Assembly (NCBI RefSeq): GCF_025629245.1
Contig: NZ_JANZXN010000027.1
Span: 1 to 64,000 of the forward strand
Direction: 5' to 3'
Length of the DNA: 64,000 bases
From: Natronobiforma cellulositropha
GTDB lineage: Archaea; Halobacteriota; Halobacteria; Halobacteriales; Natrialbaceae
Part shown: in pieces, positions 1 to 64,000 of the stretch
Layout of the letters: each line of letters begins with the position of its first letter
How positions within the stretch are numbered: position 1 is the first letter of the stretch
Position numbers and translations under genes: made by a program
Notes under the pieces: model-generated
What the model saw: only the letters and a program-made list of their open reading frames with translations
The model's database searches: none
What the model was told of the DNA's origin: nothing

Positions 1-110
1 AGCCAGGCTACGGAACGTACCGGGCAGCGCTCTACCAGCGCTCGAGCGACCTCTACGAACCCTACTACGACGAGTCGGCGACGATCGAGTCGTGGCAGCC
101 AGGTCGCTGA
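1..110 (+). CDS. 3' end of an unrecognised protein (partial)
   Basis: The window opens inside an open reading frame whose codons begin at base 3 and which stops with TGA at 108-110. The visible tail of 35 residues is rich in Tyr, Ser and Arg and includes the string GYGTYRAALYQRSSDLYEPY. It has no membrane segment or motif I can name. It overlaps the next gene (GTG at 92) by 19 bases, so the two are probably co-transcribed and translationally coupled. Being the tail of a gene that starts outside the window, its function cannot be judged from here. The codon pattern is normal for a haloarchaeal gene and the downstream neighbours read in the same direction, which supports its being real. Confidence 0.5.
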   Translation, partial: PGYGTYRAALYQRSSDLYEPYYDESATIESWQPGR

Positions 111-355
111 CCATCGTGGTCCAGCCGCTCGTCTCGGAGTACGGACTGACTCAGCCCGAAGCGATAGCGGTGACGCTGGCCGTTGGCGGGACCATCCACG
201 TCGGCAAAGATCGGCTCCACCGCGAAGACATCTACCTCACGCTCGAGGTCGCTCGAGTGCTCGGAGAAGAAGAACGAGTCATAGCGTTCTTCGAGAAGAT
301 TGGTCTCAGTATCTCTGATAGAGAGCCAGAGGTTGGTAAAGGGGGCAACGTCTAA
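92..355 (+). CDS. Small hypothetical protein (87 aa)
   Basis: A short frame starting with GTG at 92 inside the end of the preceding gene and ending with TAA two bases before the next start codon (358). The tight packing (19-base overlap upstream, 2-base gap downstream) is the main reason to accept it. The protein looks compact and mixed alpha/beta: a hydrophobic N-terminal strand (SLTIVVQPLV), a helix-like middle (LTQPEAIAVTLAVGG) and a charged helical tail (VARVLGEEERVIAFFEKIGL). I see no signal peptide, metal motif or catalytic motif, and I do not recognise the family. The GTG start is uncertain; a second GTG at about 116 is an alternative. It may be a partner of the larger protein encoded immediately downstream. 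Confidence 0.5.
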   Translation: MAARSLTIVVQPLVSEYGLTQPEAIAVTLAVGGTIHVGKDRLHREDIYLTLEVARVLGEEERVIAFFEKIGLSISDREPEVGKGGNV

Positions 356-357
356 CA

Positions 358-1398
358 ATGGATGCAGTACTGACAGGCGAATCCGACGATCTTATCGGAG
401 TGAATTTGCGTGATAATACTGGTGTAGAGCACGTACTGGATGTTAGAAAGGAAGATGGCACGATTACGGCGCATCAACAAGAGACCTATCCCAATTCTGC
501 CACGAAGCAGACGCCAACCGAGTCTGTCCACTTGCGACAGGCCCAGGAGTACGCCAAGTACTACGTCCAGCGCGAGCGCGGCTATCCGACGCTCCCACCA
601 CGCCTGACACCGGAGTGGATTCCCTACACCCTCGGCGCTGTGTTCGGTCTCGAGTTCGAGGGTTTCGAGCGACAGTTCGGTCCCTACGCCCAGCAGTACC
701 ACAGCGCGCTCCACCCCGACGTCCCACCCATCGTGGAGATGCCCGAGGAGACCGCCCCCATCGGCGGTATCGTCTACCGCGCCGACGTGTTTCTCGCCCT
801 CGAGTTCGACGCCTATCTCGAGAACCCGGATGCTGCGTCACCGATGGACGCAGTGTCCACAATCACCGACGCGTACGACCTCTACGAGGCACTGGCGGCC
901 GAACTCGAGGCGCGCCTGCCGTCGGATACCGACCCGATTTCGGAGGTCTCTGCGCTCGATCTCCAGTACCAGCGTCGCGCCAACGACGGCCGCGTCGAGG
1001 AGCCGGTCGTCGGCGAGCGCAGCCACACCAGCGCAGGACCGCCCGATGCACAGCTCCAGATGACGCCGCCACAGGCCACCCTCGAGTCGGAACTGACGAC
1101 CGAGATTATCCAGGGTTTACTCTGTCACCACCTCCAGTGTCAGGTCCGCGATGCGTATCTCCGGCTCGGACTCGAGCCGCCGGAGGCGTTTCGCGTCCTC
1201 GGCCAGGGCTTCGCCGAACAGACGATGCACTACCAGCACGCCGATCTCTACCCGCCGTACCATCTCACCGACGCCGAGATTGAAGGCTACCGGCCGCCGG
1301 GTATCGACCACGGTGCGCTGGTGAGCGGTGAATTCGCTGGACCAGGCCAGCCCGGCCCGCTACTGCGGCGCATCGTCCGTGCGCTGTTCGGCCGGTAA
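358..1398 (+). CDS. Hypothetical haloarchaeal protein (346 aa)
   Basis: ATG at 358 follows the previous stop by two bases and has a G-rich stretch (AAGGGGGC) just upstream that could act as a ribosome site. The product is a soluble, aromatic-rich protein: residues about 60-150 hold many Tyr, Phe and Pro (for example YPTLPPRLTPEWIPYTLGAV and ALEFDAYLENP), and a Gln/His-rich helical segment lies near residues 250-310. The first 40 codons are visibly more AT-rich than the rest. It ends in a basic amphipathic tail (LLRRIVRALFGR). No catalytic motif or membrane segment is evident and I do not recognise the family. Its position directly before a DUF4157 remnant suggests an accessory, possibly eCIS-linked, locus; that link is inference from position only. 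Confidence 0.65.
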   Translation: MDAVLTGESDDLIGVNLRDNTGVEHVLDVRKEDGTITAHQQETYPNSATKQTPTESVHLRQAQEYAKYYVQRERGYPTLPPRLTPEWIPYTLGAVFGLEFEGFERQFGPYAQQYHSALHPDVPPIVEMPEETAPIGGIVYRADVFLALEFDAYLENPDAASPMDAVSTITDAYDLYEALAAELEARLPSDTDPISEVSALDLQYQRRANDGRVEEPVVGERSHTSAGPPDAQLQMTPPQATLESELTTEIIQGLLCHHLQCQVRDAYLRLGLEPPEAFRVLGQGFAEQTMHYQHADLYPPYHLTDAEIEGYRPPGIDHGALVSGEFAGPGQPGPLLRRIVRALFGR

Positions 1399-1421
1399 TG
1401 CCAGTGGTCGTATAGGCGTGC

Positions 1422-1770
1422 AACGTACTCAACACCCACGCCTTCACGACGGGCAATCACGTGGTGTTCAACTGCGGCGAGTACGATCCGCAGAGTCCCG
1501 AAGGGAAATATCTGCTCGCGCACGAGTGAACTCACGTGCGACAGCAGACTGGCGGTGCCATCAGTATGCTTCCGCAGGAGGGGAACTCGCTGGTGATCGA
1601 CCCCGATCTCGAACTCGGGCGCGAAGCAAATGAGGTGGCAAGGAAGGCACTCGAGAAACTCGCCACCGACTCCTACCTCGAACGAATTCTCGCGTTCGAA
1701 CTCGAGGCAACCTCTTCGTGCTACTGGTTCGACAGTGGCACTCAATCGAGTGCCCTGCACCTTTTGGGGG
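1422..1770 (+). pseudogene. Dead DUF4157 (eCIS-associated, zincin-like) gene fragment
   Basis: Reading frame 3 gives a typical DUF4157 core. NTHAFTTGNHVVFNCGEYDP leads into LLAHE, then an in-frame TGA at 1527-1529, then THVRQQTGG and LPQEGNSLVIDPDLELG. In intact relatives the motif reads HELTHVRQQ or HELAHVRQQ (HExxH), so the stop replaces the residue after HE, inside the metal-binding motif itself. No start codon or complete N-terminus is present, and the C-terminal part (EANEVARKALEKL) fades out before 1770, where the antisense gene at 1818-2150 begins. DUF4157 proteins are commonly encoded with extracellular contractile injection systems. I read this as a relic of such a gene. Coordinates of the recognisable part are approximate. 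Confidence 0.75.
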
Positions 1771-1817
1771 TGAAAAACCCGTCGGGAGAGAGCAGGCTGG
1801 GACCTGAGTCCCCGAAC

Positions 1818-2150
1818 CTACTCGTAAGGGGGTTCGACGGTCGCGATCACTCGAACGTCGCTCTCCTCGAAAGCGGAAGTGATGAGCGTCTCGTTTCCGG
1901 TGACCGACTCCATCTCCCGGTGGGCGCCTGTGACGTGTCGCCAGATGATCTCGCTCGTGGTCCGTTCGTACCTGATCCACTGTCCCTCCCGTTGTCCCAT
2001 CGTGTGGTAGATGATGACGTCGAAGGTTCCGTCGTCCCACATGGTGATTCGGCACGAACGTGGTGCCGGTAGTTCATCTCGAGCGATCTCGCGAAGCTGA
2101 TCGACGAGCGGTGCAAGCGGCTTCATCGGTGGAATGCCATCGGTTTTCAT
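1818..2150 (-). CDS. Small hypothetical protein (110 aa)
   Basis: The open frame extends further upstream, but that extension is Arg/Ser-rich and unlike haloarchaeal protein. I therefore start at the ATG at 2148-2150, giving a protein beginning MKTDGIPPMKPLAPL. It is a compact acidic protein with a predicted beta-strand pair (SCRITMWDDGTFDVIIYHTM) followed by a Trp/Arg-containing strand and helix region (GQWIRYERTTSEIIWRHV) and a short acidic C-terminus. There is no signal peptide, membrane segment or catalytic motif, and I do not recognise it. It lies 222 bases downstream of the PD-(D/E)XK-like gene on the same strand, and tail to tail with the DUF4157 relic. The gap of about 220 bases between it and the nuclease gene holds nothing I can name. 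Confidence 0.55.
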   Translation of the reverse strand: MKTDGIPPMKPLAPLVDQLREIARDELPAPRSCRITMWDDGTFDVIIYHTMGQREGQWIRYERTTSEIIWRHVTGAHREMESVTGNETLITSAFEESDVRVIATVEPPYE

Positions 2151-2371
2151 GGGTTCTGGTGTCACGCCCTCCCACAGCCTGCGGGAGCGACCGACAACAC
2201 CGTTCGAACGACGCTTCTCGTCAGTCCTCGACGAGCGGCGACACGGGGCAGTCCCGTGACTGCGAGAAAACGTTTCAGGTAGAGGAACTGATGGATTCCA
2301 CAAATACGTACCGGTGGTCTGGTACGCGCTGTCACCCATCGACAGGCGTGTGTCCCTCGAGAATCGCTCCG

Positions 2372-3235
2372 TCACACCTCGTCGAGGCGCAACTCGATCA
2401 CTCGACGCTGTACCACGGCTAGCTCGTCGATCGCTGGATGGCTACCGCGCGGGTCCGGGAACTGACACTCGGCGACCTCGAACGTGACGGTGGCGTCTGC
2501 CTGTCGACAGCGCAGGTAGACGGGAGTGATCGTGATCTCTGCCGGGATGTGTTCGGCGATGGCGAGTATCGGGTAGACGAGTTTGTGCTTCGCCAGCGAC
2601 GCTCGAGACCCGGTTTTGGCTTCGATGACGAACAGGGTCATCTCGCCGTTTCGCCGCTCGGCGAACAGCGTGTCGATTTCGACCTGGCCGCTCCGGTGGG
2701 TGACGGTCGTCTCGAGGCTGCCGTGTGGCCGAACGTCGAACGTGAACGTCGAGCGGCCGGTGGCCGGTGGGGCCAGTGCACCCGTCGTGTCGAGCTCGAG
2801 TGCGTGTGCGAGCACACCGGAGGCCAGTCCGAGGTTCACGAGCGAGGTTTCAGAGAGCGTCGGGAGGACGGTGAAACTCAGCAGCCGATCCTGGCCGACG
2901 GGGCTGGCGACCGCTTCGGTCGGCTGCTCGTCGAAGAGGTCGTCGTCCAACAGGAAGTAGTCGCTGACGCCGCCGGGTGCGTCGACGAGCACGAACGCCG
3001 TCCCTGTTCCGTCGGGAGCGGCCCCCATTCTGAGCACCATGCTCCCGTGTTCGCGTAGCTCAGGTGCGAGGTCATCGACCGTATCAACCGAGATGTATCG
3101 TGGTGTCCTGGGACCTGCCTCGAGACCGTGTTCGGAGACGTAATCCCGGAACGAAACTGGACCGAACACCCGCTGGCTCGAGGCCGCCAACGTGGTCAAC
3201 GCTGGCTCGAAAATCGGTTCCATCAGCCGGAGCAT
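2372..3235 (-). CDS. PD-(D/E)XK nuclease-like protein (287 aa)
   Basis: The C-terminal half carries a restriction-endonuclease-like core: Asp188 in the strand QVEIDTLF, then Glu205-Ala-Lys207 in LFVIEAKTG, followed by a helix with KHKLVYP. This is the D...(E/D)xK arrangement of PD-(D/E)XK nucleases, and haloarchaeal proteins with this layout are usually annotated as DUF-type nuclease-like proteins (DUF6997-like is my recollection, not searched). Residues 1-150 form a separate, mostly beta domain (RVFGPVSFRDYVSEHG is near the start). ATG at 3235 is the first start codon in frame; a second at 3223 is possible. Curiously the frame stays open for 45 codons upstream, right back to the stop codon of the giant gene at 3371, but holds no start codon. 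Likely a DNA-targeting accessory or defence protein. Confidence 0.65.
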   Translation of the reverse strand: MLRLMEPIFEPALTTLAASSQRVFGPVSFRDYVSEHGLEAGPRTPRYISVDTVDDLAPELREHGSMVLRMGAAPDGTGTAFVLVDAPGGVSDYFLLDDDLFDEQPTEAVASPVGQDRLLSFTVLPTLSETSLVNLGLASGVLAHALELDTTGALAPPATGRSTFTFDVRPHGSLETTVTHRSGQVEIDTLFAERRNGEMTLFVIEAKTGSRASLAKHKLVYPILAIAEHIPAEITITPVYLRCRQADATVTFEVAECQFPDPRGSHPAIDELAVVQRRVIELRLDEV

Positions 3236-3370
3236 CTCGGCCGTAGTACTTGTCCATTCGGAAGCCCATTGCTCGAGGGCGGTGCAGATGCAACCGTTGA
3301 TCCGCGGGTAATTTCTCGTGTCTCGTGCCTGCTCGGCCGTTTCAGCGAGTTCGGCGCGACCGTTCGCCCG

Positions 3371-6300
3371 CTAGCGGACGGTCGCTGCGCTCGAGCGCCG
3401 TCGGAAGAGCGCACAGGCGAACAGGGCGGCGAGCGCGAGGAGGATGCCGAATCCGGGGAGTCCGTCGTCGTCCGTTCGGTCGTCGTCGACGGTCTCGGCG
3501 TCGTCTCCGTCGGGTGTGTCGGTGGAGTCGACGGTCACCGATCCGAGTGTAACGTCGTTGAGCGCCAGCTCGTAGCTTCCGGGCTCGTCGAACACGGGCT
3601 CGAACGTGAGCGTCCGGTGTTCCCCCGGTGAGAGCGTGAGCGACTCGCTCGAGACGACTGTGCCGTCGACCAGCAACTCGCCGGTGAACGCCTCGGTGTG
3701 CCCGCCGTCGTTCGAGACGGTCGCGGTGACCGTGACGGGTTCGCCGGGTTCGACCGAGGTGGGGTCGACCGTCCCGTCTCGGATCTCGACCGGCGAGGTG
3801 GTGGCGAGGGTGACGGCCAGCGGAGCGATCGACTCTGAGGTGAGCTCGAATCGGTATCCGTCCGGCGTCTCCTCGAGTCCGTCGCGGTCGAGTGCTTGCC
3901 AGTCGCCGTCTCTGTACTGGTAGACCCTGACGGCGGACGCGCTCGCGCCCTCGCTCTCGAGGAGTGAGGCGGCCACGGTGATGCGGTGGGTCACTGCCGT
4001 CGTCTCGTCCGTCGACGGCGTTCCGTCGAGACCGATGTAGCCGAGGGCGTGGCGGTCTCCCGGCAGCGGCCGGTCGGTCGCCGCGTCGTCGCGGGCGTCC
4101 TGCGAGAGGTCGATCTCGTAGTCGCCGCCGTCGGCCACCGTCACGATGACCTCGTCGAGTGAGAGACCGATACCCACGGCGTCCATCGACGGGAGGTCGA
4201 TCGTGAGCGCCTCACCCGCCGGGGCGTCCGCCACGCCGACGGCCAGGGCGTCCGGTGCGACCCGGTTCACGGTGATGTTCGGCTCGGTGGGCTCCGGTTC
4301 GGGGTCGGTTGGCGGCAGTGGCGGCAGTCCGCCACCACCGCTGCCGCCGTCATCGTCACCGTCGTCCGCCGCTGGCTGAACGTCGACGGTGCGCGTCGTC
4401 GTGTTGGTCAGCCCGTCTCCGTCGGTCACGTCGAGTGTAACCGTCTGGATCCCGGCCTCCTCGAAGGTGTAGGTCGTGGTGGCTCCGGTCCGGGTGGTTC
4501 CGTCCTCGAAGCTCCAGTCGTAGGCGGTGAGACTCCCACTCGAGGCGCTCGAGGCGCTGGCGTCGAACGTCACCGGCTCGTCGACGGCCGGTTCGGTCGG
4601 GTCGTACTCGAAGGCAGCGACCGGCGGTTCCGGTTCGGGAGTCGAGGTGTCGACGACGTCGAAGTAGTTCACGCCGCTGGTCTGGAAGACCGTCTGCGTC
4701 GACTGCGTCTGGAACGCGTTTCCGTCGGCCGCCGGTGCCCCCTCGATGTCGTACCGGAGCGAGTGGACGCCCTCGGTATCCTCGGGGAGGTCACCGGCCA
4801 GTGTCACCGTCGTCCCCTCCGGAGAGAGTGCGTCGGTCGTCTGGGTCTCGAGGAGGACGTCTCCGTCCGCGTCGTAGAACCAGCCGGTCACCGTCGCCGA
4901 TGCGTTCCGGGTTGGCTCGAGGTCGAGCTCGAGTTCGACGGTTTCGCCGGCGGCGTACGCCGACTGGTCGAACGCGGCGTCGAGGACGCGCACGTTGTAG
5001 CCATCGACGTCGAACGGGTGTGAGTGCGTCTCGCCGTCGAAGACGTAGTGGATGTAGTGCGGGCCGGACTGGAGCGGTGGTACCTCGAACTCGAGGTCGG
5101 TGGGTTCGTCGACCGTGCCCGTCCAGTCGAAGCCGGGTGCGGCAACGTCGAGGTCGCCGGCGTGATCGGGGTCGGCCGTGATGGTGACGGTGTCTCCCGG
5201 CTGGTACTGCTGCTGGTCGGTCGAGAGTGTCACGTTCTCGCCGCGCAGGTGCGGGTACGCACCGTCGATGTACAGCGATCGGCCGCCCTCGTGGTAGACG
5301 CTGAAGAAGATTTTGTCGTCGATCCCGTCGGTGACCGGGACGTCGAACTGTACGGTTTCGGTCTCGGTCCCGTTGACAGTGTAGTACTCGACGTGTTCGT
5401 ACTCGTTGAACGCGACCCGGCTGAACAGCTCGAGGTCGGCGGCGCGTTCGTTCGTCACGTCGATCGTGAGCGTCGCGTTCTCGCCGAGTTCGTAGGCAGC
5501 CTGGTCGAGCTGGCCGTCGACGTCGAGCGACGCTCCCTCGAGGTAGAACGAGGTCTCGCGCTCGTCGCCGTCGACCTCGTAGTGGATCTCGTAGGTCCCT
5601 GCCTCGAGATCGTCCGGCACGTCGAACGCGGCGGCGAGGATATCGGTCTCGCCGGGGGCGAGCACCGAGGTGGCGGTCGCCTCCGCGATTCCGGGGACGG
5701 TCAGGTTCAGTCGCGCCTGGTCCGTCGTCGTTCCGACGTTCTCGACGGTCGTCTCGACCGTCGCCTCCTCGCCCAGCCCGTAGGTTTCTACGGGTGGGTC
5801 GGTGACGATCTCGAAGGCGGCTCCCGGCACGACGAACGCCGCGTCCGTCTCGGCGAGCGTCGAGCCGCCGGCCGAGACCGTCAGTGCGAGGTCGTACGTG
5901 TCGGGAGCGGTCCCATCGGGGATGGGAACGGACACCGTGACGTCGGCCGACTCGCCGGCGGTGACGTCGAACGCCGTCGCGTTGTTCGCGATCGGTGCCG
6001 TCGCCTCGACCGTCCCGGAGAGGTCGTTCGCTCCCGTGTTGGTGAGCGTCACCGTCGTCTCGAGGACGCCCGATTCTGACCGGTCGGGGACGTCCGCCTC
6101 AAGTTCGAGCTGGTTTCGCTCAGCTACCAGAACGGTCTCGCTCCCCGAGCCGTACGGGGTGGTGTACGTGAGCGTGTGCTCTCCCGGTTCGAGATCGGCG
6201 ACGAGTTCACCCGTCCGCTGCTCGCCTGCGGGGACGTACACCGCCGTCTCGTCGCTCGAGCCGTCGATTTCCGAGTCGATGGTGAACGACACGTCGCGGG

Positions 6301-9300
6301 GACCGGTGCTCTCGACCGTGTACGGGATCGAAACGGACCCGGGCGAGGACACCGTCGCCGGCTCGACCGAGAGCGTCGCGGTCTCGCCGAAGAGTACCGT
6401 CTCCTCGAGCGTCTCGAGGTGGACGGGACCCGCCGCCGTCTGCCGGTCGACCGTCGCCGTCACCGGGAGGTCGTCCGTCGCGGTCGTCTCCGTCGTGAGC
6501 CGGTGACTCTCGCCGGGTTCGAGCGTCAGCGTCCGCTCCTCGTCGTCCAGCGAGACGACGAGCGAGACGTCGACGGTGCCGGTGTTCTCGAGTTCGACGC
6601 CGACGTCGAACGGCTCGAGACCGCCGTACTCGGGGGTGACGAGCCGTGTGTCGACCTCGGGACTCGCGACAGTGACGGATTCCGTGACGGTGACGCCGTC
6701 GGCGCTCGCCGATACCTCGAGTGACTCCTCGGCCGTCGTCGTCACCTCGTAGCTGTACGACTCGCCGGACTCGAGGGTGTGCTGTTCGTCAAGGATGGTC
6801 TCGCCGTCCGTGACGACGAGGTCGTACGTCCGTTCGCTCTCGCCACCGTTGTGGAGGTCACCCGTGATAGTCACGGTGTCTCCGGGCGCGTACGCTCGCT
6901 GGTCGGTCTCGAGTGTGAGCGACGTCTCGTCTTCGAAGACGTAGAACGACGTCGTGTCGACGTCGACCGTCTGGTTCGCCGTCGTGTAGAGCGTCGCGTA
7001 CAGGTCGTACTTTCCGACGTCCGTGAGTGCTGTGGCCGGAATCTCGACGGTGACCGTCTCGGTGGCGTCGGGGTCGACGGTGACTGTGACGTTGGTCTCC
7101 CAGTCGGTATCCGGGGCGGAGTCCCCGTCGGCGACGAGCGGTAACTCATCGCCGAGCTCGAGGTTGTCCTCGACCGTGTACGGCAGGTCGGTGTCGCCGA
7201 AGCCGTCCTCGGTGAGGTCGCTGCCCCCGTAGCCCGCCCAGTAGTTCCCGCCGACGAGTGGGCCGCCGACGATGTTGGGCCCGGGAGTGGGGGAGACGTT
7301 CCAGACGTTCTCCGAGCTCTCGACGGCGTCGGCCGTCGCGGCCGGGTTGTCGAAGGCGTTGTCGTAGAGGAGGTCCGGTTCGCTGTTCGTGATCTCGACG
7401 CCGTAGGCGGCGTTGTCCTCGACGACGAGACCGGTGAGGGTGTTCTCACCGCCACGGTCGAGCAGGATGCCCACCTCGTTCTCGGCGAGCGTCCCGCCGG
7501 TGACGGTGTTGTTCTCGGATGTGCTGAACTGACTCGTGCTGCCGGCTCTGACCCCGGCGTCGTTGCCGGTCGCGACGACGTCGTCGACCGTGTTGTGAGC
7601 GGACCCGACCAGGTCGACCCCGTGGCCGACGTTGTCCGTAGCGCTCACGTTTACGAACGCGTTTCCGTCCGCCGAGCTCAGCGAGAGACCGCTGGCGTCG
7701 TTGCCCTCGACGATCACGTTCTCGAGCGCGGTCTCGGTCGAGCCGTGCACCCTGATCCCGTGGTCGCCGTTTTCGTTCGCCGTGACGCCAGTGAACGTGT
7801 TCGCGTCCGAGCCGACACCAGTGGGTCCGGTGAGCTCGATCCCGTACGCCTCGTTGCCGTTCGTGGAGACGTTCGTGAACGTATTCGAGTCGGCGTCGTC
7901 GAGTGTGATGCCGGTCCCATCGTTGTCGTCGGCGGTCACGTTCGTGAACTCGTTCCCACTGGCGGACGAGGACCAGGTCGACTCGAGGAGGATTCCACCG
8001 GACCCCTCCCAGGCGTCGTCGTTCCCGCCCGCATTGACCGTCTCGAAGATGCTATCCTCGGCGTTGACCACGAGGCCGTATCCGGCGTTGCCGGTCGCGG
8101 TCACGTTCGAGAGGTGGTGGTCGGACCCCTCGAGGACGAGCCCGTGGTCGTCGTTGTCGCTCACGGTGAGCATCTCGAACACGGAGGTGTCGCCGCCGAC
8201 GTCGATGCCAACGCCGTCGTTGTCGAGCGCCGAGACGTTCGTCAGCACGTGGTCGTCTCCGTGGAGGTCGAGACCCGTGGCGCCGCCTCGTTCCGTCGAG
8301 ACGGTCGTCAGCACGTGGCCGTCTCCCCGGAGGTCGAGGCCCGTGCCACCGCTGCCCTCCACCGACACGTTCGTCGCCGCCAGGGCGCCCGACGAGTCGT
8401 CGACGACGATCCCGTCGTCAGCGCTCGCCTCGACCAGGACATCCGTGAGTTCGACGCCCGAGGAGTCCTCGAGTACGAGGCCATCTTCACCGCTCGTCTC
8501 GAGTGTGACGTCCTCGAGAGTCGTCTCCGGTGCGTCCTCGAGTCGGAGCGCCGTCTCCGCGCTGTCGGTCACTGTCAGTCCCGTGAGCTCGAGGTCGCTC
8601 GCCTCCTCGAGCGTCAGGCCGACGGTCGGACTCTCGGCGATCGAGACACCGTCGAACGTACTCTCGCTCGTTCGCACGAGCGTGATGTCGGTGCCCGTCG
8701 CGTCGACGTCTGTGACCGTGAGACCGCTCGAGTCGATCGCCCGGACGGCGTGACTGCCACTCGAACTGGCGTCGGTGGCGTTGACGAACCAGACGAGTCC
8801 CGCGTCGTCGGGGACGGCGACGTCGGTCTCGTCGACGACGAAGTGGACCGGCTCCCCGCGATAGGTGTTCGTCTCGTCGACGTCGTGACGGTAGTAGTCG
8901 GCGTCGCCGACGTTGGACGGACTGACAGCGAGTCCGCTGCCAGCGAGTGCGTTGTTCTCGAGCGTGACCGGCTCGTTGGTGTCGAACTCGACGTCGGCTC
9001 GCGTCGCCGAGACGTCGTTGTCGACGACGAGTACGTCACTGCCGCTGTTGAGCTGGATTCCCTGCGTCGCACCCGCGATATCGTTTCCGTCGACGACGAT
9101 CGAGTCGTCGCGGACGACGATTCCCTCCTCGTGTACGCCGACGAGTTCGTTCTCGCGGACCTCGATTCCGGCCGATCTGGCGTCGACACCGATACCGTTG
9201 TCCTCGAGATGGTTGCCGACGACGAGTCCGTCCTCGCCGACGACGTGGATCGCCGCGTTGTCGACGTTCGAGACGGTGTTGTTCGACGCGGTCGACCCTG

Positions 9301-12300
9301 CTGACTCGAGTTCGATGCCGCGGTCGCCGAAGCCGGAGACCTCGGTGACGTTGTTCCCGTGGACGGTGTTCTCTGCCGGCCCCGTCGCACCGAAGGCGGG
9401 ATAGGCGAGGATTCCCGACCCGCCGGGCCGGTGGACCTCGTTGTCTTCGATCCAGTTGTCCGATCCCCTGACGAAGAGCGCGTCGTTGTCCGTGTCGGTG
9501 AGCTCGTTACCGATGACCGTCAGCCCGTCGCCGACGAGTCGCCAGTCCATTCCGTGGCCGTTGAACCCGCTCACGGAGTCGGTGACCGCTCCGTTCGCGA
9601 GCGCCTCGGCGTGGATGCCGCCGGTCGCGCTGTCGCGGACGTCACTCTCGGTGACCGTGAGACCCTCGAGCGGCGTCGCGTCGGCGCCGAGAGCGACGAG
9701 ACCGTACTCGTTGCCCTGCGAGGTGACGTTCTCGAGCGTGACCGACTCGGAGTAGGCCGCGAACACCCCGTAGGACGCGCCGACGGAGGCGTTCAGGTCG
9801 CGGACCTCGACGGCCGTCGAGTGGGCGACGGCGACGGTTCCCGTCCCGGTCACCTCGACGTCGGTCGCGTCGACGAGCCACACCGCGGCATCGTCGCTCT
9901 CGATCGTCGACCCCGTTTCGCCGACGAGATACTGGATCGGGACGCCGTCGACGGTGGTACTCGCGTCGATGTCGTGGTCGTAGTACACCAGCGCGGGCGT
10001 CGCAGACGGCGCGTTCGTCCAGTCCGAGGCGTCGTGGCCCTCGACGTGCAGGGAGCCGACCGAGAGGTCGTTCTCCCGAAGGGTCGCGTTCACCGCTCCC
10101 TGTAGGTAGACGTCGTGGACTCCGCTGCCCGCGATCACGTTGTCCTCGAGCACCGCGTCGACGCCGGTGACGTGGACGCCGTAGGAGTCGGCATCTTCGA
10201 TCGTGTTCGCCGTGACTGTCGCGCCGGAACCGGCGAGGCTGATCGCGCTCTCGACCTCGCGGTCGTCCGTCCGGAGGAAGTCGTTGTCGTGGACGACGAC
10301 CTCTGACGACGACTCGTCGACGCGTACCGAGCGCTGGATCACGTTCGCCTCGAGCGTGACGCCGCTCGATCCGTCCTCGATGGAGACCACGTCGAGTGCG
10401 TCGGAGCCGCGGAGTTCGGCGCCGGTCGTGTTCTCGAGCGTGAGCGTCCGCTCGGTCCACGATACGGCGTCGAACTCGTTGTCGAGGAACTCGACGTCGC
10501 TCGAGTCGACGAGGTCGACGTCGTCTTCGAACGTGCTCTCGGTCACCGTGAGGTCGGTGGCGCCCTCGAAGCGCACGTCGTCTCCGAACGTACTGTCGCG
10601 GACCGTGAGTCCGCTCGCCCCTTCGACTGTCAACTCACCGTCGGGCATCGTCAGCTCCTCGAGCGTGGCGTCGTCCGTCTCGAGCAGGAGTCCCGTCGAC
10701 CACGCACCCACCGTCGCGTTCTGGACCACCAGTGACGAGCCGGGGAGGGCGTGGATGTGCCGGTCGGGGCTGCTCGAGTCGATCACGGTGCCTCCAGTGA
10801 GCGTGAGCGATCCGCCCGACTCGACCGTGATGGCCGTCCCGCCGTGGGTGGGTTCGAGTGTCGTGTTCTCGAGCGTGAGGTCGCCGCCGTCTTCGACGAC
10901 GATCGGTTCGTCGTCGGTTCGGTGGTCGTCCGTCCAGGTCCGTTCGTCGTCGACGGCCGTCGATTCTGCGCTCGAGGGCTGGGCGACACCGGTACTCGCC
11001 ACCCCGCCGTCGGTGCGAAGCGTCGCCGTCGATGTTCCCTGTGGCGCCTCCTGCGCCGTCTCGCCGGTCGCGTGGCTCGCCAGCGCGACGGGTGAGCGTT
11101 TGGCACTCGCCGCTTCTCCAGCCGGGGTCCCGTCGTCCGTCGACTCGAGTGACCCTCCATCGTTCGTCTCGTCATCAGCATCGTTCGTCTCAGCGTCCGC
11201 GTCACTCGTCTCGGCGTCAGCATCGGTGGCCGCCGACTGTTCCGACGGCTCCGCTCCGGTCTCGCCGGGTCGCTCGAGTTCGAGGTGGACGCGGCCCTCG
11301 TCGATGGCGTCGCCCTCGTTCTCGAGGTCGACTATCGCGTTGACCGTCTCGCCGCTCGTGGAGACCTCCTCGTCGGTTGTGACGTCGACTTCCGTGGAGA
11401 TGCCGTCGACGTCGACCGTCTCGGTCCGGTCAGTCGTCTCCCCGGTCCGATCGTCGGTACACGAACTGACGATCCAGTACTGCCCGCTCAATGCACCCGA
11501 GGGGACGGTGAGTGCCACCGTCTCCTCCCCGCTGGCGCTGATGGACTCCTCGAGCTCGATCGTCTCGTGGACGAGTCCACGCGGCCCGATCAGCTCGACC
11601 GTACAGGCTGCGGTGGTCTCGACACCGCCGACGTTCGAGACCGTAACGGGAACGTCCTCGCCCGCGTCGGCCGCCTCCGCGTCGACCGACGGCCGCAGCG
11701 ACGACTCGGGGACGACGATCGAGAACGACTCCGAGACGGTATCCTGTATCTCGAGGTCGACCTCGACGTCGTAGGTGCCGACGCCGATATCGTCCGGAAC
11801 CGACGCCGTGTAGGTGTCGACGGCGTACTCGTCCGCCGAGAGCGTCTCGACCGTCCGCGTCTCGGACGTGCCGAACGCCGGTATCGAAACCGTCACCGTC
11901 GGTTCGACGTCGAACACCCCGTCGTTCGCCACGGTGAGGTCCATCTCGAGGTCGTCGCCCTGTCCGTAGCGGGGCTGATCGAAGTCGGCCGACGCCGCGA
12001 CGCTGCTGGTCAGGGTCGTGGCATCACCGACGCTCTCGGCTCCCGACTCCAGCCCGTAGAGTAGCGTGTACTCGCCCGACGCCGGCGCCTCGAGGTCCAG
12101 TTCGTACGCGAAGCGCTCGGTCGCGTTCCCCGCGATCGCCGCGCTGTCGGTGTCGCTCCAGACGGTCGTTCCGTCCGGGCCGACCAGCGAGACGTCGAGG
12201 CCGACCGCGGCGGCGTCCCGGTCGAGGCGGTTCTCGACGTCGAACTCGAGCGCCGCTGCGTCACCGATCGTCGTCGGAATCGAGGGCGTCACCGCGAACT

Positions 12301-15300
12301 GCTGGGGCACCTCGAAGGGGGCGCTGGCGTGGCCCACGACGGAGCCGCCGTCGCGGATCTCCGTCGAAACGACGTAGTGGCCGGACTGCACTCCCTCCGG
12401 GAGCGTGAATTCGTAGGCGGCCTCGAAGTCGGTGTCGACGTCTTCGGTCGTCGTCTGTTCTGCGACGACCGAGCCGTTTGGCGCGACCGCCCGGGTGATG
12501 ACGGTCGCCTCCTCGACCTCGTGGACCGTCCACCACGTCTCCCGGAGACCGACGTCGGCGACGACCTCGTCACCGCGTGCGTAGGTCGACTCGTCGAGGC
12601 TGACCTCGAGCGGGAGCAGTTCGGTTCCGCTGGTGAAGAGCTGTCGGAAGCCGCTCGCGACGATCTCGTCGTCGTCGTCGTAGACGTTCGCGAGCACCCG
12701 CTCGTCCGTGGTCACGACGAACTGCTCGGCGATATCGACCGTTCCGCCGGCCGGAACGGTGACGTTGTGCGTCGTTCCGTGGGGGAACAACTCGACTCTC
12801 ACCTCCTCGAGATCGTCGCCGCCATTGAACACCTGCACGGTCGTCGTCGCGTTCGAGCCGGGGCGGTACTCCTGGGCGTCCGACTGGACCGAGACGGAGA
12901 CGTCCGAGTCCGCTCGCTCCCAGCCGCCGTCGCCGTCCTGGAACTGCGAGACCGCGAAGTGCGCCCCGCGCGTGCGCTGTATCTCCCCGAGCGTCTCGTT
13001 TTGCAGGACGTACTCGAGTTCCCAGATCCCGTGCTGTCCGCTCGAGGGCGCATCCACCGTGACCGTCTCGGTGCGCGTCTCGAACGGCTCGAGCGAGGTC
13101 TCTCCGCCGAAGGCGCTTTCGGCGTCGATGGTCGTCGTCTCCCCGTCCGGTCCGTGGAGGTCGACCTCGATCGAATCGACGGCGACGTCGACGTAGCTTC
13201 GGACGTCGGCATCAACTGAGATCGTCTCACCCGGGGCGTACGTCTCGAGGTCGCCGTGCTGCGCCCAGAGGATCGTATCCCGCAGGATCTGTTCTTCCTC
13301 CGCGTTCGAGGCCTGGTGGCCGTAGGCCCAGTCGGTGTAGGCGGTCGTCGCGACGACCGACCCCTCGCCGTAGTCGTAGGTGAGCATCGACGGCTGGTTG
13401 TTCCGCGTCCGCTCGAGGAGGATCGTCGCGTTCTCGGGGTACTCGAGGAAGTAGCCGTCGACGTTCATCGACGCGATTTCGTCGTCCTGGGAGGCCAGCG
13501 CCGGACAGTACTCGGCCATGCCGACGGCGTTGAACTGACAGCTCTGGTCTTCGAGCCAGCCGTAGCCGGTCAGCCCGCCGGGGACGACGTCGAAGTGATA
13601 GCCCCGTGGCTGGGTCAGCACGAAGAGCGTCCCGCCCGCGTCGACGTACTCCTCGAGTGTCTCTTCGAACGAGCCAAGCGTCGAGACACCCATCAGCGCG
13701 CCGCTCGGGACGACCACCACGCCGAAGCGCTCGAGGTCTTCGGCGGGGGTGTGGATGTCGACCGACTGGTGGTGAAGTCCCTCGTCTGCGAGGTAGTCTC
13801 CGAGTTCAGCGGCGAAGCCACGGTTGAGGACGCCGACCGTCGAGTTCTCGTAGCCGTACTCGGGGAAGCCGTAGCCGTAACTCGGCTGCTGGGGGTCGTA
13901 GGTCAGGACGGAGACGTCGTAGTTGTCGTCCGGGTGGTCGCCACCCGGTGGGCGCTCGTCCTCGTCACAGACACAGTCTGCGTAGGCCGGGTCGTCGTCC
14001 GAGAGCGCACAGTTGCAGTCGGCGTCGACGATGATGCCGCGCTTTGCCACCGACACGCTCCCCCCGGCGGAGGCGCCAGCGCTGACGCCGACGGAGCCAC
14101 CTGCGCCTCCCCCATCGCCGCCGCAGGCGAAGCCGCCGACCTCGGCGCCGCCGAGGGCCTGTACCTCTCCCTCGACGCCGGCGCAGTAGAACGTCTGTCC
14201 GGGCAGGTCCTCCCCGCAGGGCGGCCCGCTGATCGCCAGTGACGAGGTCGAGACGCCGCCACCGACCAGGTTGACCTCGAAGTGAACCCCGATCTCGGAC
14301 CACTGAATCTCGACGTCACAGCTCTGGAACGACGTCGGGTTCCTGAGCGTTGCCCGTTCCGTCTCGTGCTTGACGAAGCCGGCCGAGATACTCGGGCCGT
14401 CGATGCCGCCGCCGTGGGTTCCGCCGTCCCAGATGTCGAGACCGAACGGGTCGGTGTATCGCAACGGGTTGTTCTCGGCGTAGGCGTAGTAGTTCGTACT
14501 CGCGCTCACACCCAGCGGGTCCGGGCCCGTAAACCGGGCGGTCGTCGGGTCGTAGTAGCGCTCGCGGTTGTAGTACTGGTCGGTCTCCTCGTCGAAGAAC
14601 CGCCCGGCGAACTTGAACGGATTCTCGACCGTCTCCGTCTCGGTGACGACAGACCCGAACGGATCGTACTCGTACTCGTTCGCGACCTGCCCCGCCTCGT
14701 CGGTCACTGCCCGGACGTTGTGGGGCTCGTCGATGTGGTAAAAGTAGTGCTCTGTGCCCTCGAGCATCGCGATCGGGTCGTCGATACCGGGCCCGTGGAG
14801 GTAGGCCGACTCGAGGTCGCCGTCTTCGCCGTAGGCACCGAACAGTTCGTCTCTGGCGTAGAGGTAGTACGTCGTCTCGCCGTCGACCGTCTCGCTCACT
14901 CGCTGGCCGTCCGGCAGGTACGCGTAGGAGACGTCCTCGCCGACGAAGAACTCGTGGTCGTCGGGGACCGATCCCCACGAGCTGTATCTGACGTCGACGA
15001 GCCGTCCGCTCGCGTCGTACTCGTAGTCCGCCCACAGTTCGCCGCTTCCCTCGCCGAACTCGAGACCACGCCGCTCGAGGTTGCCGTGCTCGTCGTAGCG
15101 GTACTCGACGTCGTCGCGTGCGACGAGCCGTCCCTCGTCGTCGTACTCGTAGGTGGTGTCGACGCTGCCGTTGACCGTCGTCGACAGCCGGTTGCCGATC
15201 GCATCGTAGGCGAACTCGGTCTCGGTGCCGTCGGGCGCGGACACCGTGCTCAGGCGGTTCAGTTCGTCGTAGGTGTAGGTGGTCTCCGCCCCCTCACCGT

Positions 15301-17536
15301 CGGTCACCGAGAGCAGGTTCCCCACGCTGTCGTAGGTGTACTCCTCCGCGAGGACCGTCGCCCCACTCGGGTTCGTCACCTCGAGAGAGGCGAGTCGGTC
15401 GCGGGCGCCGTACTCGTAGGTCGTCTCCACACCGTTGGCGTAGCTGATACCCGTGAGCCTGTCGAACTCGTCGTACTCGTAGCTCGCCCAGACGCCGTCA
15501 CCCGCCTCGACACGATCGATTCGGCCCGCGTCGTCGTACTCGTAGGTGTGGGTTCCGTCGTCGGTCGCCAGCTCGAGCAGGTTCCCGTCCCCGTCGTAGG
15601 TGTACTCGACCGTTCGCTCGAACGAGCCGTGTTCGACGGTCTCCGACTCGAGCATTCCGCGTGGGTCGAACGTCCTAGTTACCGAGACGCCGTCTCCGGT
15701 GATCGTCTCGACGCCGTCGTCCGACTCGAACTCGTAGTCGACCGTCCGTGGCTCCGCCCGGACCGGCACCGTCGAGCGGTCACCGTCGGGTCCGACCGGC
15801 CGCTCGATCGACTCGAGGTTGCCGTTCGCGTCGTAGAGATACTCGATCGATTCGCCACGGGGGTCGATCACCGTGACGAGCGCCCCACGCTCGTCGTACT
15901 CGTACTCGTAGGTGTGTCCGTTGGCGTCGGTCTCGTTCGCCAGCCGGCCGAAGTCGTCGTGCGCCAGCAGCGTCTGGCCACCCGCCGAGTCGGTCACCGA
16001 CTCGAGGTAGCCGCGCTCGTCGAACGCGAACGTCGTGACCTCGCCGGTCGGCGCGGTCTGGTCGACAATCTGCCCGGCCTCGCCGTAGGTCCGTTCGGTC
16101 GTCGCCCCACCCGGCGTCGTCTCCCGGATCACGTTCCCCGCGCTGTCGTGTTCGAACGTCGTCGTCCCTCCACCCGCGGTGGTGTGTCGAACCAGCCGGG
16201 AGTGATACGCCGCGTCGGTCACGACCGTCTCCCACTCCGTTTCGGCCGTGTTCCCGTCCGAGTCGGTCTCGGAGAGGAGGTTGCCGTACTCGTCGTACTC
16301 GTACTCGGTGGTCTCGCCGTCGTCGGTCACCGCGATCCGGTTCATCGCCTCGTCCCACTCGATCTCGAGCGACTCCGTCGGCGAGGAGACCGACGTCGGG
16401 TTACCGGCGTCGTTCATCTCGATCGTCGCCTGCTCTCCCGTGAGGTGGCTGTGGACGGTCACCGTGTTCGTCTCGTCGTCGTAGCTCAACGAGTTCCCTG
16501 CCTCGGTACACTGTGCCTCAGTGAACCCGCTTCCGGCGAAGGCGACCCGGTCGGTTCCTCGCTCGTAGCCGTACATCGTCATGAACCCCGACGGCTCGAC
16601 CGCTCGCTCGAGTTTGTGGTTCTCGTAGTACTCGTACTCGGTGGTGTCGCCGTTCCAGGTCGTCACCGAGACGAGGTCGCCGAGGCCGTACTCGTACTCG
16701 GTCACCCGGCCGGCCGAGTCGACGACCTCGGTGAGCCGCCCGGCGCTCGAGTAGGTCAACTCGAGCGTCCCGCCCATCGTGTGGTCGATCGCCGTCAGCC
16801 GACCGTCCGTGTACTCGAGGGTGACGCCCACGCCGTTGTGGTCCTCGACCGAGAGCAGCCGTCCGTCCTCGTCGAACGACAGCGTCGACCCGTCCGTCCG
16901 CTCGAGCGCGTAGCCGATGCCGTTCGACTCGAGGCGAGCGTGGACGCCAGCGGGTGCGTCGAAGCCGTCGTCGGTCCGCTCGAAGGTGTGTCTCGAGCCG
17001 GTCTCGTCGACGAAGACGATCGCGTCGTCCTCGCCGTCGACGAGTTCCATCGCGAAGTTGTGCGTCCACCCGAACCCGAGTGGACCGTGGTCGCCGCTGG
17101 CGTGGCTGTTGTACGACCGGACGAACTCGATCGACTCGGTGTCCGTCCGTACCCTCTCTCCGTCGTAGCCGACCGCGCCGGTGCCGACGGCCAGTGTGAC
17201 GTCCGTCGCGCTCCGGTAGAGGTTCCCGTTCGCGAGGTTCACGTCGTCGAAGTAGTAGTACCAGGGCTGAAACCCGGTCGTTCCCCGCATCTCGAAGTCG
17301 GTCGGGGGGTCGCTCGAGTCGGCTACTGCTGGGCCCGACTGTGTGAGTCCGTCATCGCCGGTGAGGCCGTCGTCGCCACCGAAACCTTCGGGTGACGAGT
17401 CGTCGACGACCCCACCGCCGGCACCGAGGGCGGGCATCGCGACGACCGACGAGATCATCATAAGTGTGACACATACTGTAACAAGTTCGTTCCACCTCGG
17501 CCGCATCCGATGGTACTTCCGTCGTTTTCTCCCCAT
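3371..17536 (-). CDS. Giant secreted RHS-repeat surface protein with PGF-CTERM anchor (4721 aa)
   Basis: A single open frame starting at ATG 17536. Approximate domains: basic N-terminus and signal peptide (1-45); RHS/YD repeats (60-1025) ending in the RHS core motif (YYNRERYYDPTTARFTGPDP, then YAYAENNPLRYTDPFG); a Gly/Cys-rich stretch (1050-1200, with DADCNCAL and ADCVCDED); a glutamine-amidotransferase-like domain (about 1210-1420, VVVPSGALMG and YVDAGGTLFVLTQP); CARDB-like Ig repeats (1430-2085); an acidic Thr/Asp linker; a right-handed beta-helix of NosD/PbH1 type (2210-3430); more CARDB-like repeats (3470-4295); a PKD domain (4300-4385); a PGF-pre-PGF domain (4420-4580); and a PGF-CTERM tail (DGLPGFGILLALAALFA plus RRR). 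Known biology: PGF-CTERM is cut and lipid-anchored by archaeosortase A. The usual RHS C-terminal toxin is absent; instead structural domains follow. Probably a cell-surface adhesin or interaction factor. Confidence 0.9.
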   Translation of the reverse strand: MGRKRRKYHRMRPRWNELVTVCVTLMMISSVVAMPALGAGGGVVDDSSPEGFGGDDGLTGDDGLTQSGPAVADSSDPPTDFEMRGTTGFQPWYYYFDDVNLANGNLYRSATDVTLAVGTGAVGYDGERVRTDTESIEFVRSYNSHASGDHGPLGFGWTHNFAMELVDGEDDAIVFVDETGSRHTFERTDDGFDAPAGVHARLESNGIGYALERTDGSTLSFDEDGRLLSVEDHNGVGVTLEYTDGRLTAIDHTMGGTLELTYSSAGRLTEVVDSAGRVTEYEYGLGDLVSVTTWNGDTTEYEYYENHKLERAVEPSGFMTMYGYERGTDRVAFAGSGFTEAQCTEAGNSLSYDDETNTVTVHSHLTGEQATIEMNDAGNPTSVSSPTESLEIEWDEAMNRIAVTDDGETTEYEYDEYGNLLSETDSDGNTAETEWETVVTDAAYHSRLVRHTTAGGGTTTFEHDSAGNVIRETTPGGATTERTYGEAGQIVDQTAPTGEVTTFAFDERGYLESVTDSAGGQTLLAHDDFGRLANETDANGHTYEYEYDERGALVTVIDPRGESIEYLYDANGNLESIERPVGPDGDRSTVPVRAEPRTVDYEFESDDGVETITGDGVSVTRTFDPRGMLESETVEHGSFERTVEYTYDGDGNLLELATDDGTHTYEYDDAGRIDRVEAGDGVWASYEYDEFDRLTGISYANGVETTYEYGARDRLASLEVTNPSGATVLAEEYTYDSVGNLLSVTDGEGAETTYTYDELNRLSTVSAPDGTETEFAYDAIGNRLSTTVNGSVDTTYEYDDEGRLVARDDVEYRYDEHGNLERRGLEFGEGSGELWADYEYDASGRLVDVRYSSWGSVPDDHEFFVGEDVSYAYLPDGQRVSETVDGETTYYLYARDELFGAYGEDGDLESAYLHGPGIDDPIAMLEGTEHYFYHIDEPHNVRAVTDEAGQVANEYEYDPFGSVVTETETVENPFKFAGRFFDEETDQYYNRERYYDPTTARFTGPDPLGVSASTNYYAYAENNPLRYTDPFGLDIWDGGTHGGGIDGPSISAGFVKHETERATLRNPTSFQSCDVEIQWSEIGVHFEVNLVGGGVSTSSLAISGPPCGEDLPGQTFYCAGVEGEVQALGGAEVGGFACGGDGGGAGGSVGVSAGASAGGSVSVAKRGIIVDADCNCALSDDDPAYADCVCDEDERPPGGDHPDDNYDVSVLTYDPQQPSYGYGFPEYGYENSTVGVLNRGFAAELGDYLADEGLHHQSVDIHTPAEDLERFGVVVVPSGALMGVSTLGSFEETLEEYVDAGGTLFVLTQPRGYHFDVVPGGLTGYGWLEDQSCQFNAVGMAEYCPALASQDDEIASMNVDGYFLEYPENATILLERTRNNQPSMLTYDYGEGSVVATTAYTDWAYGHQASNAEEEQILRDTILWAQHGDLETYAPGETISVDADVRSYVDVAVDSIEVDLHGPDGETTTIDAESAFGGETSLEPFETRTETVTVDAPSSGQHGIWELEYVLQNETLGEIQRTRGAHFAVSQFQDGDGGWERADSDVSVSVQSDAQEYRPGSNATTTVQVFNGGDDLEEVRVELFPHGTTHNVTVPAGGTVDIAEQFVVTTDERVLANVYDDDDEIVASGFRQLFTSGTELLPLEVSLDESTYARGDEVVADVGLRETWWTVHEVEEATVITRAVAPNGSVVAEQTTTEDVDTDFEAAYEFTLPEGVQSGHYVVSTEIRDGGSVVGHASAPFEVPQQFAVTPSIPTTIGDAAALEFDVENRLDRDAAAVGLDVSLVGPDGTTVWSDTDSAAIAGNATERFAYELDLEAPASGEYTLLYGLESGAESVGDATTLTSSVAASADFDQPRYGQGDDLEMDLTVANDGVFDVEPTVTVSIPAFGTSETRTVETLSADEYAVDTYTASVPDDIGVGTYDVEVDLEIQDTVSESFSIVVPESSLRPSVDAEAADAGEDVPVTVSNVGGVETTAACTVELIGPRGLVHETIELEESISASGEETVALTVPSGALSGQYWIVSSCTDDRTGETTDRTETVDVDGISTEVDVTTDEEVSTSGETVNAIVDLENEGDAIDEGRVHLELERPGETGAEPSEQSAATDADAETSDADAETNDADDETNDGGSLESTDDGTPAGEAASAKRSPVALASHATGETAQEAPQGTSTATLRTDGGVASTGVAQPSSAESTAVDDERTWTDDHRTDDEPIVVEDGGDLTLENTTLEPTHGGTAITVESGGSLTLTGGTVIDSSSPDRHIHALPGSSLVVQNATVGAWSTGLLLETDDATLEELTMPDGELTVEGASGLTVRDSTFGDDVRFEGATDLTVTESTFEDDVDLVDSSDVEFLDNEFDAVSWTERTLTLENTTGAELRGSDALDVVSIEDGSSGVTLEANVIQRSVRVDESSSEVVVHDNDFLRTDDREVESAISLAGSGATVTANTIEDADSYGVHVTGVDAVLEDNVIAGSGVHDVYLQGAVNATLRENDLSVGSLHVEGHDASDWTNAPSATPALVYYDHDIDASTTVDGVPIQYLVGETGSTIESDDAAVWLVDATDVEVTGTGTVAVAHSTAVEVRDLNASVGASYGVFAAYSESVTLENVTSQGNEYGLVALGADATPLEGLTVTESDVRDSATGGIHAEALANGAVTDSVSGFNGHGMDWRLVGDGLTVIGNELTDTDNDALFVRGSDNWIEDNEVHRPGGSGILAYPAFGATGPAENTVHGNNVTEVSGFGDRGIELESAGSTASNNTVSNVDNAAIHVVGEDGLVVGNHLEDNGIGVDARSAGIEVRENELVGVHEEGIVVRDDSIVVDGNDIAGATQGIQLNSGSDVLVVDNDVSATRADVEFDTNEPVTLENNALAGSGLAVSPSNVGDADYYRHDVDETNTYRGEPVHFVVDETDVAVPDDAGLVWFVNATDASSSGSHAVRAIDSSGLTVTDVDATGTDITLVRTSESTFDGVSIAESPTVGLTLEEASDLELTGLTVTDSAETALRLEDAPETTLEDVTLETSGEDGLVLEDSSGVELTDVLVEASADDGIVVDDSSGALAATNVSVEGSGGTGLDLRGDGHVLTTVSTERGGATGLDLHGDDHVLTNVSALDNDGVGIDVGGDTSVFEMLTVSDNDDHGLVLEGSDHHLSNVTATGNAGYGLVVNAEDSIFETVNAGGNDDAWEGSGGILLESTWSSSASGNEFTNVTADDNDGTGITLDDADSNTFTNVSTNGNEAYGIELTGPTGVGSDANTFTGVTANENGDHGIRVHGSTETALENVIVEGNDASGLSLSSADGNAFVNVSATDNVGHGVDLVGSAHNTVDDVVATGNDAGVRAGSTSQFSTSENNTVTGGTLAENEVGILLDRGGENTLTGLVVEDNAAYGVEITNSEPDLLYDNAFDNPAATADAVESSENVWNVSPTPGPNIVGGPLVGGNYWAGYGGSDLTEDGFGDTDLPYTVEDNLELGDELPLVADGDSAPDTDWETNVTVTVDPDATETVTVEIPATALTDVGKYDLYATLYTTANQTVDVDTTSFYVFEDETSLTLETDQRAYAPGDTVTITGDLHNGGESERTYDLVVTDGETILDEQHTLESGESYSYEVTTTAEESLEVSASADGVTVTESVTVASPEVDTRLVTPEYGGLEPFDVGVELENTGTVDVSLVVSLDDEERTLTLEPGESHRLTTETTATDDLPVTATVDRQTAAGPVHLETLEETVLFGETATLSVEPATVSSPGSVSIPYTVESTGPRDVSFTIDSEIDGSSDETAVYVPAGEQRTGELVADLEPGEHTLTYTTPYGSGSETVLVAERNQLELEADVPDRSESGVLETTVTLTNTGANDLSGTVEATAPIANNATAFDVTAGESADVTVSVPIPDGTAPDTYDLALTVSAGGSTLAETDAAFVVPGAAFEIVTDPPVETYGLGEEATVETTVENVGTTTDQARLNLTVPGIAEATATSVLAPGETDILAAAFDVPDDLEAGTYEIHYEVDGDERETSFYLEGASLDVDGQLDQAAYELGENATLTIDVTNERAADLELFSRVAFNEYEHVEYYTVNGTETETVQFDVPVTDGIDDKIFFSVYHEGGRSLYIDGAYPHLRGENVTLSTDQQQYQPGDTVTITADPDHAGDLDVAAPGFDWTGTVDEPTDLEFEVPPLQSGPHYIHYVFDGETHSHPFDVDGYNVRVLDAAFDQSAYAAGETVELELDLEPTRNASATVTGWFYDADGDVLLETQTTDALSPEGTTVTLAGDLPEDTEGVHSLRYDIEGAPAADGNAFQTQSTQTVFQTSGVNYFDVVDTSTPEPEPPVAAFEYDPTEPAVDEPVTFDASASSASSGSLTAYDWSFEDGTTRTGATTTYTFEEAGIQTVTLDVTDGDGLTNTTTRTVDVQPAADDGDDDGGSGGGGLPPLPPTDPEPEPTEPNITVNRVAPDALAVGVADAPAGEALTIDLPSMDAVGIGLSLDEVIVTVADGGDYEIDLSQDARDDAATDRPLPGDRHALGYIGLDGTPSTDETTAVTHRITVAASLLESEGASASAVRVYQYRDGDWQALDRDGLEETPDGYRFELTSESIAPLAVTLATTSPVEIRDGTVDPTSVEPGEPVTVTATVSNDGGHTEAFTGELLVDGTVVSSESLTLSPGEHRTLTFEPVFDEPGSYELALNDVTLGSVTVDSTDTPDGDDAETVDDDRTDDDGLPGFGILLALAALFACALFRRRSSAATVR

Positions 17537-17819
17537 ATTATGATATTTCTCTCGGTTTCAGTTGTGCTCGTGATGTACGCTCTCTCCCGAAGTCCCCTCA
17601 CACGAGTCGAACTGAACGCTATACGTGACTGTTCCGCAGCCTCACCATAGTCGTTCGGTGGGCCCGGAGTAAGCCCGAGGTTACATCGAAGTAATCTCGT
17701 GACGGATGTCGGTTTGTCGCTCACGCATGGGCACTCGCCGGCACTCGCGCAACAGATAATGTAACACTCATATCGGGATGGAAATAGTTATCTCGTACGC
17801 CACCGAGACTCACTCGAGC

Positions 17820-18578
17820 ATGAGTTTCCGGCCCTCCCGCCGACGGCTACTCGCCCGTGGTAGCAGTCTGTGTCTCCTCGCCACCATCGCCGGCTGTCTC
17901 TCGCCGGGGGACGCCTCGAGCGACGACGGGGGCGCTGAGCGGCCAACTGGCGGGACGACCGCTGCTGGCTCGCCGGAGGACGCTTCGGACGGGGAGCCGT
18001 CGACCGGCGAGACACCGGACGGTGGAACGTCCGGGGGCGTCACGCCCGACGGTGACACGGCCAACGACGGGACGACAGACCGGACACCGGCGTCGGACGA
18101 ACCGACCGAGACGGACCCGGAGGCGGCCTCGAGTACGGAGGGCGCAGCTACCGAACAATCGATCCGGCTCCCGGGCGTCGACGCACCCGGCTCCTCCGGG
18201 GGTCTCGTCTCGCTCACGCCGCCGGCGGACGTCGTCGTCCTGAACTTCTTCGCGACCTGGTGTCCGCCCTGTATCCCCGAGATGGACAACATTCGGCCAC
18301 TGCGAGACACCTACAGCGAGGACGAGGTCTTCATCGCCTCCATCACCCAGGAGGGGGATACCGACGCGATCACCGCCTTCTGGGAGACACACGACGGTGC
18401 CTGGCCAGTCCTCCTCGACCCCGGTGCTCGGGCGAGCTACACCTACCGCGTCACCACGATCCCGACGATCCTCGTCCTCGACTCGAGCGGCGACGAACGC
18501 CACCGCCACACCGGCCTGGTCGGCGAAGACACGCTTCGAGCGTCGGTCGAAGACGTCCTCGGCCGCGGCGAGGACTGA
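17820..18578 (+). CDS. TlpA-like thiol-disulfide lipoprotein (thioredoxin fold, 252 aa)
   Basis: I start at ATG 17820 (MSFRPSRRRLL), because the 14-residue extension from 17778 would bury the signal. The N-terminus has a twin-arginine-like SRRRLL followed by a hydrophobic stretch and a lipobox, ATIAGC, with Cys26 as the expected lipid-modified residue, so it should be exported and membrane-tethered. Residues about 30-130 are a low-complexity Thr/Glu/Asp/Gly linker typical of haloarchaeal lipoproteins. The thioredoxin domain holds FFATWCPPCIPEM with Cys148-Pro-Pro-Cys151 and the cis-proline strand ITTIPTILVLD-like region (seen as RVTTIPTILVL). TlpA/ResA proteins reduce disulfides outside the membrane. 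The CcdA-like gene starts 3 bases after its stop, so the two form an operon: electron carrier plus effector. It is divergent from the giant RHS gene. Confidence 0.9.
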   Translation: MSFRPSRRRLLARGSSLCLLATIAGCLSPGDASSDDGGAERPTGGTTAAGSPEDASDGEPSTGETPDGGTSGGVTPDGDTANDGTTDRTPASDEPTETDPEAASSTEGAATEQSIRLPGVDAPGSSGGLVSLTPPADVVVLNFFATWCPPCIPEMDNIRPLRDTYSEDEVFIASITQEGDTDAITAFWETHDGAWPVLLDPGARASYTYRVTTIPTILVLDSSGDERHRHTGLVGEDTLRASVEDVLGRGED

Positions 18579-18581
18579 CGA

Positions 18582-19286
18582 ATGTCGGTCGAGACCGCCT
18601 CGCTCGCGACGCTCGCGCTCAGTGCCGGCGTCCTGACGTTCTTCTCACCTTGTTCGTACCCCTTGCTCCCCGGCTACGTCGCCTACTTCATCGGCGCCGG
18701 ATCCGACTCGCGGACCGCAGGCACACAGCTCCGACAGGCGCTCGTCGTCAGCGTCTGCGTCTGTCTCGGCTTCGCCCTCGTCTACGCCGCCGTCATCGCC
18801 GTCCTGTTCACGCTCGGGAGCCGCCTCCTCTGGAACCTCCTGCTGCTCGAGTTCGTCGTCGGCTCGTTGCTCGTCGGGCTCGGCCTCTCCCTCGCCATCT
18901 CCCCATCCAGCCGCTCGTGGATCACCGTCCCGCTCCCTCGCCGCCGCCGGTCGTACGCCTCGTACGTCAGCTTCGGCGTCGTCTACGCTGCGGCGGCCGT
19001 CGGCTGTACCGCCCCGGTGTTCCTCAGCATCGCCACCCTCTCGCTCAACCAGGGACCCGAAGGCATCGTCGTCGGCCTCGGCAGCTACGCACTCGGCATG
19101 AGCGCCCTCTTGCTTCTCGTCACACTGCTGGCGAGCGTCGGCCGGCTCACCCTCCTATCCACCCTCTCGAACGACCCCACCCGGCTGCTTCGGCTCACCG
19201 GCGTCCTCCTCGCTCTCGCCGGCGCCTACCAGCTCTACTTGTTCTTCTTCCGCTACGACGGTGCATCCCTCCTCCCACTCGTGTGA
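18582..19286 (+). CDS. ccdA: CcdA/DsbD-type membrane thiol carrier (234 aa)
   Basis: A very hydrophobic protein with about six membrane helices. It has the two signature cysteines of the CcdA family: Cys24 in TFFSPCSYPLLPGYVAY (first helix, conserved Pro-Cys context) and Cys142 in AVGCTAPVFLSIA (fourth helix, Gly-Cys-x-x-Pro-like context). The length of 234 residues is normal for CcdA rather than the longer DsbD. Function known for the family: it passes reducing equivalents from cytoplasmic thioredoxin across the membrane to extracytoplasmic thiol proteins. Here the obvious partner is the TlpA-like lipoprotein encoded 3 bases upstream. The end is followed by a decayed toxin-antitoxin pair. 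Confidence 0.9.
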   Translation: MSVETASLATLALSAGVLTFFSPCSYPLLPGYVAYFIGAGSDSRTAGTQLRQALVVSVCVCLGFALVYAAVIAVLFTLGSRLLWNLLLLEFVVGSLLVGLGLSLAISPSSRSWITVPLPRRRRSYASYVSFGVVYAAAAVGCTAPVFLSIATLSLNQGPEGIVVGLGSYALGMSALLLLVTLLASVGRLTLLSTLSNDPTRLLRLTGVLLALAGAYQLYLFFFRYDGASLLPLV

Positions 19287-19329
19287 TGGGACGACTCGGG
19301 ACTCGAGGTGACAGCGTCCGTTGTGCGGT

Positions 19330-19622
19330 GGACGGTTGCCGTACCGGAACGCTATCTGGACGGGCATTTTCGAAAACGAGAGCGACGCGATTCGCCACGT
19401 CCTCAGGGAGTACTTCGACGGGAACCAGGAGGATCGAATCGCCGCCGCGGTGTCGCTGTACGACGACGGAGATATCACCCTGGGAACTGCTGCCCGGTTG
19501 GCCGGCAAGAACCGATTCGAGATGCGCGACATTCTCCGAGAGGAGGATGTCGAACTGCGAACCGGTCCCGACGGCCATGGCCGCCGCGAGAGAGGAGATC
19601 GACGCCGCTCGCAACCTGGAGT
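19330..19622 (+). pseudogene. UPF0175-type antitoxin remnant, frameshifted
   Basis: Frame 1 reads FENESDAIRHVLREYFDGNQ, then RIAAAVSLYDDGDITLGTAA and RLAGKNRFEMRDILREEDV, which matches the UPF0175 antitoxin pattern (small helical protein whose conserved helix-turn carries LYDxGxITLGxAARLAG). Near 19575 the frame is lost: frame 2 continues sensibly as MAAAREEIDAARNLE and stops at 19622-19624. An extra C in GACGGCCATGG would explain the shift. The N-terminal start is also unclear because the sequence upstream of about 19330 is not clean in this frame. The intact family pairs with a PIN-domain toxin, and a PIN remnant follows here with a TGATG stop/start overlap. So this is a decayed toxin-antitoxin module. 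Confidence 0.7.
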
Positions 19623-19623
19623 G

Positions 19624-19834
19624 ATGGAGCCGCCCCACGGCGCAACGGTTCTCGACACCTCCGTGCTCTCCAACTTCGCCCATATCGATCGGGTCGAGTC
19701 GATCTGTACCCTGGCGCGACCCGTGACGGTCCCGGCAGTCCGGGACGAACTCGAGCGCCCGATCGACGAGGCGGGGCTTCGATCGCCCGCGGGAGTTCGG
19801 CGCCTTTCTCGAGGAGTTGAAACTGACGAAATAG
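19624..19834 (+). pseudogene. PIN-domain toxin remnant (3' truncated)
   Basis: The ATG at 19624 overlaps the antitoxin stop (TGATG), the usual coupling in UPF0175-PIN pairs. The reading begins MEPPHGATVLDTSVLSNFAH, in which the Asp of VLDTSVL is the first acidic residue of a PIN nuclease site, then continues VTVPAVRDELERPIDEAG. After that the frame degenerates and runs without a stop into sequence antisense to the giant gene. A different frame carries a plausible C-terminal peptide (GFDRPREFGAFLEELKLTK) that stops at 19832-19834. PIN toxins are normally about 130-170 residues, so roughly half is gone. It cannot be functional as it stands. Confidence 0.65.
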
Positions 19835-19904
19835 GGGAAGTGGAGTGGCCGCGTTCGATGAACTGGAACGCGGTGATACTATTTTCGATTCAATTCTCGA
19901 AAGT

Positions 19905-22900
19905 CTACGGTCGTCTGAACCGTGTCGCGATGAGCAATAAGAGCGCCAGGGAGGCGAGGGTAACGAGGATTCCAAAGCCGGGTTGCCCGTCGCCATCGTC
20001 ATCAGCCTCTTGCGGGGTGAACGTTGAGTTGGAGGCGTCAGAGTCAGATGGTTCTGGTGATTCGACGACTACCGTCTCGGTTGTTTCCTCGCCACCGACG
20101 CTAATGGTGTACTCGTACTCGCCCTCTTCGTCGGGTGCGGTCAGCGAGAACTCGACGCCGTCGGCGCTTCCAGCGTCTACCTCGAGGGTTTGTGACTGCG
20201 CTTCACCTTCGAGGTCGAGCGTGACGTCTGCGTCGCTTACGCCCTCACCGTCGTTGGCGACGGTGACGACCACGCGTTCCTCCTCACCGGGGTCGAGTGT
20301 GGCGAACGCTCGATCTACGTCGATGATTGTGAACTCGGATCGTTCGGCTTCGACGCTCACCGTCCCCGCGGTAACGTCGCCGACGCTAATCTCGTACTCG
20401 CCTGACTCATCGAACGTTTCGTTCGCCGTCACCGTCGTCGTCGACCCACTATCGAGGGTAACGGTTTCAGTCGCGAATTCGTCGCCAGCAGCGTAGAAGG
20501 AGATCGTCTGCTCCCCTTCTCGCCCGCCGTCGTTCTCGAGCGTCGCGTTGACCGTCACCGACTCCCCCTCCTCGAGTTCGATCTCCTCGAGTGTCGCCTC
20601 GGTAACGGAGATGTCCGCGGGTGCAGGCGGCGATGGCAATGGTGGTGGATCGTCGACCGTTACCGACTGGGTATCGGCGTCGGTCGGACTCGAGACGGTG
20701 AGGGTGTGTGCTCCGGCATCGCTGCGCGCTGTGTCCCAGATCATCTCGACCTCCTCGTCGCTATCGCCACTGTCGAGGCGAAGATCGGTCTCGGCCAGGT
20801 TACCGGCGGCCGACTCACTCGTCAGCGTGAGCGGCTGTTCACCGTCTGCGCCCCAGTTAGTGACGCTCACGGTGACCTCGAGGGAGTCACCCCCTTCGAC
20901 GGGTGCGGTGGTGTCGGTGATGGTCACCTCGTGGAAGGGGTCGGTGTCTTCCCAGGCGAGTGCGGGGTACGAGTCCGTCGCGTGCCAGGTGCCGTCACCG
21001 TCGGGGAACGCGAAGCCCTCCATGTTCTCGGTGGCGTTGATGGCGGTCATCTCGGCGGTCGTCAGGCCGTACTCGTCATCGGAGCCGGCGGAGGTAGACT
21101 GGGTGGTCGTTTCGACGTCCCAGTAGGAGTCGCTCACATCGCCCCATGCGTTCTGCCCGACGAGGCCGCCCACGTGACTATAGCCGTCTCCGTCGGCCTC
21201 CACGACGCCTGTCGAGTACGACTCGCTCACCTCGCCACGGTTCTCCCCGACGAGGCCGCCCACTCTTTCTTCGCCCTCCACGTTGCCCGTCGCGTACGAC
21301 TCGCTCACCTCGCCATAGGTCCGCCCGACGAGGCCGCCCACTCTGTTGTCGCCGGAGACGTTGCCCGTCGCGTACGACTCGCTCATATCGCCTCCATAGT
21401 GGTTCCAGCCGACGAGGCCGCCCACGGCTTCGTCGCCATAGACATCGCCGGTGGTAGACACGTTCGTGATGTCTCCCTCATTGAACCCGACGAGACTCCC
21501 AACACCGTCGTCAGGGCCACCACCCTCTCCGGTCACGTCCACGTTCTCCAGCTGGAGGTCCCGAATCTCGGCGTTCTCCTCCGTCGAGGCGAACAAGCCG
21601 ACGCGGTCTTCGTCCGACCGGTTGATGTAGAGATCCTCGATGGTGTTGTTCGCGCCGTTGAACTCGCCGTCGAAGTCAGCGATCGGGTCGAAGCCATCGC
21701 CGTCGTTGGCCGTCTCACTCGCCACGTCGTCGTAGCCGTCAGTCTGCTCGTCGAGGTCAGCCCCGAGTGTGAAGTTCGCATCCAGTTCGTTCCGGACGTT
21801 GTCGAGGTGCTCCCAGTTTTCGATGACGAAGGGATCGTCAGCACTGCCGTCGCCGTCAGCAAAGACTTCCTCGACGGTGACGTCGAACGTGGTCTCCACA
21901 TCGGTATCGACGGCCTCGACGGTGAGGTCATGATACTCGCCCGCAGACACTCCCCACGTCGTCTGGGCATCGAGTAATTCGATCCCGCCCACCGCACCGG
22001 AGTCGTCGAACTCGACGTCGTCGACCGAAAGCGCCTGTCCGTCGATGTCGTCACCCGCCAGGTCAACCATGCCGGTGAAGGGATCACCAGCCTCGTCTGT
22101 AGCGTTCTCGAGGTCGACCTCGAGTGGTTCGCCCTGGTCGATTGCCACGTCGGCGACATCGAAGTCAACAAAGACGGGTTCGACAGTGAAGTTGAACTCC
22201 GCTGCCTGGTCCTGTCCCGCGGTATCGACTTCGACGGTCGTGGTCGCTGCTGAGAGGGCCGCCGTCTCATCTGCATCGAGGAGTTCGACGTCGCTCGCCT
22301 CCCCGTCATCGAACGTGACGTTCATCGAGAGTGGCTCGTCGAAGGCGTCAGCCTCGAACGTAACTTCGTTCTCGTCATCATACGGGTCCCCGATCGAATC
22401 TTTCGCGTTTTCGAGGTCGACCTCGAGTGGCTCGCCTTGCTCGATGGTCACGTCGTCGACGTCGAGATCGACGAGCGGTGGCTCCTCACCGAAGACACCG
22501 ATCGTCCCGGACCCCATGACGTTCCCGGTGACGACCTGTTCGTCAGTGTCGACACCGGAGTCATCGATCTCTTCCCACTCCTCGCCGTCGAGTTGCCAAA
22601 GCGAGAGCGTCTCGGGATCAATGGTGTCTCCAGTCGTGAGCAGCGTCTCGTTGTAGGCGAGTTCGAGATTCTCGAAGCTCGCGTCGTACGTACCGGTGAA
22701 TTCATCGAACCTGTCGTTTTCAAATACGAAATCCTCGATCTCGACGTAGTAGCCGGTTGATGCGAGACCGTCGGGGCGCTCGGGGTTCGGTGGCTCCTCG
22801 AGGCCGTCCAGTACCAGATTCTCACCCTCGAACGATATCGTCGTCTCGCCAGCACTGGTCGAAATCGACTGATTCTCGACGGACTGCTCAGATAGCCCAA

Positions 22901-25900
22901 TTTGTATGTCGGGCCCTGATTCTGTGCCGGTGTTGTTCCGTGTCTCGACGGCGTGGTCGCTGTAAAGATAGAGTCCAGAAGCGCCAACCTCATTGCTCGA
23001 AAAGTCTCTTGTTTCCACTGCGACGTCCTCGATCGAGTTGTTCGCCACCGTCGCCGGGCCCGGAGTAGCCGCATAGAATCCAAGTATAGGATGAGCTAAC
23101 GCATCTCTCTGATCAATTTGAATCCCGTGCCCATACGAACCCGCGATGGTGTTATTCTCGACGACGGCATTCGACGAGAGTTGGATAAAGATGCCCCGAG
23201 TCCGCTCGCCGTCGAGTTCGTTGTCCGTAACGACATTGTTCTCACCCGTCACCACGTAGATGAGATTCGAGTCCCAATCGACGGATACCGTGCCCGACGT
23301 CACCGTAATCGTCGACCCAGAAATCGTGTTATCGGAGGAGCCCGCTCCCAGATGGATTCCACCACCGCTGTTGGCGCCCTCGACCTCGACGACGTTGTCG
23401 AGATACTCGTTGTGACTTGACTGCACGGCGCTGATTCCGAACCGGTCGTTGCCGGTCATAGTGTTCGCCTCGACGAGGCTGTGTGTGGTCCCCCAGAGTG
23501 CGATTCCCGAATCCGCTGGTCCATCGACCTCGTCCTCTCTCGGGTACAATTCTCGGTACTCGCCATCACCGTTGTCGACGAGGTCGTTCCCCGAGACGAC
23601 TACGTCTGTCGAGTCCTCGAGATAGATTCCGTACCGACCGCTATCCGTGACGGTATTGTTCTCGACGGTCGCCCCGTCGACACCATCGAGGACGATGCCG
23701 TCGGTCGCACTGTCGGTGACCGTGACGTTCGTGATGGTGACGATACTGGCTCCACTGACGAGGATACCCGTCTCGCCACCATTGATCGCGTGATCGTTCC
23801 CGTCGAGGGTGACGTCGTCAGCGGTTATTTCGATGCACGTCCCGCTAGCGTCGATATCCGCTCCCAGTTCGTACTCGCCCGACTGGTCGATGACCCGACA
23901 GTCCTCGAGTATCGGGTGGATTTCGATGGTAACCGCCTGGGTGACCGTCTCGTTCTGGCTCGCAACGGTCACGTCCCCGGAGCCAGCGTCGGTGACTTCG
24001 GTTTCCCACTCGAGACTTAATTCGTCTGAGTCGCCGCTCTCGAGTGCGACGTCTTCCGAGTCCACTTCGCCACCCTCGACGTCCAGTAGTTCGATGGGGC
24101 CCTCGCCGTCTGCTCCCCAGTTGGTGGCGTCGACCGTCACCGCTAAGACGTCCCCCTCGTCGACGGGCGAGTTCGTCTCGGTAATATTCACCCCGAAGAA
24201 GGGGTCGGTGTCCTCCCACGCGAGAATGGGGTAGGAGTCCGTTGCGTGCCAGGTGCCGTCACCGTCGGGGAACGAGAAGCCGTCCATGTACTCGGTGGGG
24301 TTCGTTCCGGTCATCTCGTCGGTCCTCAGGCCGTACTCATCGTCGCTCCCGGCGGATTCGTCCTGGCCGGTCGTTTCACTGTCCCAGTACGAATCCGCTA
24401 CATCGCCGTCGTTGAAGGCGATGAGCCCGAGACACGTCTGAGAGCACTCGACACTTCCGGTGGCGTACGATTCATTCACCTCGCCGTCGTTGTAGCCGAC
24501 GAGACCTCCGACAGCAGTAGAGCCGTTAACACTGCCAGTGGCGTACGATTCACTCACAGTTTGGTAGTTCTGGCCGACGAGCCCGCCCACAGACTCATCG
24601 CCGTCGACGTCGCCGGTGGCGTACGAATGCGTGAGCTCTCCATCGTTTATGCCGACTAGGCCACCGACTCCTTGTCCTCCTGAGACGTCCCCGTGGACGT
24701 TCGCATTCTCAACGACGCCGTTAGCGTTAAAGCCGACGATTCCACCGACGCGATCATCGCCCGATACCGAGACGTTCACGACGCTGACGTTTCGAACCTG
24801 GCCAGTTCCGTCGGAACCACCCACTGTTCCGAAGAGTCCCGCATCATCAGTTCCCCTGACAGTGAGGTTCTCGATGACGTGTCCATCCCCGTCGAACGTG
24901 CCCTCGAACTGGTCAGCATCGTCACCAACTGGCTCGAACCCATCGCCATCGTTTGCGCTCGCTGCAGCCACGTCGTCGTATCCATCGGTCCCCGAGTCGA
25001 GGTCGTTCGCGAGCGTGAAGCTCGAGTCGGGGGTGAGCCGAACGTTGTCGAGGTGCTCCCAGTCTTCGATGATGAACGGATCGTCGGCACTGCCGTTACC
25101 GTCGGCGAAGGCCTGCTCGCCGAAGACGCCGATTGTCCCCTCCTCCGTGACGTTGCCGGTGACGACTTGTTCGTCGGCATCCACATCGGAGTCCTCGATC
25201 TGTTCCCACTCGCCGCCATCGAGTCGCCAGAGCGAGAACGTCTCGGGAATAACGGTCTCGTCGATCTGCAGGTCACTCTCGTTGTAGGCAAGTTCGAGAT
25301 CCATGTATCCGAACTGGCTGCCACTCTCGTCGACCCTGAAGTAGTAGCCGGTTGATTCGACATCATCGGGGCTCTCGGTGGCCGGTTGCTCATCCATCCC
25401 ATCGAGACGCAGGTCCGCCCCAGTGAACGTCACCGTCGTATCGCCTGCCGGTGTCGTGACCTGTTGGTTTTCGACGAACTGCTCGACGTGGGTGAGTTCC
25501 AGGTCAGTACCCGGGTCAGTACTCAGGTCACTATCTACTTTTGTCCCGGTGTTATTTTGAATCTCGACGGTTTGATCGCCGATGATGGCTATTCCTGCGC
25601 GTTCGGGGTTTAAAATTTCCGCGTTGGTGAGCGAGTTGTTCGTCACCGACCAGTCCTCACCAGTACCGGAAACTCGTATTGCGTGGCCATTTTGAGTGTC
25701 GCTGTGATGAAACGAACCAGCGATGGAATTATTGTCGACAGTATTCGACTCACCACGAATATCGATGCCAACACGTGCATGCCCGTAGATTTTGTTATCC
25801 GTGACAACTGTCTCTGCGCTGTCAACGTAGATGAGATCCTCGCCATGTTCACCCAAATAAACTTGCTCACTACTCGTAATCACCGAATCGGAAATTACGT

Positions 25901-28286
25901 TCCCTGAAGACTCCTCAATTGTAATCCCTCTCCAACGCTCGCTCCCACCACTGACTGATACGTTAACGACGTTGCCCAGAATATGATTATCAGTACTTGA
26001 CTCTTCGAGGAACAGTGCAGCCTGGGCGTTGGCTGTGAGATTGTTTGCCTCGATCTGGCTGTCTGCGGTTCCCGAGAGGTAGATACCCGCATCTTCGACG
26101 TGATGCGACAGTTCGTCCTCGTCATCCTCACCGTTGTCCACGACCTCGTTCCCCGAAACGACTAGCTCCTCGGAGTCCACGACGTACATCCCGTTTTCGT
26201 CGTTTTCCCTGAGCGTGTTGTTCTCGATGGCTGTGTCTGTAGCGTCCGCGAGGTGTATACCACTGGTAGCACTCTTCTCGACGGTATTGTTGGCGATCGT
26301 GGTGTCTCGAACGCTCTCGAATACGAGTCCGGACTCGTCGCTCTCCTCGACGGTGGTGTGCTCGACGGTCGCGCCCTCAATGTCAGTCATCTCGATGCCG
26401 ACGTCCAATCCGCTGAGGGTGACGTTCGTGATGGTGACGTTGGAGTGGCCGTTCACGACGATACCCGTGCCACTGCCCGAGATCGTGTGATCGTTGCCGT
26501 CGAGGGAGACGTCATCAGCCTCGATTTCGATGCATTCATCGCTCGTTTCGATGCCGTCGGTCAGTTCGTACGCCCCCGCAGTATCGATGGTCTGGCACTG
26601 TGGAATCACATCACCAGCGCCGACGGACACTGCCCGGGTGTCAGTGTCGTTCTCACTCGCAACCGTCACGTCGTCGAGACCACCCTCGTCCTCCTCGGTG
26701 CCCCACTCGAGTCTGAGCTCGATGTCCTCGCCGCTCTCGAGGGTCACCTCATCGGTGTCCACCTCGTCGCCGTCGAAGTCCCGCAGTTCGATGGATTGTT
26801 CGCCCCCGTCTGAGCCCAAGTTTGTGACGGTGGCGTCCACCTCGAGTGTCTCACCCTCGTCGATTGCCGAGTTCGTGCTGGTAATCTCCACGCCGTAGAC
26901 GGGGTCGGTGTCCTCGTACGAGAGGACGGGATAGTCGTCTTCGACGGCGTGCCAGCGATCGTCACCGTCCGGGAATCCGAAGCCGTCCATGTTCTTCGGG
27001 GCGTTCGCGCCGGTCATCTCGTCCGTGGTGAGTCCGTACTCGTCGTCGGTGACAGGTTCACCCTCATCGCTGTCGAAGGATTTGCTCACCCCGGTCGTTT
27101 CGGTGTCCCAGTAGGAGTTCTGGATGTTGAAATGGGATCCGAGACCGGTCGCACCAACCCCGACGAGACCGCCGACATCGTCTCCATCCCCGTCGACTTC
27201 CCCGACTGCGTACGTTCGCTCGATGTCACTACTCACAGCGTCACCGATGACACCACCTACCGTGTCGTTCCCGCGGACGGTGGCCGTGGAGTACGAATCA
27301 GAGAGGTCGCCGAAATGTCTACCGGCTAACCCACCGACCGAATCTGCATCCTCGTTTCCAATCGTGCCGTTCGCACTCGAGTTCGTGATCGGACTGCCGT
27401 CGGCATAGCCAGCGATACCGCCGATATTTTCGTTCTCCCCATCAACCGTTCCGTTCGTAAACGAACTCGAATCGATACTGGAGCTACTATGGTGATAGCC
27501 AACGATCCCGCCAACACGAGGGTTCCCCACATCTTGCTTAGAAAAGACTGCTCCCTTGACGGTTGCCCCAGTAATGGTTCCCTCGAAATTATTTCCTATA
27601 ACACCACCGATCGTCCCTGAACCCGCTACATCGGTGCTCGTGGAAACGTCCGAAACCGTTCCTCGATTCTCACCGATGAGACCGCCTACATCGTCGTTCC
27701 CCGTAACTGTCGCAGACTCGAGTGTGAGATTCGAAACCGTTCCCCAGTTCTGACCGCTGAGGCCGCCAACACGATCGTTCCCTGTAACCGTCGCAGACTC
27801 GAGTGTAAGGTCCGAAACCGTGCCCTCGGACCCGATGACGCCGAACAGCCCCACGAAGTCAGCTTCATCGCGGTCGATGGTCAGATTGGCAATCGTCCGG
27901 CCGTTGCCGTCGAACGTGCCGTTGACTGTCTCGTTCCCTTCTGTCCACGAGTTATCAGCACTGTCACCAATCGGCTCAAAGCCATCTCCCTCGTTCCAGT
28001 CTTCAGTCTCGCTCGCGTCGATGTCCTCGACGAGCACGTAGTCGTGATCGAGCCCCTCGTCCTCGATACACTGTAACTGGCTCAGGGTCTCGACCTCGTA
28101 ATACCCGTCGCTGTCCTGTTCGAAGTCGACCCCACTACAGTCGGGTGGGCCGGCTTCGGCAGCGAAACCCCCCATCGCCACCAGCAACACACCTCCCAGA
28201 CTCACCACACAGATGAGTACCCACCGAGCCACCTGGCCCGATAAAAATCGATCTGACTGATTCATATCCGGGAAATCGGTTGTCAT
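19905..28286 (-). CDS. Giant GLUG-repeat surface protein with PGF-CTERM anchor (2793 aa)
   Basis: Start ATG 28286, or more likely by signal position the ATG at 28265 (MNQSDRF), which is followed by a hydrophobic signal (VLICVVSLGGVLLVAMGG). The mature protein repeats a module three times: GLUG-type beta-solenoid repeats (DRVGGLVGxNxGxVSxSYATG, ending in SYWDxETTG), a CARDB-like Ig domain, and in the first two copies a NosD-like right-handed beta-helix and a PGF-pre-PGF-like domain. Approximate GLUG blocks are residues 75-400, 1065-1320 and 2145-2412. Two Ig-like repeats (VTIEQGEPLEVDLENA) lie near 1935-2135. The end reads GQPGFGILVTLASLALLLLIA plus basic residues: a PGF-CTERM tail, implying archaeosortase processing and surface anchoring. 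It is a paralogue of the gene at 31427-35584. Probably adhesion or matrix function; no catalytic motif seen. Confidence 0.88.
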   Translation of the reverse strand: MTTDFPDMNQSDRFLSGQVARWVLICVVSLGGVLLVAMGGFAAEAGPPDCSGVDFEQDSDGYYEVETLSQLQCIEDEGLDHDYVLVEDIDASETEDWNEGDGFEPIGDSADNSWTEGNETVNGTFDGNGRTIANLTIDRDEADFVGLFGVIGSEGTVSDLTLESATVTGNDRVGGLSGQNWGTVSNLTLESATVTGNDDVGGLIGENRGTVSDVSTSTDVAGSGTIGGVIGNNFEGTITGATVKGAVFSKQDVGNPRVGGIVGYHHSSSSIDSSSFTNGTVDGENENIGGIAGYADGSPITNSSANGTIGNEDADSVGGLAGRHFGDLSDSYSTATVRGNDTVGGVIGDAVSSDIERTYAVGEVDGDGDDVGGLVGVGATGLGSHFNIQNSYWDTETTGVSKSFDSDEGEPVTDDEYGLTTDEMTGANAPKNMDGFGFPDGDDRWHAVEDDYPVLSYEDTDPVYGVEITSTNSAIDEGETLEVDATVTNLGSDGGEQSIELRDFDGDEVDTDEVTLESGEDIELRLEWGTEEDEGGLDDVTVASENDTDTRAVSVGAGDVIPQCQTIDTAGAYELTDGIETSDECIEIEADDVSLDGNDHTISGSGTGIVVNGHSNVTITNVTLSGLDVGIEMTDIEGATVEHTTVEESDESGLVFESVRDTTIANNTVEKSATSGIHLADATDTAIENNTLRENDENGMYVVDSEELVVSGNEVVDNGEDDEDELSHHVEDAGIYLSGTADSQIEANNLTANAQAALFLEESSTDNHILGNVVNVSVSGGSERWRGITIEESSGNVISDSVITSSEQVYLGEHGEDLIYVDSAETVVTDNKIYGHARVGIDIRGESNTVDNNSIAGSFHHSDTQNGHAIRVSGTGEDWSVTNNSLTNAEILNPERAGIAIIGDQTVEIQNNTGTKVDSDLSTDPGTDLELTHVEQFVENQQVTTPAGDTTVTFTGADLRLDGMDEQPATESPDDVESTGYYFRVDESGSQFGYMDLELAYNESDLQIDETVIPETFSLWRLDGGEWEQIEDSDVDADEQVVTGNVTEEGTIGVFGEQAFADGNGSADDPFIIEDWEHLDNVRLTPDSSFTLANDLDSGTDGYDDVAAASANDGDGFEPVGDDADQFEGTFDGDGHVIENLTVRGTDDAGLFGTVGGSDGTGQVRNVSVVNVSVSGDDRVGGIVGFNANGVVENANVHGDVSGGQGVGGLVGINDGELTHSYATGDVDGDESVGGLVGQNYQTVSESYATGSVNGSTAVGGLVGYNDGEVNESYATGSVECSQTCLGLIAFNDGDVADSYWDSETTGQDESAGSDDEYGLRTDEMTGTNPTEYMDGFSFPDGDGTWHATDSYPILAWEDTDPFFGVNITETNSPVDEGDVLAVTVDATNWGADGEGPIELLDVEGGEVDSEDVALESGDSDELSLEWETEVTDAGSGDVTVASQNETVTQAVTIEIHPILEDCRVIDQSGEYELGADIDASGTCIEITADDVTLDGNDHAINGGETGILVSGASIVTITNVTVTDSATDGIVLDGVDGATVENNTVTDSGRYGIYLEDSTDVVVSGNDLVDNGDGEYRELYPREDEVDGPADSGIALWGTTHSLVEANTMTGNDRFGISAVQSSHNEYLDNVVEVEGANSGGGIHLGAGSSDNTISGSTITVTSGTVSVDWDSNLIYVVTGENNVVTDNELDGERTRGIFIQLSSNAVVENNTIAGSYGHGIQIDQRDALAHPILGFYAATPGPATVANNSIEDVAVETRDFSSNEVGASGLYLYSDHAVETRNNTGTESGPDIQIGLSEQSVENQSISTSAGETTISFEGENLVLDGLEEPPNPERPDGLASTGYYVEIEDFVFENDRFDEFTGTYDASFENLELAYNETLLTTGDTIDPETLSLWQLDGEEWEEIDDSGVDTDEQVVTGNVMGSGTIGVFGEEPPLVDLDVDDVTIEQGEPLEVDLENAKDSIGDPYDDENEVTFEADAFDEPLSMNVTFDDGEASDVELLDADETAALSAATTTVEVDTAGQDQAAEFNFTVEPVFVDFDVADVAIDQGEPLEVDLENATDEAGDPFTGMVDLAGDDIDGQALSVDDVEFDDSGAVGGIELLDAQTTWGVSAGEYHDLTVEAVDTDVETTFDVTVEEVFADGDGSADDPFVIENWEHLDNVRNELDANFTLGADLDEQTDGYDDVASETANDGDGFDPIADFDGEFNGANNTIEDLYINRSDEDRVGLFASTEENAEIRDLQLENVDVTGEGGGPDDGVGSLVGFNEGDITNVSTTGDVYGDEAVGGLVGWNHYGGDMSESYATGNVSGDNRVGGLVGRTYGEVSESYATGNVEGEERVGGLVGENRGEVSESYSTGVVEADGDGYSHVGGLVGQNAWGDVSDSYWDVETTTQSTSAGSDDEYGLTTAEMTAINATENMEGFAFPDGDGTWHATDSYPALAWEDTDPFHEVTITDTTAPVEGGDSLEVTVSVTNWGADGEQPLTLTSESAAGNLAETDLRLDSGDSDEEVEMIWDTARSDAGAHTLTVSSPTDADTQSVTVDDPPPLPSPPAPADISVTEATLEEIELEEGESVTVNATLENDGGREGEQTISFYAAGDEFATETVTLDSGSTTTVTANETFDESGEYEISVGDVTAGTVSVEAERSEFTIIDVDRAFATLDPGEEERVVVTVANDGEGVSDADVTLDLEGEAQSQTLEVDAGSADGVEFSLTAPDEEGEYEYTISVGGEETTETVVVESPEPSDSDASNSTFTPQEADDDGDGQPGFGILVTLASLALLLLIATRFRRP

Positions 28287-28303
28287 CCCTTCAGTCTTCT
28301 CAT
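28283..28303 (-). other. Six-codon leader ORF overlapping the giant gene start
   Basis: On the minus strand ATG at 28303 opens a six-codon frame (MRRLKG) whose TGA stop overlaps the first start codon of the GLUG giant as ATGA. If translated, it could couple initiation to the giant gene. Its paralogue at 31427 has a comparable arrangement. There is no direct proof of translation and so short a frame can arise by chance. Confidence 0.3.
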
Positions 28304-28595
28304 ATTAACACTCACGACATAACGTTCACTCACTTGCTGCGTAAAACCCAACGTATGAGATTCCACCAAGAGATGATTCGAAGTTAATTCTTGACAGTCA
28401 CCCAACGCTGAAAGGCGATTTACAGCCTCCCCAAGAACGATCGACCGTCAGCGTCGACCGTATCGACGGCGAGTCAGCAGACGATGGTGCAGGAAGGCGA
28501 GCGGATACGGTTCAGGGAACGGCGAAGAACTGGGACAACGAGCAGTGTACGATCGTACCCAGTGTTTAACCCTGTAGAACGTTTTGCTATAGGTA
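28304..28595. promoter_or_regulatory. Divergent intergenic region between GLUG giant and TFB gene
   Basis: About 290 bases separate the giant gene (minus) from the TFB gene (plus). The right edge holds a TATA-like TGTTTAAC at 28563-28570, centred about 29 bases before the TFB ATG, which fits a leaderless or near-leaderless transcript. On the left edge a weak candidate for the giant gene lies around 28317-28333. The central part (28380-28520) has no gene or repeat that I can support. Confidence 0.5.
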
Positions 28596-29561
28596 ATGGA
28601 ACGCCTTCCCCGGCAGAAAGAGCGTGATACTGAAACAGCGCACGAAACCACAGAACAAGAGGGTGTTCGAACCTGTCCCGAGTGTGATTCGACGTCGCTC
28701 ACGAGAAGTGCGGATGGGAGCGAAGTCAGTTGTGAGGACTGTGGACTGATTTTAGAAGAGGAGACGATCGACCGAGGGCCGGAATGGCGGGCGTTCAACG
28801 CAGCCGAGCGCGACAGCAAATCACGCGTCGGGGCGCCGACGACCCAGACGATGCACGACAAAGGACTGACGACCTCGATCGACTGGAAGAACAAAGACGC
28901 CTACGGGCGCTCTCTCTCCTCGGAGAAGCGCAGCCAGATGAACCGCCTGCGGAAGTGGCAGGAACGGATCCGGACGAAGGATGCTGGTGAACGAAACCTC
29001 CAGTTTGCGCTCTCCGAGACAGATCGGATGGCGTCTGCCCTCGGCGTTCCCCGCTCCGTCCGAGAGGTTGCGAGCGTCCTCTACCGACGCGCACTCGATG
29101 AGGACCTCATCCGGGGACGCTCGATCGAAGGCGTGGCTACCAGTACGCTGTACGCAGCCTGTCGGCTGGAAGGGATCCCACGCTCTCTCGACGAAATTGC
29201 AGCCGTCTCACGAGTCGACCGGATGGAGATCGGACGAACCTACCGCTACATCTCACAGGAACTGACCCTCGGGATGGAACCTGTCGATCCCAAGAAGTAC
29301 GTCCCTCGCTTCTGTTCCGAACTCGAGCTTCCCGAAGAGGTGCAGTCGAAGGCCAACGAGATCATCGATACGACGGCCGAGAAAGGAATGTTGTCGGGGA
29401 AATCGCCAACAGGCTACGCCGCCGCTGCCATCTATGCCGCAGCCCTCCTCTGTAACAAGAAGAAGACCCAGCGTGAAGTCGCTGAAGTCGCGCAGGTCAC
29501 AGAGGTCACGATTCGAAACCGCTACCAGGAGCAGATCGCCGCGATGGGTATTCACGAGTAA
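28596..29561 (+). CDS. tfb: Transcription initiation factor TFB (321 aa)
   Basis: A full-length archaeal TFB, the TFIIB homologue that bridges TBP on the TATA box and RNA polymerase. The N-terminal zinc ribbon has Cys27-x2-Cys30 and Cys46-x2-Cys49 (TCPEC, SCEDCGL). The B-reader/linker region follows ([19 protein letters not shown]). Two cyclin repeats fill residues about 120-310, with the expected [19 protein letters not shown] and [20 protein letters not shown] helices and a C-terminal recognition region ([13 protein letters not shown]). A TATA-like box lies 29 bases upstream. Haloarchaea carry many TFB paralogues with different promoter preferences. Lying between two giant surface-protein genes, this one could be specialised for local genes, but nothing in the sequence proves it. 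Confidence 0.97.
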
Positions 29562-29586
29562 CTCGAGCGACGGCGATTCACGCTGG

Positions 29587-29599
29587 TTTTATAAATATT
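29587..29599 (+). promoter_or_regulatory. Strong TATA box for the MscS gene
   Basis: TTTTATAAATATT stands out in otherwise GC-rich sequence and is centred about 25 bases before the ATG at 29618, which fits a leaderless transcript. It lies between the TFB stop (29561) and the channel start, so the channel can be transcribed independently of TFB. Confidence 0.75.
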
Positions 29600-29617
29600 G
29601 CATGAGAATGTACAATA

Positions 29618-30496
29618 ATGTTTGATATGAATCTACTTCAGCAGGGTCTCTCGATAGACCTCCAGGACTTCGTGCCGGCTATCGTCGACGCGGCTGTGAC
29701 AATTGTCCTGTTCGTCGTCTCATTCATCCTGATCTATCTGCTCGGGAAATATTTCTTGACCCGGACGGTCGAGGCAGGACTCAGACAGCGCAACTTCGAC
29801 GAGGCGCTCGTGAGCCTCACCGTGAGTATCACTGTCGTGTTCACCGCCATCGTTTCCGTTGCCCTCGCCGCGACGGTGGCCGGATTCGGTGTTATTCTCT
29901 CGGCGTTTGCAATCCTGGCGGGGGCGCTCGCGCTCGCGATCGGCTTCGCTGCTCAGGGGCTGATCGCCAACTTCGTTGCCGGTGTGTTCATTATTCAGGA
30001 CAAACCCTTCACGATCGGTGACTGGATCGAGTGGGACGGCAACAGTGGTGTCGTTCGCGAGGTTCAGTTACGGGTAACGAAGCTGGAAACGTTCGACAAC
30101 GAACTGGTCACAGTCCCAAATGACGATCTCGCAAACGCCGCGGTGGTAAACCACGTGGCAAACGAGACACGGCGGATGTCGATCGGCTTCGGTATCGGAT
30201 ACGATGATGACATCAAACAGGCGCGTGAGGCCATCATCTCGGAGGGGGCAAACATCGATGGCGTCCTGGACGACCCTGAGCCCTCCGCTCCCGTCACGGA
30301 ACTGGGGGACTCGGCGGTCGTCCTCTCGGGACGCATCTGGATCGACCCGAACGAGAGCAGCTACGGGGCGGTTCGCGCGGAGTTCATCGAGGCAGTCAAG
30401 GAACGCTTCGATGCCGAGGGACTCGACATGCCATACAACAATACGGAACTATCGGGCAGTCTCGAAGTTTCGAACGTCGACACAATCGAGGTGTAG
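29618..30496 (+). CDS. mscS: MscS-family small-conductance mechanosensitive channel (292 aa)
   Basis: Three membrane helices are visible: about 17-45 (VDAAVTIVLFVVSFILIYLL), 63-91 (VSITVVFTAIVSVALAATV) and the pore-lining third helix about 92-122 (ILAGALALAIGFAAQGLIAN). The pore helix carries the Gly/Ala packing pattern and the family's AAQGLIANFVAGVFIIQDKPF signature, followed by the beta domain (IGDWIEW and VREVQLRVTKLETFDNELV) and an alpha/beta C-terminal domain. The length is typical of the compact MscS class. Such channels open on membrane tension and release solutes during hypo-osmotic shock, which matters for an extreme halophile. The start at 29618 agrees with the TATA box at 29587-29599. 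The PPOX-like gene follows after about 200 bases with no gene between. Confidence 0.95.
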   Translation: MFDMNLLQQGLSIDLQDFVPAIVDAAVTIVLFVVSFILIYLLGKYFLTRTVEAGLRQRNFDEALVSLTVSITVVFTAIVSVALAATVAGFGVILSAFAILAGALALAIGFAAQGLIANFVAGVFIIQDKPFTIGDWIEWDGNSGVVREVQLRVTKLETFDNELVTVPNDDLANAAVVNHVANETRRMSIGFGIGYDDDIKQAREAIISEGANIDGVLDDPEPSAPVTELGDSAVVLSGRIWIDPNESSYGAVRAEFIEAVKERFDAEGLDMPYNNTELSGSLEVSNVDTIEV

Positions 30497-30697
30497 CAGG
30501 GGGGCGTCCGGACGAGTGGTTCACCAGCGGCGAGCCGAACCCGACAGTGGTCGAATGCTGCATACTCTCTATTGGCACGCAGTTTCTGACAGTCACTGGA
30601 GAGACGAACCACTCGCGTCCGGAAACGCCTTCACATCGTTTGTTTCGAGTTATACCCGGTCAGACACCCTTATGCCTCGCATCCGTTTAGAAGCACT

Positions 30698-31159
30698 ATG
30701 GACCACGTCGAATACGCGTACACCTATGGTATGGACGATGCCACGGTCGACGAACGGTTGCGTACGTCCCAGACCGGTGTACTCTCCCTCTCGAAGGACA
30801 GCGACACGTACGCGATTCCACTGGCGTACTTCTACGATGGGGAGAACCTCTACTTTCGCCTCGGAAGTACGGGAGAAAGCAAGAAACGGGAGTTTCTGGA
30901 GACGACCGAGACGGCGAGCTTCGTCCTGTACGACACCGAGCCGACGACGAGTCCAGACGAACTCGAGTCGTGGAGCATTCTCGTCACCGGGCGGCTCAAC
31001 GAGGTTCCCAAATCGGCGCACGACCGATTCGATACCGCTACCATCAACCGTGATTTCACACCTGCCCGTGTCTTCGACGAGGCGATCGAAGATATCGAAC
31101 TTACGATCGTCGAACTCGAGATCGAGACGATGACCGGCCGATCGACCTCGCTCGAGTGA
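30698..31159 (+). CDS. Pyridoxamine 5'-phosphate oxidase-family flavin-binding protein (153 aa)
   Basis: A short split-barrel protein of the PPOX/FMN-binding superfamily. Residues 10-70 hold the barrel strands TGVLSLSKDSDTYAIPLAYF and ENLYFRLGSTGESKKREFL, in which the Ser-Thr-Gly-x-x-Lys region resembles the usual phosphate-binding strand/turn. The segment TASFVLYDT and the strand SWSILVTGRLNEV continue the barrel. Haloarchaeal genomes have many such proteins; they bind FMN, F420 or haem, and individual substrates are usually unknown. The start ATG at 30698 has a weak TATA-like CCTTATG about 30 bases before it. It stands alone between the channel and the second GLUG giant, so context does not reveal a pathway. 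Confidence 0.85.
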   Translation: MDHVEYAYTYGMDDATVDERLRTSQTGVLSLSKDSDTYAIPLAYFYDGENLYFRLGSTGESKKREFLETTETASFVLYDTEPTTSPDELESWSILVTGRLNEVPKSAHDRFDTATINRDFTPARVFDEAIEDIELTIVELEIETMTGRSTSLE

Positions 31160-31342
31160 TCGGCATTCCCTCGAGCGTTCGAAATCTTCCCTGCCCAGCC
31201 CGTCCGGTACGACAACTCCACCGACAGCAAATGGACCGTCCGTTTCGACAGTCGAGGCTCATCCGAGGGAACTGACTCGAGTGACACGGTTTCCCACTAC
31301 TGGCCACCGTAGTCCGTGTAACCGATCAGATTCTAATAGCAA

Positions 31343-31352
31343 AGTATATTCT
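31343..31352 (+). promoter_or_regulatory. TATA-like box upstream of second GLUG giant
   Basis: AGTATATTCT in an AT-rich patch. Counting about 26 bases downstream puts the transcript start near 31370-31377, that is at the ATG of the 17-codon leader frame rather than at the giant gene's own ATG (31427). The region 31160-31340 before it holds no gene that I can support. Confidence 0.45.
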
Positions 31353-31376
31353 CGAGTGAGTTTTCTAACGAACCTA

Positions 31377-31430
31377 ATGATTTGGTGGGGAGACGGTGGA
31401 CGACGGTGGGACGGTTGGGAGGGTCGATGA
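31377..31430 (+). other. Trp-rich 17-codon leader ORF coupled to the giant gene
   Basis: ATG at 31377 opens a frame encoding MIWWGDGGRRWDGWEGR, with four tryptophans in 17 residues. It stops at TGA 31428-31430, which overlaps the ATG of the giant gene (ATGA). The TATA-like box at 31343-31352 is placed so that this ATG would be at or very near the 5' end of the message, the preferred initiation site for leaderless haloarchaeal transcripts. The giant gene could then be reached by re-initiation. This is inference; alternative in-frame TTG (31382) or GTG (31385) starts for the giant would remove the need for it. Confidence 0.35.
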
Positions 31431-34400
31431 GACGGGTGCTCGGTGTCGGGGTGTTGGTCCTCGTCTTCGGGATGGTGGCTGTGCTCGTCTCTGGAACACC
31501 CGTGGCTGCGTCAGCCCCCGACTGTACCGAGGTCGGCTTCGCGCAGAACGGCGACGGTGTCTACGAAGTTGCGAACCTGGATCAGTTACAGTGTATCGGC
31601 GACGACGACCACGGACCGGGGCTCGACGCGGACTACCTGCTCGTGAGCGACATCGATGCGAGTGCGACCGAGGGGTGGAACGGCGGCGACGGCTTCGAGC
31701 CGATCGGCGAGTTCCCCGACGAGTTTACGGGGACGTTCGACGGCGACGGATTCGTGATTTCGAACCTCGTTATCGACCGCGATGACGAGCACCGCGTCGG
31801 CCTATTCGGAAGGACCGATGGCGCGACTATCGAGAACGTTGGACTGGTCGACGTGGATGTCACTGGGTACGTGTACGTGGGCAGCCTCGTTGGATCTCAC
31901 AACAGCGGGACAATCTCGGCGTCGTACACGACCGGCAACGTCACCGCCGACCAGTACGTGGGCGGCTTCGTTGGAGCTCACGGCAATGGCGGGACAATTT
32001 CGGCGTCGTACGCAACTAGTGACGTCACCGCCGACGGGTATGTGGGCGGCTTCGCCGGGACCTTCCATGGGGGAGTCATCGAGGAGTCGTATGCTACCGG
32101 TACCGTCGACGGTTCCAGTGGCCGTGTGGGTGGTCTCGTCGGACAATTCTCACTCGGCTCTATCGAGACGTCGTACGCGACCGGCGACGTAAACGGCCCT
32201 GACAGGGTGGGTGGTCTCGTCGGGCATCACTTGGGCGGCACTATCGAGACGTCGTACGCGACCGGCGACGTAAACGGCTCTGACAGGGTGGGCGGCCTCG
32301 TCGGAGATCATTGGGACGGCACCGTCACTGACTCCTACTGGGATTCGGAAGCCGGACTGGACGAAGCCGAAGACGAGAGCGGTGCTGGCACGCCGCTCTC
32401 GACCGCCGAGATGACCGGTGACGATCTCGAGGAGTCCTTCGCAGCGGACTTCGGACTCGACAACGGTGACGACACCTGGGAGACCGTCAGCGAGGACGAC
32501 GCGGACGCGAGCGCGGACAGCTACCCGATTCTGGGCGCGCTCGAGCGACAGACCCAACTCGAGGCGTTCGGGGTCGACGAGTTCGAGTCGGTGCGAGACT
32601 GGTACGACCTCGACGGGGTGCGCGACGATCTCGAGGCCCACTACGTGCTCGTGAACGACCTCGGCGAGAACACGCTGGGCTACGACGCGGTCGTGGCCGA
32701 CCTGGACGGTGGCTTCGAGCCGATCGGTGAGTGCCAAGATAACCAGGGTGGAGAGTGCCAGGACAGTCCGTTCGAGGGGACGTTCGACGGGAACGGCTAC
32801 ACGATTTCGAATCTGGTCGTCGACAGCGACGAGGATCAGGTCGGCCTGTTCGGCGGCACCGACCGCGCGGAGATCACGAACGTTCACCTCGAATCGGCCG
32901 ACATTTCTGGTGGCATCTTCGACACGGGTGGGCTCGTCGGGTACGCCGTCTTTACGGACGTCTCGGACGTCTCGGTTCAGGGATCGGTCTCCGGTCACAC
33001 GGCGGTTGGGGGAGTAGTTGGGTACGGGATGGGGGTCTCGATCACCAACGCCACCCTCGAAATCGGCGTGAGTGGGAGGTCAGTGGTCGGAGGGGCGGTC
33101 GGTGAGATTCACTCTGGGACGGTGGCGAAAACGACGGTCTCGGGTGATTCGTCCGCGAGCTTCCACACACACGGTGGGATCGTCGGGAGTAGCGCCGGGA
33201 CGATAACTGAGTCCGTCAGCCACGTCGACCTCGACGGTGGCACTGACCTGGGTGGAGTCGTCGGCGTCAACGAGGGAACGGTCGAGAACTCCTACGCGAC
33301 GGGGAGCGTCGATGGATCGAACGATGGCGGCGGTCTCGTCGGATCGAACGACGGCGGCACCGTCTCCGATTCGTACTGGGACACGCAGACGACCGGTCAG
33401 TCCGATTCCGACGGTGGCACCGGTTTCACCACCTACGAGATGACCGGCGACCGCGCCACGGACGCCATGGACGGATTCGACTTCGCCGACACGTGGACGG
33501 TCGCCGCTGACGATCCCGACGACGGATACACCATCTTCTACCCGGTGTTGCAGGCCAACCAGCAGATGCCTGGCCCGAGTGCGAGCCTGTACGCCGACGG
33601 CGACGGTGAGGGAGCGCCCTACCGGATCGAGACCTGGTACCACCTCGAGAACGTGCGCGAGAATCTGGATGCGAACTTCGTGCTCGCGACCGACCTGGAC
33701 GAGGACACGCCGGGCTACGACGCGGTCGCTGGCGAGAACGCGAACGGCGAGAAGGGCTTCGATCCGATCGGTGCGGGCAACGCCGCATCGACCGAGTTCG
33801 CGGGCGTGTTCGACGGCGACGGCCACGTCATCGAGACCCTGACGATCGACCGACCGGGAGAGAGCTTCGTCGGCCTGTTCTCCGGCATCGGCGGTCCCGA
33901 CCAGGAGGGCGAGGTGCGCGACGTCGGTCTGGTAAACGCGGCTATCGTGGGCGGAGCGGGCACCGGCGGGATCGTCGGCTCGAACTACGGTACCGTCGTA
34001 CGGTCGTACGTGACCGGCGACGTCCGCGGGGGTCAGCAGGTCGGCGGGCTGGTCGGGACGAACGGGTACGGAGCACTCGTCTCCGACTCGTACGCGCTCG
34101 CCGACGTCCGTGGTGACGGGTCTGTCGGCGGGCTGGTTGGAGACAACATCGCCTCGACCGGGTCCGAACCCGACGGGACGATCGAACGGTCGTACGCGAC
34201 CGGCGAGGTGAACGAGGGCGACACCGCCGGGAGCGTCGGCGGACTCGTCGGCACCAACAACGGCGAGGTGACGGACTCCTACTGGGACACCCAGACCACC
34301 GGCCAGCCCGACTCGAGTGGCGGAACCGGTCTCGAGACCGCCCAGATGACCCGCGTGAACGCCACCGAGTACGTGGCTGGATTCGCGTTCACGGACACCT

Positions 34401-35584
34401 GGCACGCCACCGACGCCTACCCCGCACTCGCCTGGGAAGACACCGGTCCCGTCTACAGCGTGGCCATCACCGAGACGAATTCGCCGATCGAAGCAGGCGA
34501 GTCACTCGAGGTCACCGTCACCGTCACCAACTGGGCGGCAGCCGGAGTCGACCGGACCATCGAGCTGCGCGACACCGACTTCGACGACGAGGTTCGGGAT
34601 ACCGAAGCGGTCACACTCGGCAGCGGCGACTCCACCGACGTTACGCTCGTGTGGGAGAGCACCGGCGCTGACGTCGGGACCGGAATCGTGACCGTCTCGA
34701 GTGCGAGCGACACCGCCAGCGAGACCGTCGAGGTCGTAGACCCCGAGCAGGAATCGAGCACGAGCGATGGATCCAGCCGGGGAAGCGTCGACGGGGATGT
34801 CCGGAGCGTTCGGATTATCGGCAGTGACATCAGCGCCCTGGTTACCCCCAGACGACACGCAGAAACTGGCGCTTCGACGGCCACGCTCTACGTGACCGCA
34901 GGGGCGAATTCGACGATCGAACTCCGGTTCGATGGCGGACTGACGACGAACGCCGACCGGGGTGACGGATCCGGGGCCACCCTCGAGCGCATCACGATGG
35001 AACCCGTCGACGAGCTCGACGGCTCGATAACGATCTCACAACAGCCGACTCTCGAGGGCCTCTCGAGCAACACGGCCGGTCTCGACGCGACGACGTCGAG
35101 CCGCGCGCTCGCGTACCTCTCCGTCGAAACGACCTTTGGCGACGCGCTCGACTCCGCGACGTTCGAAGTGACGGTCCCGACCGATGCCATCGGCGAACAC
35201 GAGGGCCCAACCGGCGTTACCGTCTACCACTACGACGGGGGGTGGACGGCGCTCGAGACGGATCTCGTCGACACTCGCCCGGACGAGTACGTGTTCGAGG
35301 CGACGTCCGACGGGTTCTCCGCGTTCGCGATCGGCCTCGACGAGGGAACCGGCTCGAGCCTCGAGAACGGGAGCGCTGGCGACGACGAGGCCGACAGGGA
35401 CGACGACAGCGCCTCCGAGACGGCCGGTGACGACGAGCGCGACCAGGCGGCGGACGGGACGCCAGGTATCGGGGCGGCCGGGACAGCTCTCATCCTCCTG
35501 GCCACCGCGGCGCTTCTCGCACTCGCTCGCGGGCGATCGGCACCGAACGCGAGCGCCCCCTCGGGCGACGACCGGTCGCCGTAA
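31427..35584 (+). CDS. GLUG-repeat surface protein with PGF-CTERM-like tail (1385 aa)
   Basis: I choose ATG 31427, whose product begins MRRVLGVGVLVLVFG, a clean signal peptide; an upstream TTG/GTG would add 14-15 unlikely residues. After cleavage near ASA the mature N-terminus (PDCTEVGF...VYEV...LDQLQCI) aligns by eye with that of the giant at 19905-28286, so they are paralogues. Three GLUG beta-solenoid blocks cover about residues 88-305, 378-655 and 725-955 (ETSYATGDVNG, RVGGLVG, SYWDTQTTGQ). A CARDB-like domain (about 1008-1105), a PGF-pre-PGF domain (about 1120-1305) and an acidic linker follow. The C-terminus (GTPGIGAAGTALILLATAAL, then a basic residue and a further hydrophilic tail) is a PGF-CTERM variant, PG-I in place of PGF, so anchoring is probable but less certain. 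Probably a cell-surface adhesin. Confidence 0.85.
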   Translation: MRRVLGVGVLVLVFGMVAVLVSGTPVAASAPDCTEVGFAQNGDGVYEVANLDQLQCIGDDDHGPGLDADYLLVSDIDASATEGWNGGDGFEPIGEFPDEFTGTFDGDGFVISNLVIDRDDEHRVGLFGRTDGATIENVGLVDVDVTGYVYVGSLVGSHNSGTISASYTTGNVTADQYVGGFVGAHGNGGTISASYATSDVTADGYVGGFAGTFHGGVIEESYATGTVDGSSGRVGGLVGQFSLGSIETSYATGDVNGPDRVGGLVGHHLGGTIETSYATGDVNGSDRVGGLVGDHWDGTVTDSYWDSEAGLDEAEDESGAGTPLSTAEMTGDDLEESFAADFGLDNGDDTWETVSEDDADASADSYPILGALERQTQLEAFGVDEFESVRDWYDLDGVRDDLEAHYVLVNDLGENTLGYDAVVADLDGGFEPIGECQDNQGGECQDSPFEGTFDGNGYTISNLVVDSDEDQVGLFGGTDRAEITNVHLESADISGGIFDTGGLVGYAVFTDVSDVSVQGSVSGHTAVGGVVGYGMGVSITNATLEIGVSGRSVVGGAVGEIHSGTVAKTTVSGDSSASFHTHGGIVGSSAGTITESVSHVDLDGGTDLGGVVGVNEGTVENSYATGSVDGSNDGGGLVGSNDGGTVSDSYWDTQTTGQSDSDGGTGFTTYEMTGDRATDAMDGFDFADTWTVAADDPDDGYTIFYPVLQANQQMPGPSASLYADGDGEGAPYRIETWYHLENVRENLDANFVLATDLDEDTPGYDAVAGENANGEKGFDPIGAGNAASTEFAGVFDGDGHVIETLTIDRPGESFVGLFSGIGGPDQEGEVRDVGLVNAAIVGGAGTGGIVGSNYGTVVRSYVTGDVRGGQQVGGLVGTNGYGALVSDSYALADVRGDGSVGGLVGDNIASTGSEPDGTIERSYATGEVNEGDTAGSVGGLVGTNNGEVTDSYWDTQTTGQPDSSGGTGLETAQMTRVNATEYVAGFAFTDTWHATDAYPALAWEDTGPVYSVAITETNSPIEAGESLEVTVTVTNWAAAGVDRTIELRDTDFDDEVRDTEAVTLGSGDSTDVTLVWESTGADVGTGIVTVSSASDTASETVEVVDPEQESSTSDGSSRGSVDGDVRSVRIIGSDISALVTPRRHAETGASTATLYVTAGANSTIELRFDGGLTTNADRGDGSGATLERITMEPVDELDGSITISQQPTLEGLSSNTAGLDATTSSRALAYLSVETTFGDALDSATFEVTVPTDAIGEHEGPTGVTVYHYDGGWTALETDLVDTRPDEYVFEATSDGFSAFAIGLDEGTGSSLENGSAGDDEADRDDDSASETAGDDERDQAADGTPGIGAAGTALILLATAALLALARGRSAPNASAPSGDDRSP

Positions 35585-35659
35585 CGGGCACCCTCGAGAT
35601 CGGATCCGTCGGTACGGCCGCGGCGGTTTCGGTGGGTGGGGCCCGGTTGTGGTGGGCGC

Positions 35660-38600
35660 TCACTTGCTCTTGACCCAGATCGGCTCCGTCGCCCTCGATC
35701 GCCGACCCGACGGCGCCTCGACCGCTACCCGGTAGGCGTACCAGGTGTCCTCGGCGACGGCGTCGACGTACCCCTCTTCGAGTTCACCGTCGGCGAGCGA
35801 GGCCGGAAGCCGTGGCTGCATCGTCCGGAGGTCGTCGGCCGCGTCGGCGTCGTCGGTGCGCCAGACCAGCGCTCGAGTCGCCGTCGGTGACGTCTCGACC
35901 TCGAGTTCGACCCTCGAGTGATCGACGGGTTCGCCGTCGGTCTCGTCGTCGGCAAGCGCTCGGAGTCTGACTCTCGGTTCCGGAATCCGCTCGAGCCGTC
36001 GCGTCTTCACGACGGCGAACTGCTCGGGCTGGGTGGGCCAGGCTGCCCGCTCGCCGGTCGGCCCGGTCGTGATCGGGACGACCACCGTGAAGTCGTGGCT
36101 CCCGGCGTCGATGGCCACCGCGTGTTCCTCGTCGTGTCCGTACGTCTTCGGGTGGTCCGGCGAGAACGCAGTCGTGGGCTCGACCGACGTCTCGTAGGTG
36201 CCACTGGCGACGTTACGGAGGATGTCAGCGCGTGCCTCGTCCTCGAGATTGCGGACGTCCGCACGTTCGTCGACGCCGTCCTCGTCATCGGCGAGGTCGT
36301 CGACGGCGTCGTCCGTCAGGATGTCGAGTAAGCGTGACTCCGTCGCGGTCAGTACCTGCACGCGTTCGCCCTCGTCGGCGTCCCACCGGCAGGTCCACCA
36401 GCACTGTTCGTCGGCGTCGGGCCAGGTCGTCTCCGCGACGCCCCCGGGCTGTGGACCCGGCTCTGACGGTGGGACCGACTCGTAGGTGATCTCCTGGGTG
36501 ACGCCGACGGGTGAGGAGAGGCCGTTCTCGTCGACGGCCGTCACCGTCGCGGTGAACTCCCACCGGTACTCGTCGGCGGCGTTCCGATCGATAGGCACAC
36601 CGGCGACCGTCAGCCCGATCTCGTACTCGTCGCCATCGCCGGCGGTTTCGATCACCTCGAGGTGGTCGACGTCGCCACCGAGGGTCGCACTCCCTGGATC
36701 GACGATCGCCTCGCCGTCGACGAGGAGCGAAGACGCACCGACCGACACCGACAGCGAGGGACTGCTCAGCGTCTCGCCGGGTTCGAGGTCGTGGTAGCCG
36801 GGTTCGATCTCGAGTTCGAAGCGGTCGATCCCGATTCCCGGCGGAGCGAACGCGTCGTCCCACCCGAACTCGACGAGGGCGAACGAGAGTATCTCGTCGT
36901 CGGCACGGACGTCCCCGCTGGCGGTCACGGTTACGCCCTGTGGTGCCATCGGCGGGACCTCGTTCTCGACCAGTTTGCCCGTCCGCGCCGGTTCGCTCCA
37001 GCGTCCCCAGATGTCGACGGTCTGGACCATCCAGGCGTGCTCACCGTAGCGCTCGAGGGACGCGTCTCGGAAGGTGTTCGTCCCGCTCCCGGTGAGGTGG
37101 GGCACTGCGAGTCCGTACTCGGGGTCGGTGCGGGCGAGCGATACCGAACCCTCCTCGGTCATCCGTGTGACCGTCGAGCCGACGATCGGTGCCGTCTCGA
37201 ACGCCCGTCGCTCCGGAACGGTCCACTCGAGGTGGGCCTCGGCCGAGACACCCGGTGATTCGGGCGCGGAGACGGTCTCGACCGATAGATCGCTCGGGCG
37301 GGCCGGCTCAGAGGCGGACCCCTCCGTGACCGCCGTCGCGAGCGAGGCGACCCGGAAGAAGGTGTCTTCGGGTGGCGGTCCGATGTACGTCGTCGGAGGA
37401 ACGATCGGGGTCGGAGTGCTCGCCCAGGCTTCGAACGCGTCGGTGTACGGTTCCGACTCCGCCAGAAGCCTGTGAATCAGTCCGGCCGGCCGGTCGTCCT
37501 CCCGGGTACGCTCGAGTTCCGCGGCCTCGAGGAGCCTGTGGCGGGGGCCATCGGACCGGCCGCCGGACCGGCCGCCCCTCCGGGGTTGTACGAGCCCCGA
37601 GACGTGGAGCATCCAGGCCGAGGGGTAGACGGCGGTTACCATGTAATCGTAGCGGACGTCCGCCGGCGGCTCCTCGTCGACGGTCGCCAGCCCGAGGAGG
37701 TGGGCGACGGGTGAATCGAGGCTCGCAGCCAACAGCAGGTCGAGCGCCGAGATGTTCTCGAATCCCTCGCCGTCGGCCGCCCCACTCGAGTCCAGGTCCT
37801 CGAGCGAGAACGTCCCCTGTGGCTGCTCCACATCGAGTTCGGCCTCGAGCAACGTGGTCAGTAGCCGCTGGATCTCCCGGAGTCGCGCCCGGCTGCCGGG
37901 GTTCGTCTCGGGTCCATCGAGGTACCGTCGGATGGTGGTGTCCGCGACGGTGTCGGGCCCGACCGGTGACGGCGGCCACGGCTGGTCCCACGGCGGGAGC
38001 GAGATGGTCGCCCCGCGGTGCAGACGGGTGGCCGCGAGGTCGTCGACATCGGTACCGGGCGGGTGCGGCTGGTAGTCGCTCCCGGTGACGTCGATCGGGA
38101 GGATGAACCGGCTCACCTCTTGCCACACCGTCGCCTCGTCACCCTGCTGGGGGGCGCTCGCGTCGGTGGCGTACTGGTCGGCGATCAGCCACTGTACCTC
38201 GCGGACGACCGCGTCGCCGTCGGCGTGGAGTTCGACGGCGTCGACGAGGCTCCCGTGGAGGAGGACGAGTCGGTCAGAGCCACCGCCGAGGCGTCCGGTG
38301 GGATCCCACAGATCGAGCTCGCCGAGACGCGCGTCGACGGCGGAGAACTCGACCGTCTCCTCGGTGACGCTCGAGGCCACGGCGGAGGCGTTCACCCGCA
38401 CGTCGTCCGCTCCGGCGAGGCGGATGGCAACCCACGCCGCGGGGTCCGGCCGCGTCTGTCCGTCGCGACGGAACTCGAGCAGGAGCCCCGACCCACCGAT
38501 CTCGACCTCGCCGGCCGCTGCGTCGAGCGCTCGGTTCGGACTCGAGAGGCGCAGCCCTCGGTCGGCCGTCGCCGCGTCGTCCGAGAAGTCCTGGGCGGGG

Positions 38601-38848
38601 AGCCAGAGTGCCCCTTCGCCGTCGATTTCCTCGGCCGCTTCGAGGTGGACGCCGGACATATCGCCGCGTTTCACCCACGGCCACTCCGGCGAGCGCCGGC
38701 GGGAGAGGACGAACCCGCGGCGGGGGAATCCGAGCGTCGAGTTGGGGAACCACCGGAGGTAGCGTCCCGGCTCGAGGTACCGTTTGGCGGCACCGTCCGT
38801 CCCCAGCGCGACGAGCTGGAGCAGGTCCGGCGAGATGATGGTGTTCAT
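35660..38848 (-). CDS. Large protein with fibronectin-like modules, third gene of giant operon (1062 aa)
   Basis: The ATG at 38848 overlaps the stop of the upstream gene (ATGA) and has a perfect GGAGGT ribosome site inside that gene's last codons. The N-terminus (YLEPGRYLRWFPNSTLGFPR, then RGFVLSRRRSPEW) looks like a family-defining motif: a Trp-rich strand pair followed by a basic turn. The middle (about 330-480) is helical. From about residue 500 on, several fibronectin type III-like modules can be seen (VSAEAHLEWTVPERR, VTVTASGDVRADDEI, and a last one ending AVEAPSGRRSRATEPIWVK). There is no signal peptide, membrane segment or cysteine-based motif. I do not recognise the family. A role as structural or tail-like partner of the two upstream proteins is an inference from operon structure alone. 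Confidence 0.75.
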   Translation of the reverse strand: MNTIISPDLLQLVALGTDGAAKRYLEPGRYLRWFPNSTLGFPRRGFVLSRRRSPEWPWVKRGDMSGVHLEAAEEIDGEGALWLPAQDFSDDAATADRGLRLSSPNRALDAAAGEVEIGGSGLLLEFRRDGQTRPDPAAWVAIRLAGADDVRVNASAVASSVTEETVEFSAVDARLGELDLWDPTGRLGGGSDRLVLLHGSLVDAVELHADGDAVVREVQWLIADQYATDASAPQQGDEATVWQEVSRFILPIDVTGSDYQPHPPGTDVDDLAATRLHRGATISLPPWDQPWPPSPVGPDTVADTTIRRYLDGPETNPGSRARLREIQRLLTTLLEAELDVEQPQGTFSLEDLDSSGAADGEGFENISALDLLLAASLDSPVAHLLGLATVDEEPPADVRYDYMVTAVYPSAWMLHVSGLVQPRRGGRSGGRSDGPRHRLLEAAELERTREDDRPAGLIHRLLAESEPYTDAFEAWASTPTPIVPPTTYIGPPPEDTFFRVASLATAVTEGSASEPARPSDLSVETVSAPESPGVSAEAHLEWTVPERRAFETAPIVGSTVTRMTEEGSVSLARTDPEYGLAVPHLTGSGTNTFRDASLERYGEHAWMVQTVDIWGRWSEPARTGKLVENEVPPMAPQGVTVTASGDVRADDEILSFALVEFGWDDAFAPPGIGIDRFELEIEPGYHDLEPGETLSSPSLSVSVGASSLLVDGEAIVDPGSATLGGDVDHLEVIETAGDGDEYEIGLTVAGVPIDRNAADEYRWEFTATVTAVDENGLSSPVGVTQEITYESVPPSEPGPQPGGVAETTWPDADEQCWWTCRWDADEGERVQVLTATESRLLDILTDDAVDDLADDEDGVDERADVRNLEDEARADILRNVASGTYETSVEPTTAFSPDHPKTYGHDEEHAVAIDAGSHDFTVVVPITTGPTGERAAWPTQPEQFAVVKTRRLERIPEPRVRLRALADDETDGEPVDHSRVELEVETSPTATRALVWRTDDADAADDLRTMQPRLPASLADGELEEGYVDAVAEDTWYAYRVAVEAPSGRRSRATEPIWVKSK

Positions 38849-41800
38849 GCGCCACCTCCGTCGAAGACCGCCGGCATAGCAGGCACGTCGAGTGTGACCG
38901 CCGCGACGTCACTCCCGTCTCTCGAAGAGAGGGTGATCGTGAGCGCCTCTTCCTCGCCGGGTGAACCCGACGGCAGTTCGCCGGCTTCGGGGACGACCAG
39001 GGCACGAGCCCGGGCGTTTCCGGCATAGGCACGCGTCGGGACGGCCGATCCGTCCTCGCGCTCGAGTGCGACCGTCGGCTCCGATCCGCGAAGGAGCGGC
39101 TCCGGCCCGTCGAAGACGACGGCCACCGGCTGCACGGCGTCGGGGTCGGGGTCGGCGTCCCCGCCCGTCGCGTGCTCGTGGTCCCACGACCAGACGACGA
39201 TCAGTTCCGGCTCGGCTGGCGCTTCCCGCGGAACGAGCCCGAGGGTGTCCGTGAGCCACTCGTCGAGCAGTTCGTCGTCGACCGCAACCGTGGCGACGTC
39301 CTCGCCGGAGAGCGCCTCGGGCGTCTCGTCCGAGAGGAGATCGATCGGGTCGACGACGACCTCGTGGACGATACCGCTGTCGTGGGCGTCGACGTGCTCT
39401 TCGAAGGTCTCCCACCGCGAGGACCGGAACCGCCACTCGTGGAGTGGCTCCCCATCGTCGGTCGAATCGCCGTCCTCCAGCGCGTAGAGCGTTCCCGTGT
39501 ACCGCCGGTCGGGTTCGAGGTCGAGACCCACGTCGACGATGGTCTCCTGCCAGAGGTCGGCCGCCGCCGCGCCGTCGGGGAACAGACACGCCAGGTCCGT
39601 GAGTCGGTCCCGGAGTACGGCCGCCGTCGGGACGAGGTCGCTCGCCGCTCGCAGGTCGGTGTCGGCGTCGGCCTCGAGCACCGTCCCGTACTCGTCTTCG
39701 AACTGCACGACGAGATCGCGATCGAACGCCTCGAAGACGGCGAGGAGGCGCGCATCACGGAGGTGGACCTCGAGGTCGTCGGCGAGATAATGCGCGCGTG
39801 CGCCGTCGGCCGGGGCGGTCGCGACCTCCCACTGGTCGTCGATGCCCCCGGCGTCGGAGAGCCGTTCGCCCACCACCCTGGCGGCGTTCTCGGGATGGGC
39901 ACGCACCGACTCGGGCGGCGAGGCGTCCGTCTCGAAGCGGAACGTCTCCGACCAGTCGGTGGGGTTGCCGAACTCGAGGTCGCGTCCCTCCGGCTGCTCC
40001 GCCCGGTACGAGCGCCCCTCGACGACCAGTTCGTAGGTCGAGTCGGGCTCGAGGACGCCCGCTGCCTCGCCGTCGGACCACGCCTCACGCTGCTCGAGTT
40101 CGGACGCGACGATCGAGGCGGTCGCCGTCTGTCGGCGCTGGTCGGCGTCGAAGAACGCGGTGTTCTCCTCCTGTGAGCGGATCCACGCGAGACCAGCGAC
40201 GACCGGCCGCCTGCTCGGGCGGGGTTCCGGCTCGAGGTCGCCGTGGACGGCGGCGAGTCGGAGACCGATCGTCGGCCGGAACGACCGGACGACCACGCGT
40301 CGCCACCTCGGGCTTCCGGGTCCCTCCTCGAGTTCCACGGCGGACTCGCCGGCGGGCTCGAGCACCTCCTCGGTTCCGTCCGGCCGGACGGCCCAGACGA
40401 CGGGGGTGACTCCCGGTGCGACCAGCAGCCGCACCTCTACGTTGTCGCTCGAGGGGAGATCGACCGCCACGCGGCCGACGACGCCAGAGACGAGATCGGC
40501 GGCCGCTTCGGTGCTAACATCGGGTGCCTGGGGGACGACGAGCCGGGGCAGCCCGAGAACCGGGTCGTCTGGATCGATGCCGAGCATGCCACCGGTCCGA
40601 TCCATCGGGTTGGTACCCAGCCGCGCGGGTTCGACGCGAATGGAGGTCAGCCGCTGGAGGAGGTCGTAGTCGACCGGTGGCTCCTCGAGCGAGACGCGCG
40701 CCGGCGTCCCGGGCTCCTGGAACTCGTCGGGGAGTGTCAGGGTCTCGCCCGCGTGGATGCGGACTGCGCCCACGTCGTCGCTCCAGAGACGGGGGAGCGA
40801 CCCCGGGACCTCGATCCGCTCGAGAGAGGACTGCGAGCAGGGGTCGGAAAGCGGGAAGCGAATCCGGTCCGGGTCGATGACTGGGTCGATACCCGGATCG
40901 ATGACCGGCTCGATGACCGGATCGCGCGGCGTCATCGACCGTTCCTGGACTCGAGAGTCCACGACGCTGCGCTCACGGTCGGCTTCGGTCTCGTCGGCCT
41001 GCGCCGCGCGAGGTGATCCGTCTCGGTCGGCCTCAGTCTCACGAGACTGGGCTTCGTCGCCCTCCTCGGTCTCTCGGTCCGTCTCGGTCTCGCGCCAGCG
41101 CTGGACGGCCGCTGACAGGGTGCGCAGGAGGCTCGTCCACAGTGTACGGATCCGCGCCGATAACGAGGACTCCTCGCGTGCGCTCGAGGATTCGACCGTC
41201 GCTTCGGTCGTCGAGACCGATTCGTGCTCGCGCCGCTGGAGCCGGGACCGTTCTCGCTCCCGTCGTTCCTCTTCTTCTCGCCGTTTCTCTTCCTTCCGCT
41301 CTCGCTCGAGCCGTTCTTTCTCCGCCCGCCGTTTCTCTTCCTCTCGTTCCCGCTCGAGCCGTTCTTTCTCCGCTCGCCGTTTCTCTTCCTCTCGTTCCCG
41401 CTCGAGCCGTTCCTCTTCTTCTCGTCGCTCCTCTTCTTCCCGTTCTCGCTGTTCTTCTTCCTCCTGTTTCCGCCGCTCCTCTTCTTCTTCCTCTCGTCTT
41501 TTCTCCTCCTCTCGCTCGCGGTCGTCGTCCGTCCCGTCTCCGCGTTCTGGGAACTGGAAGTCGATCACTGGCGGGCAGAAACGGTCGCGCTCGAGTCGGT
41601 CACCGAGCGACCGGAACGTGTACTCGCGGCGGTCCAGTAACTCGCGTTCGTCGAGTTGTCGGCACGGGTCCCACGTCGAGAGGCGCTCGCGCATCCGCTC
41701 GCCACCGCCACCGATGCGAGCCTCGACAGGGTCGGCGAACGGATCGAACGTCAGGTTCGTCCGGGTGACCTGGCCGTCGGTCGTTCGCGGAACCGTCGCG

Positions 41801-44800
41801 TCTTCAGTGCCGGTGAGGTCGGGTTCGTTGCCGATTTCGGTGTGCTCGGGCCAGACCGCGTGGAGGTCGGGGACGACCTCGTGGCTGTTCCCGACGATCC
41901 GACGCAACGAACACGACTCGAGGACGTGGCGGTAGCCCTGTTTCACCACGGCACCGTCCTCGTCCTCGCCGGTCGTCGCCACCTCCCACACCGCGGCCGC
42001 CTCGTCGTGGCCGTTGACGGTGAGGTCGCCCAGTTCGATCTCGTCGTCGGACCCGTCGTCTTCGTTGCCGACGGGTGCGGTGAAGACCAGCTGGGGAATC
42101 ACGTCGAGCGGGACGGTCTCCTCCGGCGTCCCGTCCGCGTCGGGCTCAACGAGCACCGGCTCGCCGGAGCCACGTCCCCAGAGCGTGAGCGACTCGAGTG
42201 GGACCTCCGGGGCGGGACCGTTGGCGAGCCAAGTGTCGTCGTCGTCCCCGAGGACGAACTCCGCGTCGACCTCCACGTCGCCGATCGGCCAGGGGACCGA
42301 CAGCGTGACGACGACGGTGCCGGCGAGGTAGAACGGCTCCGGTGCGAGCCCCTGGAGCGCGAGAAACACCGACAGCGAGACGCCGAGACCGAACGCACTC
42401 ACCTCGATCCCGCCGTCGACCCACAGCTGGCCGGCGAACAGCGGGACGGTGAGCGAGACGCCGACGTCGAAGCCAGCCTGCGCCCAGAGTGCGACCCGGG
42501 CGGGACCGGCTTCGAACTCCGCGTCCCAGCCGCCGGCCCCGCCGAGTGCGAGCGCCACGCCGGGGAGGGAAACGCCCGAGGGTTCCGGGAGGGTAAACTC
42601 CGTCCCGTCGACGACGAGGTACGCCGAGATCGAGTAGAGATCGAGGACGTTCGCCTGGACTCGCTCCGTCTCCGGCTCGGGGAAGCCGAGCGCGACGGTG
42701 AAGTCCCGCGGGTTCTCGAGGTCCGCGCGGACCCTGGCCGGGATGTCCATCTCGAGCAAGTTGGGTGCGTCGTCGTCGTCCGGGCCGATGTCGAGCGTGA
42801 CGTCGAGGTCCAGACTGAACTGGTTCTCGAGGAAGTCGAGGGCGATGATCGCCGCGAACGCACCCTCGGCCTCGCTGTCCTCGCCGGGGAGGTCGGCCAT
42901 GTCGGAGAAGACGTCCCCTTCCCCGGTGATGAGGATGGTCGGGCCCGGCAACAGGAGGAACAGCCCGGCCTGGACGTTCCAGGCGTCGCCGCCGTCGGGC
43001 TGGGAGCCGATCCTGGCCGACGCGCCGAAGCCCCAGTGGTCGACCTGTGGCCGCCACTTCGTGGCGATCGTCGAGTACGCCGGCGACTCCTCGAGGTACC
43101 ACTCGCCGTAGTCGGGGCTGTCGGTGGCCGGATCGAGCGGCGCGGCTGGCTGGCCGTTCTGTGCGTAGGTCAGCCCCAGCCCGTACAGGGCGGTGCCGGA
43201 GTTGCCGATCGGAAGTCCCGGCTCGAAGCCCGCGTCGACGGTGAGCACGAACGCCTGGACGCCGTCCTGATTCGTCGCGCTGAGAATCCCGAGCTCGAGG
43301 TCGAAGAGGTACGAGTCCTTCTCGAGGAGCTTCGTCGGCGAGAGATCCGGCTCCTGGGCGACGAGGAACGCCCGGAGTTCCCCGCGCAAAATGTCGCCCC
43401 AGTCGTCCTCGCCGTCGCCTTCCGGCAGGCCAACCGCCGCGCCGTCGACGTGCTCGAGCGAGCCCGTCGCGTAGAGGACGCCCGGGATGAGCAGCTCGAG
43501 CGGCTGGTTGCCCCGGTCGAACCGGAGAGAGACATCTTCCGCCTCGATCTCCCCGATCGTGTCGGGTTCGTAGGTGATGACCGCGAGGTCCGGGAGGCCT
43601 GCAACAGTCGTTTCGCCGCTGCCGGAGGTGTCGATGCCGAGTTCGATCGTGAGCGCCTCGGTCGTGAGGCCGACGGTCACGTCGGTGATCGTCACCAGCC
43701 CACCGAGGTCGACGTCGGCCGGCTTCGTGACGGCCAGCCCGTCGTCGACGTCCCAGTCGATCGCGAGATGCGGAACGTCGAGGTCGCTCACGTCGCCGAG
43801 GGCGACCGTCGCCGTGATGCCTTCGGCACCGAGTTCGATCGGTACGTCTTCGTCGTCATCGTCGTCACCATCCATCGAGAGCGCCGCGTCGATCCGGATG
43901 TCGGCGCCGAGTTCGAGAAAGGCGACTCTGCGGCCGTCACCGACCGGCTCGCGATAGACCGAGGCGCTCGCCCCGGTCACCACGAGTTCGTTCCAGGATG
44001 CGAGCTCCGACTGATCGAGAGCCGCCAGCGCGGCGAGCATCATGGGTCCGGCTTCCGGCTCACCGTCGTCGAAAGCGGTGTAGCCCGCGTACGCGCCGGC
44101 GGTCGCGCCGAATCCGGTGAGCGCCTCGTCCTGAAGTGAGACGAGCGCGTCGTCGTCGCCGGTCCGCTCGAGATCGACGTCGAAGCGCCACAGGTCGTCG
44201 TCGCCGGCTGGATTCGACGCGATGTGGAGACTCGAGGTGATACGGATCTCGTGGTCGGAGCCGAGGTCGTCCGCGTCCTCGTCGTCGGCGAAGAACGCAC
44301 GCGGATCGGTCCGCGCGACGACCTCGAGTCCGACGGGCCACCACGTTCGGTCGAACTGGAGTGTGACGCTCTCGGTCGTGACCCGGGACTCGTCCGCATC
44401 CTCGTCATCGTCCTCGCCGAACGTTGCCTCGAGACTCCCGGTGATGCCGCTCGAGTCGACGATCCAGTGCTCGATCGAGAGGGTCTCGACCTGCCCGTCG
44501 TCTAAGAACGGGAGTTCCTCGTCGAGTCCCCAGACCGTGCCGTGGTCGACGACTAGCCCGCGCCAGTCGTCCCCGACGTCGAGGTCGGCGACGGCCGCGT
44601 CCGTTGCGTCGGCGTATCTGAGGTGTTCGAACTCGAGGGCGATGTTCGTCTCGGCGACGAGTACGGGCGGCATCGAGAACGACTCTGCGGGCTCGGCGGC
44701 GAACTCGACGCCGTCTCGGCCGACGGCGAGTGAGAACTCACCGAGGGTCACCGAGACCGGCGGCGCTCCCTCGATGGGAGAGACGTCCGCGACCGTCCCG

Positions 44801-45291
44801 TCGTCGTTCGTCTCGACCTCGGCGCGCTCGAACCACCGCTCGTCGAACTCGAGTCTGACGGGTACCGGACCGACCGTCGCGCGGGCCGGGTCGTCTCCGA
44901 CCAGGAAGCGGCCGAGGTCGGCGACCTGGTCGACGTCCTCGACGGCGCTTAGGTCGAGACCGAACTCGGCTGGCGTTCCCAGGTCGTCTTTGACGAACAG
45001 CGCGGCGAGCGCCAGCGAGACCGGCATCGCTGGCAGGTTCTCGATCGCGAACGGGACCTCGAGTGGCACCCGCGGGTCGTCTCCGAGCGCCACCGACAGG
45101 CCCGCCAGTTCGAACGGCGAGTCGGTGTCGGCGACGACCGTCCCCGCGATGGAGACGGTGTTGGCGTCGAAGTCCCACAGCTCGTAGACCGTCGAGACGC
45201 GAAAGCGGTCGCCAGCGAACAGTTCGTCGAGCAGTCCGTCGTCGGTACCGTGGTTTCGAAGGGCGCGGATGGCTGCCGTTCGCATGGTCAC
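38845..45291 (-). CDS. Giant beta-rich protein with long charged helix, second gene of operon (2148 aa)
   Basis: GTG 45291 overlaps the stop of the subtilase gene (GTGA). An ATG at 45285 directly after that stop is an equally good start, and a GGAGGGGG ribosome site precedes both. Residues 1-1050 are almost all alternating beta strands with acidic loops (for example GVSLTVPLFAGQLWVDGGI and FYLAGTVVVTLSVPWPIGD); the pattern faintly recalls DUF6603-type beta proteins, which I cannot verify. Around residues 1250-1355 lies about 100 residues made almost only of Glu, Arg and Lys, predicted as a single alpha-helix or coiled coil. Near 1455-1470 there is a short DPVI(D/E)P repeat. The last 650 residues are mixed domains with Fn3-like strands (TYELVVEGRSYRAEQP). 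No signal peptide or transmembrane helix. Function unknown; size and helix suggest an extended scaffold. Confidence 0.75.
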   Translation of the reverse strand: MTMRTAAIRALRNHGTDDGLLDELFAGDRFRVSTVYELWDFDANTVSIAGTVVADTDSPFELAGLSVALGDDPRVPLEVPFAIENLPAMPVSLALAALFVKDDLGTPAEFGLDLSAVEDVDQVADLGRFLVGDDPARATVGPVPVRLEFDERWFERAEVETNDDGTVADVSPIEGAPPVSVTLGEFSLAVGRDGVEFAAEPAESFSMPPVLVAETNIALEFEHLRYADATDAAVADLDVGDDWRGLVVDHGTVWGLDEELPFLDDGQVETLSIEHWIVDSSGITGSLEATFGEDDDEDADESRVTTESVTLQFDRTWWPVGLEVVARTDPRAFFADDEDADDLGSDHEIRITSSLHIASNPAGDDDLWRFDVDLERTGDDDALVSLQDEALTGFGATAGAYAGYTAFDDGEPEAGPMMLAALAALDQSELASWNELVVTGASASVYREPVGDGRRVAFLELGADIRIDAALSMDGDDDDDEDVPIELGAEGITATVALGDVSDLDVPHLAIDWDVDDGLAVTKPADVDLGGLVTITDVTVGLTTEALTIELGIDTSGSGETTVAGLPDLAVITYEPDTIGEIEAEDVSLRFDRGNQPLELLIPGVLYATGSLEHVDGAAVGLPEGDGEDDWGDILRGELRAFLVAQEPDLSPTKLLEKDSYLFDLELGILSATNQDGVQAFVLTVDAGFEPGLPIGNSGTALYGLGLTYAQNGQPAAPLDPATDSPDYGEWYLEESPAYSTIATKWRPQVDHWGFGASARIGSQPDGGDAWNVQAGLFLLLPGPTILITGEGDVFSDMADLPGEDSEAEGAFAAIIALDFLENQFSLDLDVTLDIGPDDDDAPNLLEMDIPARVRADLENPRDFTVALGFPEPETERVQANVLDLYSISAYLVVDGTEFTLPEPSGVSLPGVALALGGAGGWDAEFEAGPARVALWAQAGFDVGVSLTVPLFAGQLWVDGGIEVSAFGLGVSLSVFLALQGLAPEPFYLAGTVVVTLSVPWPIGDVEVDAEFVLGDDDDTWLANGPAPEVPLESLTLWGRGSGEPVLVEPDADGTPEETVPLDVIPQLVFTAPVGNEDDGSDDEIELGDLTVNGHDEAAAVWEVATTGEDEDGAVVKQGYRHVLESCSLRRIVGNSHEVVPDLHAVWPEHTEIGNEPDLTGTEDATVPRTTDGQVTRTNLTFDPFADPVEARIGGGGERMRERLSTWDPCRQLDERELLDRREYTFRSLGDRLERDRFCPPVIDFQFPERGDGTDDDREREEEKRREEEEEERRKQEEEEQREREEEERREEEERLEREREEEKRRAEKERLEREREEEKRRAEKERLERERKEEKRREEEERRERERSRLQRREHESVSTTEATVESSSAREESSLSARIRTLWTSLLRTLSAAVQRWRETETDRETEEGDEAQSRETEADRDGSPRAAQADETEADRERSVVDSRVQERSMTPRDPVIEPVIDPGIDPVIDPDRIRFPLSDPCSQSSLERIEVPGSLPRLWSDDVGAVRIHAGETLTLPDEFQEPGTPARVSLEEPPVDYDLLQRLTSIRVEPARLGTNPMDRTGGMLGIDPDDPVLGLPRLVVPQAPDVSTEAAADLVSGVVGRVAVDLPSSDNVEVRLLVAPGVTPVVWAVRPDGTEEVLEPAGESAVELEEGPGSPRWRRVVVRSFRPTIGLRLAAVHGDLEPEPRPSRRPVVAGLAWIRSQEENTAFFDADQRRQTATASIVASELEQREAWSDGEAAGVLEPDSTYELVVEGRSYRAEQPEGRDLEFGNPTDWSETFRFETDASPPESVRAHPENAARVVGERLSDAGGIDDQWEVATAPADGARAHYLADDLEVHLRDARLLAVFEAFDRDLVVQFEDEYGTVLEADADTDLRAASDLVPTAAVLRDRLTDLACLFPDGAAAADLWQETIVDVGLDLEPDRRYTGTLYALEDGDSTDDGEPLHEWRFRSSRWETFEEHVDAHDSGIVHEVVVDPIDLLSDETPEALSGEDVATVAVDDELLDEWLTDTLGLVPREAPAEPELIVVWSWDHEHATGGDADPDPDAVQPVAVVFDGPEPLLRGSEPTVALEREDGSAVPTRAYAGNARARALVVPEAGELPSGSPGEEEALTITLSSRDGSDVAAVTLDVPAMPAVFDGGGA
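41281..41440 (-). repeat. 48-base tandem repeat encoding the charged helix
   Basis: Inside the 2148-residue gene the sequence starting CTCGAGCCGTTCTTTCTCCG recurs at 41305 and 41353, and a diverging copy starts at 41401, a period of 48 bases (16 residues, unit RLEREREEEKRRAEKE). The copies are nearly identical at the DNA level, which suggests recent expansion by slippage or unequal recombination. Copy number may therefore vary between strains and change the helix length. Confidence 0.85.
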
Positions 45292-48200
45292 GCACCCCCT
45301 CCGTTCGCCGCCCGAAGCTCGCGATCCGGCAGTGCCGCCATCAGCTCCTCGTAGACGATTTCGAGGTCGAAGGTAGTGGGTGCGTCCCCGTGACCGGTCT
45401 GTGGGTCGGCCTCGATCACCCCGACGCGGTCGCCGAAGTCGGCGTGGAGTCCGGCGGCGGCGTCGGCGACGTCGCTTCGGTGATCGTTCAGGTCGTCGGC
45501 TGCGTCCACGAGATCGGCCGAGGCGTCGGCTCCGAGGTCGACCTCCGGGAGGTCGACGAGCGGGAGACCGCCAACGTCGCCGGTGAGGATGGCCCGGCGG
45601 TCGGCGCTCACCAGGCCGAAGTCGTCGAGGAACGCCTCGAGCTCGTCGCTCGTCCCGACGCCCTCGAGTCCGTCGACGAGCGCATCGACCTCGTCTCCGG
45701 TGGTCTCGTCGAGGGTGTCCGCCAGCAACGCACGCCAGGCCGAGCGGGCCGACTCGAGGGCGTCGAACCCTGCGACGAACGCCTCGAGGCGGTCGGGACC
45801 CTCGATCTGTGCACTCAGTGCGAAGGCCAGGTCACGCTCGCTGTCGAAGTAGAACCACGCGTCGGTGCCGTCGACCTCGAGCGGGCGTTCGGTCAGCAGC
45901 GTGTTGAGCCGGTGGACCTCGAAGAGGTACAGCGCCACCTGCAGCCGTGGGCTGTGGCGGACACTCGCGACGAACCGGTGCAGCCAGGGCCAGGTTCGGA
46001 ACCACTGTGCGTACGCCTGGTACCTGGCGCGCTGTTCGGCCCGCTCGCCGTCGCCCGCTGCCAGCGACTCGAGCCCGTCGACGCCAGCCACCCGGAGGAA
46101 ACCGGTTCGCTCGCCGTCTGCGAGTTCGAGGTCGCTCGCGGTCGTGCCGAAGAAGCCGAAGGCGAACTCGTGGATCTCGCGGAGGGCTTCGACGCTCTCG
46201 TCGTCGATGCCTTCCAGGAGCACGTCGTCGACACCGGCGTCGACGGCCGCCAGGAAGCGGACGAACGCGGCGAGCTGTCCCTCGGCCGCCGCCGGGGCGT
46301 CGTCGTCCGCCCTCGCGACCTCGAGACCGCTCAGCGAGACCGACGAGACGAACTCGTCGTAGCTCGTGGCCGCGTCGAACCGGGTGCGCTCTGGTGTGAC
46401 GGCGTCGGCGACGACGCGGTAGACGCGCTCGTGTGCGTCGCTCCCGTCACCCTCGAGTACGTCGCCCAGGAGGTGGTCTCGGTCCACCTCGCGGTCGATT
46501 CGCTCCGTCGTCCGTGCCTGTGGCCGGCCCGGGCCGCCCCACTCGCCGCTCTCGAGCGTGCCGTAGTGGTAGTAGCGTCCGAGCGGCTCCCACTCCGCCT
46601 GTTCGGCGTCGGGGTCGAAGTAGCCGGAGTGGTCGCGGACGACGGCCGACTCCGCCTCCGAGGTCCACCCACGGCTCGCCTGCACCCGTTCTGCGTGGAC
46701 GGTCTCCGGCTCGTCGTGGTCGTCACAGACCTGGACGACGACGGGGTTCCGTCGTCCGGCGAAGCGCCACCGGCGGAGTTCGAGGGCTGTCTCGAGGTCC
46801 AGCTCGCCGACCATCGATCCGTCGAACGTCGGCGTACTCGAGGTCGCGGAGACGGCCGGCTCGGGTGGTCCCGCCCCCTCCAGAACGGTGAACCCGTCGC
46901 CGTACCGGTGGCGGTGTTCGTCGACGACTCCGGTCCCGTCGCCGGGGTCGGTCTCACCGGGGTTCCGGTGGACGACGCCGTCTGCGACCCGGTCGCCGTC
47001 GGGCTGGCCGTCGAGCGGTTCGTAGACGCGGTTGGGGTAGGCGTCGGCGATGCGAAACTCCCTGACCGACATCGCGGTGTGGCCCGCCACGAGCCGGTGG
47101 CGCTCCTCGTCGTCAGTGAGCGTCGCCGGGCCGTCGGTGGCGGTTTCACCGTCCCACATGCCGTCGTCCGTCGTGACGCGTCGGTAGCCGAACCGGCCGA
47201 TTCCCGGCTCCCCTTCGGCGTTTGCGGGTTCGAATCCGAGGGAGAACCCGGTCCGGTCCAGGTCGTACTGTAAGTTCCCGACCCGGCGGCCGTCGTCGAC
47301 GGCCGTGACTGCCCGTGTCTCGCCGCCGTAGCGGGGCTGGCCGTCGAGCTGCCAGTCCCCGTCGCGGTCGCCGTAGGTGAGCCCACCGCCGTAGGGTGGG
47401 CCGAGGGGAAGCCGGTCACGAGCGTCCTCGAGCGTCGACTCGAGGACGACTCCGGCGAGGACATCGTACCCGGCGTAGCGTCGTCCGACCGGGTGCTCGA
47501 GGTACGCCGCGGTGGTGGGTTCGTCGAGACACCAGATACGCTCGTAGTACGCCACGAGGTCGGTCCAGGACTCGCGCAGGCCGTGGTCCGCCGGCGCTTC
47601 TAGCTGGCCGTCGGAGATGTCGTCGACGATGGCCGTGACGTCCGTGCCGTCGGGACGGTGGAGCCCCAGCAACTGCCGGAGTGGCTCCTCGGGAGCCGGG
47701 TCCGTAACGTCGACACCCGGCCGCCCGTCGCGTTCGGCTTCGGGGGCGGGGTCGACGACGGACAGTGCCACCGCACGCGCCAGCGAGACGCCGAGTGCGC
47801 GTCCGCACAGTTCGATCCACAGGCTCGTCTCGTCGGCGTCCGGATCGAAGTCCGCCTCGTCCGCCGCGTCGCCCGCGTACGCCAGCACCTCGTCGACTGT
47901 TGGCTCGTCGACGGCGGTCGGATCACCGACTGCGTCGCCGCTCGCGTCGAACGCGCCGAGGCCGGCACTGACGGCCCACGTGTCACGCGGTACGCCATCG
48001 GGGTAGGTCCAGTACCGGCGGCCGTACCACGCCTCCTCGCCCTCGACGCTTCGCTCGTGGCTCTCGCCGTCGTCGACGTCGTCGAACAGCGTCTCGACCG
48101 GGTCTCCCGGCGGGCCGATCGCCACCGCCGTCGACGGGTAGACCCACTCGAGAGCGACCCGGACGGCGTCGTCCGTCGCCGTACTCAGGACGTTCTCGTC

Positions 48201-50918
48201 GGCGTCGCCGTCGTCCGTCTCGGGATCGAACTCGAGGCGGACGTTCAGCGGCCGGAGGACGTGGGACGCGACACGTCTCGTGACGTCGAGAATACCGGTC
48301 CCGTCGTTGCTTCGCCACAGGTCCGCGGGTGCTCCGCCATCGCCGACCGCGTCCAGAACGTCGGCGACGAGGTCGGTGTCGCAGTGAACTGGCACGTGTC
48401 GCGGGACCGAGAGCGGAATCTTCCATGTGTCTAGGAGGTCGTCGCCGTCGTCGAGGACGTCCACCTCGAGTCGCCACGGGCCGGGGACGACGTCGCGGAC
48501 GACGAGCCCGTCCGATTCGTGGTCCGTCCGGGACTGCTCGAGTTCGGCGGCGACGAATCCCACTTCGAACGATCCGCTGTCGCGGTCTGTGGCGCTCGAG
48601 TCGGTTCCGCTCGCGTCGTCTCCGTTCTCGCCCTCGTCGTCGTCGGCTCCGGGCAGGTCGGCTTCGCCGGCGCCAGCGGCGCTCCCGTACCAGCCGTGGA
48701 CGAGCCGCCAGCGGAAGGTCTCGATGTCGACGGGATCGACGTCGACGTGGGCGTAGGCGTCGTCTGCGAGCAGGGTGAGGTCGAGGTCGACGCGGAGCGT
48801 GCGGCCGTCGTCTGGCTCGAGGTCGTCACCGCCGTCGACGACCGTGTCGGTTCCGAGTCGGCCGAGGTCGGCGGTGCGCTCACCGTGGTAGAACGCCCGG
48901 GCCGGGACCGGAACGGTGTCCAGTAACCCCTCCGACCCTTTCGGATAGCGAAGCCCCTGGTTCACTCGCGTGCTGTGGGTGTTGATCGCGCGAACGGTCC
49001 CACCGATCGCCAGTTCGACCGTCTCGAACGTCTCGACTGCGTCGGTGACGCTGATGAAGCCGTGGCCAACGTACGGATTCGGTCGCTCCGGGAGGAACAG
49101 GTTCGAGATCCCGCGGGCGTTCTCGAACAGCGCGTCGCGGACCTCTTCGACGGTCGGGTTTGCGTCCGTACTCAGGAGCAGCGCCGCCGCTCCGGCGACG
49201 AACGGCGTTGCAGCCGAGGTCCCACCGTACTCGTCCTGGGAGAGTTCGACGTGGGTCGGGCCCGCGAGGTCGACCCCGTCCGCCCCGTACTGCGTCGGTC
49301 CTCGCGAGGAGTAGTGCGCGAGCAGATCCTCGTGTACGTCGACGGCAGCGACCGCCAGCGTGTTCGGGTCCCTGCTGGTGGCAGGGATCGTGAGGCTCCG
49401 TTCCGACGTCCAGGTCGAGAGAGCCAGCCGTCGGTTGACGAATACGTCGAAGTGGTGGCCGCCCGGGCCACCGGTGCGTTCGATCTCGAGGTAGACGCGC
49501 TCGGCGTAGTACTCCTCGACGTTGACCGTCTCGTACGGTCGGCCCGTCCAGGAGTCGTCCAGGAGCGTCCCCCCTTCGGGTGCGTCGAAGAGGCGGACGA
49601 TGTAGTTGCCTCCACCGTCTTCCCAGCCTTCGTCCCAGTAGACCCAGACACGGCCATCGGACCCTCGAACGCCCTGGGTCACCTCCGTGACGATGGCATC
49701 GACGTCGGCGTCGGTGTCGTGACGGAGTGCCAGCAGGTCGACGGCCGGCTCGACGTCCTCGAGCAGGGGGCGCGAGCGGTCGTCGTCGTGGACGGCGATC
49801 CTGAAGACCTCGATGACCTCCTCGATTCCCTCGTCGTCGCTCTCGAAGCAGTCGAAGCCCTCCCAGTCGTCCCGGTCGTCATCGGCGTCCTCCAGGAGGT
49901 CGAACTCCTCGGCGAGGGCCCCGACGATCGCACAGAAGTCTTGCCCACGAAGCGGGCGCAAAATCTCGAGGCGCTCCGTCCCCTCGTCGTCGAACTCGAG
50001 GCGGTCGGGATCGGTCTCGTCCACCGGTATCTCCTCTTCTTCACGCGCTGGAAACTGTCCGTCCCAGTGGTGACCGTTGGCCTTGTTCGACGCGGAGGTG
50101 ACGAACAGTCGGCCGTCTTCGGTGAACTCACCGATCGCTTCGCTGAGTGAGTCCTCCCCATCGATCGGCAAGCCAGCCGTGGGAAACACTCGCTGAGAGT
50201 GGGTAACGACGTCGACGTGGTCGAACGCGAGTCCATGATCGTCGGGGTGTTCCAGTTGCTCGAGGATGTCCTGTGTCCGCAGATCGCCGACTGTCGAGGC
50301 GAGTACCAGATCCGCACCTGGGGCCATCCTCGCGACGACCTCTGCGGAGTTCGTCCCGTGTAACCCCTCCTCGGCGTCGGGCCCGTGCATCCCCTCTTCA
50401 CCGATCGTCTCGACGACCTGGTCGGCGTACACCTCGTTTTCGAGGTCGAACTCGGAGTCGATCACGGCGACCGTGACTCCCTCGCCCGTCACACCGACGA
50501 GATGGGCATCTACTGCCCCCGTCTCGGCCGTCCCGTCGGACGGCTCGGGCTCCTCCTCGTCCTCGAAGAGTTCGATGACCTCTCGCGTCTCGAGCGGTGA
50601 ATCGTCGAGATCCATCCCGTCATCGAGGTGGATCAACACGACCGCACTCGAGTCGGCCACCGCCAGGACGTCCTCGATCCGCACGGTCGCGAAGACGAAC
50701 TGCCCCAGCGTGGACTCGACCGAGCCGCCCACACTCGAGAGGTGCTCGATACCCTCTTCGAGGCGGTCTCGCTCGATATCGACCTTCACGCTGATCTCGT
50801 CGCTCCCGTCGAGGTCGCCCCGCTCTGCCCGCACGAGGAGGGATTTCACCGGTGAGGTGATCCGCATCGCGACCTCGTCCTCGAGGTCGAGACCATCGTC
50901 GCCTTCGCGTCTCCTCAT
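45288..50918 (-). CDS. Giant subtilisin-like (S8) serine protease, first gene of operon (1876 aa)
   Basis: ATG 50918 is preceded by a good ribosome site (GGAGG, six bases before the ATG). The catalytic triad is complete: Asp154 in VAVIDSEFD, His187 in GLHGTNSAEVV, and Ser568 in GGTSAATPFVAGAAALL. The oxyanion Asn278 is in FVTSASNKANG. A stretch of about 290 residues between Asn278 and Ser568 is far longer than in ordinary subtilases and contains an inserted beta domain (YIVRLFDAPEGGTLLDDSW). Residues 1-130 may be a prodomain (KVDIERDRLEEGIEHLSSVG). After the protease, about 1250 residues of unknown beta domains and a helical C-terminal region (about 1480-1860) follow. There is no signal peptide, unusual since most haloarchaeal subtilases are Tat-exported, so it should act in the cytoplasm or leave by a non-classical route. 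It heads the three-gene operon. Confidence 0.85.
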   Translation of the reverse strand: MRRREGDDGLDLEDEVAMRITSPVKSLLVRAERGDLDGSDEISVKVDIERDRLEEGIEHLSSVGGSVESTLGQFVFATVRIEDVLAVADSSAVVLIHLDDGMDLDDSPLETREVIELFEDEEEPEPSDGTAETGAVDAHLVGVTGEGVTVAVIDSEFDLENEVYADQVVETIGEEGMHGPDAEEGLHGTNSAEVVARMAPGADLVLASTVGDLRTQDILEQLEHPDDHGLAFDHVDVVTHSQRVFPTAGLPIDGEDSLSEAIGEFTEDGRLFVTSASNKANGHHWDGQFPAREEEEIPVDETDPDRLEFDDEGTERLEILRPLRGQDFCAIVGALAEEFDLLEDADDDRDDWEGFDCFESDDEGIEEVIEVFRIAVHDDDRSRPLLEDVEPAVDLLALRHDTDADVDAIVTEVTQGVRGSDGRVWVYWDEGWEDGGGNYIVRLFDAPEGGTLLDDSWTGRPYETVNVEEYYAERVYLEIERTGGPGGHHFDVFVNRRLALSTWTSERSLTIPATSRDPNTLAVAAVDVHEDLLAHYSSRGPTQYGADGVDLAGPTHVELSQDEYGGTSAATPFVAGAAALLLSTDANPTVEEVRDALFENARGISNLFLPERPNPYVGHGFISVTDAVETFETVELAIGGTVRAINTHSTRVNQGLRYPKGSEGLLDTVPVPARAFYHGERTADLGRLGTDTVVDGGDDLEPDDGRTLRVDLDLTLLADDAYAHVDVDPVDIETFRWRLVHGWYGSAAGAGEADLPGADDDEGENGDDASGTDSSATDRDSGSFEVGFVAAELEQSRTDHESDGLVVRDVVPGPWRLEVDVLDDGDDLLDTWKIPLSVPRHVPVHCDTDLVADVLDAVGDGGAPADLWRSNDGTGILDVTRRVASHVLRPLNVRLEFDPETDDGDADENVLSTATDDAVRVALEWVYPSTAVAIGPPGDPVETLFDDVDDGESHERSVEGEEAWYGRRYWTYPDGVPRDTWAVSAGLGAFDASGDAVGDPTAVDEPTVDEVLAYAGDAADEADFDPDADETSLWIELCGRALGVSLARAVALSVVDPAPEAERDGRPGVDVTDPAPEEPLRQLLGLHRPDGTDVTAIVDDISDGQLEAPADHGLRESWTDLVAYYERIWCLDEPTTAAYLEHPVGRRYAGYDVLAGVVLESTLEDARDRLPLGPPYGGGLTYGDRDGDWQLDGQPRYGGETRAVTAVDDGRRVGNLQYDLDRTGFSLGFEPANAEGEPGIGRFGYRRVTTDDGMWDGETATDGPATLTDDEERHRLVAGHTAMSVREFRIADAYPNRVYEPLDGQPDGDRVADGVVHRNPGETDPGDGTGVVDEHRHRYGDGFTVLEGAGPPEPAVSATSSTPTFDGSMVGELDLETALELRRWRFAGRRNPVVVQVCDDHDEPETVHAERVQASRGWTSEAESAVVRDHSGYFDPDAEQAEWEPLGRYYHYGTLESGEWGGPGRPQARTTERIDREVDRDHLLGDVLEGDGSDAHERVYRVVADAVTPERTRFDAATSYDEFVSSVSLSGLEVARADDDAPAAAEGQLAAFVRFLAAVDAGVDDVLLEGIDDESVEALREIHEFAFGFFGTTASDLELADGERTGFLRVAGVDGLESLAAGDGERAEQRARYQAYAQWFRTWPWLHRFVASVRHSPRLQVALYLFEVHRLNTLLTERPLEVDGTDAWFYFDSERDLAFALSAQIEGPDRLEAFVAGFDALESARSAWRALLADTLDETTGDEVDALVDGLEGVGTSDELEAFLDDFGLVSADRRAILTGDVGGLPLVDLPEVDLGADASADLVDAADDLNDHRSDVADAAAGLHADFGDRVGVIEADPQTGHGDAPTTFDLEIVYEELMAALPDRELRAANGGGA

Positions 50919-51578
50919 CGACGCCCTCCGATCCGCGTCCGCACTCGAGGGAGAGACTGTGTGATCGTCCGATACGACTCGACGGGCCGAGACGGGCGCT
51001 CGGTTCCCGTCATCGACGGGCCTCTGTCTCGCTCGACGTCGTTCGACGCTCCCTCTCGAACTCGTCGATGGGGCTTCGTCGACGGCGTGTACTCAACATT
51101 CGACCGACGTCGCTCCACCGACGCCATCCAGTGTGGTGACTTCCACTACTCATAGGGGGGTGACTCTCGTAAACAGAGAAACGGACATAGTTTAAACTTT
51201 TGTTATTTTAGAAAAACACATTCGCGTGAGCAGACACTACCGGAGACGAGCGGGAGAGTGAGACCGCTCGAGGGGCGATACACGGAATGGTGGCCCCGTG
51301 GACCGGCTTCGCCTTTCCAGCAGTCGGTGGTGCCGTCGGTCTGGACACCGGCCGAGATCCCTCGCCGACCGATCGGAGCCACTGTGAGCCAGTGTACACC
51401 CGGTCGCCAGATGTATCGGCGGTCAGTGTGTAACCCGTTTCAGTTGTTACTATCGATCCGGGTGACCGGAAAGCTCGACCAACACGACGTACGAGAACGA
51501 TCACGACGAACCCAATCGCGACGAACCCAAGGACCTCGAAATTTACGGCTGTGGTAAATCGCCATACTGCGGTTGATT
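50919..51578. other. Non-coding upstream region of the subtilase operon
   Basis: About 660 bases without a convincing gene. Next to the subtilase start is a GGAGG ribosome site (about 50925-50929), so its message has a leader. An AT-rich patch at 51185-51225 contains TTTAAACTATG on the minus strand and is the best, though distant, promoter candidate. A 124-codon minus frame (51208-51582) begins inside an IS scar and has one membrane-like stretch (VLGFVAIGFVVIVLVRRVG), but its second half is Pro/Ser/Arg-rich and not convincing. Nothing else is seen. Confidence 0.4.
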
Positions 51579-51719
51579 TCACTGGTTGATGCCACGTTTA
51601 ATGCTGTAGACGACACACATCAGGACGAGTTTGCGGAACTCTCGATACCAGGATCGCGCACACACGGCGTCGCTGAGCGTGCGCTCGATCACCGAGAAGA
51701 CGGTCTCCGTCAGGCTTCG
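51579..51719 (-). pseudogene. C-terminal scar of a DDE transposase (IS5-like)
   Basis: The minus frame reads SLTETVFSVIERTLSDAVCA, then SWYREFRKLVLMCVVYSIKR and GINQ before TGA at 51579-51581. This is the conserved C-terminal tail of haloarchaeal DDE transposases (ETVFSVIKRxxGDAVxARxWYREFREIVLMCxVYNIKR type). Only 46 codons remain. The remnant's first codons overlap the last three codons and stop of the VOC gene (stop at 51710-51712), so the deletion or insertion junction falls exactly at that gene's end. Confidence 0.8.
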
Positions 51720-52561
51720 ACCCGGAATCGAACCTCCATCCCATCGGGATCCGTAACCGACAGGCCGTCGGCCGTCTCGACGACGGTATACGACGTTGCG
51801 GCGAGTCGCTCACGCAGGCCCTCGAGTCCCGCCGTCTCGGGGAGGACGACTTCGAACCAGGCCAGCCCACGGCCACCGGCGGGCTCCGTCCGACGCCCCC
51901 ACGTGTTCGCCCCGAGGTGGTGGTGATACCCGCCCGCGGAGACGAACTGCGCTCCCGCCACCGTCTCCTGTACCTCGAAGCCGGACGCCTCCACGTAGCA
52001 CTCGCTGAACGCGTCCAGCGACCTGACCTCGAGGTGGACGTGCCCGACGTCCGTCCCCGGCGGTAGCCGCTCGCGGTCGCTCGCAGCGGCTTCGAGGTGT
52101 TCGAGGCCGAGCGGTTCGGTCCCGATCCGAACCGTGCCGTCGTCGTCGAGGGGCCACTCACTGCGCGGGAAGTCGCGGTAGAGTTCGACGCCGTTTTCCT
52201 CGGGATCGCGGAGGTAGAGCGCCTCACTCACCCAGTGGTCGGACGCACCGCTCAGCCGCCAGCGCTCGCGTATCCGGACCAACGCATCACCCAGCGCCTC
52301 GCGTGAGGGCACTCTGAACGCGTTGTGAAAGAGTCCCGCACTCGAGCGCTGGCGCTTGCGTCCGGTTTCATTTCGCTCGAGCACGAGCAGCGGCGTCTCT
52401 TCGACGCCGAGGGTACAACTGTCGTCCGCGTGGTGGAGGACGTCGAGTCCGACGACGTCCTGGTAGAAGCCCCTCACCTCCTCGAGATCGTCGACACGGA
52501 GTGCAGTCCGTCCGATGCGTGTTCCCTGTGGAAGGCCGTCTGGCGGTGGATACCGAGTCAT
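51710..52561 (-). CDS. VOC-family (glyoxalase / catechol-2,3-dioxygenase-like) protein (283 aa)
   Basis: Two vicinal-oxygen-chelate modules in tandem: the first starts RIGRTALRVDDLEEVRGFYQ and closes with DPEENGVELYRDFP; the second has VGHVHLEVRSLDAFSECYV, the paired-His stretch GGYHHHLGANTW and DPDGMEVRFRV. This layout and length match haloarchaeal and Bacillus CatE-like proteins, which use one divalent metal to cleave aromatic rings or act as glyoxalases; the true substrate cannot be told. The start at 52561 gives MTRYPPPDG and is the first good ATG. A short inverted repeat (ATTCGG-GA-CCGAAT, 52631-52644) lies 70 bases upstream and might be an operator. The stop is fused to an IS scar, so the final residues may differ from relatives. 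Confidence 0.88.
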   Translation of the reverse strand: MTRYPPPDGLPQGTRIGRTALRVDDLEEVRGFYQDVVGLDVLHHADDSCTLGVEETPLLVLERNETGRKRQRSSAGLFHNAFRVPSREALGDALVRIRERWRLSGASDHWVSEALYLRDPEENGVELYRDFPRSEWPLDDDGTVRIGTEPLGLEHLEAAASDRERLPPGTDVGHVHLEVRSLDAFSECYVEASGFEVQETVAGAQFVSAGGYHHHLGANTWGRRTEPAGGRGLAWFEVVLPETAGLEGLRERLAATSYTVVETADGLSVTDPDGMEVRFRVEA

Positions 52562-52645
52562 TGTTGCAAGGTGACGACGGTTGCCGTGGATACGTTCCTG
52601 GCCGTCGTCGGCTCGTCACCCCTCACTTGGATTCGGGACCGAATA

Positions 52646-52721
52646 TACCAGCGGTAACACCGCTGTCACCGGGTGACGACGGCACGACCACCGAACAACT
52701 CGTCGTCCCGTTCGGGGCAAG
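52646..52721. repeat. 76-base repeat, copy 1
   Basis: TACCAGCGGTAACACCGCTG (start) through TTCGGGGCAAG is matched without gaps by 54829-54904, with about a dozen mismatches. It contains two perfect hairpins: CAGCGGT-AAC-ACCGCTG and GTCACC-G-GGTGAC. It sits in the non-coding region upstream of the VOC gene. Confidence 0.8.
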
Positions 52722-53102
52722 GAGAAAAACGCGACGGATTCACTCGAATGTTACGTACGCTGTGAGCCAAATCCAAAATTTAGGTAATAGATGTATCAAT
52801 CACAGAGACCGGGGGAAGACGGTGCATGCATCTACCGTCGCGTACCGATCGAACCGGTGCCATCGGGTGGCATCGGTTGCTCGTCATCGCGTGTATAAGT
52901 CTGCTGAAAATCACACCGCCTCATCCTTCAGCTTTAACTAAACACGACCGTTCATCGAGCCGGTGGATTTATGAGTTACGCCGCGCGCGTTATCGCGCTG
53001 CACCCCCTCTGACGTTAACGAGACGCTCGCGTCTCGTTCGCACACCAGAACGCAAAGCGTTCTGGGGACGCCGATAAACACCTCGATGCGAGATCGTAGC
53101 CC
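52722..53102. other. Hairpin-dense non-coding region
   Basis: No gene is supported in these 380 bases. Inverted repeats are unusually frequent: 52852-52878 (11-base stem, one G-T pair), 52985-52998 (GCGCG/CGCGC, four-base loop), 53017-53038 (AACGAGACGC-TC-GCGTCTCGTT, perfect 10-base stem) and 53045-53065 (CCAGAACGC-AAA-GCGTTCTGG, perfect 9-base stem). The last two lie just beyond the 3' end of the minus-strand TumE-like gene and could terminate it. The stretch 52740-52800 is AT-rich. Possible readings are a REP/MITE-like element or a structured RNA. Confidence 0.5.
53017..53065. terminator. Two adjacent perfect hairpins downstream of TumE-like gene
   Basis: A 10-base-stem hairpin (53017-53038) and a 9-base-stem hairpin (53045-53065) are separated by six bases and lie 40-90 bases beyond the stop of the minus-strand gene at 53103. 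There is no T-run, so an intrinsic-type terminator is not proven; transcript-end protection or a repeat element are alternatives. Confidence 0.35.
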
Positions 53103-53537
53103 CTACTCGCTCCAGAGGGCCGTGATCCTGTCTTCGATCTCGCCGAGGACGAGCGCAACGACGTCACGATGGTCGTCTGGCCACGATGCGTCTTGGCCGG
53201 GCGTCGGGGCAGTGGGTGGAAGATGAAAGTGGTCTCGTGTATTGTGCGGATTCGGGTGCCGGTCCCACCGGCACTCCCAGGCGTGGCCCGAGTGCTTTTC
53301 TCGATAGTGAAGTCTGAAGTCGTCGTTTGTGTACCAACGGACCGTCAACTGCGCCTCGTCGACGGCTGCTGGGTAGTACGACGGGGCAAAGACGACGTGG
53401 AGTTCCAGATGGCCGCTGGCGTCTGTGACGGTCGCTCGGGAGACCTGCCTCGTCGCTTGGAGCCGCGTCTGGATGAACTCGAGGATTGGACGATCGATGG
53501 GGGCAGGGCTCCCGCCATCGCCTGTCGGTGGTACCAT
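53103..53537 (-). CDS. TumE-like (DUF6516-type) toxin candidate, copy 1 (144 aa)
   Basis: The core VRWYTNDDFRLHYREKHSG, then WECRWDRHPNPHNTRDHFHL, followed by PP, is shared with the protein at 56057-56503. The pattern (basic-aromatic strand, WxCRWDRHPNxHNxRxHFHxPP) is the one I associate with haloarchaeal TumE/DUF6516 toxins of toxin-antitoxin systems; this is from memory. The N-terminal part holds a beta strand segment (HLELHVVFAPSYYP), and the C-terminus a helix (VVALVLGEIEDRITALW). The gene starts 8 bases after the stop of the DUF7342-like gene on the same strand, so regulator and toxin are co-transcribed. His/Asp/Arg clustering suggests a nuclease-like site but is not proof. Confidence 0.65.
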   Translation of the reverse strand: MVPPTGDGGSPAPIDRPILEFIQTRLQATRQVSRATVTDASGHLELHVVFAPSYYPAAVDEAQLTVRWYTNDDFRLHYREKHSGHAWECRWDRHPNPHNTRDHFHLPPTAPTPGQDASWPDDHRDVVALVLGEIEDRITALWSE

Positions 53538-53545
53538 CGAGCGGG

Positions 53546-54079
53546 TTACCCGGACGCCTGTTCGCGCTCGCCACTCGTGCGTTGCTGGCGCGCGCGCTCG
53601 TAGCGATCACGCTCCTTGCGGGCGGTCGCCCAGTCGGCGAGGTCGCTGTACACGTCGTCGATGGTCCGCTCGTCGCTACCCTCCCCAGCGGCGACGGCGT
53701 CGACTGCGGCCGGTGACGCGGCGTCGTACGTCGCCACGTATTCGGTGATGCGCGTCGTCAGCTCACGAACGCGATCCTGCAGGTCCTCCACGGGATGATC
53801 GGCTGCGAGCTGGTTGATGCGTCGCCACTCAAAATACGCGTCATTCCGTTCGTAGGTGGTCGGATGGCCGTCGTGTCGAGTGACGATCCCCAAATCGTCG
53901 AACCAGCCGAGGTACTTCCGGGCGGTCTTGGGGTCACAGTCGACGCTGTCGGCGATCGCGCTCGCCGTCGTCGGCTCGCGGGTCTGCAGAATGGTACCGT
54001 AAATTCGTTGTTCGACGTCGTCGCTAGCGAACGCCTCCTCGAAGGGGGGTGGCCCATCGGCGGCATCTGTCTCGGACAT
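53546..54079 (-). CDS. DUF7342-like winged-helix regulator / antitoxin candidate, copy 1 (177 aa)
   Basis: The frame is open to 54223, but ATG 54079 (MSETDAADG) is chosen because a TATA box (GAACTATATC on the minus strand, 54101-54110) lies 26 bases before it. Residues about 20-75 form a winged helix: VEQRIYGTILQTREPTTASA, IADSVDCDPKTARKYLGWFD, LGIVTRHDGHPTTYERNDAY. The FEWRRINQLA segment and a C-terminal coiled helix (VRELTTRITEYVATYD) follow. The same arrangement occurs in the protein at 56504-57031. Placed directly upstream of a TumE-like gene, it is most simply the DNA-binding antitoxin, which usually represses its own operon. The last 25 residues are Arg/Glu/Gln-rich. Confidence 0.75.
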   Translation of the reverse strand: MSETDAADGPPPFEEAFASDDVEQRIYGTILQTREPTTASAIADSVDCDPKTARKYLGWFDDLGIVTRHDGHPTTYERNDAYFEWRRINQLAADHPVEDLQDRVRELTTRITEYVATYDAASPAAVDAVAAGEGSDERTIDDVYSDLADWATARKERDRYERARQQRTSGEREQASG

Positions 54080-54100
54080 ACCAGGAATTACAGGACAGAG

Positions 54101-54110
54101 GATATAGTTC
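54101..54110 (-). promoter_or_regulatory. TATA box for first DUF7342-TumE pair
   Basis: GAACTATATC read on the minus strand, centred 26 bases before ATG 54079. This fits a leaderless transcript and decides the start codon of the regulator gene. The rest of the gap up to 54309 shows nothing I can name. Confidence 0.6.
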
Positions 54111-54309
54111 TTACTTCGGGGAATAGTTTCCTGATCCGGTGGGGCTGAGATCCACAGGTTGCCAGTATCGTAGCCAACATCGGGTAGTCCCCCCCGGAGA
54201 ACGAGTGGTGGAACGTCGACCACGTAGGCTGTCGAACGAAGAATGTGCTTCCTCGACGTGAGTGGGTCAAGTATCCCCGATCAGTCTCGTTCACTTTCCC
54301 CAGGGGACG

Positions 54310-54830
54310 CTATTCGACGACCGCTACGTCGAACTTCCCGCGCCAGCGGTAGCGCCGGCCGCCCCAGACGAACGTCCGACGGGCGAGCGCATACAACAGT
54401 AGAGGAACGAACACGAACAGCGCCGGATACGCCAATATGGCCGTCCACCGGCGGACGCCCAGAACCTCGTTGACGGCGAGATGCAGCACGGTCAAGGCTA
54501 CCGCCGCGGGGAGCGGAGCCAGGATCGCCCCTGCAAGGACGAGCAGCGAGACGAGCCACGTCCCGGCGATGGTCCCGGGAAAATGCCACCGGAGAATTTG
54601 CGCCCACCGGACCGGGCGTTCGACCGCCTCGTGGATGGACCCTCCGATGGGAACGATGTGCGTCCGGCCGACGTTCTTCACCTGAAGGTACTCCATGAGG
54701 AGTCCATCGTCGCTGACGGGCCGCCGAAGCTCGTCGAGAAACGCGGCCTCGTTGATGTCGCCCCGTTCGAAGAGAACTGAGCCGCCCCAGATCTGGTCGC
54801 CGAGGGAGAGGGGGAGCGAGCCAGCCGATA
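54310..54830 (-). pseudogene. 3' part of a family-2 glycosyltransferase (5' truncated)
   Basis: The minus frame carries the C-terminal half of a membrane GT2 enzyme of the ceramide-glucosyltransferase/HpnI kind. It shows LGDQIWGGSVLFERGDINEA (acceptor-site region), VSDDGLLMEYLQ (catalytic Asp pair), RWAQILRW (a Q/RxxRW-like motif) and three C-terminal hydrophobic helices ending YRWRGKFDVAVVE. The N-terminal nucleotide-binding half with its DxD motif is missing: upstream of about 54830 the frame enters the 76-base repeat and becomes Arg/Ser-rich. The long frame to 55152 is therefore not one protein. The break point coincides with repeat copy 2 (54829-54904), suggesting that the repeat or an element carrying it took part in the deletion. 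Confidence 0.75.
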
Positions 54831-54904
54831 CCAGCGGTGACACTGCCGTCACCGAGTGACGACGGCTCGGCCACCGGACAACCCGTCGTCCAGTTCGGGG
54901 CGAG
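54829..54904. repeat. 76-base repeat, copy 2
   Basis: Collinear with 52646-52721, same orientation, no gaps. It lies at the truncation point of the glycosyltransferase remnant. The first hairpin is partly kept (mostly paired) and the second has one mismatch (GTCACC-G-AGTGAC). Confidence 0.8.
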
Positions 54905-54996
54905 CCTCGTTCACCACTCTCGGGTTCCTGGCTGCTGGCCACGGTTCCGGCGACTGTACCGGAGTCCGTCTCTCCGATGACCGTTTCCTCGTCTAC

Positions 54997-55005
54997 CTTT
55001 ATACG
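54997..55005 (+). promoter_or_regulatory. TATA box for the HNH gene
   Basis: CTTTATACG centred about 26 bases before ATG 55027. It selects that ATG over the longer open frame beginning at 54856, whose first 57 residues overlap the repeat and are not protein-like. Confidence 0.65.
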
Positions 55006-55026
55006 CGTTCGCTGGGAGATACGCCA

Positions 55027-55998
55027 ATGGGACGGTACCCGCCGAACTGGGATACGATACGCAGACAGGTCTACGACCGGGACGACTACACCTGTCGAAA
55101 CTGCGGCATCCGGGGTGGTCAGTACGGTAGTGCAGAGCTCCACGCCCACCACATCGTCCCGATCTCGAGCGGCGGGTCACACGCGCTCACGAACCTCTCG
55201 ACCATGTGTGCCGAGTGCCACGCGGCGATCCACACGAACGCCGTCGCACCGAGAACGGACCGACGCCAGCCGGGCCAGTCTGGCCAGCCTCCCTTCCACT
55301 ACGTGACCGGGTCGGCCCGCAGGTCCTCGAATCCACTCATTCACAACAACGAGGACCTCTTCTCGAGACTCGACGATCTCGAAGACGCGAAAGTCGAACT
55401 GGTCGATACGTTCCCGCAGTTTCTCGGGGCACTCAACCGGGACCAGCCGAGTGCCGAGTACCAGCACCTGAAAGCCGAGTTGCAGGCCGCGCTCGACGAC
55501 GTCGAGGCGCAGTCTCACGACCTCCGTGGTGACGTGTTCGAGGGGCGCACGGCGGTGAACGCCGCACACCAGCAGGTCATCGAGACCCACCTCACGCTGG
55601 TCCAGTCGTTCCGAGCGTTCATCGAGACGGCCGACACCGAGCTAGAACGCGGCGGAGCCGACGTTCGCACGGCCTACGAACGAGGTGTCTCGAGCGTACT
55701 GCGTGACGCCACCGCCGTGAGTGACGCACAGGAGGCGTTCGACCGCCTCGTCTACGAGGACCGACCGACGACCGAAGTCAGGCTCGAGGAACTGCTCGAG
55801 AACAGTTCGCCCAGGGAGAACTTCCTCTTCGTCGCGATTCTGTTCGGCGGCACGATGCTCGCGCACGTCCTCCTCACGACACTCACAGACTCGTCGACGG
55901 TCTGGATGGGGGGAATGTCCATCTCGATGCTCGCGCTGCTGTTCCTGGCAGTGTGGGTCCTCGCACGCGACTCAGTCGACGGACAGCGCGACCGGTAG
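55027..55998 (+). CDS. Membrane-tethered HNH endonuclease (323 aa)
   Basis: The N-terminus is a clear HNH/McrA-type nuclease: Cys23-x2-Cys26 (YTCRNCG), the catalytic His pair His41-His42 (LHAHHIVPIS), Asn56 (HALTNLSTM), Cys61-x2-Cys64 and His69 (CAECHAAIH). Residues 100-260 are a long helical/coiled-coil region (LEDAKVELVDTFPQFLGALN, LKAELQAALDDVEAQ). Two C-terminal membrane helices follow, about 265-288 (FLFVAILFGGTMLAHVLL) and 295-317 (MSISMLALLFLAVWVLA). An HNH nuclease held at the membrane by a coiled-coil stalk is an effector-like architecture seen in anti-phage systems. Neighbours are two DUF7342/TumE pairs. It has its own TATA box and is convergent with the second pair (58 bases between ends). 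A role in defence is an inference. Confidence 0.85.
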   Translation: MGRYPPNWDTIRRQVYDRDDYTCRNCGIRGGQYGSAELHAHHIVPISSGGSHALTNLSTMCAECHAAIHTNAVAPRTDRRQPGQSGQPPFHYVTGSARRSSNPLIHNNEDLFSRLDDLEDAKVELVDTFPQFLGALNRDQPSAEYQHLKAELQAALDDVEAQSHDLRGDVFEGRTAVNAAHQQVIETHLTLVQSFRAFIETADTELERGGADVRTAYERGVSSVLRDATAVSDAQEAFDRLVYEDRPTTEVRLEELLENSSPRENFLFVAILFGGTMLAHVLLTTLTDSSTVWMGGMSISMLALLFLAVWVLARDSVDGQRDR

Positions 55999-56056
55999 TT
56001 CGATGGTTGCACCTCGAGCTGCGACTCGAGGACGTGCTCGTGAACCGCTCGTCGTC

Positions 56057-56503
56057 TTACAGTGACGACCACAGCGTCTCTATGCGTTGTTCGATCGCCG
56101 TGAGGACGGTGGCGTATACGTCGAGTGGATGGAGTGACGGAAGCTCGAGGTCAGTGGTTTCGGTGGCAGATGGTGGCTCGTGGAAGTGCAATCGGGTATT
56201 GTGCATGTTCGGATGTCGGTCCCAGCGACACTCCCAGTGCGCTCCATCATGTTCTTCGACGTAGTGGACCGAGAAATCACCAGTCGTGAACCATCGGATC
56301 TCGAGTCGGGCCGCTGTCACCGAATCCGGGTACTGTCCAGCATCGAGCAGCACACGAAGCAGCCGGGGTTCGTAAGCATCTGGGTCAAACACAGTCTCCG
56401 CGACGAGTGAATCCGACGTGAGATGTCGCTCCAGCAGGCGCAGCGTCTGTCGATCCGGTGGGCCTGTCGAGTGAGGTGCTGAATCCTCCGGTGGCTGGCT
56501 CAT
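56057..56503 (-). CDS. TumE-like (DUF6516-type) toxin candidate, copy 2 (148 aa)
   Basis: It shares with copy 1 the block IRWFTTGDFSVHYVEEHDG, then WECRWDRHPNMHNTRLHFHE and PP, and the C-terminal helix (TVLTAIEQRIETLW). Outside that block the two proteins differ, so the duplication is old or the copies came separately. Its ATG (56503) follows the TAA of the upstream regulator with no gap (TAAATG), a tighter coupling than in copy 1. No signal peptide or membrane segment. Like copy 1 it is probably the toxic partner of a haloarchaeal toxin-antitoxin pair; the target is unknown. Confidence 0.7.
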   Translation of the reverse strand: MSQPPEDSAPHSTGPPDRQTLRLLERHLTSDSLVAETVFDPDAYEPRLLRVLLDAGQYPDSVTAARLEIRWFTTGDFSVHYVEEHDGAHWECRWDRHPNMHNTRLHFHEPPSATETTDLELPSLHPLDVYATVLTAIEQRIETLWSSL

Positions 56504-57031
56504 TTACGCCGGAAGCAGATGGCCGTCGTTCTGAGAGAGCTGGCGCGCAAGTTCGTACAGACGGATGTCCCGAATCACACCCTGCCACTCGCCGACTGCG
56601 GTCATCCGCTCGTGGATCGTTTCGTGGTCACCGTGGTCGAACACGTTGACAGCCGTCGGATCTGTCGTCCCGAACTGTGCTTCGTATTCCGTCCGTTGCG
56701 ATTCGAGCGCTTCCACACGGTTGATGATCTCTTCGACGGCGAGGTCGGTTGCGATTCGGCTGGCGTCCTGCCACTCGAGATACCCCTCGTTTCGTTCGTA
56801 CGTTGCCGGGCGGCTGTCTCTCTCGGCTCGGACGATGCCCATCTCCGTCAAGCGGTCGAGATGCTTCTTCGCAGCGTTTGGAGAGCAGTCTGCAAGCTCC
56901 GCGATCTCGGCGTACGCCGTCGGAGACGTAACTCCGAGGATGACGTCGTAGACACGACCAAACGTGTCCGTTCCCGTCTGCCACCGTCGCTGAGTCTCGT
57001 CGGACGTGGGGGTCGGATCGAACTCGGTCAT
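56504..57031 (-). CDS. DUF7342-like winged-helix regulator / antitoxin candidate, copy 2 (175 aa)
   Basis: Start ATG 57031 (MTEFDPTPTSDETQRRW) is preferred to 57073 because a TATA box lies 28 bases before it. It has the family signature throughout: VYDVILGVTSPTAYAEIAEL, ADCSPNAAKKHLDRLTEMGI (recognition helix), RPATYERNEGYLEWQDASRI, a central coiled helix (EIINRVEALESQRTEYEAQF) and the conserved C-terminal block FDHGDHETIHERMTAVGEWQ ... RLYELARQLSQNDGHLLPA. The last block is lacking in copy 1. Proteins of this kind are common in haloarchaea next to TumE-like genes; winged helix plus tight coupling point to an autoregulating antitoxin. Confidence 0.85.
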   Translation of the reverse strand: MTEFDPTPTSDETQRRWQTGTDTFGRVYDVILGVTSPTAYAEIAELADCSPNAAKKHLDRLTEMGIVRAERDSRPATYERNEGYLEWQDASRIATDLAVEEIINRVEALESQRTEYEAQFGTTDPTAVNVFDHGDHETIHERMTAVGEWQGVIRDIRLYELARQLSQNDGHLLPA

Positions 57032-57054
57032 ACCTGGCTCTAGGCGGTCAGTAT

Positions 57055-57064
57055 CAATATATCT
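57055..57064 (-). promoter_or_regulatory. TATA box for second DUF7342-TumE pair
   Basis: AGATATATTG on the minus strand, 28 bases before ATG 57031. A second AT-rich stretch (CATATATTTG) follows about 20 bases further upstream. Together they support a leaderless start at 57031. Confidence 0.65.
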
Positions 57065-57462
57065 TCGGACCACTCAAATATATGCAAGTGTCTGCGGGGT
57101 GGGCCACTGGAAGGGCGGAACCAGCGCCCCACAAAGCGTCTTCATCCAACTGACGCTGGAGCGTGAGTGACCGGTAAAATAGAGATCACACGTCACTCTT
57201 GGTGGCATTGAAAACGGAGTGGGGTTGAGCCCCGCGACGCTCCGTACGGAGCGTGTGGCCGACGAGCGCATTCTGCGGGCTGCAAATTACGACCGATCGG
57301 AGCTCGTCGGCAAGAGGACGCTCGTCGGCGGTCGATCAGCCATGGTGGTTACTGTAAGCACGCCAGCGACGTCGACAGAGTAATATCGCTCGTTATCGTC
57401 GACTAGCTTTGGCCATTAGGGGGCAGACGGGCAAGAGAACGAATCAACCAGACCTTCTGCGT
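57065..57462. other. Gene-free gap with a perfect palindrome
   Basis: About 400 bases without a supported gene. It contains GGGG-TTGAG-CCCC (57221-57233) next to an 18-base perfect palindrome ACGCTCCGTACGGAGCGT at 57237-57254. A 65-codon minus frame (57074-57271) has no haloarchaeal character. The rest shows nothing I can name. Confidence 0.45.
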
Positions 57463-58047
57463 CTACTCGTCGGCATACTTCCTGTCGTACACGTACATGA
57501 CCGTGTGGATGTCGAGCATCGTCGCGTCCTCGAGGTGGCGGTCGAGTGCAGCGAGGAGCTGACGCTTACACGCGACGTTGAGCTTCCAGTACTGGTCGGT
57601 GTTGAACCCGGTCCGAACGGTGTACGCTGCGAAGTCACCGAAGAACGTGGTCATGAGACTCCACCGGTAGAGGACGTACTCGCGCGGGTAGACGAATGTG
57701 AGCAGAATCGTCGCGAGACTGAGGAGCTGGCCACCGCCGCTGTCCAGGTCGCCGTAGAAGGACCCGAACCGATCGAGGCGGAGATTGACGTGGTCCTCGT
57801 CGTCGAACAGATACGACAGCACCGCGGCGGCCTCCTCGGGATCCTCGAGTGATCGCTCCTTGAAACGACTCCAGAGGATACCGCCCTGGCGCCCGCCGAG
57901 CATGTAGGCTGGAACGGGAGTCGATGCCGACATCGACTCCGTCAGATCCTCGAGTAGGGGCTCGACTTCGTCGGGCTCGAGCGCGGTGAGTTCGTACGTC
58001 GGCTCGACGACCGTCTCGACGTGCTTTCGGTACTCGTCCTTCCACAC
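57463..58047 (-). CDS. Restriction-associated N-domain-like protein, possibly truncated (194 aa)
   Basis: The frame is open to 58176, but protein-like sequence begins at the GTG at 58047 (VWKDEYRKHVETVVEPTYEL). The rest is well-behaved: STPVPAYMLGGRQGGILWSR, LSYLFDDEDHVNLRLDRFGS, FYGDLDSGGGQLLSLATILL, TFVYPREYVLYRWSLMTTFF, and DIHTVMYVYDRKYADE at the end. From memory this resembles the N-terminal domain of haloarchaeal McrB-like AAA+ restriction proteins, which would normally continue for several hundred residues with Walker motifs that are absent here. So it is either a stand-alone domain protein or the surviving N-terminal piece of a broken restriction gene. It lies next to another protein fragment (58086-58214) and a NucS-like nuclease. 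Confidence 0.5.
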   Translation of the reverse strand: MWKDEYRKHVETVVEPTYELTALEPDEVEPLLEDLTESMSASTPVPAYMLGGRQGGILWSRFKERSLEDPEEAAAVLSYLFDDEDHVNLRLDRFGSFYGDLDSGGGQLLSLATILLTFVYPREYVLYRWSLMTTFFGDFAAYTVRTGFNTDQYWKLNVACKRQLLAALDRHLEDATMLDIHTVMYVYDRKYADE

Positions 58048-58085
58048 CTCGACGTGCCCCTGTTCCACAGGTCGTTGGGCCCGTC

Positions 58086-58214
58086 CTACTCGAGACCCTT
58101 GTTCTTCTTCGCCTCGGCGTACTCCTCGATGTGGGTCTCGTAGCCCGAGAGCGAGATGTCGGAGTCGACGGGCCACTCCTTCCTAGTTTTCGAGTTCCTT
58201 GGCCAGTTCTTGTC
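58086..58214 (-). pseudogene. C-terminal fragment of an unidentified protein
   Basis: A 42-codon minus frame reads DKNWPRNSKTRKEWPVDSDI, then SLSGYETHIEEYAEAKKNKG and LE before TAG at 58086-58088. It is preceded by an in-frame stop and no start codon. The sequence is convincingly protein-like and ends as a helical tail, so I take it as the last piece of a lost gene, perhaps from the same restriction-type locus as its neighbour. I cannot name the family. Confidence 0.45.
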
Positions 58215-58244
58215 TCAAGTTAGCTAGAAATGTCGAGAAGGAAA

Positions 58245-58254
58245 AATTATATGA
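58245..58254 (+). promoter_or_regulatory. TATA box for the NucS-like gene
   Basis: AATTATATGA centred about 27 bases before ATG 58277, in a locally AT-rich stretch. It supports a leaderless start and excludes the upstream ATG at 58268, which hits a stop after two codons. Confidence 0.7.
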
Positions 58255-58276
58255 TCTCTTGCCTTAGCATGGATCT

Positions 58277-59347
58277 ATGATCTTTAGTGTGGACGGCGAT
58301 GAAGGGACGCTCAAAAGTATCGAGAAGGAAAAGCTCTCAAAGCTAGGCTTTTTCGAGCGCCGAGACCTCCAGGAATGGGTCATTCAAGAACCCCGTATTT
58401 TGGGCGAAGGTCTGCTTGTCATCACGTCAGAGTACGCAAATTTCGAAGAGACTCGTGACCGGTTGGATATCCTTGGACTTGATCGTCAGGGAAGGTTAGT
58501 AGTCATTGAGCTGAAACGTGACCACGCTGACCGAACAACCGATCTACAGGCAATCAAGTATGCAAGTTACTGTGCAACACTAACTGCTGAGGATGTTCAG
58601 AAAGATTATCGTGAGTTCTGGAACGGTCGGGGCGAGCAATCATTGACACCAGAAGATGTCGGTCAGCGGTTCGCAGATTTCATCAGCGAGACGCTTGGTG
58701 AAGATCTCCCGCTCTCGTCCGATGGTTGGGCCGATTTTGACCTCGATCAAAAACCACGTATACTACTTGCTGCAGGAAGCTTTGGAACTGAAGTTACTGC
58801 ACCAGTGATGTGGTTGATTGAGGAATATGGAATGGATATCACTTGCACTAGAATTGAGGCCTACGAACATCAGAACCAAATCCTCATCAACAGTGAACAA
58901 ATCATTCCGGTGGCAGAAGTTGAAGAGTATATGACCAAACGGCGTAAAAAGCAGGGAACCCAGAAAGCAGTCTCTCGCCGCCCAGCAGCGATAAACGTCC
59001 TTCTGGATCGAGGAGTATTGACACCTGGGCAGAAGGTCTATTTCCATTCAGAACAGATACCCGACGAAACGGATCGAGAATGGTCCAAAGACGACGAATT
59101 TTGGCGGGCAACCGTGACAGGTAATACGGGACGAAGTGATAACGTAAAATGGGACTATAATGATGAAATCTACTCGTTTACAGGCCTTACGAGAGAACTC
59201 CTTGGCGAGTTACTTGACAGCGATTATAGCGGGGCACTGAACGGATACAAATTCTGGTGCCACCCAGATTTTGACGGGCGTACACTGAGTAGCCTTCGTA
59301 ACAGCGCTACGCGTGGAGAGGATCAAGAGAGAAAAACAAACAATTGA
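58277..59347 (+). CDS. NucS/EndoMS-like (DUF91-type) PD-(D/E)XK endonuclease (356 aa)
   Basis: Residues 1-200 contain the nuclease core: Asp64 in RLDILGLDRQGRLVVIELKR, Glu78-Leu-Lys80 in the same strand pair, and Gln91-x3-Tyr95 in the following helix (LQAIKYASYC). This D...ExK...QxxxY set is shared by NucS/DUF91 and related RecB-like nucleases. Residues 230-356 form a separate domain with an aromatic/acidic surface (PGQKVYFHSEQ, YKFWCHPDFDGRTLSSLR), possibly a DNA- or modification-reading module. True archaeal EndoMS is about 250 residues, so this is a longer relative rather than the mismatch enzyme itself. The gene is visibly more AT-rich, with more AAA, AAT and GAT codons than its neighbours, and sits among IS scars: probably horizontally acquired defence cargo. 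Confidence 0.8.
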   Translation: MIFSVDGDEGTLKSIEKEKLSKLGFFERRDLQEWVIQEPRILGEGLLVITSEYANFEETRDRLDILGLDRQGRLVVIELKRDHADRTTDLQAIKYASYCATLTAEDVQKDYREFWNGRGEQSLTPEDVGQRFADFISETLGEDLPLSSDGWADFDLDQKPRILLAAGSFGTEVTAPVMWLIEEYGMDITCTRIEAYEHQNQILINSEQIIPVAEVEEYMTKRRKKQGTQKAVSRRPAAINVLLDRGVLTPGQKVYFHSEQIPDETDREWSKDDEFWRATVTGNTGRSDNVKWDYNDEIYSFTGLTRELLGELLDSDYSGALNGYKFWCHPDFDGRTLSSLRNSATRGEDQERKTNN

Positions 59348-59415
59348 AACCTGTTGCTGGATGTGTGGAAGCGTTTAGCTTGTCTGTTGGACCACACCTA
59401 TCGGTGGACTGGATA

Positions 59416-59628
59416 TTACGGTTTGCAGTCTACCACCTCTGACCGAGGTTGGAATACTCGAGAGGGGTCATGAAGGTAGATTTCGGGCTGTGCGAACCAG
59501 CCGGTACTCCTATCCTTGGACAACTGCCCAGAAGACTCAGAGTTACTTTCTGTGTTGTTGATGTCGAGGCGAATGTTCCCCGACCCATTCACACCCGCGT
59601 TAAACGCCGCGCCACACTCATCGAGCAC
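59416..59628 (-). pseudogene. C-terminal scar of an IS200/IS605-type TnpB
   Basis: The minus frame includes DECGAAFNAGVNGSGNIRLD, then SSGQLSKDRSTGWFAQPEIY and LHDPSRVFQPRSEVVDCKP before its stop at 59416. This is the usual C-terminus of haloarchaeal TnpB proteins (CGxxFNADVNGAxNIR, then a WLAQPxVYLxDxSRGFxPxxxVVDCKP tail). All RuvC and zinc-finger regions upstream are gone. TnpB is the RNA-guided nuclease of IS605-like elements; this relic cannot act. Confidence 0.8.
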
Positions 59629-59643
59629 TGCTGTGTTCCCGTC

Positions 59644-59843
59644 TCAGCCGCGCTAGGTGGCGACGCTTCCGACTCGAGAGACGGGCACCGGATCCGTTTG
59701 TGAATCACCCAATCTCGCTCGAAGGCCCACGGTCGTGGTGTGAGCGGACTCCCGGTCCGCCGCTGTGGGTCGTTGGGTGCGTACCAGTCGGGACCATTGT
59801 CGAATCGAGCCTCTTCGAAGCCGAACTCCGACAGCAGGTACAC
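59644..59843 (-). other. Short protein-like fragment upstream of the TnpB scar
   Basis: A minus frame from 59843 begins MYLLSEFGFEEARFDNGPDW and continues through YAPNDPQRRTGSPLTPRPWA and FERDWVIHKR. The composition (aromatic, Pro, Asp) is protein-like, but it loses sense towards the TnpB scar. It may be the N-terminal piece of a small gene cut by the element. I do not recognise it. The remaining sequence of the 59348-59960 gap holds no other gene. Confidence 0.3.
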
Positions 59844-59930
59844 GGTTCTGGTGACTCACCACGGAACCAGCCGTAGCACACTGACGATAGCTCGAGAGCG
59901 CTCTCCCCGACCGTTCACGCGAGCGGGTAC

Positions 59931-59938
59931 GTTTATCT
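59931..59938 (+). promoter_or_regulatory. TATA box for the AddB-like gene
   Basis: GTTTATCT centred about 26 bases before the GTG at 59961, which supports GTG as the true start of the nuclease gene and a leaderless message for the two-gene operon. Confidence 0.55.
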
Positions 59939-59960
59939 ACGGCGAATATGATGATACGGT

Positions 59961-62687
59961 GTGACAATTTCGCGGGCGAAACCCATCGAACAGCTCTCCA
60001 AGGAGGTCGCTCCGTACGACCTCGTCATCGTCCCCGACCCGGCGCTGGCCAGTGCGCTGAATCGCCGCCTCGAGCGGCCCCACTTCGGGCCGTTCGCGAT
60101 CACGCCACGACGCCTCGCGGCCCGTCGCCGAGAGACGGCAGAAGACCGACTCGCCTTCCTCCAGGTGATTTCCCAGACAGACCTCGACTGGAAACGAGCA
60201 GCGGCCGCGATCGGCGACGTCCTGCAGTGCTGGGAGTACGAGGGAGCAGCCGACGCCATCCGCTCGTACGACGGGTTCGATACGCCAGCGATTCGACGCG
60301 TCCTCGAGACCGTCGAGTCGCTCGAGACGACCTCGCGGAAACTGACCGAGTACGAGGTCGACAGCGAGGCGTATCCGTCGGTCGCCGTCGTCGGAGCGCA
60401 GCAGTTGACGCCGCTCGAGCGGTCGATTCTGCCGTCGGCGTACGACGAGGTCGAGCGCTTCAGCGACGACCCGTTCGACCTGCCGCCGTTTCGGCTCTTC
60501 GAGTCACCGGCGGCGGCCGTCGACGCGCTGGTTTCGACGATCACTCCCGAGACGGCAGCGGATGTCGCTGTCGTGCTCGAAGACGGGAGCGAGTACTCGA
60601 CGCTGCTCGAGTCCGCGCTCGAGACCGACGGAATTCCGTACTACGGTGGGCCGGGATTCGCGGACAACCGGGACGTTCGCTGCTTTCTCGAACTCTTACG
60701 GGCGGCCTTCGCTGGCTCGGATACTCGTGTGGGAGACGTTCGCTCGGTGCTCACCCACGTCGGCGCGGCGGTCGAGGTCGAGCACGACGAGAAGCGGCTG
60801 TTCGAGGTCGACGAGCCCGGTCTCGAGCGGGTGTTCGCGTACTGTGCGTCGTCACCGGAGGGGACGGTCGGCGACGCGCTCGCGACGTACGAGGGATGGA
60901 TCGAACGAGACCTCGAGCGGCTCAGAGAGGAACTCGAGGAGCTGGATGTCCTCGACGAGACGCTTACCGAGTCGGTCGCCGACCGGCTGCAGTTTTACTT
61001 CCAGACGTACGACGTCCCGCTCGAGCGGGAGAACGAAGGCGTCCTGCTCGCGGATGCAACGTCGACCGGCTTCGTCGACCGGCCGGTCGTCTGCTGTCTG
61101 GGTCTCGACGAGGGCTGGACGCACACTGCACCCCGTCGGCCGTGGGCCGACCGGGACGAGGAGTTCGAGCGGAACGTCCACCGCTTCCAGTCGCTGCTCC
61201 AGAGCGGCGTCGAGCAACACCACCTCGTCGTCGACGTCGCAGGTGGCTCGCCCGTCTCACCCACGCTGTACTTCGACGCGCTGCTCGAGGAGCCACTCGA
61301 GCGGTTCAGCGACGGCGATGCGATCGAACACAGCCGGACGGTCCGGACGGGTGGCCGTGGCTTCGAGCGGGAGCCGGTGGCGGCCGACGTCGAAGCTGAC
61401 CCCGTCGAGACGATCAGCCAGTCGAGTCTCAACAGCCTGGTCAACTCACCGCGAGACTACCTCTTCGGGCGGCTCGTCGCGGGGCCGGACAGACACTACT
61501 TCGCGGAGGGGAACCTCTTTCACGACTTCGCGGAACTGTTCGTCACCCATCCCGACGTCGTTCTGGACGGCGACGGCGAGCCAGATCCGGCCGTCCTCGA
61601 CGAGGTCGTCGACGTGATGTGTGAGCAGACCCGGCCGTTCCACCGGGACGTCGACCTCGAGACGCGACGGACGAGATACCGGGCCGGGCTGACCACGATC
61701 GTCGCCTTCCTCGCCGACCGACGGCCGGACGCCGACGACGAGGCGTTCGACTTCCTCACGCCCGAAAGCGGCTGGGGAACGAATGTCTTCGCGACGTACT
61801 TCGACCGGCCCATCGACTCCCCGCTCACCGAGCGGTGGTTCGACGACGACGAACTGGGGCTCAAGGGGAAGATCGACCTCGTCCTCGAGCCGAGACACCT
61901 GCTCGACTTCAAGTCGGGTTCGAGAACGCGCGCCTCGGCGGTGATGAAGCGGTCGGCGCTCGATCCGCCGGGTGACCCGCCGAACTACCAGGCGTTGCTG
62001 TATCTGACCTACTTCCGGAGCCTCCGCCCCGGCGAGCGACTGCACTTTACGTTCTTTCACTTCCTCGAGTGTCTGGACGACGTGGTGGCTGGCGACCTCG
62101 ACCTGACGGCGTGTCTGACGACGGTCGGCTACCGGCCGGTGCGCTACGACGAGTACGTGCGGACGCGAGCGGTCTTCGAGGGACTGTGTGAGGACGCCGC
62201 GAACGCCTGTACGAAGACGTTCTCGACGGTCGACCACGAGGTGTTTCTGGCCGTCCTCGAGGCCCAGCCGATCCCGAAGACGCGTGACGGAGCCGAGCTG
62301 GCGGAGTCGCCGTTCGGACGCGCGTTGACCGAGCAGATGGTCGACGCCGTTGGCGACTACAAGTACGTCGAGAAGGGCTGTCTCCAGGCCTGTCGCTACC
62401 TGGCGGCCCTCCGCAACGAGAGCTACTTCGCCGACGACCTCGACGAGTTCGAGCGCTTCGTCGAGGAACGGCTCGCCGAAGTGAACGCGTACCGCCGCGG
62501 TGAGGAACGGTTTCCGATCGACGGACCCGGCGGCGAGCCGAACTACCGGTACGTCGACCACCGGGACCTCCTGCTCGAGGGGGGAGCAGACGCCTGGAGG
62601 GATGGGGCGGCGTCGACGGCCGATAGCGGGGCGGTGCCAGTCGACGAGACAGACGTGTCGCCAGCCACGGGGGGTGAAGACCGATGA
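59961..62687 (+). CDS. AddB/RecB-like PD-(D/E)XK exonuclease subunit (908 aa)
   Basis: The start is GTG 59961. The N-terminal two thirds look like a degenerate helicase-type domain as in AddB (VVLEDGSEYSTLLESALETD, GIPYYGGPGFADNRDVRCFL, VVCCLGLDEGWTHTAPRRPW), without Walker motifs. From residue 490 (SQSSLNSLVNSPRDYLFGRL) the RecB-family nuclease begins: Asp639 in GLKGKIDLVLE, Asp649-x-Lys651 in LLDFKSG, and the YQALLYLTYF helix, giving the GxxDxx...DxK...Q motif. It should process double-strand ends together with the helicase encoded next: the downstream ATG overlaps its stop as ATGA, after a GGGGTGA ribosome site. Known systems of this kind (AddAB/RexAB) resect DNA breaks and degrade foreign linear DNA. 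Haloarchaeal copies are present in many genomes. Confidence 0.85.
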   Translation: MTISRAKPIEQLSKEVAPYDLVIVPDPALASALNRRLERPHFGPFAITPRRLAARRRETAEDRLAFLQVISQTDLDWKRAAAAIGDVLQCWEYEGAADAIRSYDGFDTPAIRRVLETVESLETTSRKLTEYEVDSEAYPSVAVVGAQQLTPLERSILPSAYDEVERFSDDPFDLPPFRLFESPAAAVDALVSTITPETAADVAVVLEDGSEYSTLLESALETDGIPYYGGPGFADNRDVRCFLELLRAAFAGSDTRVGDVRSVLTHVGAAVEVEHDEKRLFEVDEPGLERVFAYCASSPEGTVGDALATYEGWIERDLERLREELEELDVLDETLTESVADRLQFYFQTYDVPLERENEGVLLADATSTGFVDRPVVCCLGLDEGWTHTAPRRPWADRDEEFERNVHRFQSLLQSGVEQHHLVVDVAGGSPVSPTLYFDALLEEPLERFSDGDAIEHSRTVRTGGRGFEREPVAADVEADPVETISQSSLNSLVNSPRDYLFGRLVAGPDRHYFAEGNLFHDFAELFVTHPDVVLDGDGEPDPAVLDEVVDVMCEQTRPFHRDVDLETRRTRYRAGLTTIVAFLADRRPDADDEAFDFLTPESGWGTNVFATYFDRPIDSPLTERWFDDDELGLKGKIDLVLEPRHLLDFKSGSRTRASAVMKRSALDPPGDPPNYQALLYLTYFRSLRPGERLHFTFFHFLECLDDVVAGDLDLTACLTTVGYRPVRYDEYVRTRAVFEGLCEDAANACTKTFSTVDHEVFLAVLEAQPIPKTRDGAELAESPFGRALTEQMVDAVGDYKYVEKGCLQACRYLAALRNESYFADDLDEFERFVEERLAEVNAYRRGEERFPIDGPGGEPNYRYVDHRDLLLEGGADAWRDGAASTADSGAVPVDETDVSPATGGEDR

Positions 62688-64000
62688 CGGGACCGAACCC
62701 GCGACAGCGTGAGCTGATCGAGCGGACGGACGGGTGTTACCTCGTCGACGCTGGTCCCGGAACCGGGAAGACGTTCACCATCACCAGACGGTACGCCAGG
62801 ATCGTCGAGCAAGCGGGCGTCGAACCCGACGACGTCCTCCTGCTCACGTTCACGCGAAACGCCGCCACGGAGATGCGCGACCGCATCACCGCACACAGTG
62901 CGTACAGCGCCCGCGAGTTCCAGGACGCCCCGATCGGAACCTTCCACTCGCTCTGTAACGACGTACTGCGCGAACACGGCTTCGACGCGCCGTCGCACCT
63001 CGGACTCGAGGAGTCGATCACCCGCTCGACGCGGGTACTCGAGGACGAGACCCTCGAGCGCGAGTCCTTCCGGGAGTTCATCGGTCGGTTCACGGACGAC
63101 CACCCCGAACACCACGACGTCCTCCGGGCGCTCTCCGACCCGACGGAGGTGCTCGGCCTGATCGAGACCCTCGCCGCGAAGGGTGTCTTCCCGACGGTCG
63201 ACGGGTGGTACCGCGACTGTGAGGCGGCGCTCTACGGCGACGCCGAAGCGTTCGACGCCCTCTTCGAGGCGGTGAACCGGCCACAGAACGACGGCAGCAG
63301 ACAGTCAGTGCTCCGCTCGAGGCTCAACCGGTACGGCAACGGCTGTTACCTCCCCGACGCACCGTCGAAAGCGGAGATTCGAGGCGAGCAGGGCTCGAAA
63401 TCGGTTCCACACGACGTTTCTCGGCTGGTCTTCGAGGAAGAGCGCGAGGACCTGTTCGCGTTCGTCCACGACGTCTACATCGAGTACCTCGAGTTCGCCC
63501 TCTCGCGCAACTACCTCACCTTCTCGTTCCTCCAGCTGTTCGCGTTCGTCCACCTCTGTGAGAACGAGTCGCTGCGCGAACGCCTGTCGTTCGAGTACGT
63601 CATGATCGACGAGTTCCAGGACACGAGCGAGATCCAGTTCAAACTCGCGCTCTTGCTCGCCGGAACCGAGAACGTCTGCGTCGTCGGCGACTGGAAACAG
63701 AGCATCTACTCGTTCCAGTACGCCGACGTCGAGAACATCACCCGGTTCCGAGAGCACCTCACGCGCTTCGTCGACGACCTCAACGCCGACCGCACCCGGA
63801 TCGAGGCGTCGTTCGACACGGTCGAGGCGATCGAACTCGAGCGTAACTACCGCTCGACACAGGCCATCGTCGACTGTGCCGAACGCGCGCTGGTCGTCCC
63901 CGGGAGCAGACACGAGACGGTCGACGCTGACGCCGTCCTCGAGCGGGTCGTCTCACTCTCGAGTGAGACGGACCTGACTCACTCACAGATCGAGGCGATC
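62684..64000 (+). CDS. UvrD/AddA-type superfamily-1 helicase (partial, runs off window)
   Basis: ATG 62684 overlaps the previous stop (ATGA). 439 codons are visible with no stop by the window end. It starts MTGPNPRQRELIERTDGCYL (Q-motif-like) followed by Walker A, DAGPGTGKTFTITRRYA (residues 22-38). Other SF1 motifs are LLLTFTRNAATEMRDRI (Ia), GTFHSLCNDVL (Ib), YVMIDEFQDTS (Walker B, near residue 310), VVGDWKQSIYSFQYAD (III) and ELERNYRSTQAI (IV). It therefore has the order of UvrD/AddA helicases. The 3' end, where a second nuclease domain of AddA would be, lies outside the window, so AddA versus a plain UvrD-like partner cannot be decided. Together with the upstream nuclease it forms an end-processing machine. 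Confidence 0.92.
   Translation, partial: MTGPNPRQRELIERTDGCYLVDAGPGTGKTFTITRRYARIVEQAGVEPDDVLLLTFTRNAATEMRDRITAHSAYSAREFQDAPIGTFHSLCNDVLREHGFDAPSHLGLEESITRSTRVLEDETLERESFREFIGRFTDDHPEHHDVLRALSDPTEVLGLIETLAAKGVFPTVDGWYRDCEAALYGDAEAFDALFEAVNRPQNDGSRQSVLRSRLNRYGNGCYLPDAPSKAEIRGEQGSKSVPHDVSRLVFEEEREDLFAFVHDVYIEYLEFALSRNYLTFSFLQLFAFVHLCENESLRERLSFEYVMIDEFQDTSEIQFKLALLLAGTENVCVVGDWKQSIYSFQYADVENITRFREHLTRFVDDLNADRTRIEASFDTVEAIELERNYRSTQAIVDCAERALVVPGSRHETVDADAVLERVVSLSSETDLTHSQIEAI

Follow-up and report, generated by a model that had tools for sequence, protein, structure and literature searches.

A giant gene run of a haloarchaeon resembles a mobile gene pair with a variable enzyme slot shared by archaea and bacteria

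Introduction

In the genome of the haloarchaeon Natronobiforma cellulositropha, three giant genes follow one another on one strand, and their products carry no evident export signal. This raises the question of whether the three genes belong together, and of what such proteins would do for the cell. The locus lies in a stretch of 64,000 nucleotides, which was analysed as a whole and is called the window here. We compared its genes with those of other haloarchaea and of bacterial plasmids, and weighed the possible roles of the encoded proteins.

Results

Organization of the gene run

The three genes, all on the minus strand, are joined by 4-base overlaps between neighbors:

45288–50918, minus strand: P0003, 1876 aa, the slot protein of the module, in which a subtilase is joined to a large beta-rich and a large C-terminal region
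38845–45291, minus strand: P0002, 2148 aa, the module's core protein, giant and rich in beta structure
35660–38848, minus strand: P0001, 1062 aa, the Fn3-like partner with an N-terminal LRW/LGFP motif

The places, lengths and overlaps given in a preliminary description of this DNA were thus confirmed, and the internal ribosome sites it proposed were found as GGAGG-type sites just 5' of each of the three starts; the start codon of P0002 was corrected to GTG. As the length of an open reading frame says little at 69% G+C, the coding status of the three genes was judged by their homologues. A crude hydropathy scan of the module proteins tested revealed neither a 19-residue stretch above a Kyte-Doolittle value of 1.98 nor a hydrophobic N-terminus, which agrees with the earlier claim that signal peptides and membrane helices are missing.

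Upstream of P0003 we noted two short basic ORFs and a promoter-like element:

51191–51196, minus strand: TTTAAA TATA-like box, read in the sequence, 38 bases before the 47-aa ORF
51010–51153, minus strand: ORF of 47 aa, basic, its stop overlapping the next start (ATGA)
50915–51013, minus strand: ORF of 32 aa, basic, its stop overlapping the subtilase start of P0003 (ATGA)

The box is the probable start of the transcription unit, which may comprise five ORFs, two short and three giant; TTTAA(A/G) boxes are also present 5' of the modules in genomes G423, G231 and G385. No counterpart of the short ORFs was seen in other modules, and both may be due to chance. In G075, the first module gene is likewise overlapped by a short ORF.

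The window holds further large genes. Two of them, on the minus strand, encode a 4721-aa protein (3371–17536) with RHS repeats, beta-helix, A2M-like and PKD regions, and a 2793-aa protein (19905–28286) with beta-helix, GLUG and CARDB regions; both possess a hydrophobic N-terminal stretch and are therefore probably surface proteins. A plus-strand ORF of 1400 aa with GLUG repeats (31382–35584), convergent with P0001, encodes the second GLUG protein of the window.

P0002 and P0001 types form a conserved pair

The regions of P0002 and P0001 on which the comparison relied are the following:

41899–43539, minus strand: conserved core of P0002 (residues 585–1131), by profile comparison a remote DUF6603 relative
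41221–41520, minus strand: Glu/Arg/Lys helix of P0002, 100 residues (1258–1357), a private insertion
38669–38848, minus strand: N-terminal motif of P0001, L-R-W ... G-F-P-R-x-G-F ... R-R

We found P0002 homologues in 8 of 391 Halobacteria genomes and in bacteria. A profile of the core, built from five sequences, gave eight strong matches in the Halobacteria (E-values from 1e-97 to 1e-225), six of them to proteins outside the profile, and a single weak one (E=7e-7) to a true DUF6603 protein of genome G353. In all eight genomes an Fn3-like gene is adjacent to the giant gene or one gene apart. Searched with a second profile, built for the Fn3-like protein, the 391 genomes yielded exactly the same eight, although this profile, being seeded with copies adjoining giants, could let very diverged orphan copies escape. 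The closest example is G045, where a relative of P0002, about 32% identical to it over 1215 residues, has a P0001 relative as its neighbor, in the same order and without the subtilase.

The distribution in bacteria was sampled through a plasmid collection. A tblastn search of plasmids with the G045 proteins led to records of Mycetohabitans, Azospirillum and Rhizobium, and in the records examined of these three and of Paracoccus the pair occurs together. The Paracoccus pair, left out of the profiles, was matched by the core profile at E=1e-51, and its partner protein possesses an N-terminal motif of the same kind (LRI...LGLP). Among the genomes searched, the two types were never seen apart.

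Profiles from which the window and G045 members had been excluded still recovered P0002 (E=8e-45) as well as P0001 (E=1e-12); reversed decoys gave no match. As a lone query, P0001 found one clear relative, that of G045, in 243 genomes of the order; a search of phage and plasmid collections with it gave no match, and peptide-pattern scans of genome contigs and viral contigs retrieved no relatives, since the members have diverged too far for such patterns and profiles are needed to find them. R32, W33 and R50 of the motif are nevertheless invariant in all 11 aligned members. By their sequences and distribution, the P0002 and P0001 types constitute a conserved two-protein unit.

The charged helix pointed out in the preliminary description is real in composition (Glu, Lys and Arg make up 89 of the 100 residues) but is no feature of the set: the count is at most 32 in every other member of the P0002 family, and the G045 relative has a gap at this position, so that the helix is a private insertion of the window genome. 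Single-sequence structure models of the window proteins reached pLDDT values of 33 and 37, at which no carrier fold was seen. The giant of Mycetohabitans gave weak ConA-like (3-keto-disaccharide hydrolase/LamG) matches near its C-terminus.

The pair crosses the boundary between archaea and bacteria

The Mycetohabitans core shares 42–47% identity with those of six haloarchaea, while the window protein shares 24–30% with the same six and has its nearest relative in G045 (40%). Trees of the core and of the partner broadly agree, uniting Mycetohabitans with the six haloarchaea, the window genome with G045, and Rhizobium with Paracoccus, although branches are long, the deep order is unsure and the branch of the window genome and G045 attaches differently in each tree. 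The congruence of the trees, and the fact that Mycetohabitans is closer to the six haloarchaea than the window genome is, indicate that the module crosses domains, most likely traveling as a unit.

The third gene is an exchangeable slot

Next to the pair, the modules carry different genes or none:

Window genome: subtilase P0003
G045: muramidase and murein-endopeptidase-like protein
G360, G075, G423 and Mycetohabitans: PLD-like proteins of 509–544 residues with HKD motifs
Rhizobium: protein of 1087 residues with a diverged PLD at the C-terminus (E=5e-10)
Azospirillum: P0007, a putative peptidoglycan-directed enzyme
G231, G385 and G395: no slot gene seen at the module
Paracoccus: no slot gene identified

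Judging from these neighborhoods, the third gene is an exchangeable slot that is filled by unrelated hydrolases or absent. The subtilase, earlier taken as part of the set, is thus one filling of the slot, replaced or missing in other modules. For P0002 and P0001, in contrast, the result that would have spoken against a set, namely genes usually separate in other genomes, was not obtained (the same 8 of 391 Halobacteria genomes), nor did either fall into a well-described family: our searches of Pfam, PHROGs and NCBIfam gave no match for P0001, and those of Pfam and NCBIfam none for P0002. The earlier statement that no archaeal system with this set had been described holds insofar as an undescribed set of giants, apparently not exported, lies in one operon, but the pair is not exclusively archaeal.

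Two regions of P0003 were delimited:

49104–50471, minus strand: S8 protease domain (residues 150–605), defined by PF00082 and the D154/H187/N278/S568 motifs
45795–46853, minus strand: P0007-like region (residues 1356–1708), degenerate and related to the slot protein of Azospirillum

The catalytic part of P0003 combines the Asp-His-Ser triad with the S8 profile (PF00082, E=1.9e-18), the sole Pfam family matched across the three giants, and its closest solved structure is subtilisin BPN'. The motifs around D154, H187, N278 and S568 are all present; the roughly 290 residues between N278 and S568 amount to a large insertion, so that the full serine-protease triad with a large insertion read earlier is borne out. 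The C-terminal half (residues 1001–1876) has one short weak match elsewhere in haloarchaea. Within it, residues 1356–1708 resemble P0007 by blastp (E about 1e-5), by profile (E=9e-8; none of 300 shuffles scored better than 0.2) and by hhalign (91%, E=1e-6). This kinship ties the subtilase gene to the slot and argues against a chance neighbor. P0003 was also compared with the G045 muramidase protein P0004 over a putative docking region: the two are collinear by eye and the narrow comparison outscores 200 shuffles, yet real haloarchaeal module proteins equal the score in one direction, and we do not claim that the two share such a region.

The G045 slot protein matches muramidase PF11860 (E=2.4e-18) and endolysin PHROGs (E=1e-18), weakly also PG_binding_1 and M74, and contains H-x-x-G-x-x-x-D and H-V-H motifs. 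The PLD-like slot proteins match PLD (E=1e-16) with HKD motifs, and their best solved matches are phospholipases. P0007 has relatives annotated as peptidoglycan-binding proteins, and its family shares the strongly conserved motif E...GFFD..N.YD...S.G..HWT...GEL; it may represent an unnamed cell-wall enzyme. A P0007-like peptidoglycan-binding gene also adjoins a DUF6603 gene and a VCBS-repeat gene on a Streptomyces longwoodensis plasmid. Another, on Rhizobium ruizarguesonis plasmid pRlX3, lies about 1.5 kb from giant genes for 2569-aa and 2490-aa proteins, possibly another relative of these cassettes; the core profile found no match in the part of this giant-gene region examined.

Relation to DUF6603 proteins

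The annotation of the Mycetohabitans protein prompted us to consider DUF6603 membership, which was rejected at the model level: Pfam model PF20248 had no match at E<=1 in the window genome, G045 or three bacterial module records. Remote kinship was retained, as hhalign aligned the P0002 core with DUF6603 proteins over 385 columns (95.7%, E=1e-8), and on this evidence the core is a remote DUF6603 relative. DUF6603 genes also sit in runs of giant genes, as in G353 and on the S. longwoodensis plasmid, where the DUF6603 gene neighbors a relative of the Azospirillum slot protein; their partner genes are, however, other than those of the module. In G353 (C1:3833005–3851331) four giant genes, the later ones joined by 4-base overlaps, encode a true DUF6603 protein (E=4e-126), a protein of roughly 1400 aa, one of 2540 aa that matches no Pfam family, and one of 920 aa that has a lamin-tail domain and, toward its C-terminus, hydrophobic stretches. 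This run is an analogous, separate system. A literature search found neither the name DUF6603 nor a description of the present gene set (subscription journals and preprints lay outside its coverage).

Discussion

We tentatively read the locus, at less than even confidence, as one representative of a mobile module that consists of two giant proteins and an enzyme that can be exchanged, the pair making a carrier complex that would act on other cells after release. In the cytosol, the P0001 and P0002 types would assemble into a complex that keeps or transports the slot enzyme and, not being exported by Sec or Tat, would leave the cell by lysis or another route. Once released, it would bind other cells or cell remains, and the enzyme (a protease here, a cell-wall hydrolase or phospholipase-like protein elsewhere) would damage them. 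In the window genome the subtilase would be the active payload, while the degenerate, cell-wall-enzyme-like C-terminus of P0003 might anchor it in the complex or attach to the target.

Archaea have no murein, so that the muramidase of G045 points to a bacterial target. A murein hydrolase in an archaeon is the strongest single pointer to action on other cells. Some archaeal murein hydrolases are known to kill bacteria, and only 32% of the archaeal homologues surveyed carry a known signal peptide (PMC12352652). The G045 slot protein, which matches muramidase and, weakly, PG_binding_1 and M74, compares with Woldo and Danwoldo of that study in being archaeal; in contrast to these stand-alone enzymes with Tat signals, its gene shares an operon with those of two non-exported giants. 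The module also resembles polymorphic toxin systems in its constant carrier, varied and exchangeable enzyme parts, and patchy, horizontally spread distribution. It differs from them in that in most cases the whole gene rather than a C-terminal domain is exchanged, and in that neither an export or trafficking domain (hydropathy scan) nor a recognisable immunity gene (neighborhoods listed) was found, although small uncharacterised genes present there may include one.

Several observations count against a carrier. The cluster contains no delivery gene and no recognisable immunity gene; in three archaeal modules a separate enzyme gene is missing, so that the two giants may act on their own; nucleases also occur in the PLD family; and the low pLDDT of the structure models leaves the carrier fold unseen. 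A bolder version, which we hold to be doubtful, regards the module as an undescribed inter-domain mobile weapon, unrelated to secretion systems, in which a giant beta-rich two-protein carrier houses interchangeable hydrolases and brings them to other cells; within that same doubtful version, archaea could attack bacteria with murein hydrolases and proteases.

Alternatively, the complex could be a lytic or scavenging enzyme store which, freed at the death of the producer, digests cell remains for its kin and is not a weapon. The several kinds of degradative enzyme and the missing immunity gene and export signal would suit such a store, but 15 kb is costly for a digestive aid where ordinary secreted hydrolases would suffice, and we deem it unlikely. 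The present data cannot separate the weapon from the scavenging reading.

It is likewise improbable that the giants serve the producer as a large assembly, structural or at its surface (a matrix, an inclusion or a lipid-binding groove), which the slot enzymes process. Their long, beta-rich, partly repetitive sequences, the Fn3-like modules and the weak ConA-like matches of the Mycetohabitans giant are what one would expect of such an assembly; there is, however, no signal peptide or membrane anchor, and self-processing would not require a muramidase in an archaeon.

Quite improbable, in our view, is an intracellular anti-virus defence, with the giants sensing infection and the slot enzyme killing the cell or cutting nucleic acid. 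A patchy distribution and horizontal spread suit defence genes, and comparison with PADLOC models gave weak matches to DrmC and MkoB for the PLD-like genes and a subtilase match for P0003. These PADLOC matches are, however, generic ones to subtilase and PLD, with phospholipases as the best solved matches of the latter; no catalogued component set was found and P0001 matched no PADLOC model (P0002 was outside the scan), and a muramidase/endopeptidase or putative cell-wall enzyme would be senseless inside an archaeon.

The preliminary description took a DUF4157 relic in the window as a hint of eCIS history, and the window genome (3.76 Mb) does contain one sheath gene and 34 DUF4157 (eCIS_core) matches on many contigs, several of them partial copies and two with stops, including that of the window (1416–1556). 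The matches form a large set of likely archaeal T6SS effectors. In Halogeometricum borinquense, proteins with DUF4157 are secreted as effectors of the T6SS (PMC11566945). That the giants are themselves loaded by this T6SS/eCIS is very improbable, because the sheath gene lies on another contig, Pfam finds neither DUF4157 nor another CIS loading domain in any of the three proteins, 1000–2100 residues are large for a tube lumen, and neither sheath nor DUF4157 was found in any of eight other genomes, seven of them with the module, by the same models that gave the matches in the window genome. The module and the archaeal T6SS/eCIS occur together in this genome but have no domain in common. As a general account of the module, cargo of an eCIS was set aside, which leaves the hint without support.

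If our reading of the module as a released carrier is true, haloarchaea and bacteria would have in common a large carrier made of protein that stands apart from the known secretion systems and whose enzyme payloads are swapped through horizontal transfer, and the DUF6603-like giants would gain a function. It could also explain how archaeal murein hydrolases without signal peptides reach their targets.
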